A stretch of 47,889 nt of DNA, taken from positions 1 through 47,889 of IMG/VR virus record IMGVR_UViG_3300046535_000420; one strand, given 5' to 3'. The translations under genes were made by a program, and so were the position numbers. Below, piece by piece: positions 1 to 47,889 of the stretch; the first letter of the stretch is position 1, and every line of letters begins with the position of its first letter. The notes beneath the pieces were generated by a model. The model was not told the DNA's origin. It searched no databases and saw only the letters and a program-made list of their open reading frames with translations. This DNA comes from a virus.

Positions 1-127
1 GCAAGCGTTCGGGGTCATGGATCAACCGCTTGTGCCAGGCGACTACCTCCTTCTTGAGTTTCTTTTCGTTGGGGATAGGGCCGAAGGACTGGGCCAGGCC
101 GGAGAGCGGGTTACCATCTTTCACCCG
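1..127. repeat. Exact terminal repeat, left copy (circular-contig overlap)
   Basis: Bases 1-127 are identical to 47763-47889. The primase reading frame continues without interruption across the join, so the two ends are the same locus. A length of 127 is a common assembler k-mer size, which makes an assembly overlap of a circular or circularly permuted genome more likely than a physical direct terminal repeat. The unique genome length is then 47,762 bp. Confidence 0.95.
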
Positions 128-349
128 TCCCTCCAGCCCAACCCATAGGTCCTCCGCGTCGACCAAGTGACGCACGCTACCGCCACCGCACCCACCGTGG
201 CAGAACCAAACCTCCATCTCTACATTCAAGCTGGCACTGCGCCGCGTGTCGTTGTGCAATGGGCAGAACATTTCTACCTCACCACGGACGTCGGGCACTG
301 CGCCTGCCATGTAGGGCTTGAGCTTGGTCATCACTTGGTCGGGGAGCAT
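1..349 (-). CDS. DNA primase, N-terminal part (gene crosses the contig join)
   Basis: This is the 5' end of the primase; the rest lies at 47176-47889. Joined, the protein has 311 residues. The start is an ATG in a TAATG overlap with the upstream DUF5659 gene, with an AGAGGA Shine-Dalgarno-like stretch about 8 bases before it. The N-terminus has a CHC2-type zinc site: C29 and H32 in CPLHND, then C50 and C54 in FCHGGCGGG. In this family the zinc domain reads template DNA for primer initiation. The second cysteine pair is spaced by three residues rather than the usual two. Bases 1-127 repeat the right end. The helicase is a separate protein (36563-37759), so this is not a T7-type primase-helicase fusion. 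Confidence 0.88.
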   Translation of the reverse strand, partial: MLPDQVMTKLKPYMAGAVPDVRGEVEMFCPLHNDTRRSASLNVEMEVWFCHGGCGGGSVRHLVDAEDLWVGLEGRVKDGNPLSGLAQSFGPIPNEKKLKKEVVAWHKRLIHDPERL

Positions 350-609
350 TAGCTGGTCCTCTTCTTCACACCCAAGAAGTCCAGCAGCTTGCTCCGTGTG
401 TTGGACAAGACGTTGTGGAAGTCCCTCGGTTCCACAGTGGTCTTGCCCTGGTTGTATTCCATGACGAGATTCTTCAACTCGTCGGTACTCTCGAACCGCC
501 AGCCCCCGATGGGGTAGCCGCGTCCGGTCTCTCCTTTCTTAAACATCTCTGCCTTGTGCCCCTTGAGAATCAGGAACGACGCCAAGGTCAGGTCTGTAAT
601 GGAGAACAT
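349..609 (-). CDS. DUF5659-like small protein
   Basis: This 86-residue protein has the look of the DUF5659 family: a TDLTLASFLILKGHK opening, an aromatic strand (GWRFESTDELKNLV) and a C-terminal helix. The family's function is unknown to me, though such proteins often sit beside phage replication genes. I chose the ATG at 609 because GAGAAAG lies about 8 bases upstream, it avoids overlap with the SSB-like gene, and the domain begins right after it. The frame is open further upstream, with ATGs at 660 and 702 that would overlap the preceding gene. The stop overlaps the primase start by one base, which suggests coupled translation. Confidence 0.75.
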   Translation of the reverse strand: MFSITDLTLASFLILKGHKAEMFKKGETGRGYPIGGWRFESTDELKNLVMEYNQGKTTVEPRDFHNVLSNTRSKLLDFLGVKKRTS

Positions 610-637
610 GATGGTGTCTTTCTCGGTTGTCCCTTTG

Positions 638-1519
<882 letters not shown>

Positions 1520-2326
1520 TTAGTTACTCCTTCTTTTGTTTGTACGTTTGCGCCTGCCGCTGCGCGGGCTGGTCTTGCCCTCAATAGCTGCGGTCAGCTT
1601 GGCCATCGTCGGACTGACGAGGCCCCTCTTGCCGGATTTGAGTTCCGGGAAGCATTGGTACTGGTCCTTGCCGTAGATGCCTTCTGCCTGTGAGAAGAGA
1701 CACTGTGCCGGGGGCTTGCCCTTACGGTGCTTGGTTTCCAGGTACAGAACCATATTCATGTACCCGCTAATCTTGGGGATCATGTTTTTGCCCTGTATCC
1801 AGGGTGCCCACACGTCCTCGTCCTGCACCGGGTCATACCACTCGAACGGGTGCGCGGTCATGCCGAAGTGGAATTTGCCTTCCTCGGCCAACGCCTGCAT
1901 CTCCCTGACGAACTTGGCGACCCGATCCATGTTGGTTCGGTACTCACCTTTGTCTGGGCCGTGCTCCACTACCATCAGCCCACCTTTTTCAATGGCTCGT
2001 TCTGGCTTGCGTGCGATCGCGTCGTCCAACACATCTGCCAAGCCATAGTCCTGAAAGAGGGATAGGCTGTCAAGCCAAACCCAGTCGTAGAGCTTCCAGC
2101 CCTCGGTCATGACGTAGTGCTCGGCCTCAAACATCTGCTCCCAGTTTTCCACAACGATCTCTTCGCAGTCGTTGTCGAAGTCAACCGAGTCCACGTGGTC
2201 TGAGGGTGGCCTGATGATCAACGTCTTCTTGCCACCAGCGATCAGCCGCGTCTTCCCGGCACCCGGCACCGCAAAGATGATGACGGATGCCTTTCCTTGT
2301 CTCGTATTTAGCTTACGCGGTTTCAC
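1520..2326 (-). CDS. Sak4-like AAA ATPase (RecA-fold recombination protein)
   Basis: This 268-residue protein has a P-loop at residues 18-26 (FAVPGAGKT, Lys25) and a YDWVWLDSLS strand matching Walker B. It fits the AAA_24 / Sak4 group of phage RecA-like single-strand annealing and recombination ATPases, which act with an SSB. The adjacent gene downstream is the DUF669 SSB-like protein, which supports that role. The C-terminal 20 residues are strongly basic (PRSGRRKRTNKRR) and could contact DNA. The GTG start has AAGGAG 8 bases upstream. Its first 14 bases overlap a short open frame that ends at 2313. Confidence 0.82.
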   Translation of the reverse strand: MKPRKLNTRQGKASVIIFAVPGAGKTRLIAGGKKTLIIRPPSDHVDSVDFDNDCEEIVVENWEQMFEAEHYVMTEGWKLYDWVWLDSLSLFQDYGLADVLDDAIARKPERAIEKGGLMVVEHGPDKGEYRTNMDRVAKFVREMQALAEEGKFHFGMTAHPFEWYDPVQDEDVWAPWIQGKNMIPKISGYMNMVLYLETKHRKGKPPAQCLFSQAEGIYGKDQYQCFPELKSGKRGLVSPTMAKLTAAIEGKTSPRSGRRKRTNKRRSN

Positions 2327-2432
2327 ACTGTTTCTCCTTGTCGGTTATGCGGCACAGCCACGACGCGTCACCCTTACACACCTTGGCCGCACAAGGCAGC
2401 CCGTGTGGGGTAAGACACGCAAATTGCAGGGT
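2313..2432 (-). other. Open Cys-rich frame directly after a TAG: possible readthrough extension or unstarted small gene
   Basis: In the same frame as the 41-residue gene above, 39 sense codons follow its TAG before a TAA that overlaps the Sak4-like start. The reading is protein-like, with five Cys and a charged end (LPCAAKVCKGDASWLC, then ITDKEKQ), and it resembles zinc-binding phage mini-proteins. There is no ATG or TTG in frame. A GTG would give only about 22 residues, and a CTG sits just after the TAG without a clear ribosome site. It could be a TAG-readthrough tail, a gene with an unusual start, or chance. Confidence 0.3.
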
Positions 2433-2558
2433 CTACTTGGCGCGGCGAGCCTTGCACTGGGCACACGTGCAAGGGTGCTGCCCTTTCCATTTGCCCTCGG
2501 CGTCAAGGTATTTACGAAAGTGGTCTGTCGGTTTGCTGTGATCGTAGTGGTTCGTCAT
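2433..2558 (-). CDS. 41-residue Cys-rich small protein
   Basis: The ATG at 2558 lies in an ATGA overlap with the stop of the preceding 86-residue gene, which fixes the start; the open frame upstream of it is a shadow. The C-terminus holds HPCTCAQCKARR, a knuckle of three Cys and a His within about ten residues that could bind zinc. I do not recognise a family. The frame stays open after the TAG for 39 codons (see the separate entry). Confidence 0.6.
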   Translation of the reverse strand: MTNHYDHSKPTDHFRKYLDAEGKWKGQHPCTCAQCKARRAK

Positions 2559-2815
2559 ATCAGTTTCTTCACTTCTTTTTCGCTGAGGGGTTTGATGATG
2601 CCGTCTTCCCCGATCAGGTAGTAAGCCCAACCGTTGTCGTGACGGTCCTTGAGTTGCTGTGGTGCCACGTTGTCGCGCATCCGCACGGCACATAGAGCAA
2701 CCGTGTTGTCACCTGTGAGTTTCAGAGTCAGCTCTGTCCGGCGACCGTAGGTGGACACGGCTGCCATGGAGTACAACTGTTTGCGCTTCAGCTTGGCTGT
2801 TGCTGCCCTGCTCAT
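2555..2815 (-). CDS. Hypothetical protein, 86 residues
   Basis: Both ends are ATGA overlaps with neighbours, which supports coding. The N-terminus is basic (RAATAKLKRKQ), followed by beta-rich sequence (TELTLKLTGDNTVALCAVRM) and a charged C-terminal helix. No family is recognised. It sits between the Cas4/AddB-like nuclease and the Sak4/SSB genes, so a role in early replication or recombination is possible but not shown. Confidence 0.65.
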   Translation of the reverse strand: MSRAATAKLKRKQLYSMAAVSTYGRRTELTLKLTGDNTVALCAVRMRDNVAPQQLKDRHDNGWAYYLIGEDGIIKPLSEKEVKKLI

Positions 2816-3003
2816 AGGGTTCCCGCTTCCGCGTCGGCTTGCAGTGTGTCGAGATCCGCGCTAAGAGGCTTCTCAGAAACCTCCACAACACGTGCGCCAC
2901 CTAACAGGCCATCGGTTATGCCGTTGAGTGTTTGTTGTACCCAGTCAGAATCGTTGTCTTTGTGAGGATCATCGATCTTAACCACAAACGTTCTTATACT
3001 CAT
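2812..3003 (-). CDS. Hypothetical protein, 63 residues
   Basis: The ATG starts immediately after the nuclease stop codon, and the end overlaps the next gene by ATGA. The sequence begins MSIRTFVVKIDDPHKDN and includes GITDGLLGGARVVEVSEK, consistent with a small alpha/beta fold. No family is recognised. Confidence 0.62.
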   Translation of the reverse strand: MSIRTFVVKIDDPHKDNDSDWVQQTLNGITDGLLGGARVVEVSEKPLSADLDTLQADAEAGTL

Positions 3004-4299
3004 TTAACTTCCCTTCCCTTCTTCCACGATCTCGTGGGCGTCGTATGGATTCCAATCGGTCATCGTTAGGTCTCTGGCTTCCTCCCAGTCTTGTCCGCTC
3101 TCATCTATCTCACACAAGTCGCGGACCGAACACGCTTTGCACTGGAGGCTTGGGTAGCCACTGCCAGGTGTCTTGCGGTATGGCATCAGCCCCGCCTTGA
3201 CAGCAGTCATCTCTAGGAACTCCTCTACGACACGTGCCCGTGCATTGTCGCGGTCTGCCTGCCCCCGGTACACGATCTCACGGTGGAACCGTTTGGCGGG
3301 TTGGTCTTTGCTTACCTCCCCCAGAGCCAGGGCTGCGTCCCCTAGGTTGGCAATGAGATCATCGAGCACTACGTTGCCGTTTTTGCCTGTGCCCGCCTTA
3401 GGCAGCGGCACGTTCTCCTCCTCGTAGTAGGCCATGATCGCATCCTTCTTGGGCTTGTTCAGAGCGTAGCCACTGTCGTTGACGGGGCGGTCGTCACGCT
3501 TACTCTTTTTCAGAAACGTGTACAACATGCCGTCAAGCGCCTCGATCACCCGAGGCTTCATGATGCGCTGACCAATCAGGTAGTCCACACCGAACGTCCA
3601 GTACGCAGTGGCCTGCTCGTCCAGCACACCCTTAGCTTCACCCTCTTTCACTGCGTCGCCGCTAGTGGTCTTGTAGTCGTTGATGCGCACACGCCCACTG
3701 CTACGGTCTTTCCAGACCCCGTCCATCGTGCCGACGTACCAGAACAGCGGCACCTTGCCTGCTACCTGAGATTCGGTTAGCTTGCCTGCCTCCATCAGTG
3801 CGCCGACCAGAATGTTTTGCAAGGCGGGCACAGCCTTGTCCTGTGGCATGTACACGGGCACTGCGAACTTCATCTCGCTGGCCAGTACCTCCCACTGCTC
3901 GTCACGCCCGTACTTGTCTATGTAGCCCTCCAACATATCTAGGCCGAGCTCTAGAGCGTCGGTCCACTCTTCGTCGGCGAACATGCCCCACTCGTCCTCA
4001 TTCTTTTTCAGGTCGGCGGCGTACAGCTTCTCGAACGTCTGTGCAGGGTGCGGGCCACGCTTGAGGCCAACCGGGTAGCGAACCTCCAGCGCCTCGTGAA
4101 TCAAGCTGCCGAATCGTAGGGCAGGATGCTCTTGGATTGCCTTGAGCCCTTCCCCATAGATGCGGCCCCACTGCCAGCGACAGCGGTTGAACGTACTGCG
4201 CTCGCTGGTACGCATGAGTAAGGCCCCATTGGGCGGCTTGCCCAACAGGGGTTTCACTTTGCGCACCTTGCCTTTTCTTTTGGCTTTGGTAGGTGTCAT
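3004..4299 (-). CDS. PD-(D/E)XK exonuclease, Cas4/AddB-like with probable Fe-S cluster
   Basis: This 431-residue protein carries the restriction-like nuclease core. His68 is in GSLIHEAL, Asp193 in GTMDGVW, and Asp208 and Lys210 in INDYKTT, giving the usual metal-binding and catalytic set. Cys40 (FNRC) together with Cys387, Cys390 and Cys396 (CKACSVRDLC) matches the split four-cysteine iron-sulfur cluster of Cas4 and AddB nucleases. In phages such enzymes resect DNA ends for recombination-dependent replication, which fits the Sak4 and SSB-like genes just downstream. The start overlaps the DUF7352 stop by ATGA. The first 20 residues are very basic. Confidence 0.85.
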   Translation of the reverse strand: MTPTKAKRKGKVRKVKPLLGKPPNGALLMRTSERSTFNRCRWQWGRIYGEGLKAIQEHPALRFGSLIHEALEVRYPVGLKRGPHPAQTFEKLYAADLKKNEDEWGMFADEEWTDALELGLDMLEGYIDKYGRDEQWEVLASEMKFAVPVYMPQDKAVPALQNILVGALMEAGKLTESQVAGKVPLFWYVGTMDGVWKDRSSGRVRINDYKTTSGDAVKEGEAKGVLDEQATAYWTFGVDYLIGQRIMKPRVIEALDGMLYTFLKKSKRDDRPVNDSGYALNKPKKDAIMAYYEEENVPLPKAGTGKNGNVVLDDLIANLGDAALALGEVSKDQPAKRFHREIVYRGQADRDNARARVVEEFLEMTAVKAGLMPYRKTPGSGYPSLQCKACSVRDLCEIDESGQDWEEARDLTMTDWNPYDAHEIVEEGKGS

Positions 4300-4712
4300 G
4301 ATTTTTTCGAACCGCCTTTGCCTTTGCCCTGCGGCTTCGGCTCCTCTTTGACAGGCTCCTCCTCTTTATCCTCCTCCTGCTCCTCCTCCGGCTGACCGAG
4401 CATTTCAAGCTCGGGCATATGCGGCAGGTCATCCACGTGTCCGAACACATGAATGACAATGCGCCCGCCACGTGTGCGAACCGTTGCCATGTAGTAGTGC
4501 TCATCATCGACCGGCTCGCCCGTAGGTATCGCCATCAGCTCCCGAGTGATGAACTCCGACTCGGGATCTACGAGTGCCCAGAACGCAAGGGCCTCGCCGC
4601 GCTCTGCCGGGTCTGCCACGTGTACAATCTCATGGTCTTCGGGCAGTTCCAGTTCCAGCGGTAGGTGGCTCTCCTCCGGGATGCGGACTACGTACTTGTG
4701 AATTTGTTTCAT
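4296..4712 (-). CDS. DUF7352-like protein with charged C-terminal tail
   Basis: The 138-residue protein has an N-terminal domain of about 95 residues (HKYVVRIPEES, LAFWALVDPESE, a TGEPVDDEHYYMATV turn, IVIHVFGHVDD) that resembles DUF7352, a phage family of unknown role. A long acidic tract (EEEQEEDKEEE) and then a basic Lys/Gly end follow. The ATG has GAGAGGA 5-8 bases upstream. The stop is coupled by ATGA to the nuclease, so the two are probably made together. Confidence 0.72.
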   Translation of the reverse strand: MKQIHKYVVRIPEESHLPLELELPEDHEIVHVADPAERGEALAFWALVDPESEFITRELMAIPTGEPVDDEHYYMATVRTRGGRIVIHVFGHVDDLPHMPELEMLGQPEEEQEEDKEEEPVKEEPKPQGKGKGGSKKS

Positions 4713-4781
4713 GGGTTCCTCTCGGTTGAACTGCTTGGCTGGCTTGCTTATGGGTCTTGCTGTGGAGCGTTGTAAGGCGTT
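4713..4781. other. Short intergenic leader
   Basis: This 69-base gap holds the ribosome site for the DUF7352 gene and no other convincing signal. I see no gene, clear promoter or stable hairpin here. Confidence 0.5.
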
Positions 4782-4964
4782 TTAAGGGCCTGCGTGGTGA
4801 CGGGGGTTGGCCAGCCCCTTGGTTTTGCTGGCAAGGGCGGCAGCAGCCCGCGCAGCGCGGCTGGCACCGGACACGGTTATGGTCACCGCAAGCAGGTTGC
4901 TGGGCCTAGGCAGCAGGCGACGGCGCAGGCCATGTGTATGTGCGCGTCTAGCCCGGTTGCTCAT
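4782..4964 (-). CDS. Hypothetical basic protein, 60 residues
   Basis: The ATG at 4964 is in an ATGA overlap with the stop of the upstream gene, which is the main support. The product is rich in Arg and Ala (RRAHTHGLRRRLL, SGASRAARAAAALAS), with one mildly hydrophobic stretch. No family is recognised. It could also be a chance frame, since GC-rich DNA yields such sequences. Confidence 0.5.
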   Translation of the reverse strand: MSNRARRAHTHGLRRRLLPRPSNLLAVTITVSGASRAARAAAALASKTKGLANPRHHAGP

Positions 4965-5230
4965 GAGTTCAAGGTCTCCGTCTCTACCCAACCTCGGCCT
5001 TGGTACTGGAACCTGGCTGCCGCCCACTCATCCTTACCTCGATTGGCAAATACGATGACAGCGTATGTCCAGTCCTCTGCGATGAACTTTGTATTGACAA
5101 CGCTAGGCTCCGGCAACGTATAGACCCTGTCTCCGTCATCGACATCGAACCCTTGTTTAGTTAGCCACTCATCAATCGTCTTGACGACACTGTTGCACTT
5201 GGCCTGCTTCTCTTCCATGTAAATGTTCAT
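4961..5230 (-). CDS. Hypothetical protein, 89 residues
   Basis: It is coupled by ATGA to both the SNF2-like helicase before it and the 60-residue gene after it. It has an N-terminal helix (KCNSVVKTIDEWLTKQ) and then a beta-rich part (RVYTLPEP, WTYAVIVFANRG, AARFQYQGRGWVETE). No family is recognised; tight coupling to the helicase suggests a replication-linked role. Confidence 0.68.
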   Translation of the reverse strand: MNIYMEEKQAKCNSVVKTIDEWLTKQGFDVDDGDRVYTLPEPSVVNTKFIAEDWTYAVIVFANRGKDEWAAARFQYQGRGWVETETLNS

Positions 5231-7266
5231 GCGGCTACCGCCTCCTCCTCGGCTTCTTCGGCGCGGGCTTCCTGCATCTGCCTGACCAGGTCGAGGATCG
5301 TTTTGTTGTTCAGGTCCTTGTCAATGTTTACTTGCTGAATGTATTCCTCGATGCTCTCCTTGGTCCGGTAGATGTAAATGCGAAGCTCGTCCTTGGCTTC
5401 TGTGAGCTCGTCGCCTCGGTGTGCCCTGTCCTCGGCCTGCTCCAAGTCGTCGGGCACCCAAGTCTCGTCCATCATGTGAACACTGTTAGCCCGCGACAGG
5501 TTGAGGGCAGTGCTGCCAGCCCTCGTGCCAACCACAAGCACACGCGGCGGACCATCCTTCAATAGTTTCAGCATCACCTTGCTTGGTCGTTTGATGTCGC
5601 GAAGGAACTCCACGCTCTGGGTCTGGAACGCCTTGGCCGCAGCTTTGCGGTCACGGTCGCGGGTCTTGCCCACACCCATGAGCATGGCAACCGGAACCTT
5701 GTGCTTGTCGCACAGGGCCTTGGCCGCTTCCACCGTTGCATTGTGTTGGCTGAAGATCAGAGCACACTCCGGCGGGTCATCGTCGTCGCGACCAGCAACG
5801 ATTACGTTCTCCTCGCGGAGTTTCTCCTCCAGGTGATGGAATTTGCCACCGTCCAGCGTGGTCTCCACCTTGATCTCCGGCATGTTGTTGACTTCACGTC
5901 CAGTGAAGCGCACGTTACAAAACGCAGCCGCGAATTGTTTGAGCCGCGTGTACTCGGCGAGAACGTTGGGTGCCGACAGCCTGCCTTCTTCCTCGGCCCC
6001 TTCTATGCGGAGCTCGGCCTCGGCAGCGAAGGCGTGGTACTGAGCTTTCTGTTTCGGTGTCATGTGGCACCACACCGCAATCTGGTTCTTGGGTGGTAGC
6101 CCCGGCAGTACCTCAGCCTTGGTACGGCGGATTAGGTATGGCTTTAGGTGATCGTAGAACTCCTCCTCGCGCCCATCGATCAGGCCCTCGATCTTTTTGC
6201 CGTGGCCGTTATCGCTGATCTCCAACCACTGCCGCGCCCATGACCAGCGTGCTGAGAACTTCTCAGGGTGTACAAAGTGCAGTGCGCCCCAGAGCTTGAT
6301 CGGCTTGCCGCCCATCGGCGTGCCACTGGCGCACCCACGCATCGCGGGCTGCGTTGCCTGAGCTACCTCGTTGGCCCCGGCGTAGAACTGCGTGGCCGGG
6401 TTGCCTAGGCCAGCCAAATGGAACTCGTCCACTTGGAAACTGTCCCATTCTATTTCTGCAAGTTCAGGGAACAGAAGCTCTTCCTCGTAGTCATTGTCGA
6501 TCGGCGCGTAGAACTGGTCCTTGGCCATGCGCTCACGGGCCTCGTCGGTCAACTCCTTCTTCATACGCAGCATCTCGGGGTTGACCACCAGCCAAAAGGC
6601 ATAGCCCTCGTCGGCCAGTTCTTTGGCTTCCCGTAGCGCCGCCTTGCGTGACCGTGTGGTTGTACCAGTGAGTATGGTGGGCTCGTCGTAACCTGCCCGC
6701 GCATACATATCTGTGATTTCTTTTTCCCACACATCTTCCAGACTGATGAGCGGTGCGCTGACCAGGTGCATACCCCACTCCAACTCAGCCTCAAAGATGG
6801 CACCGATAATCTCAGCCGTCTTGCCGCTGCCCGGTTTGTTGGCGTTGATGTACCGGCCTTCCGCCATGAATGCTATGTCGGCCCGCTGGTACGGCCGCAG
6901 CGTAAAGCCGTCGCCGGCGAGTAGGCCCTTGGGCACGTTGGCTAGCTCGGCGTCGTTGGCCTGGCTACGGCCACGTAGCCGCTCCTCTACCTGAACCTCC
7001 TTCTTGCCCCACTTGCGTAGCTTAGGTCCAATGCTGAGCTCGTCCTTGAACTGCTCACGCAACCTGCGCATGACAGTAAGGTCCTTGTCAAGCCGCCATG
7101 CCGGACCCTCGGGTTTCTCTTTCCCTACAAACCTACGGCCGGGTACGCGCTTGACTTTGACGATATAACTCGGGTCGTAGTCAAACCGAACAAGGACGGT
7201 CTTCCCGTCCTTGCTCAGCTCAGCTTGCACCTTGGTTGTTTCAGCGGCGTCGAACGGGGTGGGCAT
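5227..7266 (-). CDS. SNF2/DEAD-like helicase with HARP-like N-terminal domain
   Basis: This 679-residue superfamily-2 ATPase has a Walker A NKPGSGKT at about 143-150, a DExH box (DEFH) at about 280-283, an ASGTPMGG motif III, and a C-terminal lobe with LIFSQHNATVEAA, VVGTRAGSTALNL and the arginine-finger motif QAEDRAHR. The first 75 residues (VRFDYDPSYIVKVKRVPGRRF, WRLDKDL) resemble the HARP/SMARCAL1-type DNA-structure-binding module. Such enzymes anneal strands or remodel forks. The ATG at 7266 is in a TAATG overlap with the DUF6011 gene and has GGAG 6 bases upstream. Start codons further upstream in the frame would overlap that gene and are not preferred. Confidence 0.86.
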   Translation of the reverse strand: MPTPFDAAETTKVQAELSKDGKTVLVRFDYDPSYIVKVKRVPGRRFVGKEKPEGPAWRLDKDLTVMRRLREQFKDELSIGPKLRKWGKKEVQVEERLRGRSQANDAELANVPKGLLAGDGFTLRPYQRADIAFMAEGRYINANKPGSGKTAEIIGAIFEAELEWGMHLVSAPLISLEDVWEKEITDMYARAGYDEPTILTGTTTRSRKAALREAKELADEGYAFWLVVNPEMLRMKKELTDEARERMAKDQFYAPIDNDYEEELLFPELAEIEWDSFQVDEFHLAGLGNPATQFYAGANEVAQATQPAMRGCASGTPMGGKPIKLWGALHFVHPEKFSARWSWARQWLEISDNGHGKKIEGLIDGREEEFYDHLKPYLIRRTKAEVLPGLPPKNQIAVWCHMTPKQKAQYHAFAAEAELRIEGAEEEGRLSAPNVLAEYTRLKQFAAAFCNVRFTGREVNNMPEIKVETTLDGGKFHHLEEKLREENVIVAGRDDDDPPECALIFSQHNATVEAAKALCDKHKVPVAMLMGVGKTRDRDRKAAAKAFQTQSVEFLRDIKRPSKVMLKLLKDGPPRVLVVGTRAGSTALNLSRANSVHMMDETWVPDDLEQAEDRAHRGDELTEAKDELRIYIYRTKESIEEYIQQVNIDKDLNNKTILDLVRQMQEARAEEAEEEAVAA

Positions 7267-7874
7267 TAAAAGCTCCATCCACTGTTGCCAGCACACACCG
7301 GACCGATGCCCCGCTCGATGCTGTCGGGGTTGGTGAGTGTGCGCCCGCACATACCGCAGCGCCCTATCTCCTTGCCGAACCGCTTGGCAGCCGCCTCGGG
7401 ACCGTCCTCCGCGATCTTACCGAGTATGGTGGCCGTGTTCTTGAACGACACACGCTTCCACTCCAGTTCGCCACCGTGCGGGCCACCGAGTCCGAGCTTC
7501 ACAAACGTGTAGCCCTTCCATTTGCCCTCGGTCGGCTTGTCCACCCGGTAGAAGTCGGTGGTCCCGTCCTCGCCTGTAACGGCATACCGGCCACCGGGCA
7601 CCTTGCTTGCCAGCACCTTGAAGTCGCCGTCGGTTGCACCGCCTTTGCGCGGTAGCTTCTTCAGCGCCTCTATCCACTCGCTGGCCTCCGCTTGCGTCAT
7701 GGTGCGCGGACGCTGGCGAAGTTCACACAGGTAGCGGTCAAGCTCCGCAGGCGTCATGTCCTCGGTGCGTGCGGCAAACAAGTTGCTTGCCGTCAGGTCG
7801 CGCTCGTCTATGAGATTCTTGATGTACTGGACAGTCCGCTCGGTGGCGGGGCGGTCAGTGGTCGTTGCGTTCAT
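7266..7874 (-). CDS. DUF6011 zinc-finger protein
   Basis: This 202-residue protein ends in a DUF6011-type zinc site: CGMCGRTLTNPDSIERGIGP followed by VCA. It has a helical N-terminal half (TVQYIKNLIDER, AELDRYLCELRQ) and a central beta-rich part (FKVLASKVPGGRYAV, DFYRVDKPTEGKWKGYTFV). Proteins of this layout are common in actinobacteriophage genomes and their role is unknown. The ATG at 7874 has AAAGGAG 9 bases upstream; the open frame beyond it lacks such a site. The stop overlaps the helicase start by one base. Confidence 0.78.
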   Translation of the reverse strand: MNATTTDRPATERTVQYIKNLIDERDLTASNLFAARTEDMTPAELDRYLCELRQRPRTMTQAEASEWIEALKKLPRKGGATDGDFKVLASKVPGGRYAVTGEDGTTDFYRVDKPTEGKWKGYTFVKLGLGGPHGGELEWKRVSFKNTATILGKIAEDGPEAAAKRFGKEIGRCGMCGRTLTNPDSIERGIGPVCAGNSGWSF

Positions 7875-7972
7875 GTTGGTAAACTCCTTTCGCCGCAGTG
7901 GGCGAGTTTTTGGCTTGGCAGGGCCAATGCTACCGGATGCGGCGGCTGCCTGCGTGCCCGGCCAGCGCCCAT
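7871..7972 (-). CDS. Possible 33-residue small protein
   Basis: The ATG at 7972 follows AGGAG by about 10 bases, and the TGA overlaps the start of the DUF6011 gene as ATGA. The product is Arg/Pro-rich (RARRQPPHPVALALPSQ) and matches no family I know. Spacing and coupling favour a real gene, but it is short enough to be chance. Confidence 0.35.
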   Translation of the reverse strand: MGAGRARRQPPHPVALALPSQKLAHCGERSLPT

Positions 7973-8008
7973 GCCTGGCGCTCTCCTGAATTCCGCTTGC
8001 TAGAGCGG

Positions 8009-8404
8009 TTAGTTGTAGGGTGCCCGTTGTTCCCGGCGCTTGCCGTCGCAAGCTGGGCAGTGGCAGTTGATCGTCTTGTCGCAAACGTCAACTAGTGCAG
8101 CCTTCGTTCTCACGGCTGCCGCATGTAAGTTCACAATGGCAGCCTGGAGATCGGTCTCCCCAATGAGTTTTCTGTGTACGGGCGAAGTGATGCAAGTCGG
8201 GTCATCGCAGTCTGCCGAGCACTCCTCGGTCAAGTCTTCTAGACGATCGATGCCTTCAAACACCATTCTCATGCCTCGGACATATCCAGGTGCTCCGGGT
8301 GTGAACCCAAGTGCCACGGCCAACTGTTCCATCGGACCGTCGGAAGGCTGCGTCTCCCGATCAATCATCTCGGCGACTTCCTGGTGGGTCATGTCATCTT
8401 CCAT
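8009..8404 (-). CDS. Cys-rich hypothetical protein, 131 residues
   Basis: The ATG has AAAGGA about 8 bases upstream. The N-terminus is helical and acidic (MTHQEVAEMIDRE). Two cysteine groups follow (CSADCDDPTC, then CDKTINCHCPACDGK), suggesting one or two structural zinc sites. No family is recognised. It lies in the first part of the early region after the lysis genes, next to another zinc-ribbon protein. Confidence 0.66.
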   Translation of the reverse strand: MEDDMTHQEVAEMIDRETQPSDGPMEQLAVALGFTPGAPGYVRGMRMVFEGIDRLEDLTEECSADCDDPTCITSPVHRKLIGETDLQAAIVNLHAAAVRTKAALVDVCDKTINCHCPACDGKRREQRAPYN

Positions 8405-8405
8405 A

Positions 8406-8678
8406 TCATTTTCCTTTCGTTCCAGGTATCCGACCCGGAAATGGTTTAGACAACCCAGGTATCAAACTCACCTTGAAGCAGTAGGGACAAGGCCGGGTAG
8501 GAAACGTCGGCTTCTGGGCCTTGAACTGCTTTCGGTCAACAGTGAACTCACCCTTACAATCCTTCTTCGGACAGGCGAGGGTGCCATGCTTGGCGCTAAC
8601 CTTTACAACATTGAACTCTTTAAGTACAGGGGCCATGTAGTCTTCCGATCGGGGGTCGTCATCCCCAACAGGGTACAT
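8406..8678 (-). CDS. Zinc-ribbon protein, 90 residues
   Basis: CPKKDC and CPYC (about 34 residues apart) form a two-knuckle zinc ribbon, a fold used to bind nucleic acid or partner proteins. The ATG at 8678 follows AAGGTGGGGTC, whose G-run belongs to a set of four long G-runs. An alternative ATG at 8636 with GGAAG upstream would remove 14 residues. This is the first gene after the leader that separates the lysis and early regions. Confidence 0.68.
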   Translation of the reverse strand: MYPVGDDDPRSEDYMAPVLKEFNVVKVSAKHGTLACPKKDCKGEFTVDRKQFKAQKPTFPTRPCPYCFKVSLIPGLSKPFPGRIPGTKGK

Positions 8679-8680
8679 GA

Positions 8681-8720
8681 CCCCACCTTAACCCCCTGTG
8701 CTGCCTATACCCCCACCCCC
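8681..8720 (-). promoter_or_regulatory. Candidate G-quadruplex over the ribosome site
   Basis: On the minus strand four runs of 5, 5, 5 and 4 G are separated by 1, 13 and 7 bases. The last run ends two bases before the ATG of the zinc-ribbon gene and doubles as its Shine-Dalgarno region. A folded quadruplex in the RNA would hide that start. The 13-base loop is longer than in the strict pattern, so stability is uncertain. Confidence 0.4.
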
Positions 8721-8746
8721 ACCACCCTTACGGGTGTGGTTGGGGG
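8716..8746 (-). terminator. Bulged GC-rich hairpin with GUAA tetraloop
   Basis: Read as minus-strand RNA, five C's, an ACC-type segment and CCC pair with matching G-runs around a GUAA loop, a GNRA tetraloop. The stem has about 12 pairs with two small bulges. No U-tract follows, as is usual for terminators in high-GC Gram-positive hosts. It sits after the holin-like gene, so termination of late transcripts is the likely role. Confidence 0.5.
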
Positions 8747-8776
8747 CGGAGGAGGCAGGGCACAGAAACTCGTTCT

Positions 8777-9133
8777 CTACGGTACGGTAGGAACGTTTCT
8801 GTTGTTGAATCTCCAAACGAAATAGGCGCCGACTGCTGCGTATACGGCTGCGCCTATCTTGACGCCGAGGTCGCTGGGTATCTGGGCGAAGAACTGCGCG
8901 ACCGACAGTGCTGCGGTGACGAACTGCATGATGGCCTTGTCTATGGCATCGGGCGTGACGTTTTTGATACCAAACACAGCCACGACTCCTGCGCCCAGTG
9001 GAATTAGCGCGATGACCTGCTGTTCGAAGTTGGCTTCCACATGGAAACCAAAGATGTCGCCTCCGAAGAACAGCGCGATGACCGCAAAGGCCAAGACCGC
9101 CAGGCTGACGATCGTCTTGGTGTAACGCTCCAT
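8777..9133 (-). CDS. Holin-like membrane protein
   Basis: This 118-residue protein has an N-terminal membrane segment (TIVSLAVLAFAVIALFF), a second in QVIALIPLGAGVVAVFG and probably a third near the C-terminus (KIGAAVYAAVGAYFVW), with a short charged end. Together with two cell-wall enzymes just upstream this fits a holin, which makes the membrane lesion that ends infection. The ATG has a perfect AAGGAGG 5 bases upstream, the strongest ribosome site in the lysis region. The exact holin family is not certain; it resembles DUF7439-type phage membrane proteins. Confidence 0.7.
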   Translation of the reverse strand: MERYTKTIVSLAVLAFAVIALFFGGDIFGFHVEANFEQQVIALIPLGAGVVAVFGIKNVTPDAIDKAIMQFVTAALSVAQFFAQIPSDLGVKIGAAVYAAVGAYFVWRFNNRNVPTVP

Positions 9134-9142
9134 CGTTCCTCC

Positions 9143-9643
9143 TTAGTTAGCTATGTACTTGGCTTCTAATTCAGCCAAGGTATTTGGGAAGCGACTGTGG
9201 ACCACGTCGTCCAGAACCGCTTGCACGAGGCTTAGGTTGGTACCCCATTCCGACTGCCCGAATGCCTTTACGATTTCGCGGGCAGAAGCATTCTCTCTAA
9301 GCCTACGACGTATCTTCCCGTAGCCACAACAGTGCTGCTTCAAAGTCTTCACTGTTGCAGTCACCCCTTGTGCCGGGTCGTTGTAGTTTTGCACCCCCAC
9401 TGAGTTGTAGTTGGTTGAGCCTGGCAAACGTAGTGTGGTGTTGAAGGGATTGTTCCTTGCGAACCCTCCCTCTGCTTGCAACTCAGATTGCATTGCCCGC
9501 CGCGTGTGCAACGTGATCGGGGCAAACATTTCCGTAGTTACAGCGGCAACGAATTCACCACGCTGCGCCGCCAGTTCCGCCTGACCATAGGCTGGAAAGG
9601 CAAGGGCAACCGCCAGAACCGCTGCAACGATTAGCCGTCGCAT
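9143..9643 (-). CDS. Exported lysozyme/transglycosylase-like protein
   Basis: A Sec-type signal peptide covers residues 1-22 (RLIVAAVLAVALAFPAYGQA). The mature part has a conserved-looking core: a Glu in SELQAEGGFA, then NNPFNTTLRLPGSTNYNSVG, VQNYNDPAQGV and a helix with IRRRL. This pattern occurs in small phage and actinobacterial muramidase/transglycosylase-like proteins that cut peptidoglycan glycan strands; Glu in the first motif would be catalytic. The start is in a TGATG overlap with the M15-like endolysin. Its own signal peptide would let it reach the wall without the holin. The assignment to a precise family is tentative. Confidence 0.65.
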   Translation of the reverse strand: MRRLIVAAVLAVALAFPAYGQAELAAQRGEFVAAVTTEMFAPITLHTRRAMQSELQAEGGFARNNPFNTTLRLPGSTNYNSVGVQNYNDPAQGVTATVKTLKQHCCGYGKIRRRLRENASAREIVKAFGQSEWGTNLSLVQAVLDDVVHSRFPNTLAELEAKYIAN

Positions 9644-10317
9644 CAGTTACCCGCGTTCGAGAAGTGGTTCGGGTCCGATGGCAACACTTCTCCGCCACCG
9701 CGTAGCGGCTTGTCATGCTTGCGGCAGAAATTCCTAAGCCCCTCGGGGTCAGTCACGTCCTCCGCCCCCTCGTACTTCACACCCTTGCCACTGGGCGGGC
9801 AGGAATGGTTGGAGAACCGGCCACCGCAACGTCCGGGGCAGGTTGGCGCACCGCACATGATGATACACAGGTGTTCTGAGTACTCAGGGCTGCGCACACC
9901 GCTGATGACGGTGCCTTTCCATTCGCCAGATGCCCGCGCTTCCTTGTTGATCTCTGCCATCCAGCTAGGCAGTTGGTGCCCGTCGTAGGTAACTAGACCT
10001 TCGATGACGGGCGGGTGCTTATGGTGGTAGCGCAGTTCTTTGAAATGATGCAGACGCTGGTCGTGGCGCTGTTTCATTTCCTTGGTCTGTGGCTCCCTGT
10101 GTGTAAGCACTTCGAACAGGAAGTCGCTGATGTGCCCCTCGCCGATGTGAATCAGGTTCTCCCGCGACAAGCCCTGCCACGAGCCAGCGATGCGAGCATG
10201 CTTCCTGGTCAGCGGCCCCAGCTTGCCGTCAACTGGTATGCGCAGCCAGTCAAGCTCTGCGTTGTCCAGGGTTCTGTTTACCTCTTGTTGTAGAGTTCTT
10301 ACGTGTCTCTGGTCCAT
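9643..10317 (-). CDS. Endolysin, M15-like DD-peptidase with N-terminal binding region
   Basis: In this 224-residue protein, residues 1-50 (QQEVNRTLDNAELDW, PVDGKLGPLTRKHAR) resemble a peptidoglycan-binding repeat. The C-terminal half has SGVRSPEYSEHL, a FSNHS histidine, GAEDV with the metal-binding Asp, and PNHFS with the last His, matching the His-Asp-His zinc set of M15/VanY-type DD-carboxypeptidases or endopeptidases. Four extra Cys (MCGAPTCPGRCGG, HSCP) may bind a structural metal. There is no signal peptide, so it should need the holin. It overlaps the exported enzyme by one base, forming a two-enzyme lysis pair that would cut both peptide and glycan bonds. Confidence 0.8.
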   Translation of the reverse strand: MDQRHVRTLQQEVNRTLDNAELDWLRIPVDGKLGPLTRKHARIAGSWQGLSRENLIHIGEGHISDFLFEVLTHREPQTKEMKQRHDQRLHHFKELRYHHKHPPVIEGLVTYDGHQLPSWMAEINKEARASGEWKGTVISGVRSPEYSEHLCIIMCGAPTCPGRCGGRFSNHSCPPSGKGVKYEGAEDVTDPEGLRNFCRKHDKPLRGGGEVLPSDPNHFSNAGN

Positions 10318-10337
10318 CTTGCACCCTTCCTATTTGT

Positions 10338-10784
10338 TTAGTGTCCTGAGGACTTCTTGTTGTACTGCCAGCAAATAGACGGGATTCCTTGTTTCTCTAT
10401 CACAAGTTCGTGTCGGGATTGCGGCAAAGAGATCTCCCGTATATAGATGTTCAATGCCGTTGGTTCTTTTCCCGCCGGTGTGTCCAAGAATTCTTCCGTG
10501 TTACGGAGCCGGTTCTTTCGGTCCTGAAACCCATTCAGGATAAGAGTACAAAATTGTTCCTCTCGCACCTTCCCCTCACGGCGCACTGCCTTGGCGGTTT
10601 GGTTGGCTACCTTCGCCGTGTCAACGGCAACGATTGAGGCTTCTTCTGCGTCGCTGGCTGTGTTCCCTACTTGAACCAAACCAATGACGCCAAAGATGAT
10701 GATGGCAAGAAAGGCAATGCTGCCTGACCATCGTCTCCACCATATGCCAGCCTTGTGATCGGTTGGCTTAGTGTCTGGGTTCAT
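10338..10784 (-). CDS. Single-pass membrane protein of the lysis region
   Basis: This 148-residue protein has a short cytoplasmic N-terminus, one membrane segment at about 18-40 (SIAFLAIIIFGVIGLVQV), then a long helical, probably extracytoplasmic part (VDTAKVANQTAKAVRREGKV) with two Cys (EEQFC, SICWQ). It resembles proteins next to actinophage lysis genes and could be a holin partner or lysis regulator. The ATG at 10784 has AAAGG 6 bases upstream and is in an ATGA overlap with the 34-residue gene before it. The open frame further upstream overlaps that gene and is rejected. Confidence 0.68.
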   Translation of the reverse strand: MNPDTKPTDHKAGIWWRRWSGSIAFLAIIIFGVIGLVQVGNTASDAEEASIVAVDTAKVANQTAKAVRREGKVREEQFCTLILNGFQDRKNRLRNTEEFLDTPAGKEPTALNIYIREISLPQSRHELVIEKQGIPSICWQYNKKSSGH

Positions 10785-10885
10785 GACAACCTTTCTACAC
10801 ACCATGCCACGTATGACATAGTCATTATGAATGCTATGTATAGAAGTATCCTGTCTGTTACCCGTAGCTCCTGCCACCATTTCAT
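10781..10885 (-). CDS. 34-residue membrane microprotein
   Basis: The ATG at 10885 follows AGGTGAG by a few bases and lies one base after the stop of the upstream gene; the TGA overlaps the next ATG. The product has a basic/aromatic start (KWWQELRVTDR), one hydrophobic segment (ILLYIAFIMTMSYVAW) and a short charged end. Placement between two membrane proteins in the lysis cluster suggests a small holin, pinholin or antiholin, but size and context are the only evidence. Confidence 0.65.
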   Translation of the reverse strand: MKWWQELRVTDRILLYIAFIMTMSYVAWCVERLS

Positions 10886-10886
10886 G

Positions 10887-11075
10887 TTACTCACCTGATT
10901 TCCTTTTCCACGGAGTTTGAATCTCTCCTTTGAGAGCATCGGGTCCAAAGAACAAACCAATTAGAAGTATGAATGCCCAACTCGGTGTTTTATCAAACCC
11001 GAGCACTGCTATGAGATAGATCAACGTGACCACCGCACAGACCCGACAAATCCACATCCATATGGAATCCCCCAT
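10887..11075 (-). CDS. Two-segment small membrane protein
   Basis: The 62 residues include two membrane segments (VCAVVTLIYLIAVLGF and WAFILLIGLFFGPDAL) joined by a short turn, and a basic C-terminus (PWKRKSGE). This hairpin topology fits a class II-like holin or lysis-associated protein, and similar proteins precede lysis genes in many actinophages. It begins two bases after the tail gene stop and ends one base before the 34-residue gene. Confidence 0.68.
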   Translation of the reverse strand: MGDSIWMWICRVCAVVTLIYLIAVLGFDKTPSWAFILLIGLFFGPDALKGEIQTPWKRKSGE

Positions 11076-11076
11076 C

Positions 11077-13434
11077 TCAAGTTACCCCCGTCGTGATTAG
11101 ACCAGCCTGCAACCGCTCAAGAAGAGCATCCATTCCTCCGGGAGGAGCGTCTACATCTATCTCAGCACTTCTATCTGTATGACGGTAAGTTTTTGCCATG
11201 ATCTTGCGGTAGGTCTTGTCAGACGCATCTACGAAACTAATGTAGTCGCCCGAATGTACTTGGGCCACTGGTCTGAGAACGTTCTTGTCATCGAAGACGT
11301 ACCCTTTCAAGGTTGCCGACCCAGACCTGCTAATCAAGTTGGCTTCTTCGAGAAAGCGTTTGCCTACTGCTACAGCGGTTTCAGGTGTAGCTATGCCCTG
11401 CAAGTCAAGGATGTCGCGCCGGGTGCGCCCCGCCTTTACAGCGGGATGGTCCGGGTCTGTGATCTCAAGCAGTGCTGATTCAGAGTCACACCCAGAACCC
11501 GGTGCACCTGCTGTCCTGGTCACCCCACTTGCATCTGTGTAGCGAACTGTGATTTTTCGCCACAGCCGTTGCGAGTCAAGGCCCACTTCGTTCAACCCTG
11601 ACTCCGCCACGTAAGCCTTCCAGAACCTACCATAAGTTCCTGGTTTACGTAGCTCCATCCTCTTGCCGTTGTAGACGAACCAGTCATACAGACCATATTT
11701 CGTAAGGTCATGCATGATGTCGCCAAGGGCCTGCCCGTCGGAGTACCACGCTTGGGTAATCACATACCCATCATCATCGATAAATTCAGGGTCAACGGTA
11801 AGTGGGGCGGCAAAGTTTTTGATTAGGTATTCAACCATCTGCTTTGCGCTGAAGCCGATGTTAGGCCAGACTCCTAGAGGGACTAGCCCGTGTCGCCCGA
11901 GTACCTTGAGATTAAGAAAGGCACGAGTATTGGTGAAAGTTTTGCCTTCTAGGGCACCAAGGTATCTACTTTGTACGAGCGCGTATTTTCGACCTCCTCC
12001 CCCCGCTGCTAGAGATTGTTGAAGTGCAGTAACGGATTCCATCGAAGCACTAAGATCAGCACCTGACAGCAGATCATCACTGCCCAAGCCAACTAAGTCC
12101 GACATATTTGCATCTTTCGGCGCTCCGTTTAAGGCTCGGTAATCCCAGCGCAGTCCTCCGATCTCAGGTCCACCACCGTAATAGATCAACTCGTTAAACG
12201 GTGTAGTCCCAGCTTCAACGCTAGAAAGAACCATCATAATGCCAGGTCCATAAGTTAGATCCTGTATCAAAGACGAAAACTCTTGTGTGTATCTATAGGG
12301 ACGGCCTGCGATGGCCGCTTCCATATTTAAGATTTTACGGCGGGACGAGCCCTCTCCCCATTTTGAAAGATCACAATCGATGAAGCCAACCTGAGCAGCC
12401 TGGTCGTCATCTAGTATGTATTGATATCCGAGGGCCGATGGGGAGATTGAGAATTGCTCGCCGCTAACGGTCGGACCCTTATCCAAAGAACCCTGCCAGA
12501 CTACCTCCCCGCCGGGCTCATAGACCTTGATATCTCCGTAAGCTCCTAAGTCACGGTAATCTTTTTTCGGGTCACGCGCGAGAGTCCCGCTTAGTTCCTT
12601 GTTACCTCCGGGTATCTCATCTGAGAACTCCAGATCAGACAGCACGTTATCGACAGCTCCCTCATCTTCCGCCCAACGATTTGAGTTCCCATTCGGAGAG
12701 TCGATACGTACTGCCAGTTTGTCAGGTGGTCTCTCTCTCGTAATTGGCGCTGGGACAAAAGGCTGTGCAGCAGCCCAATGTTCATCAACAATTGCTGGCG
12801 TTAGAACCACATTGTAGACGGCAAAGTTTTGGACAAAGCCTTTGAATATGGACCCGCCGCCCGACGGGTTACCTGCAACGGTGACCCCATCGTTGCTGTT
12901 ATTAGCTCCGGCGGCGAAAGCTGCATCAACGGATTTGAATAAACCTCCAGCAACACTTCTAACATAGATTATGACTTCGGTCCCAGAACTTGTAAGTACG
13001 ATGTGGTAGTTGGTATTTTTAATGGGCGTCGTTGGTTTCTCAATTTTGGTATTGCCACCAAGAGCTGGAAGCCATTGGTCAGCAGCGCTTGAGTTGAGAA
13101 ACATGGAGTACCCGCGAAGTGCGTTGTCCCAAAGCGCATAATTGGGTTCGGCAAGAAGCTCGTCGCCACTCATAAAGCACTCGATACTTACTGGACCTTT
13201 ACCCAAGCGTAATCCTGCTACATCAGGAACGGCCATTTTACCACCAGTAAAGTGAACAGAACTTCCCTCACCGCTTGGTAACAGACTCGGCTGATTTAAG
13301 ACATAGCTTCCTGAGTATGTACCATCTTTAACGGCAGCCGAGTCAACGGCAGTAACTCCTGCTGCATCATAAAGAGAATGCAGGGTTATTATCCCCGGTG
13401 TAGCAAGCTGTTTGTCACGTAAAGGAGTTGCCAT
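11077..13434 (-). CDS. Minor tail protein with LamG-like domain
   Basis: This 785-residue protein has at about 20-225 a concanavalin/LamG-like jelly roll (GIITLHSLYDAAGV, VHFTGGKMAVPD, GPVSIECFMSG, GFVQNFAVYNVVLTPAIVDEHW), a fold that often binds carbohydrate. The rest resembles tail-tip or baseplate-hub proteins of siphoviruses (ELSGTLARDPKKDYRDLGAYGDIKVYEPGGEVVWQG broken by loops, and WRKITVRYTD near the end). A role at the tail tip in host recognition is inferred. The ATG is in a TGATG overlap with the preceding minor tail gene; a TTG one codon earlier is less likely. Confidence 0.78.
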   Translation of the reverse strand: MATPLRDKQLATPGIITLHSLYDAAGVTAVDSAAVKDGTYSGSYVLNQPSLLPSGEGSSVHFTGGKMAVPDVAGLRLGKGPVSIECFMSGDELLAEPNYALWDNALRGYSMFLNSSAADQWLPALGGNTKIEKPTTPIKNTNYHIVLTSSGTEVIIYVRSVAGGLFKSVDAAFAAGANNSNDGVTVAGNPSGGGSIFKGFVQNFAVYNVVLTPAIVDEHWAAAQPFVPAPITRERPPDKLAVRIDSPNGNSNRWAEDEGAVDNVLSDLEFSDEIPGGNKELSGTLARDPKKDYRDLGAYGDIKVYEPGGEVVWQGSLDKGPTVSGEQFSISPSALGYQYILDDDQAAQVGFIDCDLSKWGEGSSRRKILNMEAAIAGRPYRYTQEFSSLIQDLTYGPGIMMVLSSVEAGTTPFNELIYYGGGPEIGGLRWDYRALNGAPKDANMSDLVGLGSDDLLSGADLSASMESVTALQQSLAAGGGGRKYALVQSRYLGALEGKTFTNTRAFLNLKVLGRHGLVPLGVWPNIGFSAKQMVEYLIKNFAAPLTVDPEFIDDDGYVITQAWYSDGQALGDIMHDLTKYGLYDWFVYNGKRMELRKPGTYGRFWKAYVAESGLNEVGLDSQRLWRKITVRYTDASGVTRTAGAPGSGCDSESALLEITDPDHPAVKAGRTRRDILDLQGIATPETAVAVGKRFLEEANLISRSGSATLKGYVFDDKNVLRPVAQVHSGDYISFVDASDKTYRKIMAKTYRHTDRSAEIDVDAPPGGMDALLERLQAGLITTGVT

Positions 13435-15347
13435 CAAATTTCACTCACGAAGTGGTAGCCAGGGAAATAGAAGACCTTGGCAACTATTTTGTGATTACCT
13501 ACGTCCGCTTGCGTTAAGTGATCGCCCCTGCTAGGTACGATCAGACCGCGCACGGCCCGAGCCTCCAAGCCGCTAGGCGGAGCGTAAGGCAAGAACCCGT
13601 CCGGTACTCCTCGTCCCCAAACATTATCAGTCAGATGCTGGCGGAACACTCCATCGCTGCGAAGCTCGATTGAACGTCCCGCAAAACAAACCCTATTTTC
13701 ATCAGTGCTGGTTGAGTAGTACACCGTCACAGATATAAGATCAACTTTCGCTTCTCCTTCGGCTGCTGCTATTAGCTTTGCAGTGAGCACCACCCCGAAG
13801 GTTGCAGCGTTTATTTGTGCCGGAGTCCAAGTTTCTCCCCAGAGATCTGTTGAACCTCCGTACGTTTGTACTTCATCGCCGGTTCCCCAAGCATTACCCA
13901 GAGCCTTGTTTTCTCCAACTTCAACTCCAGCCTTTCGGAGCATTATGAAACTATCGCGTACTGTACTTGCAAAATTGGCTGAACGCTCAACCGATACCAC
14001 TACCCCTGTAATAGCTGCTTCGGCTGGTATGGCAAATCCAAATTCCGAAGCAACTATGTCCCCAGAACTTTCAGGGCCAACGGGTTTGGGAGCCATAACT
14101 GCCGTAGCTCTAACATTGTCGGAGGCTTTAATGTTTTCAGGGTTAACCCAAGCGCCAGAGATTTTAGTTCCTTTGGCTGGGTTTTTTGAACTCTGGTTCT
14201 CAGGTTGCAATGTAACTGGAGGAGCGTTCAGTGCCATCATCTGCTCGATCGGAAGTATGTAAACAACATCTATTTGCACAGATGAGCCTGCTGCAATGTT
14301 ACGTGTGCGAGCTAGCAGTTTCCATTCCCAACGCTGTTCCCCTAGTACAGCCGCTTCAGGAATCACTTCACCAAGATCAACCTTAGAAAAGCTTCCAGAT
14401 ACCACTATACGCACTGCCTTGTTTTCACTCCACTTGGCAGAACTGAGCGGCCTCCAGACAAGCTTGAGTTCTATGTTTTCAGACACAGCCCCCATGTCTT
14501 TTACCCGCATCCAGACTCTGCGCGGACCTGTGTGTGTCATGTGTCCTGACGCTACGACTTTGGAGCTCAGTACAGAAAGGAACCCAGTTGACAGTGCTGC
14601 ATTCTGAACAACATTCCCCGAGGAGGCTTCTCCCACTGCAACTTCGGTCGAGCCCCCGGCCAGTGTTAGTTTCTCACACTCATAGAAGATATCAGCGGTG
14701 GTGTTCCTGGTACCTACCGCTGCAAGGTCTCGCGACTCCATCGCAGCCAAGAGACCTTTCCAATCGGTCGCCCCGTTGTTTTTGATCTGCACCCGACAGA
14801 GACCCGGAGCCGAGCCCTTGATGTTGGCAATTTCCCACTCCAACTGCGAAGCGTTTTCGATTTTGAATTCTGCAGATTCTACCTCGGTGACACCGTAGAA
14901 GTAAGGCCCGGTTACTAGGTTGAGAACTACCTCGGGAGCAGTCTGCCTGTGCGCCATTAGCCAGCCCTGTAGGCCACTTATGGAGGCTCCCCTTACCTGC
15001 ATGGCTACGTCTGTTGTGAAACCGGCAGTGGGGTCCAACACGCGCTTTAGGAACCCACCCTCTCTTTGCCATGTGCCAATCTTCTTTTGTATCTTGGCGG
15101 CTGCGTCTGGGAGTTTGGTTGCGCCCTCCTTACGAACTACGAGAGGGATGGACACGTTACGATTGGGTGGGTGGCGGTCGGCAGGAATTTCACCCATAGC
15201 CTGTCGTATAAGAAAGAGCTCAATCTCGGAGTCGCCCCAGTCTGCTCCTGCCTCACCGATGGAAAGCCCTATGTCATCCAAACCAAGTTCAGTACGGTTA
15301 GCGATAAACACAGCCGGATCACATATGATTGTCTCAGCGGTGGGCAC
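13434..15347 (-). CDS. Minor tail protein, distal-tail type
   Basis: This 637-residue protein directly follows the tape measure, the usual position of the distal tail protein. The N-terminal 200 residues (IGEAGADWGDSEIELFLIRQ, NRNVSIPLVVR, KIGTWQREGGFLKRVLD) look like the actinophage minor tail/Dit family. The remainder is beta-rich with jelly-roll-like stretches that may be accessory binding domains. The start is a GTG overlapping the tape measure TAG by one base. Carbohydrate binding is possible but not shown. Confidence 0.75.
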   Translation of the reverse strand: MPTAETIICDPAVFIANRTELGLDDIGLSIGEAGADWGDSEIELFLIRQAMGEIPADRHPPNRNVSIPLVVRKEGATKLPDAAAKIQKKIGTWQREGGFLKRVLDPTAGFTTDVAMQVRGASISGLQGWLMAHRQTAPEVVLNLVTGPYFYGVTEVESAEFKIENASQLEWEIANIKGSAPGLCRVQIKNNGATDWKGLLAAMESRDLAAVGTRNTTADIFYECEKLTLAGGSTEVAVGEASSGNVVQNAALSTGFLSVLSSKVVASGHMTHTGPRRVWMRVKDMGAVSENIELKLVWRPLSSAKWSENKAVRIVVSGSFSKVDLGEVIPEAAVLGEQRWEWKLLARTRNIAAGSSVQIDVVYILPIEQMMALNAPPVTLQPENQSSKNPAKGTKISGAWVNPENIKASDNVRATAVMAPKPVGPESSGDIVASEFGFAIPAEAAITGVVVSVERSANFASTVRDSFIMLRKAGVEVGENKALGNAWGTGDEVQTYGGSTDLWGETWTPAQINAATFGVVLTAKLIAAAEGEAKVDLISVTVYYSTSTDENRVCFAGRSIELRSDGVFRQHLTDNVWGRGVPDGFLPYAPPSGLEARAVRGLIVPSRGDHLTQADVGNHKIVAKVFYFPGYHFVSEI

Positions 15348-18300
15348 TAGCGGTTCATCCTCCTTGAGCCGGGCGAAGACTTGGCAGCCCCACCTGCTTG
15401 TTTGCGGTTGACCTTACGAACTTTGGCATCGAAGCTGCCATCCTGTGTAGTGATCTGGGCGGTACCGTCTTCGTAGATGGTAAGCTCTTCAATTACTAGT
15501 GTTGTATTGCCGCTGTTACTCAGGGCGGAATCAGCCTCGTGCTTGGGTATGATTCTTGTGCCCTGTGGGAACGCCGCGACCTCTCGACCACGCTCTCCCA
15601 CTTCTGCCATCATCACGCCGCCCTTGGCGAAGCTACCTGCATAGGGCATCGTGGTTGCTTGTTGCACACCGGGGAAGGCTTGAAGTGTTGCGTACTGTGC
15701 TTGTGACACCATGTATTTCTTCTGCCATTCGCTAGCAATTTCTTTAGCTAGGTCAGCCGATTCGGAATCGTCCGGAGTTTCTTTTTTGACCTTGGCAGCT
15801 TCTTCCCCTATTTCGCGCAGCCTATTTTGCACTGTGAAGACTTCGCCGCTTAGCTCTCCGATGGGTGGCGGTTCGGGGATGGAGCCAGTAGGTCCACCCG
15901 AACCCTGTACGCCCTGCAATCCCATGAAACTGTATTTGCCGACTTCTCCGCCTTCGTCGTATAGCGACTTGAGCGTTTCGTGTAGTCCGGCCTGCTTTTC
16001 AGTAAGGCTGGGGATGATGGCATCTTTCAGGGCTGTCTCGCCACGGCTCCTTGCCTTATTCTGCTTGGTGATCTTATCTACTTCTTCGTTCATCTTTTTA
16101 ATGCTTTCCTGCACCTGCTTGTCACTGCCGGACATCGTATCTTTTTTGGTCTTGATCTGTTCTCTCATTGCTTCTATCTGCTGCTTGTTGGGGTGTTTGG
16201 CACCCTGCGCCTTCTGAAGATTGTTTTCCAGTTCGCCGACTTCCTTTTCGACGGCCTGTTTGGACTTCTTCTGAGCTTGTTCAATTTCCTTAATTTTCTT
16301 TTCGATCTTACGCTTCTGCTCTTCGGCCTCGCGAATGGCCTTCTGCACAGCACGTAGGCGAGCCTTCGCATCTTTGATCATCTTGTCCACTCGCGGCAAC
16401 TGATGGCCTTCTATTGCACCATGAGCTCCAACGACTTGGTTGCGCAGCCGCAGCAGGGAACCTAGCTGCATGTTGAGCCAGGCTGACTCGTTCTGACCTT
16501 TGAATAGACCCTGTGTAACCGTACCTTCTTCATCCTGTGTGGTAAGGGAGGAAGCGTTACTGGCATACTCTGAGAACCGTTCTGCTTCTTTGGAAGTGGT
16601 TGTCAGCTTGCCTAGTCGTTTGTCATCTAGGCCGATGCCGCCGATCTTGCGCTTAACACGTTTCAGCATCGCTTTGTATTTGGGTAGGTGTTTACCCTTG
16701 CGAAGTCCGGTCACAACGTTGTGAATGTTTTTACCGAGTGAGCCACCTTTTTGGTACCAGTTGTTCGCCTGGTGAAATGCCCATGCCCCTGCCGGATCGG
16801 TGTAACGATCCTTGATGTAACCCATCATCCACTCAAGCTGAATCTTCGCACTCTCCAGCCCGGACGGTGGCCAGGCACCCGGAGGGTACTTTGACGGTGG
16901 CAGGGCCTGTGCCAGCCCGCCAGCGCCGCTAGAGGGGTTTACAGCGGTGTAGTCCCAGCCCGCCTCGGACATCTCCAACAGGTTGAACGGCCCCCATTGC
17001 CCAGTGCCCCACATGTTTGACACCATCTGTTTGGCCATCTGAACAACAGGGCCAGTTGCAACGGTGCCAACGCCACCCGCACCTACGTGTTGATTCAGGA
17101 ACTGCTGTGCCATCTTGGTCGCACTGTCAAGCGTTGCCTGACCGACGCTTGAGAGTAGACCCTGTGGTCCAGAGAACGTCATGCCAGGCATTTTTGGAAC
17201 CTGACCGGCAAACATACCTTTAGCTCCTGCGGCTGCGTTGAGAAGTTCGATGTGCCAAGCCTCGCTCGGTACCGTGAATCCAAGACCGTAGTTACCCGCC
17301 ACTCCTCCGAAGGTGCCACGGTCAGGAGCGATGTCTGCGGCGTAGCCTCGCACGTGTGGAGCGTTGGGACTTGGAGCCGCAGCCAGATTTCCCTTACCTG
17401 ACAGATAGAGTGCGTAGAGCGCAGCTTGTTCAGCAACAGAGCGGTAACCAGATGCGACGTTGATATGAGTACCAGTGCCCGAAGCCATCTTGGACAGGGC
17501 AAAGCCCATTGCCGGGAAGAAGTCTGTGTCTCCGCTCAGGCCCTTGTACCCGTGCATGGTGCCCAGCGTGCCCCCTGTGGCAAAGCGCGGGACAGCACTA
17601 TTCATCTGTTCAAGTGCTGCTAGCTTGCTGCGGTCCTTGGACGCCCGTGAATTAAGTACGTGTATGACCTCGCCCGGCTCAACATGGGCCATGAGCGGCA
17701 CGGTGTCGCCGGTTCCGCCACCGGGCACAGTGATCGGTCCGCCTCGTTGTTTCTTGCCGCCTTCCTTGCCCTTACTGTGTGCCCCAAATTTCACACCTTT
17801 GATGCCTAGTTCAGAAGCAAAGCCGCCAAGCGTTTCACCAACTTTGTCTATGCCTTTGATAGCGGTTTTGGAGAAGTTGCGAACGTCGGTTGCAGCTTGC
17901 GGCATCTTGATATGCATTTCGTCCCGGAAGCTGCCAGCGGAACGTTTTGCTTTTTCGTAGCTCTGTTTGGTTTTGTTGGCAGAGTTCTGCTGCTTTTTCC
18001 AACTGCTGTCTTGTGCAAGTTGGGTGTACAGCTTCTGAACCTGTTGTTCCAGCTTAGGATGCCCCTGCGCCCATTCTCGCAGCATCTGGAGTATTGTATT
18101 TTTGATTGCGCCCCTGGAACCCTTGGGGAAGCCATTGATGATCTTGATCAGGTCTTGAACGTTGCTCTTAGTCAGAGTCTTCGTTTTGGCCATCTGTGTT
18201 GCAATGACGTCTGCGATTTTCGGTGCCCTGATTTTGAAATTAAACCATTTGGCTATCGGGTTCTTTTCCTGTGACAACTGCCGCGATTTCTTAGCTAGCT

Positions 18301-20581
18301 CCTGTAGGCTCTTGGCGAATTTGTTTCCAAGTTTTTCTCGAGCCTCCTTGAACGTCTCGCCCAGTTGCTTAGTCCTAACTTTGAGCTTTCTGGTTGTGTC
18401 GGCGAGCTCGTTCTGCTTCCTACGTACTAGATCGTAGCTTGCGAACCCAGCTTTGAAGTTGGCTACGACGTTACTCAGTTCCCATCTCTGCTCTTTGCGT
18501 TTGGCTACGAGGCGGGCCTGCTGGCCTGCCATGTGCGGCACGTCTTTGCGGAGGCCAATTTCAGCAGCGGCTTTTTCAGGGCCATGCGTCCACATTTCCT
18601 GCGTTTTGATTTCCTGATTCAGTCGTTTGAGGATGCGACGCTTATGTATGAGCTTAGCTTCTGTGTCTAGTGCCGCCGCAGAGTGTGGTCCGAATCTCTG
18701 CCGCACATTAGCCAGCTTACTTTCAGCACCCTGTACTTCTTCCGCCATTGACTTTTGACGATGGTGCATCTTGGCAATTTTCTCACCCGAGGTACTCACA
18801 CCATCAAGAGCACGCTTGGCTCGTTTGAAGTAGTCAATGGTTTGCTTCTCCATTGTTGAACTACCAAACAAACCCTCAAGTATCTGTCCGCCGAACGTGC
18901 CAAGCCCAGCACCGATCATGGCACCGGGCAAGCCTCCGATCATCCCACCGGCAATGCCTCCGGCGATCGCCCCTCCTGTTTTCCAAATGGCACCCTTGGT
19001 GTCGCCTTTGACAACCGATGAAAGTATGTTGCCTATTCCAACCGCTGCGAGTGCAAAAGGCAACACCCGTTTCAACCCCATTGCCAGGCCACTGGCGGCG
19101 CTAGCACCGGCCGGGGCAGCCGCAGCACCTATGCCCACTGCCCTGGACCCTACGACCGCACCAGAACTGTTTGCAATCAATAGCTCAGACTGGGCTGCGG
19201 TGACTGCCTGCATTGATGCAGCAAGCTCAGCGTTCGCCACTGTAGCCGCCTCGGTCGCAACAGTGGAGCTGACCAGCCAGGCCAGGAACCTGCCACCGAG
19301 TATGAACATTTTCCCGTAGATGGTAATCAAAGGCCCCAACACAGCCAGGAGTATTCCCAAGACCACGACCCACTTCTGAGTGTCCTCGGGCAACATGGCA
19401 AACGCAGTGCCGAGGCCACTGATGACGGTGGCAAACTGTTCGATCACTGGCACGATGACCGGCATTATCTGGTCACCGAGTTTGATTAGAGACGCCTCTA
19501 GTTTGGCTACCGCCGCATCCATCTTGAAGCCAGGAGTGCTCTTTGCTTCTTTCAGTTTCTGTTTGACGTTGTCGGTGGTATCTTCTATGTGGTGGAAGCG
19601 GTCTTCCAAGTCCCCGAGGCCACCGACTAGACCCATGATCGTAGTACCAGATTTCGCACCGCCGAACGCCTGCGTCAGAAGCTGTGTTTTTTCAATTTTG
19701 GTCAGGCCGTCCATATGTTCCCGCAGCAATTTGATGGCACCGATCAAGCCTTCTGGCCCCTGCATTTTTTTAGCCAGAGCTTCAGAGTCTAGGCCAATGC
19801 CCTTTAGAGCTTCCTTGGCTTTGTCGGTTGGTGATGCCATCAGTGTGAAGGTCATGCGCAGCCGTGTAGCCGCAACCTGCGCCGGTACGCCCCTTGCTGT
19901 GAACACGTCAAGGGCAGCACCCACATCGGTGAGCGACAGGCCAACCTGTTTAGCCGTGACAAGCACGCCTGAACTCAACGACTTGGTAAAGTCTTCCATG
20001 CGCAGGTCGCCAGCACCCACGATGGCATTCATGGTGCCCATCGTCTTGCCAAGGGTTTCGGTGCCCTTGATGCCGGTCTCCAGCGCCGACACCATTGCGT
20101 AAGTCGTGGCCTCCATATCAGACTGTCCCAGCGTTGCCAGGTCAGCAGATGATTTCAACACTTCTAAGGCTTTGGAACCCCGGAAGCCAACGGACTCAAT
20201 ATGGAACAGGGCATCTGCAAGTTCTTTCGGCGATTGCTTGACCTTCCCGGAAGATGATAATTCCAGGACAGCATGTTTCATCTTTTCCATCTCTTTGCGG
20301 CTAGCACCGGCCTGTGTGCTTATGAGCCGCATCGAGCCGCCGAACTGCCGCGACAGCAACACGCTTGCTGTGCCAATGGCCAGGAGCGGAACAGTGAAAC
20401 CCTTGGTCATCGCCTTACCTGCCGTCACAGCGGTAGTGCCGTGACGCTTCATGCCGGTAGCCATTGCAGCCCCAGCCGCCTCAGTTTTCTGAAGGTTCGC
20501 TTGAACCGATTTCAACTGAGCGTTGGTCGCCGCGACCCCTTGGGCCTTGACGACAACGGCTAGGACTGCTGCTGGCTCCAT
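15347..20581 (-). CDS. Tape measure protein with M15 peptidase and transglycosylase-like domains
   Basis: This 1744-residue protein is the longest gene and sets tail length. The N-terminus has the TP901-type core (GKAMTKGFTVPLLAIGTASV, ARGVPAQVAATRLR). A hydrophobic segment lies near residues 405-440 and a Gly-rich one near 530-565, followed by long coiled coils. At about 1030-1115 there is an M15/VanY-like peptidase (ASGYRSVAEQ, PHVRGYAADI, EAWHIE, the His/Asp/His zinc set). At about 1170-1280 there is a lytic-transglycosylase-like domain (EMSEAGWDYTAVNPSSGAGG, AWAFHQANNW). A long coiled coil follows, with a beta-rich end. Two wall-cutting domains would help DNA entry through peptidoglycan. 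It is preceded by the chaperone frames. Confidence 0.88.
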   Translation of the reverse strand: MEPAAVLAVVVKAQGVAATNAQLKSVQANLQKTEAAGAAMATGMKRHGTTAVTAGKAMTKGFTVPLLAIGTASVLLSRQFGGSMRLISTQAGASRKEMEKMKHAVLELSSSGKVKQSPKELADALFHIESVGFRGSKALEVLKSSADLATLGQSDMEATTYAMVSALETGIKGTETLGKTMGTMNAIVGAGDLRMEDFTKSLSSGVLVTAKQVGLSLTDVGAALDVFTARGVPAQVAATRLRMTFTLMASPTDKAKEALKGIGLDSEALAKKMQGPEGLIGAIKLLREHMDGLTKIEKTQLLTQAFGGAKSGTTIMGLVGGLGDLEDRFHHIEDTTDNVKQKLKEAKSTPGFKMDAAVAKLEASLIKLGDQIMPVIVPVIEQFATVISGLGTAFAMLPEDTQKWVVVLGILLAVLGPLITIYGKMFILGGRFLAWLVSSTVATEAATVANAELAASMQAVTAAQSELLIANSSGAVVGSRAVGIGAAAAPAGASAASGLAMGLKRVLPFALAAVGIGNILSSVVKGDTKGAIWKTGGAIAGGIAGGMIGGLPGAMIGAGLGTFGGQILEGLFGSSTMEKQTIDYFKRAKRALDGVSTSGEKIAKMHHRQKSMAEEVQGAESKLANVRQRFGPHSAAALDTEAKLIHKRRILKRLNQEIKTQEMWTHGPEKAAAEIGLRKDVPHMAGQQARLVAKRKEQRWELSNVVANFKAGFASYDLVRRKQNELADTTRKLKVRTKQLGETFKEAREKLGNKFAKSLQELAKKSRQLSQEKNPIAKWFNFKIRAPKIADVIATQMAKTKTLTKSNVQDLIKIINGFPKGSRGAIKNTILQMLREWAQGHPKLEQQVQKLYTQLAQDSSWKKQQNSANKTKQSYEKAKRSAGSFRDEMHIKMPQAATDVRNFSKTAIKGIDKVGETLGGFASELGIKGVKFGAHSKGKEGGKKQRGGPITVPGGGTGDTVPLMAHVEPGEVIHVLNSRASKDRSKLAALEQMNSAVPRFATGGTLGTMHGYKGLSGDTDFFPAMGFALSKMASGTGTHINVASGYRSVAEQAALYALYLSGKGNLAAAPSPNAPHVRGYAADIAPDRGTFGGVAGNYGLGFTVPSEAWHIELLNAAAGAKGMFAGQVPKMPGMTFSGPQGLLSSVGQATLDSATKMAQQFLNQHVGAGGVGTVATGPVVQMAKQMVSNMWGTGQWGPFNLLEMSEAGWDYTAVNPSSGAGGLAQALPPSKYPPGAWPPSGLESAKIQLEWMMGYIKDRYTDPAGAWAFHQANNWYQKGGSLGKNIHNVVTGLRKGKHLPKYKAMLKRVKRKIGGIGLDDKRLGKLTTTSKEAERFSEYASNASSLTTQDEEGTVTQGLFKGQNESAWLNMQLGSLLRLRNQVVGAHGAIEGHQLPRVDKMIKDAKARLRAVQKAIREAEEQKRKIEKKIKEIEQAQKKSKQAVEKEVGELENNLQKAQGAKHPNKQQIEAMREQIKTKKDTMSGSDKQVQESIKKMNEEVDKITKQNKARSRGETALKDAIIPSLTEKQAGLHETLKSLYDEGGEVGKYSFMGLQGVQGSGGPTGSIPEPPPIGELSGEVFTVQNRLREIGEEAAKVKKETPDDSESADLAKEIASEWQKKYMVSQAQYATLQAFPGVQQATTMPYAGSFAKGGVMMAEVGERGREVAAFPQGTRIIPKHEADSALSNSGNTTLVIEELTIYEDGTAQITTQDGSFDAKVRKVNRKQAGGAAKSSPGSRRMNR

Positions 20582-20584
20582 GTG

Positions 20585-20659
20585 TTACCCGGCTTCCTCA
20601 GTCTCGACTTCGCGCAGGATTTGCCATTCCTGCATCTCTGTCTCACTGATGGTTGCCAT
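20585..20659 (-). CDS. Tail assembly chaperone, overlapping C-terminal frame (frameshift extension or 24-residue gene)
   Basis: Siphoviruses usually express a second chaperone form by ribosomal frameshifting near the end of the first chaperone. Here a short frame in the +1 phase continues past the first gene's UGA and ends just before the tape measure. It reads ISETEMQEWQILREVETEE, similar in character to short chaperone extensions. If shifted at the stop, 26 residues would be added to the 160. It could instead start at its own ATG, with AGGAGGAG about 13 bases upstream. It is unusually short for this role. Confidence 0.5.
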   Translation of the reverse strand: MATISETEMQEWQILREVETEEAG

Positions 20660-20663
20660 TAGC

Positions 20664-21146
20664 TCAGCTCTGCTCCTCCTCAGCGTTTCCGCCAGGTGGA
20701 ACTGAAACCTTCTCTGGCTCCCCGGCTCCTGGAAACTCTTCCCGCGCCTTGCGGAGAGCCTCCTTGTCCAGTCGGCTGAGCTTATCGAGCTCTTCGATGA
20801 CGCGCTGGAAACCAACGCCCGAGGACAGATGCAACTCTCGCACCTGATCCTCCGAGAAGCGCGGCTCGATGACGCCCATCTGGAACTGAGTGATCTCCAT
20901 CTCAGCCCATGCGACGGTGGTCTCCTCGCCCTTGAACCCGAACCCGCGCTCCTTGATGGCTGCGCTCTGGGCTGCGGTGAACGATTTGATCTGCACCGAG
21001 CAACCCCACTCGGGGATGTCGATCGTTTCCTCCTTCAGGTCCTCTGGGGCCTTCTTGAGGATCTCCTCGACACTCCCGAGTGGGAGATGTCCGGTCTGTG
21101 TGAGCTTGCGAGCCTCGCCCGCGCTCGGTGGTGTATCGGCACCCAT
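20664..21146 (-). CDS. Tail assembly chaperone (gpG-like)
   Basis: This 160-residue, mostly helical acidic protein sits between the tail tube and tape measure genes, the fixed place of the tail assembly chaperone. It has IDIPEWGCSVQIKSFTAAQSAAI and AWAEMEITQFQMGVIEPRFSEDQV, matching the family's tape-measure-binding helical fold in character. It ends GGNAEEEQS. The last codons form a GAGGAGGAG run just before the UGA, where a +1 frame begins to overlap. The ATG has AAAAGGAG 7 bases upstream. Confidence 0.75.
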   Translation of the reverse strand: MGADTPPSAGEARKLTQTGHLPLGSVEEILKKAPEDLKEETIDIPEWGCSVQIKSFTAAQSAAIKERGFGFKGEETTVAWAEMEITQFQMGVIEPRFSEDQVRELHLSSGVGFQRVIEELDKLSRLDKEALRKAREEFPGAGEPEKVSVPPGGNAEEEQS

Positions 21147-21172
21147 TTGTTACTCCTTTTGTAGTGCTCTGC

Positions 21173-21637
21173 TTAGAACAGAGCTTTGATCGCGGTTTCT
21201 TTGGCTTCTTTTTCCGCTTTGGAAACGCAGCGGACGACGCCAAGGTCTGTGACGTTTTTCACCGTCGGATCGGTGGTCGACGCCTCGCCTACAGAACCGC
21301 TGAGCGGTTTGTAGTTGAAGAGCTTCCCACCCATCACATACACGGGCTTCGTGGCAGAAGGTTCCCCTTCTTCGCCCTGTACGGTGATGACGAACTTTTT
21401 GGATTCGTTCTTCAACGGCCAGAGGACGGCGTCGACCGAAGCCGCCGCGAAGTCCTGGAAAGCCGTGAGACCGATGGCCGCGTCGCGCAGCCCCATCTCG
21501 GTGGATTTGAAGTCCGAGCCGAATGTGGACATATCCACTTCGTCGTCGGGCATGTCGATGTCGACCTGCGAAATTCTTTTCGTCAGGTCGGTGCCATCAA
21601 TGGTGATGATGGGCTTTTTGATTACGAACTTGGCCAT
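21173..21637 (-). CDS. Major tail tube protein
   Basis: The 154-residue beta-rich protein (AKFVIKKPIITIDGTDLTKR, QVDIDMPDDEVDMSTFG, DAAIGLTAFQDF, KKFVITVQGEEGE) sits between tail terminator genes and the chaperone, and matches the size and character of actinophage tail-tube subunits that stack into hexameric rings. The ATG follows an AAGGGGG ribosome site. It should be one of the most highly made virion proteins. Confidence 0.8.
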   Translation of the reverse strand: MAKFVIKKPIITIDGTDLTKRISQVDIDMPDDEVDMSTFGSDFKSTEMGLRDAAIGLTAFQDFAAASVDAVLWPLKNESKKFVITVQGEEGEPSATKPVYVMGGKLFNYKPLSGSVGEASTTDPTVKNVTDLGVVRCVSKAEKEAKETAIKALF

Positions 21638-21640
21638 ATG

Positions 21641-21973
21641 CTAGCGCCCCCTTCCGCCTCGACCGCGCTTGTCGGTCTCCGGCTCCTCGTCGGTTGTCTC
21701 CTCGGCCTCGGACTCGCCGCCTTCGCCGCGTGCCTCTTCCTCCTGCTTGATGAGCTCAGGGGGATCGGGAACACCTGGCGGAGTCGGCTCGGGGAACTCT
21801 TCCCCATCCTCGACTGGCGCGATCGTGTCGTCTCCGATGATCTTGATGGCTCCGCGATCTCGCAGGCGTTCCGCCTCCTCGCGGGTAACCTGAGCAGACC
21901 CCTCTTCGCCGGGCTCGACGCCTAGCTGGGTCATCTCGCTGAGGTTCTTGAACTGTATCTCTGCTGTCTGCAC
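21641..21973 (-). CDS. Acidic tail-region protein, 110 residues
   Basis: The GTG at 21973 has AAGGAGG 5 bases upstream and is preferred over an ATG at 22027 that would overlap the terminator gene by 44 bases. The N-terminal half (AEIQFKNLSEMTQLGV, VTREEAERLRDRGAIKII) is ordered-looking and may resemble head-tail or tail accessory domains. The second half is acidic and Pro-rich and ends in RGRGGRGR. Function is unknown; its place before the tail tube gene suggests virion assembly. Confidence 0.62.
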   Translation of the reverse strand: MQTAEIQFKNLSEMTQLGVEPGEEGSAQVTREEAERLRDRGAIKIIGDDTIAPVEDGEEFPEPTPPGVPDPPELIKQEEEARGEGGESEAEETTDEEPETDKRGRGGRGR

Positions 21974-21983
21974 AGCGTCCTCC

Positions 21984-22382
21984 TTAATTGTTGTCTTCGG
22001 AGTAGATACGAAACTCCGCTCCGACATGATCTACGCGCTCACCGTCAACTATCTCGTCAAAATCCACATCGGACATTTGACGAATATCTTGGTGGGCCTT
22101 GCCTTCGATGTGTAGGGTTGCATTGCGAAGGACTTCCTTCACACGCTTGTCGATGCCCTCGGCCTGAATTCTGGGACCAACACCCTTGACCAGCCAAACG
22201 TCCCGATCCATTGGTGGCCCATCGAAGGCCCAAGTGGGAACGCCTGACGACTTGTGAAAGATGACGATCGGAAACCCTACATCCTTGTCGCGCTCCTTGA
22301 AGAACACGCCTTTGACCAACCCCATTAGGGTTTTGTCCTCTTCCAAGATTTCTGCGAGCGCGACTCGCACAGGGTTCTCCAT
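21984..22382 (-). CDS. Tail terminator / completion protein (DUF3168-like)
   Basis: The 132-residue protein begins VRVALAEILEED and has FPIVIFHKSSG, WLVKGVGPRIQAEGIDKRVKEVL, the alpha/beta pattern of tail-terminator proteins (lambda gpU or DUF3168-like) that cap the finished tube and join it to the head. Position between the HK97 gp10-like protein and tail tube agrees. The start overlaps the previous stop as TAATG. Confidence 0.68.
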   Translation of the reverse strand: MENPVRVALAEILEEDKTLMGLVKGVFFKERDKDVGFPIVIFHKSSGVPTWAFDGPPMDRDVWLVKGVGPRIQAEGIDKRVKEVLRNATLHIEGKAHQDIRQMSDVDFDEIVDGERVDHVGAEFRIYSEDNN

Positions 22383-22693
22383 TAGATGTACGCCAACCTT
22401 AGGTCGCGCTCGAACTGATCACGGGTCTCCTCGACCGCTGGCCGTAGCATTGGCTGCGCCGTCATGGTCACCGTGCCATACTCATTGTAGATTGTATAGT
22501 CCACAAGATTGAACACCATGCTTTCCATCGGCCCCAAGGACTGATGCTGCCAACCGCCGCGCATGTTGCCCGTGTCCACACGACTCTTGGCCTTGGCACG
22601 ACGCTCTATGTCGGCTGAAGCCTTGGCCACAGCCCTGGCGACTTTAGCCTCTGACATAAAGATGATGTTTGGTATACGACTGGTGAGCGGCAT
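22382..22693 (-). CDS. HK97 gp10-like neck / tail completion protein
   Basis: The 103-residue protein has helix-rich AKVARAVAKASADIERRAKAK followed by SRVDTGNMRGGWQHQ and YTIYNEYGTVTM, the typical order of the HK97 gp10 family (Asp-Thr-Gly-x-Met/Leu then a Tyr-x-x-Glu-Tyr-Gly strand). These proteins act at the head-tail junction. It overlaps the neighbours as TGATG and TAATG. Confidence 0.78.
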   Translation of the reverse strand: MPLTSRIPNIIFMSEAKVARAVAKASADIERRAKAKSRVDTGNMRGGWQHQSLGPMESMVFNLVDYTIYNEYGTVTMTAQPMLRPAVEETRDQFERDLRLAYI

Positions 22694-22980
22694 CAGTCGT
22701 CGTCTCCGAACGTGCGCATTGTCGCGGGGTCGTCCTCACGAGGTCTACGATCAGCGGGGTCTGTGGTCGACGCAGCCCTGGCTGCCTCTACTACCTGCTC
22801 AGCCGTCATAGGCTGCGGTGTCACGTGGTTGTAAGCGGCTAGGCCCTGCACGGTCACCTGCTCTTGCAGCGCCTCTTGAACCTGTGCGACGTCACCCGGC
22901 TCTACGCCCTCGGCTGTGCCCGTTATCCAAATCTTCCTGTTGGCATCTATGTCAATGCTTATCTCTGCCGAGCATTTCAT
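22693..22980 (-). CDS. Hypothetical neck-region protein, 95 residues
   Basis: The N-terminal 60 residues (CSAEISIDIDANRKIWITGTAEGV, VQEALQEQVTVQ) look like a small alpha/beta domain. The C-terminal third is charged and probably disordered (TTDPADRRPREDD). It is coupled at both ends to head-tail joining genes. No family is recognised. Confidence 0.6.
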   Translation of the reverse strand: MKCSAEISIDIDANRKIWITGTAEGVEPGDVAQVQEALQEQVTVQGLAAYNHVTPQPMTAEQVVEAARAASTTDPADRRPREDDPATMRTFGDDD

Positions 22981-23384
22981 AGTTCTGCCACCTGCACCAT
23001 CTTGCTACTACCTTCGGTTACTATCTCGTCGCCGGTAATGGTCCAGACCTTGCCCTCAATTTCAAGACGGTCGGCAACGGTCACTCTGGTGTCGGGGTCC
23101 ATTGACACTACGTGAGTAGTCGCCTCGCGCAGCCCCTCGCCGAAGCGGTCAACCTGATGACCAGAGCCAACCGGGTCTATGCGCCCGCGCACAGTGCCAG
23201 CCTGCTCTATCCATTCGTCCTGGACGTTGGCACCTTTGTCCTTGACCTTTTTCAGTTCCAGTATCTGCACGGCACCTTCTTTCAGCCCCATGCGCCGGGC
23301 AAGCTCCTTGGCCTCCTCGGGGAACACGGTCTGACCAGGGCCACGCAGCCCTGTGCTCGCGGCTGGCAACGCTCGCGGCGTCAT
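22977..23384 (-). CDS. Head closure / head-tail stopper protein
   Basis: The 135-residue protein has WIEQAGTVRGRIDPVGSG, THVVSMDPDTRVTVADRLEIEGKVWTITG broken over two strands, and a short C-terminal strand. This beta-barrel pattern, with a genomic position directly after the connector, fits SPP1 gp16-type stoppers that hold DNA in the filled head. It overlaps both neighbours by ATGA or a few bases. Confidence 0.7.
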   Translation of the reverse strand: MTPRALPAASTGLRGPGQTVFPEEAKELARRMGLKEGAVQILELKKVKDKGANVQDEWIEQAGTVRGRIDPVGSGHQVDRFGEGLREATTHVVSMDPDTRVTVADRLEIEGKVWTITGDEIVTEGSSKMVQVAEL

Positions 23385-23728
23385 GGGATAAACCCTTCAT
23401 CTGACATGGCTGCGATTTCTACGTCGCCGTCTTCGTCATTGTCAATTGCTTCTTTTTCGTATTTGTCAGCCAGAGATTCAAGCGCCTTGGCAACTGCGGG
23501 ACCGTCGGTGCTGAGCTCCAAGTATTTAATGCGGGCCTGCACTTGGGCTGTGTTGGCGGCAATGGTGCGCAGGGCTTGTGCGGCGGCATACTTAACGCTG
23601 CCACCCATAGATAGGAAGGCGTCGATCTCGTTGTCCTCGAAGATGAAAGATTTGCCGTCGGCACCCCCGACGTCGGCGATGAGCAGACGTACCTTCCCTG
23701 CGTCAGTTGCTATTTCGTATTTAGCCAT
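23381..23728 (-). CDS. Head-tail connector (adaptor) protein
   Basis: This 115-residue helical protein (VRLLIADVGG, FIFEDNEIDAFLSMGGSVKYAAAQALRTIAAN, ESLADKYEKEA) matches the adaptor group, whose signature is a short loop followed by an Asp/Glu-rich turn and a long Ala-rich helix. Adaptors bind the portal ring from below. The ATG has AGGAGG 7 bases upstream, a strong site right after the post-capsid hairpin. Confidence 0.74.
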   Translation of the reverse strand: MAKYEIATDAGKVRLLIADVGGADGKSFIFEDNEIDAFLSMGGSVKYAAAQALRTIAANTAQVQARIKYLELSTDGPAVAKALESLADKYEKEAIDNDEDGDVEIAAMSDEGFIP

Positions 23729-23743
23729 CGTTTCCTCCTAAGT

Positions 23744-23803
23744 GCGCAGGGAGAGGCCGGGACGGATGGGTGCCATCCCGCCCCGGACCTCTCTTGTCTG
23801 CGC
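23744..23803 (-). terminator. Long GC-rich hairpin after the major capsid gene
   Basis: GCGCAG, GAGAGG, CCGGG, CGG and GATGG segments pair with their complements across a GTG loop (about 24 pairs, with small bulges). There is no U-tract. It lies between the capsid gene and the next ribosome site, so it may end most transcripts, protect the capsid mRNA 3' end, or mark a processing site that keeps connector levels below capsid levels. Confidence 0.62.
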
Positions 23804-23806
23804 CCC

Positions 23807-23822
23807 GATTCATTTATGAATC
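23807..23822 (-). terminator. Perfect GATTCA/TGAATC hairpin at the capsid stop codon
   Basis: A 6-bp perfect stem with a 4-base loop, four bases after the capsid TAG and just before the larger hairpin. It is weak alone; together the two form a tandem structured 3' end. Confidence 0.5.
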
Positions 23823-23826
23823 AGGT

Positions 23827-24999
23827 CTATTTGCCGGAACCGTTGGACGCCACGGTGGCCCGGAAGCCGCCAGTGGTTGTCAGCCTCGTTCCGCCGAGCA
23901 CGTGCCGCACCTTCCAAGCGCGACTGTCGTCCTCGAAGGACTCGTTGGCCTCGCCACCGCCACCGACGCGACGAGCGTTGGGAATCCGTTCGTACAGAGC
24001 CGGATCCTCCTCTCCGCGCAGGAAGCCCATCTCGAGGGCGGGACGCCCGGTCGATGGAGTGGCGAACATCGCCCATGTGGTGTTCCCGTTTTCTTTGGAG
24101 GCGATGTGCGGGATGTACGGCTCCACCTGAAGGTTCAGGCGGTTGTTCATCCAGTTGGCCACCTGCAACTCCTGGCCTTCCACTCCTCCGTTGACAACGG
24201 TTCTGATCTCGGTCGCGTGGAGGATGTTGTTTGCGACAACCTCCAGCGCGGGCGGGATCACCAGCGTCACGTGATCGATGACGATGGGTTCCCCATCCTC
24301 GTCCACGAAAGACGAGAGAAGGGTGAACGCCGTCTGCAGTGCTTCAATCGACAGAGGCGGCTGTTTGGCTGCGCCGTCTTTGACGATGTTGTTGAATTCG
24401 GCTTTGTAGAGAGAGGCGTGTGGACCTTTTTCGTCGATCCACAACCGTGTCGCGAACTTCGACTCCGTGCGACGGGCTGCCCGCGCCAACCTTTCGGGTG
24501 TGCGCAGGAACGCGCCGAGGTCATCGTTGATCCCGGCCTCCCAGGAGATGTCAAGGCGGGCACCGAACTTACCCACTTTGAATTCGTCCTTGGACTCTTT
24601 CAGTTTGCGCTTGGGGTACTCCTCGAGCTCGTCTAGACCTTCGAGCTCCTTCTCGGCCCCGTCAACGGCGAACCGCTTGACGTTGCGCAGGTCCGGAACC
24701 ACTGAGCGGCGGGCGTAAGCCTGCCACGTGGGCTGGACCTCTTGGTAGTACCCGAGCAACTGTCGGTCGAGGATGTCCGCGAACATCAGTGGGAAATCGC
24801 TCGTGGTCAGCGCCTCTTTCAGGCGATGAGCTGGCTCTTTCCCTTTCTCGACATTCCTCAGGAATTTCGCACACTCTGCAAGCTGTGCCGGGGTGTAGCG
24901 AGAGGCGTCCCGAAGCCGTTTGGCATCGTCACTCTCCCACCTACGAGACGCTGACGCATCCTCCTCGCGCAGTGTCTCGATCAGTTGATCAAACTCCAT
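23827..24999 (-). CDS. Major capsid protein (HK97 fold, Mu gpT-like)
   Basis: The 390-residue protein has an N-terminal helical arm, then FPLMFADILDRQLLGYYQEV, WQAYARRSVVPDLRNVKRFAVDG and KVGKFGARLDISWEAGINDDLGAF read in pieces, and WMNNRLNLQVEPYIP near the end. This matches the Mu gpT-type HK97-fold capsid subunit in order and length. It lies after the protease/scaffold and decoration genes as expected. The ATG has AAAGGAG 7 bases upstream. Two hairpins follow the stop. Confidence 0.85.
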   Translation of the reverse strand: MEFDQLIETLREEDASASRRWESDDAKRLRDASRYTPAQLAECAKFLRNVEKGKEPAHRLKEALTTSDFPLMFADILDRQLLGYYQEVQPTWQAYARRSVVPDLRNVKRFAVDGAEKELEGLDELEEYPKRKLKESKDEFKVGKFGARLDISWEAGINDDLGAFLRTPERLARAARRTESKFATRLWIDEKGPHASLYKAEFNNIVKDGAAKQPPLSIEALQTAFTLLSSFVDEDGEPIVIDHVTLVIPPALEVVANNILHATEIRTVVNGGVEGQELQVANWMNNRLNLQVEPYIPHIASKENGNTTWAMFATPSTGRPALEMGFLRGEEDPALYERIPNARRVGGGGEANESFEDDSRAWKVRHVLGGTRLTTTGGFRATVASNGSGK

Positions 25000-25035
25000 A
25001 GTCTGATCTCCTTTCGGGAATCCAGGTCAGCTTGC

Positions 25036-25383
25036 CTAGTAGGCGAGCTTGACCTCGATCGCTTCCGTTTTGGCTTTGGTGACGGGAGCCATTGCGTACC
25101 CGAAGAGGTCACCTTCGGAGTCGGCGTTCAGTTTCCCCGCTTTGAGGAATACTTTGTCGCCGACCGCAATCGCTTTTTCTTTGGCTTCTTTTTCAACGCC
25201 TTCAACGTTGAATTCGAACGACCCCACCTGCATCCGGACGGTTGCTGTGCCGTCCGCCTGCCGGTCGATGGCTGCGACAGCGGGAATTTTCCCGTTGCCG
25301 AGAACCAGTGGGTCACCGGCTTTGGTGCCTTCCGGCACCGGAACCGACTTCTGGTAGCAGCGATCGCGAAGTTCGTTCTTCAT
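25036..25383 (-). CDS. DUF2190-like capsid decoration protein
   Basis: The 115-residue beta-rich protein (GTKAGDPLVLGNGKIPAVAAIDRQ, ATVRMQVGSFEFNVEGV, VGDKVFLKAGKL, FGYAMAPV) has the layout of DUF2190, a trimeric capsid surface or decoration family. The order protease-scaffold, DUF2190, capsid is common. Its ribosome site GGAGG lies inside the end of the protease gene. Confidence 0.75.
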   Translation of the reverse strand: MKNELRDRCYQKSVPVPEGTKAGDPLVLGNGKIPAVAAIDRQADGTATVRMQVGSFEFNVEGVEKEAKEKAIAVGDKVFLKAGKLNADSEGDLFGYAMAPVTKAKTEAIEVKLAY

Positions 25384-25389
25384 ACGATC

Positions 25390-25878
25390 CTACCTCCCCT
25401 CGGCCGCGACCTTCGCCGCACCCTCTGGCATGCCGAGACCTTCCATGGCCTCTGCCAGCGGATCGACGTCATCGCTCTTGTCTTTGCCGGAGCCGCCACC
25501 ATTGCTTGAGCTCTCGCCCAGGCCGGTGACACCTTCCTCGGTTGTGACACCGAGATACTCGAGCTCGTCCCGTGCTTTGTTGCGAGCACGCTCCTCCAGG
25601 GCGTCTTTGTCCAGACGTCCGTCGGAGTCGGTCGGGAGATCGCGGCACGCTGCCTCGATCACACGAGCCTGTGCTTTGGGGCGAGTGCGCAGGGCCTCGA
25701 TCGCGTTGGTCGCTTTCAGACAAACCCTTGCAGCCTCGTGAGTCTGCACTTTTTCGTCTGCACGATCCGCACGCTCTACGGCTTTGCGCTCTTTCTCTTT
25801 GGCCTCCTCGAGTTCGCCTGTCAGTTTCCTGACCGACTCCTCGAGCTCGCTGAGGCGCTGACGATCTTTCTCGTCCAC
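25390..25878 (-). CDS. Nested scaffold protein from an internal start
   Basis: In frame inside the protease gene, AGGAGG at 25889-25884 is followed 5 bases later by a GTG that begins VDEKDRQRLSELEESVRKLT, exactly at the start of the coiled coil. The product would be 162 residues, a typical scaffold size. A nested scaffold inside a protease gene is known from lambda (Nu3 in C) and its relatives. The placement of a perfect ribosome site at the domain border is strong but indirect evidence. Confidence 0.6.
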   Translation of the reverse strand: MDEKDRQRLSELEESVRKLTGELEEAKEKERKAVERADRADEKVQTHEAARVCLKATNAIEALRTRPKAQARVIEAACRDLPTDSDGRLDKDALEERARNKARDELEYLGVTTEEGVTGLGESSSNGGGSGKDKSDDVDPLAEAMEGLGMPEGAAKVAAEGR

Positions 25879-27021
25879 TTCTACCTCCTGTTTGGTACGG
25901 CCGTTGGAGCCGTCTTGTTTTTCGTTCAGGTACGACATTTCAGGTTGTTCGAATTCGGCATATGGATCGCGCTCAAACAACTGCGGCGCTTTGTCTTCCA
26001 GATGCCCGCTGAACGCTTGTAGCCCAAGGCCGATAGCCTCGGAACAAATGATCCGCTCCTCGCGGGTCATGTACCCCTCCCCGAACAAGCTGTCACACCG
26101 TTCGGTGAAAGTTCTGTGTATGAAAGCCTCTAGCCAGTGCCCTGCGTTGCGTGACTCCTCTTTCAGTTGCGGCGTCGGCGGTGGTTTGTTCTCTTTGGCC
26201 GGGACGTAGCTTGTCTCACGATCCACCGTCTCCGGATCTCCGCTGAAAGTAACATCACCGTTCTCATCCGAGGAGATGGCTTGTTTGTAGTAGTAGCCCG
26301 CATCGTTGTCGGGGTTAAGCCAGAAGATCGCATAGCCTGCCGTCTCGTCGAAGTCTTCGCAGTAGATGTAAAGGTCTTCCGACCCCCACGACTCTTGCCC
26401 GAGATCGTTCAGTTGTTCGCGAGTGTCGCTGGCCAGGCGCTCCACGACCTCATCCTGTTTGGGGGAAGTACGTGCCGCCTCCATCAACGGGAACACCCGC
26501 GTGCGCACAGACTCTTTCAGCCTGCCTACCGCACCGTTGGCCCCTGCCATCGTTACGAAATCCACCGACAGGCCCTCGGTCAGTTGTTTGATCTCTGGCC
26601 TGCCGTTGCCACCGTGCATATCGGTGTCCTCACCTATGCCGAAAGCACGGATGGAGCACCCGATGGCTTTGCAGAACTCCTCGTCCTCAAACACCGGCAG
26701 CCAATGCTCGAAGATGTGTGCTGTCGTCACGGCTGCGATACCTGCCATGAACGGGTCGGTCTCGAACACAGCCACGAGATCACGCAGGTCACGCTCGGGA
26801 CGTTCCTGGTCTTCCGACTCGGTTGGATGGTTCAGGTACATGTGAGTACCTGCCGGGAAGATGCGAGGGATGTCCCTCTCTAGGACAGCCTCACTGTAGT
26901 AGCCAGAGCTACCCCAGCCAGCTTCGATAATGGTGATCTCGCGTTTCTGTCCTGAGCCGCCTGCCTCGCGGAACGCTTGGGAGCGCGACTCGCGGATGTT
27001 GGTTTTCTCGAGAGTGAGCAT
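25390..27021 (-). CDS. Capsid maturation protease with C-terminal scaffold
   Basis: This 543-residue protein combines an N-terminal phage protease-like part (VLERDIPRIFPAGTHMYLNHPTESE, AVTTAHIFEHWLPVFED, CSIRAFGIGEDTD, LSVDFVTMAGANGAVG; His and Ser candidates are visible) with a long coiled coil (about 385-445) and a charged, flexible scaffold tail. Proteases of this kind cut the scaffold and capsid arm during head maturation. An internal ribosome site and GTG at codon 382 would make the scaffold part alone (separate entry). A variable insert near 195-270 contains many acidic and aromatic residues. The ATG has AAAGG 7 bases upstream. Confidence 0.8.
   Translation of the reverse strand: MLTLEKTNIRESRSQAFREAGGSGQKREITIIEAGWGSSGYYSEAVLERDIPRIFPAGTHMYLNHPTESEDQERPERDLRDLVAVFETDPFMAGIAAVTTAHIFEHWLPVFEDEEFCKAIGCSIRAFGIGEDTDMHGGNGRPEIKQLTEGLSVDFVTMAGANGAVGRLKESVRTRVFPLMEAARTSPKQDEVVERLASDTREQLNDLGQESWGSEDLYIYCEDFDETAGYAIFWLNPDNDAGYYYKQAISSDENGDVTFSGDPETVDRETSYVPAKENKPPPTPQLKEESRNAGHWLEAFIHRTFTERCDSLFGEGYMTREERIICSEAIGLGLQAFSGHLEDKAPQLFERDPYAEFEQPEMSYLNEKQDGSNGRTKQEVEVDEKDRQRLSELEESVRKLTGELEEAKEKERKAVERADRADEKVQTHEAARVCLKATNAIEALRTRPKAQARVIEAACRDLPTDSDGRLDKDALEERARNKARDELEYLGVTTEEGVTGLGESSSNGGGSGKDKSDDVDPLAEAMEGLGMPEGAAKVAAEGR
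25884..25889 (-). promoter_or_regulatory. Internal Shine-Dalgarno for the nested scaffold
   Basis: AGGAGG with 5-base spacing to an in-frame GTG. It encodes part of Gln-Glu-Val, residues not forced by the coiled coil, so its presence suggests selection for initiation. Confidence 0.58.
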
Positions 27022-27069
27022 TATCGAACCTTTCTAGCCGGGGTAGCCTGGTATGGGAATCGGGTCGAC

Positions 27070-27468
27070 CTAGTAGTCGACTTCGATGATCTCCAGTTTG
27101 ACTCCGACAACTTTGTCGAATTTGAGCTGGAGGAATCCCCCAGAGTTGTTGTAGATGTTGGGGTCGAACGGACCCATGTACTCGATTTTGTTCGCGCCGA
27201 TGTTGTTCACCTGGTCGGCGATGGCGAGACCGCCTACCGTTCCGGGTGTGACCACCGTGGCAACGATCGCTTCCGCACCGTTCGTGATGCGAATGAGTGC
27301 TCGTCCGTTCTTGTTGGGGATGAGCTGTGTGTCCGCCGCGTTCAGACCTTCGATCACGGTCGGTTCTTTGCCCACCGCCCCCGGCTTGTCGGGGACACGT
27401 TCGATTTCGGCCATCATGAAGGCGACGGCCGCGCCGAGTGCGAGTCCGAGTAGCTTGAGAACCTTCAT
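27070..27468 (-). CDS. Virion-region protein with hydrophobic N-terminus
   Basis: The 132-residue protein opens with a membrane-type segment (KVLKLLGLALGAAVAFMMA), then a beta-rich domain (GRALIRITNGAEAIVATVVTPG, NNSGGFLQLKFDKVVGVKLEIIEVDY). It resembles phage head decoration or accessory proteins in the beta part. The ATG at 27468 follows AGGAG and is one base after the previous stop; an internal ATG at 27411 would remove the hydrophobic segment and give a purely beta protein. Which start is used decides whether it is membrane-associated. Confidence 0.62.
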   Translation of the reverse strand: MKVLKLLGLALGAAVAFMMAEIERVPDKPGAVGKEPTVIEGLNAADTQLIPNKNGRALIRITNGAEAIVATVVTPGTVGGLAIADQVNNIGANKIEYMGPFDPNIYNNSGGFLQLKFDKVVGVKLEIIEVDY

Positions 27469-27469
27469 G

Positions 27470-27766
27470 CTACTCCTGCTCCTCCTCCTCGACCGTCTCC
27501 TCCTCGACCTCCTCGTCGGCGGGGCCACCGCTGGCGTCGGGGTCCTCGGGGTTCGGGTTGGTGTCGGGGTTCGCGGGGCTGGCCTCGCCGACCTCGTTGA
27601 CTTCGCCGACCTGAATGTCGCTCGGGTCGTGGGCGTTGACGGACGTCACCGTCACCGACTGGCCGTTGGTCAGCTCGGTGCAGGAGAGGACCTCCTTGGT
27701 CTCCGGGTTGACGACCTCGACAGTTGCCTCCTCGCGGTCGTCACACTGCGTTACTCTGATCTCCAT
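27470..27766 (-). CDS. Hypothetical virion-region protein with acidic tail
   Basis: The 98-residue protein has a beta-rich first half (EIRVTQCDDREEATVEVVN, SVTVTSVNAHDP) and a Pro/Asn then Glu-rich tail. The ATG at 27766 has AAAGGA 7 bases upstream; a GTG at 27781 overlapping the MuF-like stop is an alternative. It may be a small decoration or assembly protein; no family is recognised. Confidence 0.6.
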   Translation of the reverse strand: MEIRVTQCDDREEATVEVVNPETKEVLSCTELTNGQSVTVTSVNAHDPSDIQVGEVNEVGEASPANPDTNPNPEDPDASGGPADEEVEEETVEEEEQE

Positions 27767-27777
27767 CGTGCTTCCTT

Positions 27778-28569
27778 TCACGTCACAGGCCCGAAGGCCA
27801 GGGTTCCATTTGGGTGCTCTTCGTCCGCCTCTATTTCGGCTTCGTCAAAGGTGAAGACTTGGCCGTTGCGTGCGGCACACTCCTCATCGTTGTCACCATC
27901 AAAGGCGACTACGTTTTTAACTACTGGTGAAGTTCGGTACAGGTCAATGGACGACCGGCGCTGGCCTTCCAGTACCTCGGTGCGTGCAATCAGCTTGGCG
28001 CGGTAGCTGCTACCTGCGTTGGTGAACCTGCCAGCGGGCACGTGGTCTTCAAACAACTTGGCCGTGTCACGCGGGTTAAGGCCGAGCTCGCGCCCTTCCT
28101 CTATGGCCCTGAAGATGGCTGTCTTGGTGTCACCACTGATGTCAAGCAGGCCAGCACGTGTACCACCGCGCTTGAGTATCTTCTCCTCAAGTTTGTCGCG
28201 CAGGCTTACGTCCAAGTCAAAACGGTTGAGTATCTGTACCGTCAGTTCGGCCTCGCGCTTATGAAACTGTTCGAACATGGGCTTGATGGTTTTCTCCATC
28301 CAGATGTCAATGCGCATCGCCGCTACGATCTGGTTAATGCGCTTCTGAACATCTGCCTTGCTCTCCATGACGACGCCACCTTTGGCATCGGCAGCGGCCA
28401 CGGACATCTTGCCCAGCACATTGAATTCACGCTCTAGCTCGCGCGCGAACGGTCGTTCTAGCTGAGGGTGCCCACTCCTCAACGCAGCCACGACCTCAGC
28501 ACCTGGCTGAAGTGCCTCGGCTATGGCAGTGGCGAGATCGCCTGGTTTGTCAAGCACCAGAGCTGGCAC
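27778..28569 (-). CDS. MuF-like head morphogenesis protein
   Basis: The 263-residue protein has the C-terminal pattern of the Mu gpF / SPP1 gp7 family (YRAKLIARTEVLEGQRRSS, a short helix, then VVAFDGDNDEECAARNGQVF), after a helical region. MuF proteins bind the portal and enter the head. The start is a GTG with GGAGG 6 bases upstream, overlapping the portal by 20 bases. It directly follows the portal, as is usual. Confidence 0.78.
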   Translation of the reverse strand: MPALVLDKPGDLATAIAEALQPGAEVVAALRSGHPQLERPFARELEREFNVLGKMSVAAADAKGGVVMESKADVQKRINQIVAAMRIDIWMEKTIKPMFEQFHKREAELTVQILNRFDLDVSLRDKLEEKILKRGGTRAGLLDISGDTKTAIFRAIEEGRELGLNPRDTAKLFEDHVPAGRFTNAGSSYRAKLIARTEVLEGQRRSSIDLYRTSPVVKNVVAFDGDNDEECAARNGQVFTFDEAEIEADEEHPNGTLAFGPVT

Positions 28570-30139
28570 GAATTGCCTCCGTCAATCCCTTGAGAGCTTC
28601 TTCCACCTGTGCCGCTTCTGGCTCGGGCAGTTCCTTGAGTACTGCTTCCACGTCGTCGATGCCCAACGCTTCCATCAACATCTTGGCAGTGGTTTCGGGT
28701 GGCAAGACACCTGCATCGGCCTTACCATTCAGCGTCGCGGCTGTGACGATGGCATCTACGTTGGCCTTGGGATCATCTTCCAACACCGGAGGGAAGCTCA
28801 CTTCTACGTTGCAGTCAAGCGTCGGTATGATGAGCTCGAGGCCGGTGCGTGGGTCAACGATCTTCTTACCCGGCAGCTTGCCCGCCCGCACCATCGCATC
28901 TGCCTGGTACTTGAAGATGTCCTTTTTGAGGTCGGCCCACATCGTCTGTCGGCTGACCATCATCAGCTCGGTCGGTCGGTCGAGCGTTTTGCTTGTGGCA
29001 AAGTTCCCGATGTCCACGTCACCGCTGAGGATGGTGTCCGGCAGGCCCGAACCCGCAGCCACCATAAGACGCGACGGACGGGCATCGTCTGAGCTAACCG
29101 TGGCACCTGTCTTGTTGATGGACTCGAGCTTGTCTGCTTCTTTGCCAACGAATGCATCCCCTATGCGCTTACGCCGAGGACGCCTGGTTTCCTCCTCTCC
29201 CTCAGTTTCTTCATCAGTGTTGCCCTTGCCCTCTTCTTCGAGTTTCTTTTTCAGCCCTTTGACTTTCTTGGGGCTGGTCGTGGCTTTCCAAGCGAAGCGG
29301 CTTAGTGATTTGACAAGGGTGTGCCAGTCGTCAAGGAACTCTTTGTATGCCCTGGCCCACGGCATACCGGAGTACGTCTCGGGCACACCAAACTTCATCT
29401 TCTTCAACCCGCCTGTGCGCTGATGCATGATCGGCGTGTCCCAGTTGACCACCATGCCGCCGATGCTGTCGGGCCTGCTTGTGGGCTGGTACCGCCAGTC
29501 GGGGTAGAGCTCCTCACGCTGTTTGGTAGTGCGCACACCTGTCGTCATGTCGAAGTTGTCTTCTGCCCACACCCTACGATAGAAGGCGGTTATTGCGCTG
29601 TCACCTTCACGTGTGATCTTCTCAACGATCTGCTCAAAGGGGATGGTGCGAATGCTGACGTAGCCGGACACGTTGGTGTAGAGCGCGAAGAAGTTATTGC
29701 CCTCCACCATCTGGTCAACGTCCGTCAGCACCCTTGCTTGGTGACCGAAGAACTCTGCCTTGTTACCTATGTCGTTGATCAGGGGTTCTACCACGAGCTC
29801 CTGGATTTTGTCCTCGACCGCCGAGTAGGTAACGCCTTGTGCCCACGTGTAGTACGTCTTCACATCTATGCTGCGCTGTATGAGCGGGTGCGACACGTAC
29901 ATCGCACGGCTCAGTTTGACCATCTCCTCTAGGCCCTGTCGTGTGAATTCTCGCTCACAATCCCACCCTAGCCTGCGCCACCCTTCGTCCTCCATCGCAT
30001 CTTCAAGGCGGCGCATGCTCTCCTGAAGAGCGTCAGCCGTCACGTTGGCCGCAAGGAGTTGGTTCTGCATCTGCTCCGTGGTTGGCTGCCCGCCATTGCT
30101 GCCGGTGACAGCCTCACGCAGTGCCTCGCCCAGCCCCAT
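28550..30139 (-). CDS. Portal protein
   Basis: The 529-residue protein has the portal layout: N-terminal helices (MVKLSRAMYVSHPLIQRSID), WAQGVTYSAVEDKIQEL, a stem and wing region (VEGNNFFALYTNVSGYVSIRTIPFEQI in pieces), and a C-terminal acidic helical part (DDVEAVLKELPEPEAAQVEEAL). It sits downstream of the large terminase and before MuF. A long charged insert (EEEGKGNTDEETEGEEETRRPRRKR) near 305-335 is unusual for the family and probably a flexible loop. Confidence 0.82.
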   Translation of the reverse strand: MGLGEALREAVTGSNGGQPTTEQMQNQLLAANVTADALQESMRRLEDAMEDEGWRRLGWDCEREFTRQGLEEMVKLSRAMYVSHPLIQRSIDVKTYYTWAQGVTYSAVEDKIQELVVEPLINDIGNKAEFFGHQARVLTDVDQMVEGNNFFALYTNVSGYVSIRTIPFEQIVEKITREGDSAITAFYRRVWAEDNFDMTTGVRTTKQREELYPDWRYQPTSRPDSIGGMVVNWDTPIMHQRTGGLKKMKFGVPETYSGMPWARAYKEFLDDWHTLVKSLSRFAWKATTSPKKVKGLKKKLEEEGKGNTDEETEGEEETRRPRRKRIGDAFVGKEADKLESINKTGATVSSDDARPSRLMVAAGSGLPDTILSGDVDIGNFATSKTLDRPTELMMVSRQTMWADLKKDIFKYQADAMVRAGKLPGKKIVDPRTGLELIIPTLDCNVEVSFPPVLEDDPKANVDAIVTAATLNGKADAGVLPPETTAKMLMEALGIDDVEAVLKELPEPEAAQVEEALKGLTEAIRASSGA

Positions 30140-30142
30140 CAG

Positions 30143-30433
30143 CTAACGCCTCCCTCTACCGAACGCCGAAGGGAACTGCTTCCGCAGCTTCTTGAGTCTG
30201 TGCTCTGCCTTGGCCTCGGTAAGGAACGGCCCCGCCAGGCGCTCGCCGCTGGCTGCGTCTGTCACTGCGTACCCCTTGAGCCTGAATGGTGCGTACCGTA
30301 TGTGGTCAGTAACCCTCTGAAGGTTAGACTGCAATGCAGGCTCGGGCCTGAGTGCCTGTGGCGCTGGCTGCTCCTGTGGCTGCTCTGGCATCAAGTGCTC
30401 AGGCAAGGCTTGGACGTGCTCGTGGCCGCTCAT
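30143..30433 (-). CDS. Hypothetical protein, 96 residues
   Basis: It starts in an ATGA overlap with the 33-residue gene and ends just before the portal. The first half is Gln/Pro-rich (EQPQEQPAPQ), the second a small domain (LKGYAVTDAASGERLAGPFLTEAKAEHRLKKL) with a basic C-terminus. No family is recognised. Confidence 0.6.
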   Translation of the reverse strand: MSGHEHVQALPEHLMPEQPQEQPAPQALRPEPALQSNLQRVTDHIRYAPFRLKGYAVTDAASGERLAGPFLTEAKAEHRLKKLRKQFPSAFGRGRR

Positions 30434-30531
30434 GGCCTTACCTCCCCGCTCCTACCTAGCAGGCATTGCCAGTACCTGAACTGTCCGCCCCTTCGGACCT
30501 TAGCCTTGCGTCGTATCCTGAACACTCTCAT
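30430..30531 (-). CDS. Basic 33-residue protein
   Basis: Defined by ATGA overlaps at both ends. The sequence is strongly basic (RVFRIRRKAKVRRGG) with an aromatic QFRYWQC. The longer frame from 30621 overlaps the upstream 59-residue gene and is not preferred. Confidence 0.5.
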   Translation of the reverse strand: MRVFRIRRKAKVRRGGQFRYWQCLLGRSGEVRP

Positions 30532-30707
30532 AGTGTCTGCCCGTACTTCTTGCCCGGACCGGCCTGAACAGCGCGGGCAGGCGTCGGCACGTGTATGAAC
30601 CTTGATACGATCCAGCCCCACACAGTCAGGCGCTGAGGCACAATGAGTGTGTTGCCTTCGTTGACCACCCTTGTCGGCTTGTATGGGTCGTCTTTGAGTA
30701 GGTTCAT
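30528..30707 (-). CDS. 59-residue small protein
   Basis: The ATG overlaps the previous stop as ATGA and the TGA overlaps the next ATG, so the frame is closed at both ends. It reads MNLLKDDPYKPTRVVNEGN and then LIVPQRLTVWGWIVSRF, with an amphipathic or short hydrophobic stretch. No family is recognised. Confidence 0.62.
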   Translation of the reverse strand: MNLLKDDPYKPTRVVNEGNTLIVPQRLTVWGWIVSRFIHVPTPARAVQAGPGKKYGQTL

Positions 30708-30850
30708 TTGCCCTGCTCCGTGATCGGGTTGCTGCGTGGTCCGCCGTCGTTGGGCTTGGGCGGCTTGCCTATGCCCCTGAGCTCCTTCTCCTTGGGCTTT
30801 TTGGCACTCGGCTCTGTTATCTGTTGCTCTTTAGAGGCCAAGAACCTCAC
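30704..30850 (-). CDS. Hypothetical protein, about 48 residues
   Basis: A Lys/Pro-rich small protein (AKKPKEKELRGIGKPPKPND). It ends in an ATGA overlap. The start is uncertain: a GTG at 30850 or a TTG at 30841 lie in or just after AAGGAGTGTGAGG, overlapping the previous gene. The longer frame upstream overlaps that gene entirely and is rejected. Confidence 0.45.
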   Translation of the reverse strand: MRFLASKEQQITEPSAKKPKEKELRGIGKPPKPNDGGPRSNPITEQGK

Positions 30851-31037
30851 ACTCCTTGATACAGTCCTGATGCGCCTGCCGCGCTTGTGAGTACTCGTGG
30901 ACTGCGACGGCAACCTCCTCGGCGTTGTGCTCCTCCTCGCGCAGTGCCTTGTCTGCCTTGTGAAACCTCTTGGCACTGTCCTTCAGTCTGCGAGAGGCCT
31001 CAACCATCTCGCGACTTGGATGTATTTCATCCATCAT
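30831..31037 (-). CDS. Helical small protein, 68 residues
   Basis: The ATG lies in an ATGA overlap with the large terminase stop. The protein is a single predicted coiled coil (MVEASRRLKDSAKRFHKADKA, AVHEYSQARQAHQDCI). No family is recognised; it may be an assembly or packaging accessory. Confidence 0.6.
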   Translation of the reverse strand: MMDEIHPSREMVEASRRLKDSAKRFHKADKALREEEHNAEEVAVAVHEYSQARQAHQDCIKECEVLGL

Positions 31038-32389
31038 ATGGCGGCTCCTATGCGTACTGGCTCGTAGGCGTCATCGCTGACAACCTCAGTTTCCTCTTCC
31101 TCTGTAAGCAAGAGCTCGGTAACACCCCACACCAGAGCGTCCATGTTGTCTGGTGAGTCTTCATCGCCTGGCACCCACGTGCATTGCTGATCCTCTAGCT
31201 CGGGGAACCCGCCGACGTGTTTGACAAAGCCTTCCCTGTTCTGAGTACCGTCGTCCTCGTAGTCGCCGTAGAGCGACGCGACTGGCTGCGCTCTTGTCGC
31301 CTTACCTCGGCTAGCGTGAACCGGCTTGAACGGAACATTGGTGTCAACGGTCGCGATAACATGCTCTACCATCTCCCCTCCGTTGTTCACCTCGCCGACT
31401 ACGTAGTCCGCTTCCCACTTGTCGTAGCGGTCAACAACTCGGCTACCCCACTTGCCTGGCGGAAGGTGGCACGTGGCATCTTCAAGAACGTACACGTAGC
31501 CGTCCACCCCTAGCCCCACCACGATGATGCCCGTGTCGTCTGCCCTATCTGAACTCGTCGCGGCTGGGTCGACGGCGATCACGATGATTGCCATATCCGG
31601 CAGACCCTCTTTGTCCACTCGGTTGTGATCAATCATGTAACGCGTCCACAGCGCCCCGATGACGTCCTCCAGAAGCTCTCCGTACAGTTCCTGCCGCCCT
31701 AGCCGCGTGCCGTCGTACTTCTTTTTCATGGTGTCTATGAAAGACTGCGGGTTGTGCGGGTTGGCAAACATGCTGATGCCATTGATGAGCTCTGTCTCAT
31801 CCATATCCCGGATGGCCTTGTACGCCTTGATCGAACGAGGCGTCGTGCTGCCTATAGCGTGAGGTTGACTACCGAGACGCAGCCCGAACGCAGCCTGATC
31901 CCACGCTTCCTTCAACTGGGTGTTGGCTGCCATCTCCTCCCACCAGTCGATGTGCCTGTTACCCGTGGCCCTGAGTCTTTCAACATCCTTCTGGAACGGT
32001 GTGCCCATGACCAGGGCCTCAGCACCACCTGGCCATATGAGCTTGCTGCCACCGTCTGCACCGGGCACCCACTTCACTTCGGGGTCTTGGCTAAGCACAC
32101 CTGAAGGCCCTCGAACACATGCTTCCACTGCGTCACCGAATGTAGGGGCGATGATGCGGCCACGTGCTCCGGGGTTCTGTCGCATGAACTTGCAGTAGTA
32201 CCTTGCACACGCCTCGGTCTTGCCAGCACCACGCCCCGCCTCAAGGAGCCAGAGTTTCGGTCCACCCTTGCGGCCGAGGTCCTCAGGCGGTATTTGATGC
32301 GGCTCTGCCTTAGGCCTGTCCTGAGGTACCCAGTCAGGCGGGTCCAAGATGTCGGCTGCGTGCTGGAAGGGGCTAATCGTAGTACTCAT
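31034..32389 (-). CDS. terL: Terminase large subunit
   Basis: The 451-residue packaging motor has Walker A GRGAGKT at 52-58, a DWWEEM Walker B-type motif, a GSTTPR coupling motif, and the RNase H-like nuclease acids in AVDPAATSSDRADDTG, GEVNNGGEMV and DNMDALVW. It cuts and translocates DNA into the head through the portal. The start is in an ATGA overlap with the 51-residue gene. A 451-residue length is typical of siphovirus enzymes of this type. Confidence 0.9.
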   Translation of the reverse strand: MSTTISPFQHAADILDPPDWVPQDRPKAEPHQIPPEDLGRKGGPKLWLLEAGRGAGKTEACARYYCKFMRQNPGARGRIIAPTFGDAVEACVRGPSGVLSQDPEVKWVPGADGGSKLIWPGGAEALVMGTPFQKDVERLRATGNRHIDWWEEMAANTQLKEAWDQAAFGLRLGSQPHAIGSTTPRSIKAYKAIRDMDETELINGISMFANPHNPQSFIDTMKKKYDGTRLGRQELYGELLEDVIGALWTRYMIDHNRVDKEGLPDMAIIVIAVDPAATSSDRADDTGIIVVGLGVDGYVYVLEDATCHLPPGKWGSRVVDRYDKWEADYVVGEVNNGGEMVEHVIATVDTNVPFKPVHASRGKATRAQPVASLYGDYEDDGTQNREGFVKHVGGFPELEDQQCTWVPGDEDSPDNMDALVWGVTELLLTEEEETEVVSDDAYEPVRIGAAI

Positions 32390-32541
32390 GCGCCTACCCC
32401 TGTCAACGGTATCTTGCGATGGTTCTCGTTGAACTGTAGTAACTCAGTGGCTATAGACGGTGCTTGTGTGCCCCACACCTTCTCTAGCCTGTTCCACATC
32501 TGTTGACAGGGAACACCTACTTGTGTGATGACGGTTGTCAT
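32386..32541 (-). CDS. Hypothetical protein, 51 residues
   Basis: The ATG at 32541 overlaps the stop of the 35-residue gene as ATGA; its TGA overlaps the terL start. It reads TTVITQVGVPCQQMWNRLEK and QFNENHRKIPL. The longer frame from 32601 would overlap the neighbour and a hairpin. No family is recognised. Confidence 0.52.
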   Translation of the reverse strand: MTTVITQVGVPCQQMWNRLEKVWGTQAPSIATELLQFNENHRKIPLTGVGA

Positions 32542-32645
32542 CTCTGAAACTGGGCGGAGCGGCCAGCCGCCGGGGTAGTCCGCTCCGCCTGCTCGGGCCA
32601 TAGGTTCGCGCCGGTACGGGCAGGGCTCTCGGCTGCGTCACCCAT
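32538..32645 (-). CDS. 35-residue small protein overlapping a hairpin
   Basis: A Glu/Ala/Thr-rich peptide (GDAAESPARTGANLWPEQAE) that ends in an ATGA overlap with the next gene and begins 26 bases after the small terminase. AAGCGAAG precedes the ATG, a weak ribosome site. Its 3' half encodes a perfect hairpin, so the frame could be secondary to an RNA signal. Confidence 0.42.
   Translation of the reverse strand: MGDAAESPARTGANLWPEQAERTTPAAGRSAQFQR
32553..32589 (-). promoter_or_regulatory. Perfect 10-bp hairpin upstream of the 51-residue gene and terL
   Basis: GGCGGAGCGG pairs with CCGCTCCGCC across a 17-base loop. No U-tract follows. It lies 11 bases before an ATG, where it may modulate translation of the coupled small gene and large terminase, or partially terminate transcripts. 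Confidence 0.55.
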
Positions 32646-32671
32646 CTTCGCTTGGCCCAAGGGGTGTGAAG

Positions 32672-33397
32672 TCAATTGTTTGCCGCCACTGCACTCTGAC
32701 CAGAGTCAATCAGTGTGAAGTTGCGGCGGACGGTCTTCTGCACGTCCGGGTCTGTAGCATCTACATTTAGGTCTTTCAGGATGCCCTGCACCACCTGTGC
32801 GAACAGCTTGCCCTGATCTTCGGCTATGCGCACCCTGCGCTCTTCTATGCCAGCTTCGATGCAGGACTTCGCAATGCGCTCCAGCATCTTGCGCTCAGTC
32901 TGGTACATCCTCACAAGCACGTGTGGCTCGCTTTTGGCCAAGAAGGTCTTGCCCTCTGAATGCCCTCGGGTACCTACCTCGCCGTGTAGGTTGTCCTCTT
33001 TGAGCGCGTCTACCAGTGTGTGAAGGTACCCCACGTGGCCCGCTGTACGGTGGAGCTCCTCAAGCAAGGCCTCCTGTGGGTCTATCTCACGTGGCAACCC
33101 ATAGGCGTGGGCTAGGTCCTCTGCCATGAGCTTTGCCGCAGCCTTCTTGCCGTTGGGTGTGTTGCCTCCGTGCTTCTTACAGCGGCCGTACCCGACATGT
33201 TCAGTACCGTGTCCGGCAGGCTGCTTACAGTAAGAACTCTCGTTGGCCCTACGGCCCTGGCATTTACCATCGGGAGCACGCTTGGGCGGAGCACCAGGCC
33301 TAGCGTGCGAATCCTTACGCACCAAACGCTCACTCTCAGAAACTCGGCGCTTGTCCTTGCCAAGTTTCGCACGTTTACGCTTGCCGGTGGCAGCCAC
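32672..33397 (-). CDS. Terminase small subunit (zinc-containing actinophage type)
   Basis: The 241-residue protein has the Cys/His block CQGRRANESSYCKQPAGHG followed by GRCKKHGG, found in many actinophage small terminases, then a helical part (EALLEELHRTAGHVGYLHTLVDAL, VRMYQTERKMLERIAKSCIEAGIEER). It would bind the packaging site and guide TerL. The start is uncertain: the GTG at 33397 gives a basic N-terminus (ATGKRKRAKLGKDKRR) but no clear ribosome site; the frame is open to 33448. Confidence 0.7.
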   Translation of the reverse strand: MAATGKRKRAKLGKDKRRVSESERLVRKDSHARPGAPPKRAPDGKCQGRRANESSYCKQPAGHGTEHVGYGRCKKHGGNTPNGKKAAAKLMAEDLAHAYGLPREIDPQEALLEELHRTAGHVGYLHTLVDALKEDNLHGEVGTRGHSEGKTFLAKSEPHVLVRMYQTERKMLERIAKSCIEAGIEERRVRIAEDQGKLFAQVVQGILKDLNVDATDPDVQKTVRRNFTLIDSGQSAVAANN

Positions 33398-33448
33398 GGC
33401 TGGGCACACTACACGCACGGGCACCCAGGCACAAGCAGGCCTCCGCAA

Positions 33449-33603
33449 ACCCGCCTACAGAGCCAAACCCCTACCAGCCCCACGCCCCCTAAGCTCGCCT
33501 AAGGCCCTGCCTGCCTAGGCCCTCACCATGCCCCTCACGGCTCGCTGAATTCCCCTTACAAGGGCTTACAGCGAGCCGCAAGAGGCGTGCCAGCCACCCT
33601 GAC
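33449..33603. other. Intergenic region upstream of the small terminase
   Basis: No gene is seen in these 155 bases (about 206 if the small terminase starts at the GTG at 33397). The stretch contains a compound hairpin (33539-33577), CTAAG direct repeats near 33489-33501 and an 8-base palindrome GCCTAGGC at 33513-33520. It is one of the longest non-coding stretches, and its place before the terminase genes is typical of cos or pac sites and of late promoters. I see no convincing -35/-10 pair. Confidence 0.5.
33539..33577 (-). terminator. Compound hairpin with GGCTCGCTG arms
   Basis: A perfect 9-bp outer stem (GGCTCGCTG/CAGCGAGCC) encloses an inner CCCTT/AAGGG stem. It lies after the secreted-protein gene and before the terminase operon. 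It may be a terminator or part of the packaging recognition site. The inner motif recurs in two other intergenic hairpins. Confidence 0.55.
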
Positions 33604-33906
33604 CTAAGGCTTCACAGGCACAGCGGCGTACAGCCTGTGGCCCCGCCTGCCCCAGTGCCCACGCCTACGCACCACGGCCGCAACCACAGGCTCAGGCGCA
33701 GCTACAGGTTCTGCCGTAGGTTCAGGCTCAGCAGCCACAGGCGCGGCGACCACACCCGCCACAGGACACGGCACGGGCTTGCTGCCTAGAGCATGAGTTA
33801 CCACGTAGCAGCCCCCGCCCGTAGTGCCACCTGGCGCGTAGCTGGCCTCGGCCTGCCCAACGCACACCAGCGCGATGAGCACGACCAAGGTGGCAACCCT
33901 ATTCAC
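33604..33906 (-). CDS. Secreted Ala/Pro-rich protein
   Basis: The GTG at 33906 is in a GTGA overlap with the winged-helix gene, giving a 100-residue protein with a clear signal peptide (RVATLVVLIALVCVGQAEA). The mature part has two Cys (GGGCYVV, KPVPC), an Ala/Pro/Glu spacer (VAAEPEPTAEPVAAPEP) and a basic end (VRRRGHWGRRGHRLY). It could act at the cell envelope, for example in exclusion of other phages, but there is no direct evidence. Confidence 0.6.
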   Translation of the reverse strand: MNRVATLVVLIALVCVGQAEASYAPGGTTGGGCYVVTHALGSKPVPCPVAGVVAAPVAAEPEPTAEPVAAPEPVVAAVVRRRGHWGRRGHRLYAAVPVKP

Positions 33907-34307
33907 GACCAACGCCCCGCACGTGTGCGCTTGGGTGCCTTGCCGAGCTTGCTGATGCTGCGCTGCCGCAGCCTGGCGTCCCACACCCGCTTACGTGCCG
34001 TGCCAGTGAGCGTGTAGGCCCGTCGCTTGGTCAGCAAGCAAACGCAGCCCAGACTCACTGCCTCTGCCCCGCCTTTGACCCGCCTGACCAGCCCCCTGTC
34101 ACGCAGCCGCACCATGCGGTGACGCAACATGGCCGGTGAACACTGGGCCACGGTGCATAGCGTGCGAGCGCTGCCGAACCCGTTGGTGTCCATGTGCTTG
34201 ATGAGTTGTAGGTCAATCCACACTTGCGTGCCACGCTCCGGCACGCCGGTCAACCCGAGCACCTTGAGATAGGCGTCGGTGCAAGGTGTCCTCTTGGTCA
34301 TGGCCAT
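33903..34307 (-). CDS. Winged-helix DNA-binding protein
   Basis: The 134-residue protein has a helix-turn-helix region (QLIKHMDTNGFGSARTLCTVA, CSPAMLRHRMVRLRDRGLV) followed by a wing-like strand and a basic C-terminus (KLGKAPKRTRAGR). It resembles MarR/ArsR-type winged helices. Position just before the terminase operon makes it a candidate regulator of late transcription. The start overlaps the previous stop as TGATG; an ATG two codons later is possible. Confidence 0.65.
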   Translation of the reverse strand: MAMTKRTPCTDAYLKVLGLTGVPERGTQVWIDLQLIKHMDTNGFGSARTLCTVAQCSPAMLRHRMVRLRDRGLVRRVKGGAEAVSLGCVCLLTKRRAYTLTGTARKRVWDARLRQRSISKLGKAPKRTRAGRWS

Positions 34308-34474
34308 CAGGCGTCCCTCCTGGCCAACTCTGTGTTGATGGCATCAGCTTCACGTTCTGCACGAGCCTTGTCTTGTCCTCGTAGAGGAGCGACCAGAGCC
34401 TCTATCTCTGCCTCCCGCAGCCTCTCTCGGAGTTGGGCAGTAGTGAGCTTTGTTACTTGCTGCGTGCTATCCAT
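34307..34474 (-). CDS. Helical small protein, 55 residues
   Basis: The ATG at 34474 has AGGAGG 9 bases upstream, following a hairpin. The protein is helical and charged (KLTTAQLRERLREAEIEALV, KARAEREADAINTELARRD). No family is recognised; it is coupled to the winged-helix gene by TGATG. Confidence 0.58.
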   Translation of the reverse strand: MDSTQQVTKLTTAQLRERLREAEIEALVAPLRGQDKARAEREADAINTELARRDA

Positions 34475-34517
34475 GTTGTGTAACCTCCTGGTTGCTTGGC
34501 TGGTTCCGGTACGTGAA

Positions 34518-34541
34518 GGGGCTGACCGTGTGGCCAGCCCC
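34518..34541 (-). terminator. GGGGCTG/CAGCCCC hairpin
   Basis: A 7-bp perfect stem between the histone-like gene and the AGGAGG of the next gene. There is no U-tract. It may be a terminator or a barrier that limits readthrough from the histone-like gene. Confidence 0.52.
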
Positions 34542-34550
34542 AACGCCTAC

Positions 34551-35129
34551 CTAGAACGGCTCGTCCTCGCTTTCGGCGCTGGCCGCTTTCGCTTTGCTGC
34601 GACGCCGCTGTCGTTTGGGTTTGGCATCGGACTTCGCACGCGATTTGCGATTCCGTTTGCGCGGTGCCTTGCCTTTGGCTTTCGCTTTGCCTTTTTTGCC
34701 TTTGGCTTTTTTGCCGCGAACCCTTTTCTTCTTGGCGGCTTTTTTCTTCCTGCCTCCGCCCGTCTTGCCGCGCTGGTCAGGGCCGCTCGCCTCGCGAACC
34801 GACTCCATCCAGTACTCCTTGCGCGTAACTCGTTTGTCAGCGCAGTCGCCGCAGTAGTGCGACAGGTGCTCGTTCTTGTCGGCCGACGCGTTCTTCGATT
34901 TCTTGACGGTGCCCGCCTCGAGATCGTTGACGACCGTGAACTGCTCGTCGAGCGGTGCCTTGGTCAGACAGAGCTGACAGCGGTTCTCCTTGCGGGTGCC
35001 CATCCGGCGCTCAAGTGAGTTTGTGTTGAACTTCTCCCACTTGCTGACGCCTCCGGCGGTGCCCTGACGCGACCGTTTCCTGCCTTTGCCTTTGGCGGCT
35101 TTCCGGCCTTTGCGTTTTGTGCGTGCCAT
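34551..35129 (-). CDS. Histone-like zinc protein ending in an SSB-type DEPF tip
   Basis: This 192-residue protein has a basic N-terminus, a four-cysteine zinc site (CQLC at 51-54 and CGDC at 93-96) in a small domain, then a histone H1-like Lys/Arg/Ala tail (about 117-180, KKKAAKKKRVRGKKAKGKK and more). It ends AESEDEPF, an acidic tip like that of bacterial SSB and of this phage's own SSB-like protein. The tail should coat or condense DNA; the tip could bind a replication partner. No exact family is recognised. The ATG has AAGGAG 7 bases upstream and a hairpin before that. Confidence 0.68.
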   Translation of the reverse strand: MARTKRKGRKAAKGKGRKRSRQGTAGGVSKWEKFNTNSLERRMGTRKENRCQLCLTKAPLDEQFTVVNDLEAGTVKKSKNASADKNEHLSHYCGDCADKRVTRKEYWMESVREASGPDQRGKTGGGRKKKAAKKKRVRGKKAKGKKGKAKAKGKAPRKRNRKSRAKSDAKPKRQRRRSKAKAASAESEDEPF

Positions 35130-35316
35130 GAATTTTCTCCTTGGTAGCCGTGCCTATGCGGGCACGGGTTTGCTTGACGGCAAGAAAGCTACAGGAGTTT
35201 CGCCCCAGGCGCAAGCCTGCGCAGGCAGGGGCGAGGCCCCGCTGCCAAGCACAGAAGCGGGACCCCGCCGCGCCAGCCCAGCAACGACGACCCCGTCGCA
35301 TGGACCTGGCCACAGG
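35130..35316. other. Intergenic region before the histone-like gene
   Basis: No gene is supported in these 187 bases. It contains an RBS-proximal hairpin (35148-35167), GGGGC/GCCCC and GCCTGCGCAGGC inverted repeats. It is a plausible place for a promoter, but I see no clear -35/-10 pair. Confidence 0.5.
35148..35167 (-). promoter_or_regulatory. CCGTGCC/GGCACGG hairpin next to the ribosome site
   Basis: A 7-bp perfect stem with a 6-base loop directly upstream of the AAGGAG of the histone-like gene. It may set mRNA stability or translation of that gene. Confidence 0.5.
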
Positions 35317-35688
35317 TTACCCGAGCGTGCCACTGCGCCACTTGGGATGCTTAGGCAGCGAGATGGCCTCGCGCTGCCATTCGGCAAAGTCGTCAAGCCC
35401 GTCATCCCACACCGTGCGCCAGCCATTGTCGGTACTCACGTCTAGCCTACGCAGTCGCGACACCGTCTGACCTTGGCTCGCGCGAACGTAGGCAAAGCTG
35501 ATGCGCCACTCTGGACCTTGATTACTATACTCAGGGCGCTTACGTGCCCCGACCGTAGCCTTGGCCATCTTCTTGTAGTTCTGAAAGCGTACACGTACCT
35601 CGTCGCCTATCAGCTCTTCGCGCAAGATGGCTTCCCGCTTCTCTACCTCTTTGAGGAACTGCTCTTGCGAAAGTTTGGTAATGTCCAT
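35317..35688 (-). CDS. Hypothetical protein, 123 residues
   Basis: An alpha/beta protein with a long N-terminal helix (KLSQEQFLKEVEKREAILREE), then a beta-rich part (VRVRFQNYKKMAKATVG, WRISFAYVRASQGQ, RRLDVSTDNGWRTVWDDG). It overlaps the upstream gene as TGATG. No family is recognised; it is followed by the longest gap in this part of the genome. Confidence 0.62.
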   Translation of the reverse strand: MDITKLSQEQFLKEVEKREAILREELIGDEVRVRFQNYKKMAKATVGARKRPEYSNQGPEWRISFAYVRASQGQTVSRLRRLDVSTDNGWRTVWDDGLDDFAEWQREAISLPKHPKWRSGTLG

Positions 35689-35903
35689 CAGAAATGCCTC
35701 CTGTCCGGCAATCGGTGTAGTTCGCCTGCTCCGTTCCTGTTGGGACGCAGATTCACACCACCATATGCCTCGGCGTATTTCATGTCGTTGTAGTTAAGGA
35801 GCATTCTGCCCCATCGCTCCTCTCCATGTGGCCCATGACTATTAAACTCAGGACCATACAGACCTAGTGCCACCTTGCGCCTATTTTCTTTTGGTGAATT
35901 CAT
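35688..35903 (-). CDS. Hypothetical protein, 71 residues
   Basis: The ATG at 35903 has AAGGTAG 6 bases upstream; the open frame upstream overlaps the RuvC-like gene and is rejected. The sequence is Asn/Gly/Arg-rich (RKVALGLYGPEFNSHGPHGEE, MKYAEAYGGVNLRPNRNG). No family is recognised. Confidence 0.58.
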   Translation of the reverse strand: MNSPKENRRKVALGLYGPEFNSHGPHGEERWGRMLLNYNDMKYAEAYGGVNLRPNRNGAGELHRLPDRRHF

Positions 35904-35919
35904 GTAACTACCTTTTTTC

Positions 35920-36465
35920 CTAGACGATAGAGTTTGCCTTGGTCGCCACGTGCCGCCACGCATCTCGTTCATGTTCGGAGCCTGTCGTGTAGAGGCCCCA
36001 CAACTTTAGCCGATCGTTGCTGGCAAACCGCTTGATCTGTGATGGCTGCTGCCAGGTGATCTCCTCAATCCGATCACCGATCTCGAACCCGGTGTCACCA
36101 GGACTCATACGAACTATTGACGTATAGAGTGCCACCGTAGACGCTGCCACCCACACCGGAGCGAGGTTCTTGTTGGTTGCAGGCAAGCGCAACACGTAGT
36201 CCTCTATAGCGAAGTGAATGTTGGGCATAGGAATGCTGTGCTCTACGTTGGCCCGATACTGGAACCGGACCATCATCGTGGCTAGCATAGTCGCCTGATG
36301 CAGCCAATCGCCCTTGACCTCTACGCTCTTCTTCTGTGTGGCAGCCAGCAAGCTCTCTTTAAGCGTGCCCAGCGAGCGCACATAAGCCGCTGCGACGCCT
36401 GTAGTGCCACCAGGGTCTATGCCCATAATTGCGTGTCGTTCTTCAGTGATCAATTGGGTGCCCAT
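35920..36465 (-). CDS. RuvC-like Holliday junction resolvase
   Basis: The 181-residue protein has the RNase H-fold acidic set: Asp17 in MGIDPGGTTGVA, Glu88 in FAIEDY and Asp168 in HERDAWRHV. This matches phage RuvC-like resolvases, which cut four-way junctions left by recombination before packaging. The ATG at 36465 is preceded by AAAGGA about 14 bases away, longer than usual; an ATG at 36426 would begin at the first motif but has no ribosome site. Confidence 0.82.
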   Translation of the reverse strand: MGTQLITEERHAIMGIDPGGTTGVAAAYVRSLGTLKESLLAATQKKSVEVKGDWLHQATMLATMMVRFQYRANVEHSIPMPNIHFAIEDYVLRLPATNKNLAPVWVAASTVALYTSIVRMSPGDTGFEIGDRIEEITWQQPSQIKRFASNDRLKLWGLYTTGSEHERDAWRHVATKANSIV

Positions 36466-36498
36466 ATTCGTCTGAGTTTCCTTTAGTTAGACCTACCC

Positions 36499-36507
36499 AT
36501 TACAACA
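36499..36507 (-). promoter_or_regulatory. Extended -10-like promoter element
   Basis: TG-T-TGTAAT on the minus strand fits an extended -10 (five of six bases of TATAAT). No -35 is seen at 17 bases. It lies after a terminator-like hairpin and before the resolvase, a sensible promoter place, but the match is short. Confidence 0.22.
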
Positions 36508-36526
36508 CAGCTACCCATACCCCTAC

Positions 36527-36551
36527 CCGGCCCCCTTACAGGGAGGTCCGG
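36527..36551 (-). terminator. CCGG-armed GC-rich hairpin
   Basis: Outer CCGG/CCGG and inner C5 paired with a G-run (small bulges) around a UGUAA loop on the minus-strand RNA, 11 bases after the helicase stop. It shares its CCC-x-GUAA-GGG core with two other intergenic hairpins. Confidence 0.52.
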
Positions 36552-36562
36552 TGTATAGGTGC

Positions 36563-37759
36563 TTATGGCTGTTTAATTTCAAATATTTTCTTGTTGCTGT
36601 CCTCGTCCAATCGCATAGCGATTAATCCCTCCTCTACAGCCGCTTTGATCCTCGCTCGCTTATCATCGTTATTGCCTTTCAAAAGGGCGGACAAAGCTCC
36701 TACACCTTCAACGATGCCATGTTGCTCCACGATGTCGACCACTTCCTGAACCTTCTTACGTCCTTTGATCTGGGTAGCCGTGTCCTCGACCACGTGAAGG
36801 GTACGCATATCCTTGTTGAAGCCCAAAAGCATTTCCTCTACCAATACGTCACGCCCCTCCGCACGGAAGCTGCGCTCCTTGATGCCCTTCACTTTGCCTA
36901 GGTACCAGTTGGCGTCCGGCCACGCTTCTATCTCACCTGATCCACGAGCGCGGTCCGCACCCGCACGAGGGGTATGCACAGCCAGGATCAGGTTAGGGCA
37001 GTCTGACAGCCGCTTGAGTTCATCTATAGCGCCAAAGAACTCTGACACTTTGGTGTTGTCGTTCTCATCATCCACGAGGCCACGCCATGCCCGTGCTGCC
37101 GGGTCCATGATGATCATCTTTATATCGTTTTCGTCCAGCCACTCCGCGAGGATCAACATCTGTAGGTCGTTCCAGAACGGCAAGTGCCACCCACGCAGGT
37201 TGAGGGGTATGATCCGATCGATGTGCTCAATCTCACTTTCTGCCAGCCATTTACGGAACTGCCTGCGGTCCATCTCGTAGTTCAAGAAGGCGATGTTGCC
37301 CTGGAAGTTTGTCTCATACTTGCCCAGAAAAGGTTCCTCGTCCACGAGCGCCCCGGCCAGGGCTATCTCCATCGTGGTCTTGCCTGTCTTGAACTCAGCT
37401 ACAAGCAAGGTGTTGTTACCCTCGTAGTGCAGGTGCTCCACCACGGGCACGGGCATCCCCTCGTCTTCGTCAACGAACTCCCCAGCGTGCCAGCCAATCT
37501 CCGGCAATTGCAGGGGTTTTTGCCTACTAACCTCAATCGCCAGCCTGCGCCTTGCCTCATGGTCAATCCGCATCCTGTGAAGCCTTGCCTCAACACGTAC
37601 CTCGTCCTCCTCACTACGTGCTTCAACTTTCTCCTTGACCTTTTCTCGCTCTTCGACAGCGTCTTCGGCTTGCTGCATTGCCGCGCTGCGTTGTTGCTCC
37701 TCCGCTGCGCTGCGGCTGCGTCCATTCTTCTTCCTGCGTTTCCGTTTACGTTGTGCCAC
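36563..37759 (-). CDS. RepA/DnaB-type replicative helicase (RecA fold)
   Basis: This 398-residue ATPase has a basic, coiled N-terminal third, Walker A AEFKTGKTT at about 121-129, Walker B in KMIIMDPAARAW, a LILAVHTPRAG motif and an N/E-rich switch (GSGEIEAWPDANWYLGK). It belongs to the AAA_25/RepA-like group, single-domain hexameric helicases paired with a stand-alone primase. The C-terminal 80 residues look like a winged helix (VEQHGIVEGVGALSALLKGN). The GTG at 37759 has AAGG 6 bases upstream; a TTG two codons earlier is possible. Confidence 0.82.
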   Translation of the reverse strand: MAQRKRKRRKKNGRSRSAAEEQQRSAAMQQAEDAVEEREKVKEKVEARSEEDEVRVEARLHRMRIDHEARRRLAIEVSRQKPLQLPEIGWHAGEFVDEDEGMPVPVVEHLHYEGNNTLLVAEFKTGKTTMEIALAGALVDEEPFLGKYETNFQGNIAFLNYEMDRRQFRKWLAESEIEHIDRIIPLNLRGWHLPFWNDLQMLILAEWLDENDIKMIIMDPAARAWRGLVDDENDNTKVSEFFGAIDELKRLSDCPNLILAVHTPRAGADRARGSGEIEAWPDANWYLGKVKGIKERSFRAEGRDVLVEEMLLGFNKDMRTLHVVEDTATQIKGRKKVQEVVDIVEQHGIVEGVGALSALLKGNNDDKRARIKAAVEEGLIAMRLDEDSNKKIFEIKQP

Positions 37760-37958
37760 GGCCAACCTTGGGATGGTCTTTCATGTCCCTTCGCACAGAC
37801 GCAACCAGTTGCTCCATGGACGCGGCTTGGGTTCCTTGTGATGCTTCTATGTACTCCTTGACACACTCACCCATTGCTTGGCCTACTGTTGGTCGGCTGA
37901 ACAGGTAGCACAGCATACTCAATCGTGGGTGTTTGTCCTTGATCGGTTTAGGTACCAT
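37746..37958 (-). CDS. Hypothetical protein, 70 residues
   Basis: The ATG has AAGGAG 9 bases upstream, within the end of the MazG-like gene. It is helical (YLFSRPTVGQAMGECVKEYIEA, MEQLVASVRRDMKDH). It overlaps the helicase start by 14 bases and might be a helicase partner or loader, but this rests on position only. Confidence 0.58.
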   Translation of the reverse strand: MVPKPIKDKHPRLSMLCYLFSRPTVGQAMGECVKEYIEASQGTQAASMEQLVASVRRDMKDHPKVGRGTT

Positions 37959-38253
37959 CTGTCATGACTCCTTGTTCCAGTAGGTACTCCATCCAGGCTG
38001 CGGCTACGGCAGCCACTTGCATGAGCTCTAAGAACAGATTACCCATAGCCGCAGTGTCACCGGCAGCCTTCTTGAGTATCTCTGTGCTTACCTCTCCGAA
38101 CTCCTCACCGAGGCAAGCAAGACGTTCCTCGTCTGTCATCTCCGGATCACAGCAAGTGTGCTCGAAGTCACCATCCTGTTTGCGTATCTCCTGGAGTGAA
38201 CGCTCACGCTCTATGTAGCGCAGGGCCTCGGCACGCTTCCGTGTGTCAGCCAT
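37948..38253 (-). CDS. MazG-like nucleotide pyrophosphohydrolase
   Basis: The 101-residue protein has the all-alpha NTP-PPase pattern: Glu50, Glu51 and Glu54 in LGEEFGEV, then Glu76 with Gln79 in ELMQVAAVAAAWMEYL. The family removes pyrophosphate from (d)NTPs or ppGpp. Gln replaces the second-motif Asp found in classical MazG, which may alter metal binding. The ATG at 38253 overlaps the previous gene by 8 bases; earlier codons are upstream shadows. A CCDPE stretch near residues 34-38 is unusual. Confidence 0.78.
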   Translation of the reverse strand: MADTRKRAEALRYIERERSLQEIRKQDGDFEHTCCDPEMTDEERLACLGEEFGEVSTEILKKAAGDTAAMGNLFLELMQVAAVAAAWMEYLLEQGVMTDGT

Positions 38254-38497
38254 CGACAATACCGTGTGCGACACGAGCCATCTCGTAGCCCAGAGCGACC
38301 GACGCCACAACCAAGTGTAGCGGCGGCGTCAGCTCCAGGTTCCAATCAATGAGCTCAATCGCAGCCTCGATCTGCCCTTGACTCTGTCCAACCTGTGGCC
38401 AGAAACCGTTAGGCCCCATGTTGAAACTGTCTTCTATCTTATCCGCGATCCCCTTGATCTCTTCGGCAGTCAGTATCTCCGGCAGTGGTTGGCTCAT
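38246..38497 (-). CDS. Hypothetical protein, 83 residues
   Basis: It starts in an ATGA overlap with the preceding gene. A mostly helical protein (TAEEIKGIADKIEDSFNMG, QIEAAIELIDWNLELTPP, HLVVASVALGYEMARVAHG). No family is recognised. Confidence 0.6.
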   Translation of the reverse strand: MSQPLPEILTAEEIKGIADKIEDSFNMGPNGFWPQVGQSQGQIEAAIELIDWNLELTPPLHLVVASVALGYEMARVAHGIVDG

Positions 38498-38727
38498 GGT
38501 GTCGGTACTATGTGGTTGATCTTGGGCGGACCAGCCGGGACAGTGAACTCATATGGAGGAGCATCCTTCCCGAAGCTGATGTAGGGCTCTGGATCAGCCA
38601 CATCTATGATTACCCGGAACCGAACACCCGCCTCGAACGTCTCAGTTAGTTTTTTGAATATTTGCTGTCTCTCCATATCCCGCTTGTTCTTGGTGTGCTC
38701 TACCCACCTTGCATCGTCGTCGTTCAT
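38494..38727 (-). CDS. Hypothetical protein, 77 residues
   Basis: Coupled by ATGA to ThyX upstream and the next gene downstream. It has an N-terminal charged helix (WVEHTKNKRDMERQQIFKKL) and a beta part (GVRFRVIIDVADPEPYISFG). No family is recognised. Confidence 0.6.
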   Translation of the reverse strand: MNDDDARWVEHTKNKRDMERQQIFKKLTETFEAGVRFRVIIDVADPEPYISFGKDAPPYEFTVPAGPPKINHIVPTP

Positions 38728-39620
38728 ACCTTCCTCCTTGCGGCTGCCGGATCAAGCAACCACTCTCTAGTATCTATCTCGTCGAACTTACCTTCTTCGA
38801 CGCGCGGCCGTATGGTGCAACCCCGGTCGAACGATGCTGTGAACGGGCACTTGCCCATGCTGAAGCACACCGGCCGGAACAGGTTGCTCTTGGCAATGTG
38901 CTTGAACTGCCAACCATCCTCTTTCACGTAGTCGGCGACCGGCGTCTTGTAGTCGTGGATGGCCTTGATCATCAGTGTGAACACTTCACGCCATTCAAAC
39001 TGCGCTTGCGTACACAGCCTGTTACCGGCGTGATCGATCAAGCCCCTCAGATTGGTCTTGTAATGTACACGCGTCGGCGTAGCGTGCGGCATAAGGCCCC
39101 GTGCATCCTCTGCGGGCACACCCATGTTGACGAGCACCTTGTAGGCCTCATCTATAGCCTCGATCGCGCCGTCCCAGATGCTACGTGCGATGTCCTGTTC
39201 AGACGCACTCTGGAACACACCGCTCTGCCCACTGTCTGTCAGGCTAGGTGGCTTGACCGCCTCCTTGACGAGGTCTTCCTTGACCGCAAACCGCATGCTC
39301 TCCTGCGCATACACAGCCGTGCGCTGTCGCACCAGTTGGTGTGTGAAACTACGGGTCACGCCCTCCAACAGGAAGTGCAGGTCCACGTACTCCAGCGGTG
39401 CCTGCAAGTGTGTCTTCTGAATGTCCTCAAAGAAGCTGCGTCGTTGCTCATCGGTCAGGTCTGTCTTGTCACGGATGACCTTACCCGTGTAGATGTTCGA
39501 CGCAGCCGCGATGGAACCCAAGGGGTCGGGCGTCGCGGCTAGCAACTGAACACTCAGCCCCTCCACCGGCTCGGCACTGTACATGGCAGTGTCTGCCCAC
39601 TTTTGAATATCTGTACCCAT
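38724..39620 (-). CDS. thyX: Flavin-dependent thymidylate synthase
   Basis: The 298-residue protein has the ThyX core: EYVDLHFLLEGVTRSFTHQLVRQRTAVYAQESMRF. The signature spans residues 98-110 as RQRTAVYAQESMR, so the canonical Ser6, Asn8 and Glu9 of RHRxxSxNExSxR are Val, Ala and Gln, a phage-type variant. MPHATPTRVHYKTNLRG and TQAQFEWRE complete the substrate and flavin region. It would methylate dUMP using NADPH and folate, or a modified pyrimidine reaction. A Cys-rich C-terminal part (PVCFSMGKCPFTASFDRGC) extends the usual length. Confidence 0.85.
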   Translation of the reverse strand: MGTDIQKWADTAMYSAEPVEGLSVQLLAATPDPLGSIAAASNIYTGKVIRDKTDLTDEQRRSFFEDIQKTHLQAPLEYVDLHFLLEGVTRSFTHQLVRQRTAVYAQESMRFAVKEDLVKEAVKPPSLTDSGQSGVFQSASEQDIARSIWDGAIEAIDEAYKVLVNMGVPAEDARGLMPHATPTRVHYKTNLRGLIDHAGNRLCTQAQFEWREVFTLMIKAIHDYKTPVADYVKEDGWQFKHIAKSNLFRPVCFSMGKCPFTASFDRGCTIRPRVEEGKFDEIDTREWLLDPAAARRKV

Positions 39621-39622
39621 TT

Positions 39623-39817
39623 CTACACCAACCTATCTGTGAGTATTTTGCGTGCGTTGTCACGGGTGATGGCCTTCTGACGGCATCGGTGTGACTGCTC
39701 GTTCTGAAGCCTGTGCAACTCCTCAGAGCTAAGCCTCGCCTCCCTGTACTGCGGGTGGCGGGTGTACATGCCGTCGACCATTGGCTTGGTCCTCTTGCCC
39801 ATCGTATCGGTACTCAT
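39623..39817 (-). CDS. Hypothetical protein, 64 residues
   Basis: A basic, helical protein (DGMYTRHPQYREARLSSEEL, NEQSHRCRQKAITRDNARKIL). It starts in an ATGA overlap with the gene before it and ends two bases before ThyX. No family is recognised. Confidence 0.58.
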   Translation of the reverse strand: MSTDTMGKRTKPMVDGMYTRHPQYREARLSSEELHRLQNEQSHRCRQKAITRDNARKILTDRLV

Positions 39818-40092
39818 CTCGGGTCCTCCTTTGCGTATTTGCGGGCAGCGAACTCGTAGCCCACTTGGAAGGCGGTACGTATCTGTGCGGGTGCGTTGTC
39901 TGTCAGTGGTCCGTCGGCCGTCAGCATGGCCAGCGTTACATCCTTACTGAACATAAGCCATTCCATCATGTCGATGTCGCGGGCTTCTACCCACTCCTCG
40001 ACGCCGTTCGCACCCCGCTCCTCAGCTATCTTGAGTTCCTCTGCAATCTCGTTTAGCAGATCGTAGATGGGCATGCTCTCATCGGCCATCAT
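39814..40092 (-). CDS. Hypothetical acidic protein, 92 residues
   Basis: The ATG at 40092 overlaps the stop of the membrane-protein gene as ATGA and follows GGAG; a GTG at 40119 is a less likely start. The protein is helical and acidic (YDLLNEIAEELKIAEERGANG, EWVEARDIDMMEWLMFSKD). No family is recognised. Confidence 0.6.
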   Translation of the reverse strand: MMADESMPIYDLLNEIAEELKIAEERGANGVEEWVEARDIDMMEWLMFSKDVTLAMLTADGPLTDNAPAQIRTAFQVGYEFAARKYAKEDPR

Positions 40093-40322
40093 GGTCTCCA
40101 CAGTGATGGGAGAGGCCACTTGACCGCGTCGTAGTCCATCCAGAGCACCGAACTGACTGCCGGAGGAATCGTGTAGTCGTCAGGCTCGGGCAGAAAGTTA
40201 CCAGCGAACGGACTATATTCATCTTTTGGCCTCCACACCCACCACAGCAGTATGAGTATGCATATGGCGCATACCACTATGACGGCAGCTATTGCCCAGA
40301 CGGTTGGACTTGATGGTAGCAT
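40089..40322 (-). CDS. Single-pass membrane protein, 77 residues
   Basis: One strong membrane segment (VWAIAAVIVVCAICILILLWWVW) near the N-terminus, then a short soluble part with Pro and Trp (PEPDDYTIPPAVSSVLWMDYD). The ATG has AGGAGG about 6 bases upstream. It lies directly after the polymerase gene. It may be an exclusion or membrane-anchoring protein; no family is recognised. Confidence 0.66.
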   Translation of the reverse strand: MLPSSPTVWAIAAVIVVCAICILILLWWVWRPKDEYSPFAGNFLPEPDDYTIPPAVSSVLWMDYDAVKWPLPSLWRP

Positions 40323-40331
40323 CTGAACCTC

Positions 40332-43300
40332 CTATGGTTGTAGTACGTACATCTTCTTCACTTCAAGGATGGACGATCGTTCGTCATCCCCGAAGCTGTT
40401 CTTCTTACACTCACACACGAGCACATCCTTGCCAAGCTCTATGCCCCAGATAGCCTCCTTGAATTTCGGGTACACAAAGCGGTTGAACGTAAGCACCACG
40501 CTGTCGTCAGCATCTCTAGCGTGCATAACCACGCGCTCAAAAAGGTCTGGTCGTTTGACGGTCGCAGGGTCAAGCTCCTCTCCTGTCTTAGATAGGTGTG
40601 CCTCAAAGATGTTCTTGAGGTTGCGGGATATGCCAACGCCCATCCACACAACCTTGCCCTTCGGTACGTCCAACACTTCTTCTGAGTTGTGTGTTGGCTT
40701 GGGTAAGCCCATGCCCTCAAGCTCGTCCTTCACACCTTCAAGTGTTTCCTCCAGCTTGTACACATCGAACGGGTCCTCTTGGTTGATGAACTCTGCAATA
40801 CGTGTGACAGCGGCTTCCCCTATGCCATGGACCTTTTCAATTTCAGGCAGGCTCTTTAGCCCACCGTTGTCGGTGGCAAACTCAACAATCTTCTGTGCGG
40901 TTTTCTCACCGATTTTTGGAATCTGTTCCCAGCCTGCACGGATGACGCCCTCGCGCTCCGGCAGCCAATGCACGCCGCTGTCAAGGTTGGGTGGCAGAAC
41001 CTCTGTGGGCTTGCGCGGGCCTTTACCACGTATGGCATCCCGACGCAGGTTCAGTACCTTCTGCTTGCCCTTGTCGCTTGAGCTGGATCGTTCTGTCACC
41101 ATCATGGCTGCGGCAAAGAACTCTGTGGGATGCTTGCGCTTGAGCCACATGGACCAGTACGCAATCATGGCGTAGCTGAAGCTGTGTGCTGCGTTGAAGG
41201 CGTACACCCCGGCAGTCACGCACTTGTTCCACATAGCCTGCGCTTCCTGTTCATCCATCGGCGGCATATCTGGGTCACGCTTGTGTAGTTCTAGAGCGCC
41301 GTCCCTAAACCTTTTCCACTGTTTCTGGAACTCCTGCTTGCCCATCTTCTTGCTGATGATCTTGCGTATGTAGCCAACGCCCTCCCAGTCGAACCCGCCT
41401 ATCTCGTGTACGATTTTCATGATCTGCTCTTGGAAGATGATCTGCCCACGTGTGTCCTTGGTGATGCTGGCCAGCGCCGGGTGCATGTGTGGTTCCTTGC
41501 CACCGAACTTCGCTTCGATGTAGCCCGACACGCCGCCACCATGCAGTGGGCCTGGCCTGGCCAGCGCAATCAGCAGGGCAAGCTCTGCGAAATGTTCTGG
41601 CTGCACTGACGCGGTCACGGTGCGTGTGATCTTGCCGTCGAACTGGAAGATGCCGACCGTGTCGTTTTCATTGAACCCCTGTAGTACCTCCGGGTCATCC
41701 AGTGGCAAGTTGTAGAGTTCTTCCAAGTCCATATCCAAATTGTGCAGCGCCTCGGCGATCATGTCCATGGTGTTCAGGCCAAGAAGGTCAAGCTTCTCAA
41801 GGCCCTGCCGCACGCAGTCGTGCTTGTCCATGGACAGCACCGTCATCCAGTTGCCGCTGCCCTTGGGCACTTCCTTCTTGATCGTAGCACATACACTCTC
41901 GATCGGCTGAGTGCTCAACACCAACCCGGCCGCGTGTACCCCGAACCCTTTGACGTTACCCTCCAGGTCCATTGCGTTCTGGAGCTCGGGGTACTTAGTG
42001 AACACATCACCCGCCTCCTCGAACTGGTTGGCGGTGTCCTCAATGGTGGCGCTAGCACGCAGGTCGCCCGAGGACCGTTCGATCAGCAACCCTTTCACTG
42101 TAATGGCTGCCGCCTTGGGTATACGATACACTCGGGCTGTGTCATCTAGACTGTTCTTCGCCTTGTAGTACGTGAACGTACCAATATTGTTCACACAGTC
42201 CTCGCCGTATTTGTCCACGGCATACTGACGGATGATGGGCCTGCCGTAGCTTGCGAAGTCAAGATCGATGTCAGGCATGTCAGCACGTGACCAGTCGATG
42301 AACCTCTCAAAGACCAAGTACTCGTAGTCCATAGGGTTGATCTCGGTGATGCGCAGTAGCCAGCACACGAGCGACGCAGCCGCGCTGCCCCTAGCAGGCC
42401 CGACGGGTATCTGCTGCCGCTTGGCGAACCGCACGATGTCGGACGTGATAAGGAACAGGTTTTCATACCCCTTGGCCTCAATGACCTCCATCTCTTTATT
42501 CAGTTGGTCGCGGTAACGCCGCCGCTCCTTGGCGGGCAAGTCACGGCAGCCCCGATAGTCCCAGCCCTTGCGCAGCCAGTCGCGCCACAGGTCCCGTGCG
42601 CTGTCGTAGCCGTCAGGCAGTGGGTACTGCACCTGCGGCAGCCGTGGCAAGGTGACTGAGCACTCCTGCCCAATCTCCTCTGTACTCACTATGGCCTCTA
42701 TCGCCTGCTCCTTGGTCAGTCCGGTGTTCTTGAGCTTGCGGTAGAGTTCTTTGTCTGTGAGTGGGTGGCAGAGCGGCGCTTCGTATCCCCAATCCCTAGC
42801 CAGTTCCTCTGCCGAACGCTTCTCACCAGGGCGGACAGCGTGTAGTCCTTGCTGGATCTCTGACTCCTCAGGAATTGTATAGTGACAGTCGACCGTGGCA
42901 ACCAGACTTCTATGTATCTCACGTGCAATATCGGCGAGCATAGGGTTTGCCCGCCGAGTCTTATCGAGCTCTGGGAATGCTTGGACCTCGATATAGAAAT
43001 CGTCAAGCCGGTCAGACATCCAGCGAGCCACCTTAAGCCCTCGCTGATAACTCGCTTCGTCCTCGGCGACATGCTTACCTCCTACTAGTGCTGTGAATAG
43101 TGCGGACCCCTGGCAGCCCGACAGCACCACTAGGCCCTTCTGAAACTCCACAAGCCACCGCCAGTCAACGGTCGGCTCGTAGTAGAACCCGGCAGCCCAT
43201 GACAGGTTCACAAGGTGCAGCAGGTTGGCATACCCCTCAGCGTTCTTGGCCACCACGGTCAAGTGGTTCTTTTTCTGCGCCCGCCGCTTCTCGTCCGTCC

Positions 43301-43673
43301 AACCCATGTAGAACTCACACCCGAACAGGGGCTTGACACCTATCTCCTCTGCCGCCTTCTCCAGCTTGACATGACTGAAGATGTTGCCGTGCTCTGTCAT
43401 GGCCAGGGCACCCATCTCTAGCTCGCTGGCCCGCCGCACGTGTGCCTCGGGCATTTGGAACCCGTCTAGGAAGCTGAACGTACTATGGTGATGCAGGCTG
43501 ACGAACCGCATAGGCTTCAGCCCTGCGTTAGCCTCTGCGACTCGCCTGCCTTTCTTGGCACGTACTGCGAGCGGCTGGAAGTCGAAGTGCTTCTTCTGCC
43601 CCTCCTGGAACGTGCTGACCTGTGCGTCGTCAGCGCCGTGCCCGTGCCACGCTTTGCCTTTGGTTTTACTCAT
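40332..43673 (-). CDS. dnaE: DNA polymerase III alpha subunit (DnaE-like)
   Basis: The 1113-residue replicative polymerase has an N-terminal PHP domain (LHHHSTFSFLDG at 60-71, TEHGNIFSH, GCEFYM, VATVDCHY), a C-family catalytic core with GPARGSAAASLVCWLLRIT and the metal-binding PDIDLDF near residue 468, FVNNIG-type and YVFERF-type motifs, and a C-terminal helix-hairpin-helix (GIGEAAVTRIAEF). The PHP metal ligands look largely intact, so Mn-dependent proofreading is possible. It is coupled by ATGA to the small gene before it. Phage-encoded DnaE with its own primase and helicase suggests an autonomous fork. Confidence 0.9.
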   Translation of the reverse strand: MSKTKGKAWHGHGADDAQVSTFQEGQKKHFDFQPLAVRAKKGRRVAEANAGLKPMRFVSLHHHSTFSFLDGFQMPEAHVRRASELEMGALAMTEHGNIFSHVKLEKAAEEIGVKPLFGCEFYMGWTDEKRRAQKKNHLTVVAKNAEGYANLLHLVNLSWAAGFYYEPTVDWRWLVEFQKGLVVLSGCQGSALFTALVGGKHVAEDEASYQRGLKVARWMSDRLDDFYIEVQAFPELDKTRRANPMLADIAREIHRSLVATVDCHYTIPEESEIQQGLHAVRPGEKRSAEELARDWGYEAPLCHPLTDKELYRKLKNTGLTKEQAIEAIVSTEEIGQECSVTLPRLPQVQYPLPDGYDSARDLWRDWLRKGWDYRGCRDLPAKERRRYRDQLNKEMEVIEAKGYENLFLITSDIVRFAKRQQIPVGPARGSAAASLVCWLLRITEINPMDYEYLVFERFIDWSRADMPDIDLDFASYGRPIIRQYAVDKYGEDCVNNIGTFTYYKAKNSLDDTARVYRIPKAAAITVKGLLIERSSGDLRASATIEDTANQFEEAGDVFTKYPELQNAMDLEGNVKGFGVHAAGLVLSTQPIESVCATIKKEVPKGSGNWMTVLSMDKHDCVRQGLEKLDLLGLNTMDMIAEALHNLDMDLEELYNLPLDDPEVLQGFNENDTVGIFQFDGKITRTVTASVQPEHFAELALLIALARPGPLHGGGVSGYIEAKFGGKEPHMHPALASITKDTRGQIIFQEQIMKIVHEIGGFDWEGVGYIRKIISKKMGKQEFQKQWKRFRDGALELHKRDPDMPPMDEQEAQAMWNKCVTAGVYAFNAAHSFSYAMIAYWSMWLKRKHPTEFFAAAMMVTERSSSSDKGKQKVLNLRRDAIRGKGPRKPTEVLPPNLDSGVHWLPEREGVIRAGWEQIPKIGEKTAQKIVEFATDNGGLKSLPEIEKVHGIGEAAVTRIAEFINQEDPFDVYKLEETLEGVKDELEGMGLPKPTHNSEEVLDVPKGKVVWMGVGISRNLKNIFEAHLSKTGEELDPATVKRPDLFERVVMHARDADDSVVLTFNRFVYPKFKEAIWGIELGKDVLVCECKKNSFGDDERSSILEVKKMYVLQP

Positions 43674-43867
43674 GATCCTTCTCTTAGCATCCTAACCTGA
43701 GGTACTGGTATTTTGCCCGGCTGTTCGTTGTTGACATCAAAATGATGAGTTCGACCTTGTCTGTCAACCAAACACAATCGAGTCTGCCCACGCAGGCCGG
43801 TGTACCGTTCTTTGAAACGACCTTCAATTACACCGTTGGGTGTGGTATACAGATTCATCTTGCTCAT
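43670..43867 (-). CDS. Hypothetical protein, 65 residues
   Basis: Bounded by ATGA overlaps at both ends. It has a beta-like pattern (KMNLYTTPNGVIEGRFKERY, RLCLVDRQGRTHHFDV). No family is recognised; adjacency to the polymerase suggests a possible partner. Confidence 0.6.
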   Translation of the reverse strand: MSKMNLYTTPNGVIEGRFKERYTGLRGQTRLCLVDRQGRTHHFDVNNEQPGKIPVPQVRMLREGS

Positions 43868-43965
43868 CCCGGAAAGGTGTGCGCCGTCAACGGCGCTCCG
43901 CCGAACTCCAGCCAGAAGTTATGCCAGCCGAGCGCCCAACATCTTATCCAATACTCAGAAGGCAT
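43864..43965 (-). CDS. 33-residue Trp-stripe microprotein
   Basis: Closed by a TGATG overlap at the start and ATGA at the end, with GGAGG 8 bases before the ATG. The peptide MPSEYWIRCWALGWHNFW has Trp at positions 6, 10, 14 and 18, one every four residues, so a helix would show one Trp face. The end is Gly/Pro-rich (EFGGAPLTAHTFPG). Such a peptide could bind membrane or a partner groove. No family is recognised. Confidence 0.66.
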   Translation of the reverse strand: MPSEYWIRCWALGWHNFWLEFGGAPLTAHTFPG

Positions 43966-44759
43966 CAGTCAGTCCTCCACCAACCATTGCGACCGTCTCG
44001 GTTGCATTCTCTCATACAAGCAATAGCCATTGCACAGTAGTTGATGATGTCTAACAAGTCATCCTCATCGCCCGGCAAGTGATGGTCATCTGGCTGATTA
44101 AACAACACATGCCACACACGTTCAGCCTTGCGACGCATGTTGAATATGGCACCCCGCCACCCATAGTTCTTCCACGAGTCACCGTACTGCGGGTCGCGAG
44201 TAGACATAATGGACAGCGCATGTTCTAGAATATTTTGATGCTCGGCCAGATGCTTTGGTACATGAGTAATGTTCTCAACCATCTCAGGTGTGAACACAGT
44301 ACCCCATACAGGTTCTCCATCCTCTACTTCCTCCGGCGTGTTTTGCCAAGGGCCTTCCACACCAAACTCTGGTCGCTTCTCTGGCAGCAACCCTTCGGTG
44401 GTGATGACCTCCGCCCGCAGTGTGCCCGGACCAGCTAGCCATATGCGCCCGCTGCCTGCGTCACGTTCCAGAAAGTTGCACTCTTTCAGTGCGCGGAACG
44501 TGTCTTGCGTTACCACAGCCCTGAAGTGTGTAAGCCCCGGAGGGCCAGCGTGCTCGTCACCCTCACCCTCCTGCACCACGTGTACTTTGAAACCGTTGTC
44601 ATCTTCGAAGTGCTTGTACGTCCAGGCTGTGTTCCTGGCTGCATATTGCGTGTCCGGCGGAACCTCACGCAAGCCAAGTAGCTCCAGCATCCTAGTAGCC
44701 TCTGTCATGGCCACCTGATGATTGGGAATGGCCACTGTCAAGTGGTCGAGTTTAATCAT
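43965..44759 (-). CDS. VOC (glyoxalase-like) domain fused to a DUF1599-like nucleotide-modification domain
   Basis: This 264-residue protein starts with a VOC-fold domain (IKLDHLTVAIPNHQVAM, FKVHVVQEGEG, LTHFRAVVT, GTLRAEVIT; metal-ligand candidates His6, His78 and Glu117) and ends with a domain like DUF1599/Nmad1 (QYGDSWKNYGWRGAIFNMRRK at 191-211 read in parts, DEDDLLDIINYCAMAIACM), a family linked to phage nucleotide modification. The fusion is unusual. The ATG at 44759 has GGAGACA just before it and overlaps the previous gene by 8 bases. I infer a role in a modified dNTP pathway. Confidence 0.7.
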   Translation of the reverse strand: MIKLDHLTVAIPNHQVAMTEATRMLELLGLREVPPDTQYAARNTAWTYKHFEDDNGFKVHVVQEGEGDEHAGPPGLTHFRAVVTQDTFRALKECNFLERDAGSGRIWLAGPGTLRAEVITTEGLLPEKRPEFGVEGPWQNTPEEVEDGEPVWGTVFTPEMVENITHVPKHLAEHQNILEHALSIMSTRDPQYGDSWKNYGWRGAIFNMRRKAERVWHVLFNQPDDHHLPGDEDDLLDIINYCAMAIACMRECNRDGRNGWWRTD

Positions 44760-45024
44760 TGTCTCCGTCCTTGTCGTATGGGAATAGCTTGCCGTCATGG
44801 TGCATTTTGAAGAAGCTCCACCTGTTCTTGTCAGCCTTCAGCACCGCCCAAGTCTTGTCGGGCACTGCTTCGGGGTTGACACGGATAGCAAAGATGAACG
44901 ATTCATAGTCTGGGTCGTAACTGTCAGCGTCGATGACCACATCTTGCGTCTCAGAGTAGTAACCGACGGTAGCTAAGCTGAATGCCTGCTCCTTGTTTAG
45001 TTTGAAATTTCTACCTCGTGCCAC
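44752..45024 (-). CDS. Hypothetical protein, 90 residues
   Basis: The GTG at 45024 has GGAG 7 bases upstream, inside the end of the SDR gene. Alpha/beta content (KLNKEQAFSLATVGYYSETQD, YESFIFAIRVNPEAVPDKTW, RWSFFKMHHDGKLFPYD). It lies between the SDR and VOC-DUF1599 genes and may be part of the same pathway. No family is recognised. Confidence 0.6.
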   Translation of the reverse strand: MARGRNFKLNKEQAFSLATVGYYSETQDVVIDADSYDPDYESFIFAIRVNPEAVPDKTWAVLKADKNRWSFFKMHHDGKLFPYDKDGDND

Positions 45025-45727
45025 CGAAGAGCTCCAGGTTTGTGCCGGAGAGCCAGTCGGCCTCGGGTAGCGTGCAGAGCATATGAACGATGCACCCAAT
45101 CTCATATGGATCCATCAGCCGCATCTTGTTGTCCTTGAACGCATAGTCGTCCGCTTCCCTACGGTCCATGCCACGATTCTCCATGACGCCTTGCTGTACG
45201 ACCTCCCACATAGGTGAGTCGGGCACGTGGTACGGGTGGACAACGTGTGTGTGAAACCCCTCACGGGTTAGCTCCCAGCCCAACACCTTGCCTGCCATAT
45301 CCAGGCCCGCCTTGGCTGCGCAGTACGGCACACCATTGGTGAATGGGTGCCGGTGTGCATAGCTGCCGATCAGAATGATCTTCCCGCCCTTACCACTCGG
45401 CCCACGCTGTTCCACGTACTTGCGAACCACTTGAAGCGGGATCGTCAAACAGGCGTCGATCACTTCTTGGATGGCTAGGGAAGTGAGGTCTACAAAAGAC
45501 TCCATAGTTACGGTGCCGAGTGACACTACTAAGGCATCGGTTTCTTCCCATCTCTCACTATGAATCCCGGGCACTCCGTACACGGGCTTGCCGGTGCCGT
45601 CACTCGGCAGCTTGGCATCGTGCGACCATACCTGCCATCCGCTGTCGTTCATGCACTCGCGGATGCCGTCGCCGATGTTGCCAGAGCCGGGTCGAGCTCC
45701 GATGATAAGCATTGTCTTGTTACTCAT
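45011..45727 (-). CDS. Short-chain dehydrogenase/reductase (SDR)
   Basis: The 238-residue protein has a Rossmann nucleotide site (GARPGSGNIG, residues 10-19), catalytic-type Ser122 in LIGSY, and Tyr135 with Lys139 in YCAAKAG, the classical SDR triad. The fold should reduce or oxidise an alcohol/ketone with NAD(P)H. SDRs are rare in phage genomes; between the HAD nucleotidase and VOC-DUF1599 genes it suggests a nucleotide or sugar substrate. It overlaps the HAD stop by 8 bases. Confidence 0.75.
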   Translation of the reverse strand: MSNKTMLIIGARPGSGNIGDGIRECMNDSGWQVWSHDAKLPSDGTGKPVYGVPGIHSERWEETDALVVSLGTVTMESFVDLTSLAIQEVIDACLTIPLQVVRKYVEQRGPSGKGGKIILIGSYAHRHPFTNGVPYCAAKAGLDMAGKVLGWELTREGFHTHVVHPYHVPDSPMWEVVQQGVMENRGMDRREADDYAFKDNKMRLMDPYEIGCIVHMLCTLPEADWLSGTNLELFGGTR

Positions 45728-46364
45728 GGTTCGCTATCCACTCCTTGATCTTGATTTCAACTAAAGGTCTAACAGCATCGAGATAGATGCCACCTGCACC
45801 ATCTGATACGTTCCATTGAGTACGTACCCACATAGCAACTTCCCAATGAAACACTTTCTGAGCTTCACTAATGTTGGTGGCAAGGTCATCCACGATGGCG
45901 ATGACCCTCTCTGGTGACTCTAGCCTGTCGTGAAGCACTTGATACTTGTTCTCGTCATACATCAGGTAGTCATACTGAATACCCTTGCGCCGCAACCACT
46001 CCCGTGTATCCGGGTCCACGTTGTCCAGCCGCAAGTATGGCCGGGTGGTGGTCAGCCATAGCTCTGCGCCAGCGGCCCGTATGCGCTCGCACAGGTCCGC
46101 TGCGTTGTCAAACAAGGGCATGGTCCTCTTGAGGCCACCTTGCCGGTAGGCGAGCTTACAATCGCGGAAGGCTGCACGGGTGATGCCGAGCTCCCTTATG
46201 GCCCAAGCACTCATTGGCTCGCCGCCTGTGTACAGGCTGCTAACCGTCTTGTCAAAGTAGTCCTCTGCGAACTCTTCAAAGTGCGCGTGGTAGTTGCCGA
46301 GAGTGCCGTCAATGTCAACGGCCACGATCGGCTTGACGATGGTGCCGCAGCCAGTGCATCTCAC
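45720..46364 (-). CDS. HAD-family 5'-deoxyribonucleotidase-like phosphatase
   Basis: The 214-residue protein has motif I VDIDGTLGNYH with Asp17 and Asp19, motif II TTTRPY, and motif IV IVDDLATN. This resembles the 5'(3')-deoxyribonucleotidases of actinophages. It would dephosphorylate deoxynucleoside monophosphates or an intermediate of the neighbouring enzymes. The start is ATGA-coupled; the N-terminus contains CTGCG, which may bind metal but could be chance. Confidence 0.76.
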   Translation of the reverse strand: MRCTGCGTIVKPIVAVDIDGTLGNYHAHFEEFAEDYFDKTVSSLYTGGEPMSAWAIRELGITRAAFRDCKLAYRQGGLKRTMPLFDNAADLCERIRAAGAELWLTTTRPYLRLDNVDPDTREWLRRKGIQYDYLMYDENKYQVLHDRLESPERVIAIVDDLATNISEAQKVFHWEVAMWVRTQWNVSDGAGGIYLDAVRPLVEIKIKEWIANHE

Positions 46365-47179
46365 GCTGACACTCTCCCCGTCTGTGTCCTCAACACAGCC
46401 TCATCCACTTGCCCGGTCACATCTGTCAGCAACACTTTGCGATCCCACGTGCCGAACCGCCCGATGCGATGTATCTCAGGGAAACAGTTGCACGCAGTGC
46501 CCAACGGCTTGAACCCTGTGATGTAACCCGGTTTGCCTGCGGGTGCATCGTAGTGGCTGTACTCGGTCCAGCACTCTCCGAAGAGTTTACAGGCCCGGTA
46601 CCACTTGTCCTCAGTCTTGCCGTTGTAGATGACCACGTTGTCAGTAGGCAAGAAGCTCGGCTCCTCCTTGCGTATGAGTATGTTGGCACGCGGGAAGTCG
46701 TGTAAGTCCGGCCGCTTGCACAGATGGCTAGCGGGTACCGAACTCAAGATGAGCGTCTCGGCATCCGGCTCCTCCGCCAGCAATTGTTCCACCGAGGTTG
46801 GTGTTGCCCGCCACCCTCCTTCAATCATATGGCGGAACCTACTGAAGAGTGTGGTGTAGTTGGCTTGCAACCGCCACGCCTTCTGCACGTTGCCGTACTC
46901 GCCCCAGCTTGTCGGCACGTGCGGGCTACCGTACACCTTCTCGGCGTACACATCTGGCTTACCTACCTTGATGAACTCAATCAAAGCATCTGGTGGCGCA
47001 TCCTCATCGAGCATAGGTAGGTGTAGGTACTGCGCCCCACCTATGGGTGACGGCTCCTTATGTAGCGTTTTGAACTCAATGTTGACGTTGGCGAACCCGT
47101 GGTCACGGTTCAGTTGGTGTGCGGCCAACAATGCAGCGGGGCCACAGCCTAGAATGATTGCTCTCTTTTCAATACTCAT
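46361..47179 (-). CDS. FAD/NAD(P)-binding oxidoreductase-like protein
   Basis: The 272-residue protein opens with a Rossmann dinucleotide site (AIILGCGPAALLAAHQL, Gly11/Gly13 and Ala15). It lacks the length of a full flavoprotein reductase, and the remainder (VEQLLAEEPDAETLILSSVPA, FGTWDRKVLLTDVTG) resembles phage NAD-binding proteins of unknown substrate. It is the first gene of the metabolic cassette and is ATGA-coupled to the primase and HAD genes. Confidence 0.66.
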   Translation of the reverse strand: MSIEKRAIILGCGPAALLAAHQLNRDHGFANVNIEFKTLHKEPSPIGGAQYLHLPMLDEDAPPDALIEFIKVGKPDVYAEKVYGSPHVPTSWGEYGNVQKAWRLQANYTTLFSRFRHMIEGGWRATPTSVEQLLAEEPDAETLILSSVPASHLCKRPDLHDFPRANILIRKEEPSFLPTDNVVIYNGKTEDKWYRACKLFGECWTEYSHYDAPAGKPGYITGFKPLGTACNCFPEIHRIGRFGTWDRKVLLTDVTGQVDEAVLRTQTGRVSA

Positions 47180-47889
47180 GTCATCTCCTCGTAGGGTTTT
47201 GCCATCTCGGTCAACAGGCCCAGCGCCACACGCGGCTGTTCCGCGTCCAACAGAAAGTCTGTGAGATCTCTACCACCCTTAGGCTTCCAGCCATAGGGCA
47301 GCTTGCATATGTGAACGTTCGACACAGCCGCGAGTGCTTGTGCCGTTATCTCTGTGGCTGTGTCGCCTTGCTTGTCTACGTCTTGACACACGTACACGTT
47401 CAGTCCAGCAAAGGCCACCGTCCATTCAGGGTGCCACGGCTTGCCTGCGCCGTCTGTGCGGGTCACAGTGGGCCAGCCGGTTTGTAAGCCCAGCAGTGCA
47501 TCCCACTCGCCCTCTGCGAATATCACACTGTCGCCAGGGTCCAGCCGCTCCATGACGCCTGCCGGGTACAGGCGGGGCCGGTTGCTGCCGCGCACACCCC
47601 ATATCTTGCGTCGTCCCATGCGCGGTTTGGGATCGTATGTTCTCACGTTCCATAGCTCCCGCTCTGGTGACCACACAGGGATCTTGAAATGCCTGCCATC
47701 CCAGCCAAGCTCTGCCCGCTTGGCCGTGGCCTTGGTGATGCCACGTAATTCGAACAGGTACCGCAAGCGTTCGGGGTCATGGATCAACCGCTTGTGCCAG
47801 GCGACTACCTCCTTCTTGAGTTTCTTTTCGTTGGGGATAGGGCCGAAGGACTGGGCCAGGCCGGAGAGCGGGTTACCATCTTTCACCCG
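47176..47889 (-). CDS. DNA primase, C-terminal part (gene crosses the contig join)
   Basis: The rest of the 311-residue primase whose N-terminus is at 1-349. The TOPRIM set is Glu200 in FAEGEWDA and Asp244/Asp246 in CQDVDKQGD; these bind the metals for primer synthesis. It ends in an ATGA overlap with the FAD/NAD-binding gene. The last 127 bases duplicate the left end. Confidence 0.88.
   Translation of the reverse strand, partial: RVKDGNPLSGLAQSFGPIPNEKKLKKEVVAWHKRLIHDPERLRYLFELRGITKATAKRAELGWDGRHFKIPVWSPERELWNVRTYDPKPRMGRRKIWGVRGSNRPRLYPAGVMERLDPGDSVIFAEGEWDALLGLQTGWPTVTRTDGAGKPWHPEWTVAFAGLNVYVCQDVDKQGDTATEITAQALAAVSNVHICKLPYGWKPKGGRDLTDFLLDAEQPRVALGLLTEMAKPYEEMT
47763..47889. repeat. Exact terminal repeat, right copy (circular-contig overlap)
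   Basis: Second copy of the 127-base overlap. It lies inside the primase gene and encodes the same residues as bases 1-127. It should be counted once when the genome is circularised. Confidence 0.95.

Follow-up and report, generated by a model that had tools for sequence, protein, structure and literature searches.

Gene layout of the cassette

The window, that is, the whole 47,889-nt stretch of viral DNA that was analysed, carries five contiguous genes on the minus strand with overlapping stop and start codons, as the initial annotation had described them at these same coordinates. In the order of transcription, they encode an oxidoreductase (46361..47179, 272 aa), a HAD phosphatase (45720..46364, 214 aa), a short-chain dehydrogenase/reductase (SDR; 45011..45727, 238 aa), a 90-aa protein whose family was not recognised (44752..45024) and a fusion of a VOC domain with an Nmad1/DUF1599-like domain (43965..44798; 277 aa, or 264 aa if translated from the ATG at 44759). 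We set the start of the 90-aa ORF at the GTG at 45024 because its homologues measure 84-88 aa; these occupy the equal slot in loci L006 and L020 and lie downstream of ThyX in L029 and L041.

The cassette is followed on the same strand by a gene for a DnaE-type DNA polymerase III alpha (40332..43673), identified through Pfam and PHROG and a constant neighbour downstream, and by a variant ThyX gene (38724..39620). Its upstream neighbour, also on the minus strand, is a DNA primase/helicase gene (47176..47889; phrog_6088, E 8e-9) cut by the end of the window; a 127-bp end repeat was read there. Regarding the small minus-strand gene at 37948..38310, previously labelled MazG-like, we found no significant match in Pfam or NCBIfam, and its sole match was to a PHROG without assigned function (phrog_2831, E 4e-9), which makes for a weak assignment.

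Domain analysis of the cassette proteins and ThyX

The oxidoreductase, proposed at first to be a dinucleotide-binding protein, matched phrog_8720 (E 2e-34) and, taken alone, nothing in Pfam. Structure prediction nevertheless agrees with that proposal, since the AlphaFold2 model (pLDDT 94.2) has the fold of a compact FAD-type flavoprotein similar to UDP-galactopyranose mutase and D-amino-acid oxidase. The top Foldseek match was the UDP-galactopyranose mutase 5eqf (E 3e-7), but TM-scores were 0.5-0.6 and D-amino-acid oxidases and FAD monooxygenases scored almost equally, so that the predicted fold leaves the substrate unfixed. Besides the fold, the oxidoreductase shares with these enzymes an N-terminal FAD-binding motif and a C-terminal GRxGxW motif, but it differs in length (around 270 aa against 340-390) and shows only 9-15% identity. 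Membership in the UDP-galactopyranose mutase family was rejected because there is no sequence-family match and the likeness is one of fold only. Oxidoreductases of phrog_8720 occur in 120 actinophage records; scanning viral contigs with the single sequence gave no relatives, and scanning them with the alignment gave 238.

The HAD protein (phrog_415, E 9e-17) and the SDR (Pfam adh_short, E 4e-12) both turned out as the initial annotation had read them, a nucleotidase-type phosphatase and an SDR with an intact Ser-Tyr-Lys triad. In an alignment of 10 homologues, the HAD motifs DxDGT, TTR (T106), K140 and DD (D160) were invariant or nearly so, which gives the complete phosphatase signature of DxDGT, Thr, Lys and DD. 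The protein, found in 82 phage records, resembles 5'-deoxyribonucleotidases (NT5C) and the PNKP phosphatase. The SDR triad (Ser122/Tyr135/Lys139) was invariant among 9 sequences, as in classical SDRs, and its Rossmann glycine motif is a variant form in the window, GARPGSGNIG. By type it is FabG-like, not an extended nucleotide-sugar epimerase, and it holds the equal slot in the modules of cluster D, DV, Ajin, P3.1, Bas101 and WR01.

The fusion was originally described as VOC-DUF1599. Its VOC domain (residues 19-133; 44400..44744, minus strand), delimited by the AlphaFold2 model, Foldseek and alignment, has no Pfam match, and the fold assignment stood: the model predicts two beta-alpha-beta-beta-beta units, the paired modules of the VOC/glyoxalase superfamily, and Foldseek retrieved FosB/glyoxalase folds (E 2e-5). 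H19 and the motifs KVH, THF and AEV (H, H, H, E), conserved in the alignment of window-type VOC domains, are candidate metal ligands. Window-type and Ajin-type VOC domains did not align to each other with hhalign, so we treat them as two subfamilies in one slot. Regarding the second domain (residues 182-263; 44010..44255, minus strand), Pfam DUF1599 (PF07659) did not uphold the original name, with a non-significant match (E 0.12; 13.2 bits against a cut-off of 25), and we therefore call it only Nmad1-like. This assignment comes from phrog_1485 (E 3e-8) and an iterated profile, and AlphaFold2 predicts an all-alpha domain with helices at 182-205, 213-234 and 244-263, which together with the weak direct match is the likeness to PF07659. 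Unlike in that family, the module domain is fused to VOC here and is HAD-fused or free-standing elsewhere. The iterated HMM made the family converge with the third gene of the actinophage modules; the window-seeded profile did not reach the Ajin gp59-type Nmad1, and neither Nmad1 nor the fusion as a whole had a sequence match in the PDB.

ThyX, which had been noticed merely as lying a few genes away, is indeed present, but this understated it, as a variant four-cysteine ThyX regularly belongs to the module. The window protein belongs to Pfam Thy1 (PF02511, E 4e-34; 118.6 bits against a curated cut-off of 24.8). It departs from the RHRx7S motif: at the position of the middle His, each of the 109 module ThyX has Q, S or T (RQR in the window); for this reason we name it a variant and do not claim dTMP synthase activity. 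Four cysteines (C203, C252, C258 and C268 in the window) are near-invariant, being present in 103 of the 109 and lost together in three cases. Three phage ThyX without a module in the region read have the canonical RHR and lack the four cysteines. The ThyX of M. tuberculosis, of the same fold family (Pfam Thy1), could be aligned; unlike the module proteins, it lacks the cysteine that falls within the aligned segment.

Distribution and gene content of the module

The cassette extends far more widely than the window alone could reveal. Homologous modules are found in around 480 sequenced phage records from hosts among both Actinobacteria and Proteobacteria, including actinophages, the E. coli Wifcevirus, and Serratia, Xanthomonas and Pseudomonas PB1-like phages. 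The set thus recurs across phages, in split and alternatively fused forms, where its absence from other phages would have spoken against the initial annotation. VOC and Nmad1 are fused in the window, L006 and L020 and separate in L034, L128 and L160, HAD and Nmad1 are fused in PB1, Bas101 and WR01, and the PB1-like phages have the module without SDR and VOC. A literature search found no description of it.

Among 117 non-redundant loci, the Nmad1-like gene was present in 113, each time between the oxidoreductase and DnaE, and ThyX in 106, several of the remainder being truncated contigs. Accessory content is nested: the SDR occurred only with HAD (47/47) and VOC only with the SDR (14/14), as they did in the 76 loci fetched via the oxidoreductase (25/25 and 4/4, respectively). 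On the oxidoreductase tree HAD changes just 5 times, so the SDR-HAD nesting partly reflects shared ancestry; the SDR changes 21 times, and sign tests are underpowered. The Ajin-type VOC was detected in 54 of 50,697 phage records, with counts equal to those of the oxidoreductase in Escherichia (27/27), Serratia (9/9), Xanthomonas (6/6) and Pantoea (3/3). Among the constant genes of the module there is no dedicated kinase and no base-transfer enzyme.

Proposed pathway and alternatives

E. coli Wifcevirus phages are reported to resist nearly all restriction systems tested in vivo, without a recognised means of genome protection (PMC11990801), and are sensitive to EcoP1_I. The module VOC gene is present in all four of these phages (Bas98-101), and in Bas101 we read the complete set. 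This phenotype is independent support for the view that the module may make modified DNA. Together with the co-occurrence across phages, it favours the initial idea of an unusual deoxynucleotide, in which the modified base itself is what we infer. On balance, we lean towards a conserved phage pathway that both makes and manages a modified deoxynucleotide, incorporated by the phage DnaE and hindering restriction, of which the cassette would be the variable part. Because ThyX is a regular module member, a thymine-derived base would be our guess. Points against this pathway are the EcoP1_I sensitivity, the cleavage of PB1-like DNA by several enzymes, the partly ancestral SDR-HAD nesting and the lack of a constant kinase or base-transfer gene; our literature searches met no report of a modified nucleoside from any of these phages.

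The substrates, the order of steps and the base in the following scheme are those we infer. The variant ThyX, with its altered nucleotide/flavin motif and a putative four-cysteine metal or iron-sulphur site, would produce a dUMP with a substituent at position 5, in place of plain dTMP or alongside it. The flavoprotein, plus the SDR where present, might shift the oxidation state of the substituent, and the VOC enzyme, putatively metal-binding, could take what the SDR has made further by a rearrangement, lyase or oxygenation reaction. Mono- or triphosphates may be the targets of the HAD phosphatase and of Nmad1, which would either clear away competing canonical nucleotides or deal with the modified one, and DnaE would insert the product, hindering restriction enzymes.

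One could argue that the module merely supplies ordinary nucleotides, ThyX making dTMP, HAD and Nmad1/MazG-like proteins recycling or clearing nucleotides, and the flavoprotein and SDR regenerating folate or flavin cofactors for ThyX. ThyX does require reduced flavin and folate, and the deoxyribonucleotidase- and PNKP-like character of HAD fits this reading too. So does the cleavage of PB1-like DNA by SacII (PMC3008698) and by HindIII and MspI/HpaII (PMC11945000); in the latter study, two PB1-like phages also resisted 10/16 and 7/16 enzymes, absent sites apparently not being discounted. However, plain supply leaves unexplained the VOC enzyme, the altered motif and cysteines of ThyX, the turnover of accessory genes on the tree and the Wifcevirus resistance, and we consider it unlikely.

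It is less probable still that phage DNA is glycosylated from an unusual sugar donor, produced by a mutase-like flavoprotein together with the SDR. The top Foldseek matches of the flavoprotein and the glycosyltransferase genes neighbouring the module in Ajin and WR01 would fit, but glycosyltransferases are no constant part of the module, TM-scores of 0.5-0.6 do not fix a substrate and the SDR is not of the epimerase type. Finally, a counter-defence role, in which the target broken down or changed would be a host signalling nucleotide and not DNA, seems very improbable: free nucleotides could be substrates for HAD, Nmad1 and SDR, and Bas98-101 also withstand the other defence systems that were tested (PMC11990801), but the fixed replication-operon slot between primase/RecA and DnaE and the constant association with ThyX speak for a role in DNA precursor metabolism.

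Returning to the modified deoxynucleotide, a more specific version is conceivable, though we hold it only tentatively: an undescribed pathway in which a four-cysteine, possibly iron-sulphur, ThyX makes a product other than dTMP and flavoprotein, SDR and VOC elaborate the base stepwise, in about 1% of sequenced phages, including therapeutic Pseudomonas PB1-like ones. We propose the module as the genetic basis for the published, unexplained Wifcevirus restriction resistance, which is directly testable with the BASEL collection phages on laboratory E. coli. If true, this would mean new phage-DNA chemistry and a new ThyX activity, and would give functions to families annotated as 'oxidoreductase', 'phosphatase' or 'hypothetical protein' in around 480 phage records, therapy phages among them.

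The closest known pathway is the thymidine hypermodification of Pseudomonas phage M6 and Salmonella phage ViI, which carry a thymidylate-synthase relative and tailoring enzymes near their replication genes and resist restriction. Homology to the M6-type pathway was rejected, as the replication-region proteins of M6 match no oxidoreductase, HAD, Nmad1, ThyX, SDR or VOC profile (best E 0.02), gp58, its annotated thymidylate synthase, being likewise unmatched by the module ThyX profile. What the module has in common with M6 and ViI is the arrangement, the pairing of a phage thymidylate-synthase relative with tailoring enzymes close to the replication genes.

Cassette layout and protein families

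The window, an IMG/VR virus record of 47,889 bases, has identical first and last 127 bases (1-127 and 47763-47889). It therefore probably represents a single, complete and circularised phage genome, with the primase gene interrupted at the linearisation point. As 127 is a common assembly k-mer length, the repeat need not be biological, and may mark circular closure and not a true terminal repeat. No similar phage was found at the DNA level in the GenBank phage set. The minus strand carries, in order, part of the primase, the oxidoreductase, HAD, SDR, a 90-aa ORF, the VOC+Nmad1 fusion, DnaE, small ORFs, ThyX, further small ORFs and a MazG-like gene. Stop and start codons of adjoining cassette genes overlap.

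Searched singly, the oxidoreductase (46361-47179) gave no match in Pfam; it matches phrog_8720 (E 2e-34). Its AlphaFold2 model, built from an alignment of 57 relatives, reached a pLDDT of 94, and its best PDB neighbours were UDP-galactopyranose mutases, followed by D-amino-acid oxidases and FAD monooxygenases. C154, C230 and C232 are invariant or nearly so in its 57 closest oxidoreductases and missing from the mycobacteriophage/Gordonia branch; they would possibly form another metal site, confined to a single subfamily. The HAD is of the NT5C/PNKP type with its catalytic motifs kept, according to its PHROG match and alignment. In the SDR, whose nearest PDB sequences are generic ketoreductases, the catalytic Ser-Tyr-Lys is invariant in the alignment. 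Regarding the fusion (43965-44798), residues 19-133 have a predicted VOC fold, best matched by FosB and glyoxalases, and residues 182-263 a predicted all-alpha domain, which scored under the cut-off for Pfam DUF1599 and matched phrog_1485. At convergence, a profile seeded from this domain had collected 156 proteins, among them every one of the 65 free-standing third genes of actinophage modules, with zero matches in the reversed-sequence control.

The module in other phages

Using tblastn, the oxidoreductase matched 120 records from actinophages of Gordonia, Microbacterium, Mycobacterium, Streptomyces, Arthrobacter and Nocardia, whose neighbourhoods follow the scheme RecA/Cas4/primase, oxidoreductase, HAD, Nmad1-like, variable SDR, methyltransferase and VOC, DnaE, ThyX. 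The gene order of the window (oxidoreductase, HAD, SDR, VOC-like, Nmad1-like) recurs in Microbacterium phage Ajin, but with VOC and Nmad1 as two unfused genes. Between DnaE and ThyX of Ajin lies a glycosyltransferase gene (gp65, 17234-18310 of locus L016), whose product could act on a modified base. Gram-negative phages were reached through the ThyX search: Serratia WR01 and E. coli Bas101 group ThyX, a HAD+Nmad1 fusion, SDR, VOC and DnaE, and Pseudomonas PB1 has ThyX, HAD+Nmad1 and DnaE. Upstream, all three encode a 318-333 aa protein with the oxidoreductase-family motifs GxGLAG and GRFATWRN(I/V)LLDD. Their scores against the oxidoreductase profile are weak (E 4e-5, 3e-3 and 5e-3); position and both motifs support the assignment. 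This Gram-negative branch was detected in 359 records, bringing the carriers of the oxidoreductase to about 480 phage records. The 129,757-bp record IMGVR_UViG_3300046533_000294 holds two different copies of the module, L112 and L150, separated by about 65 kb; both comprise oxidoreductase, HAD, SDR, Nmad1-like, methyltransferase, DnaE and ThyX.

Several annotations at module loci disagree with our readings. The HAD phosphatase + Nmad1-like fusions at L177 (8973-10013), L178 (8801-9673) and L179 (8827-10251) are annotated as 'polynucleotide kinase/phosphorylase' or HAD-like, and Pfam found no kinase domain in them. The HAD gene of Nocardia phage P3.1 appears misannotated, with homology at 12986-13696 of locus L011 and the annotated CDS (13026-13727) in a different frame. 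Gordonia phage Suzy gp57 (11007-11747 of locus L014), annotated as 'methyltransferase', is Asp-rich with an acidic tail, resembling the 'Asp-rich' genes in the equivalent slot of cluster D phages.

Gene content and the variant ThyX

Co-occurrence was assessed in 133 loci with distinct oxidoreductases, counting the 117 with DnaE at most 6 kb downstream. These contained Nmad1 (113), ThyX (106), HAD (97), SDR (47), methyltransferase (18) and VOC (14), every SDR being accompanied by HAD and every VOC by SDR. Some loci had been retrieved using HAD as query; the 76 retrieved with the oxidoreductase showed the same nesting (25/25 and 4/4, respectively). Such nested content is the pattern expected from a stepwise pathway. 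On the oxidoreductase tree, SDR changed 21 times, VOC 8 and HAD 5; zero independent supported VOC-SDR pairs ran in opposite directions. The sign tests are underpowered.

R[Q/S/T]R takes the place of the RHR motif in the 109 ThyX proteins of the module, 103 of which have four cysteines (C203, C252, C258 and C268 in the window). Three have all four replaced together, as expected if they form one common site. These belong to Microbacterium phages CoolCookie and Hiddenleaf, where ThyX directly follows the oxidoreductase and HAD is absent, and Arthrobacter phage Wollypog. The ThyX of PB1, Bas101 and WR01 combines RTR with the corresponding cysteines; those of Trax, C3PO and LuckySocke, phages without the module in the region read, have the canonical RHR and lack the cysteines. 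To our knowledge, no ThyX with such a four-cysteine site has been described.

Restriction and proposed function

The four Wifcevirus isolates Bas98-101, published as resistant to almost all tested restriction systems (PMC11990801), all fall within the VOC-bearing records. Bas101 contains EcoRI (15), EcoRV (7), EcoKI (7) and EcoP1I (90) sites, so its resistance is not due to missing sites. PB1-like phages carry neither SDR nor VOC, and reports on them are mixed: JG024 DNA is cleaved by SacII (PMC3008698), and AA20 and AC20 are cleaved by HindIII and MspI/HpaII, with 10 and 7 of 16 enzymes, respectively, failing to cut (PMC11945000).

Oxidoreductase, HAD, Nmad1 and the variant ThyX very probably act together with the phage polymerase as a single system, to which SDR, VOC and methyltransferase add further steps. 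We lean towards a modified deoxynucleotide for phage DNA as the product; that the modified base derives from thymine is a more tentative suggestion. There are three rival readings: ordinary nucleotide supply, production of a sugar donor, and counter-defence against a signalling nucleotide. In a comparison with the replication-region proteins of Pseudomonas phage M6, whose thymidine hypermodification is the closest characterised system, we found no family in common with the module.
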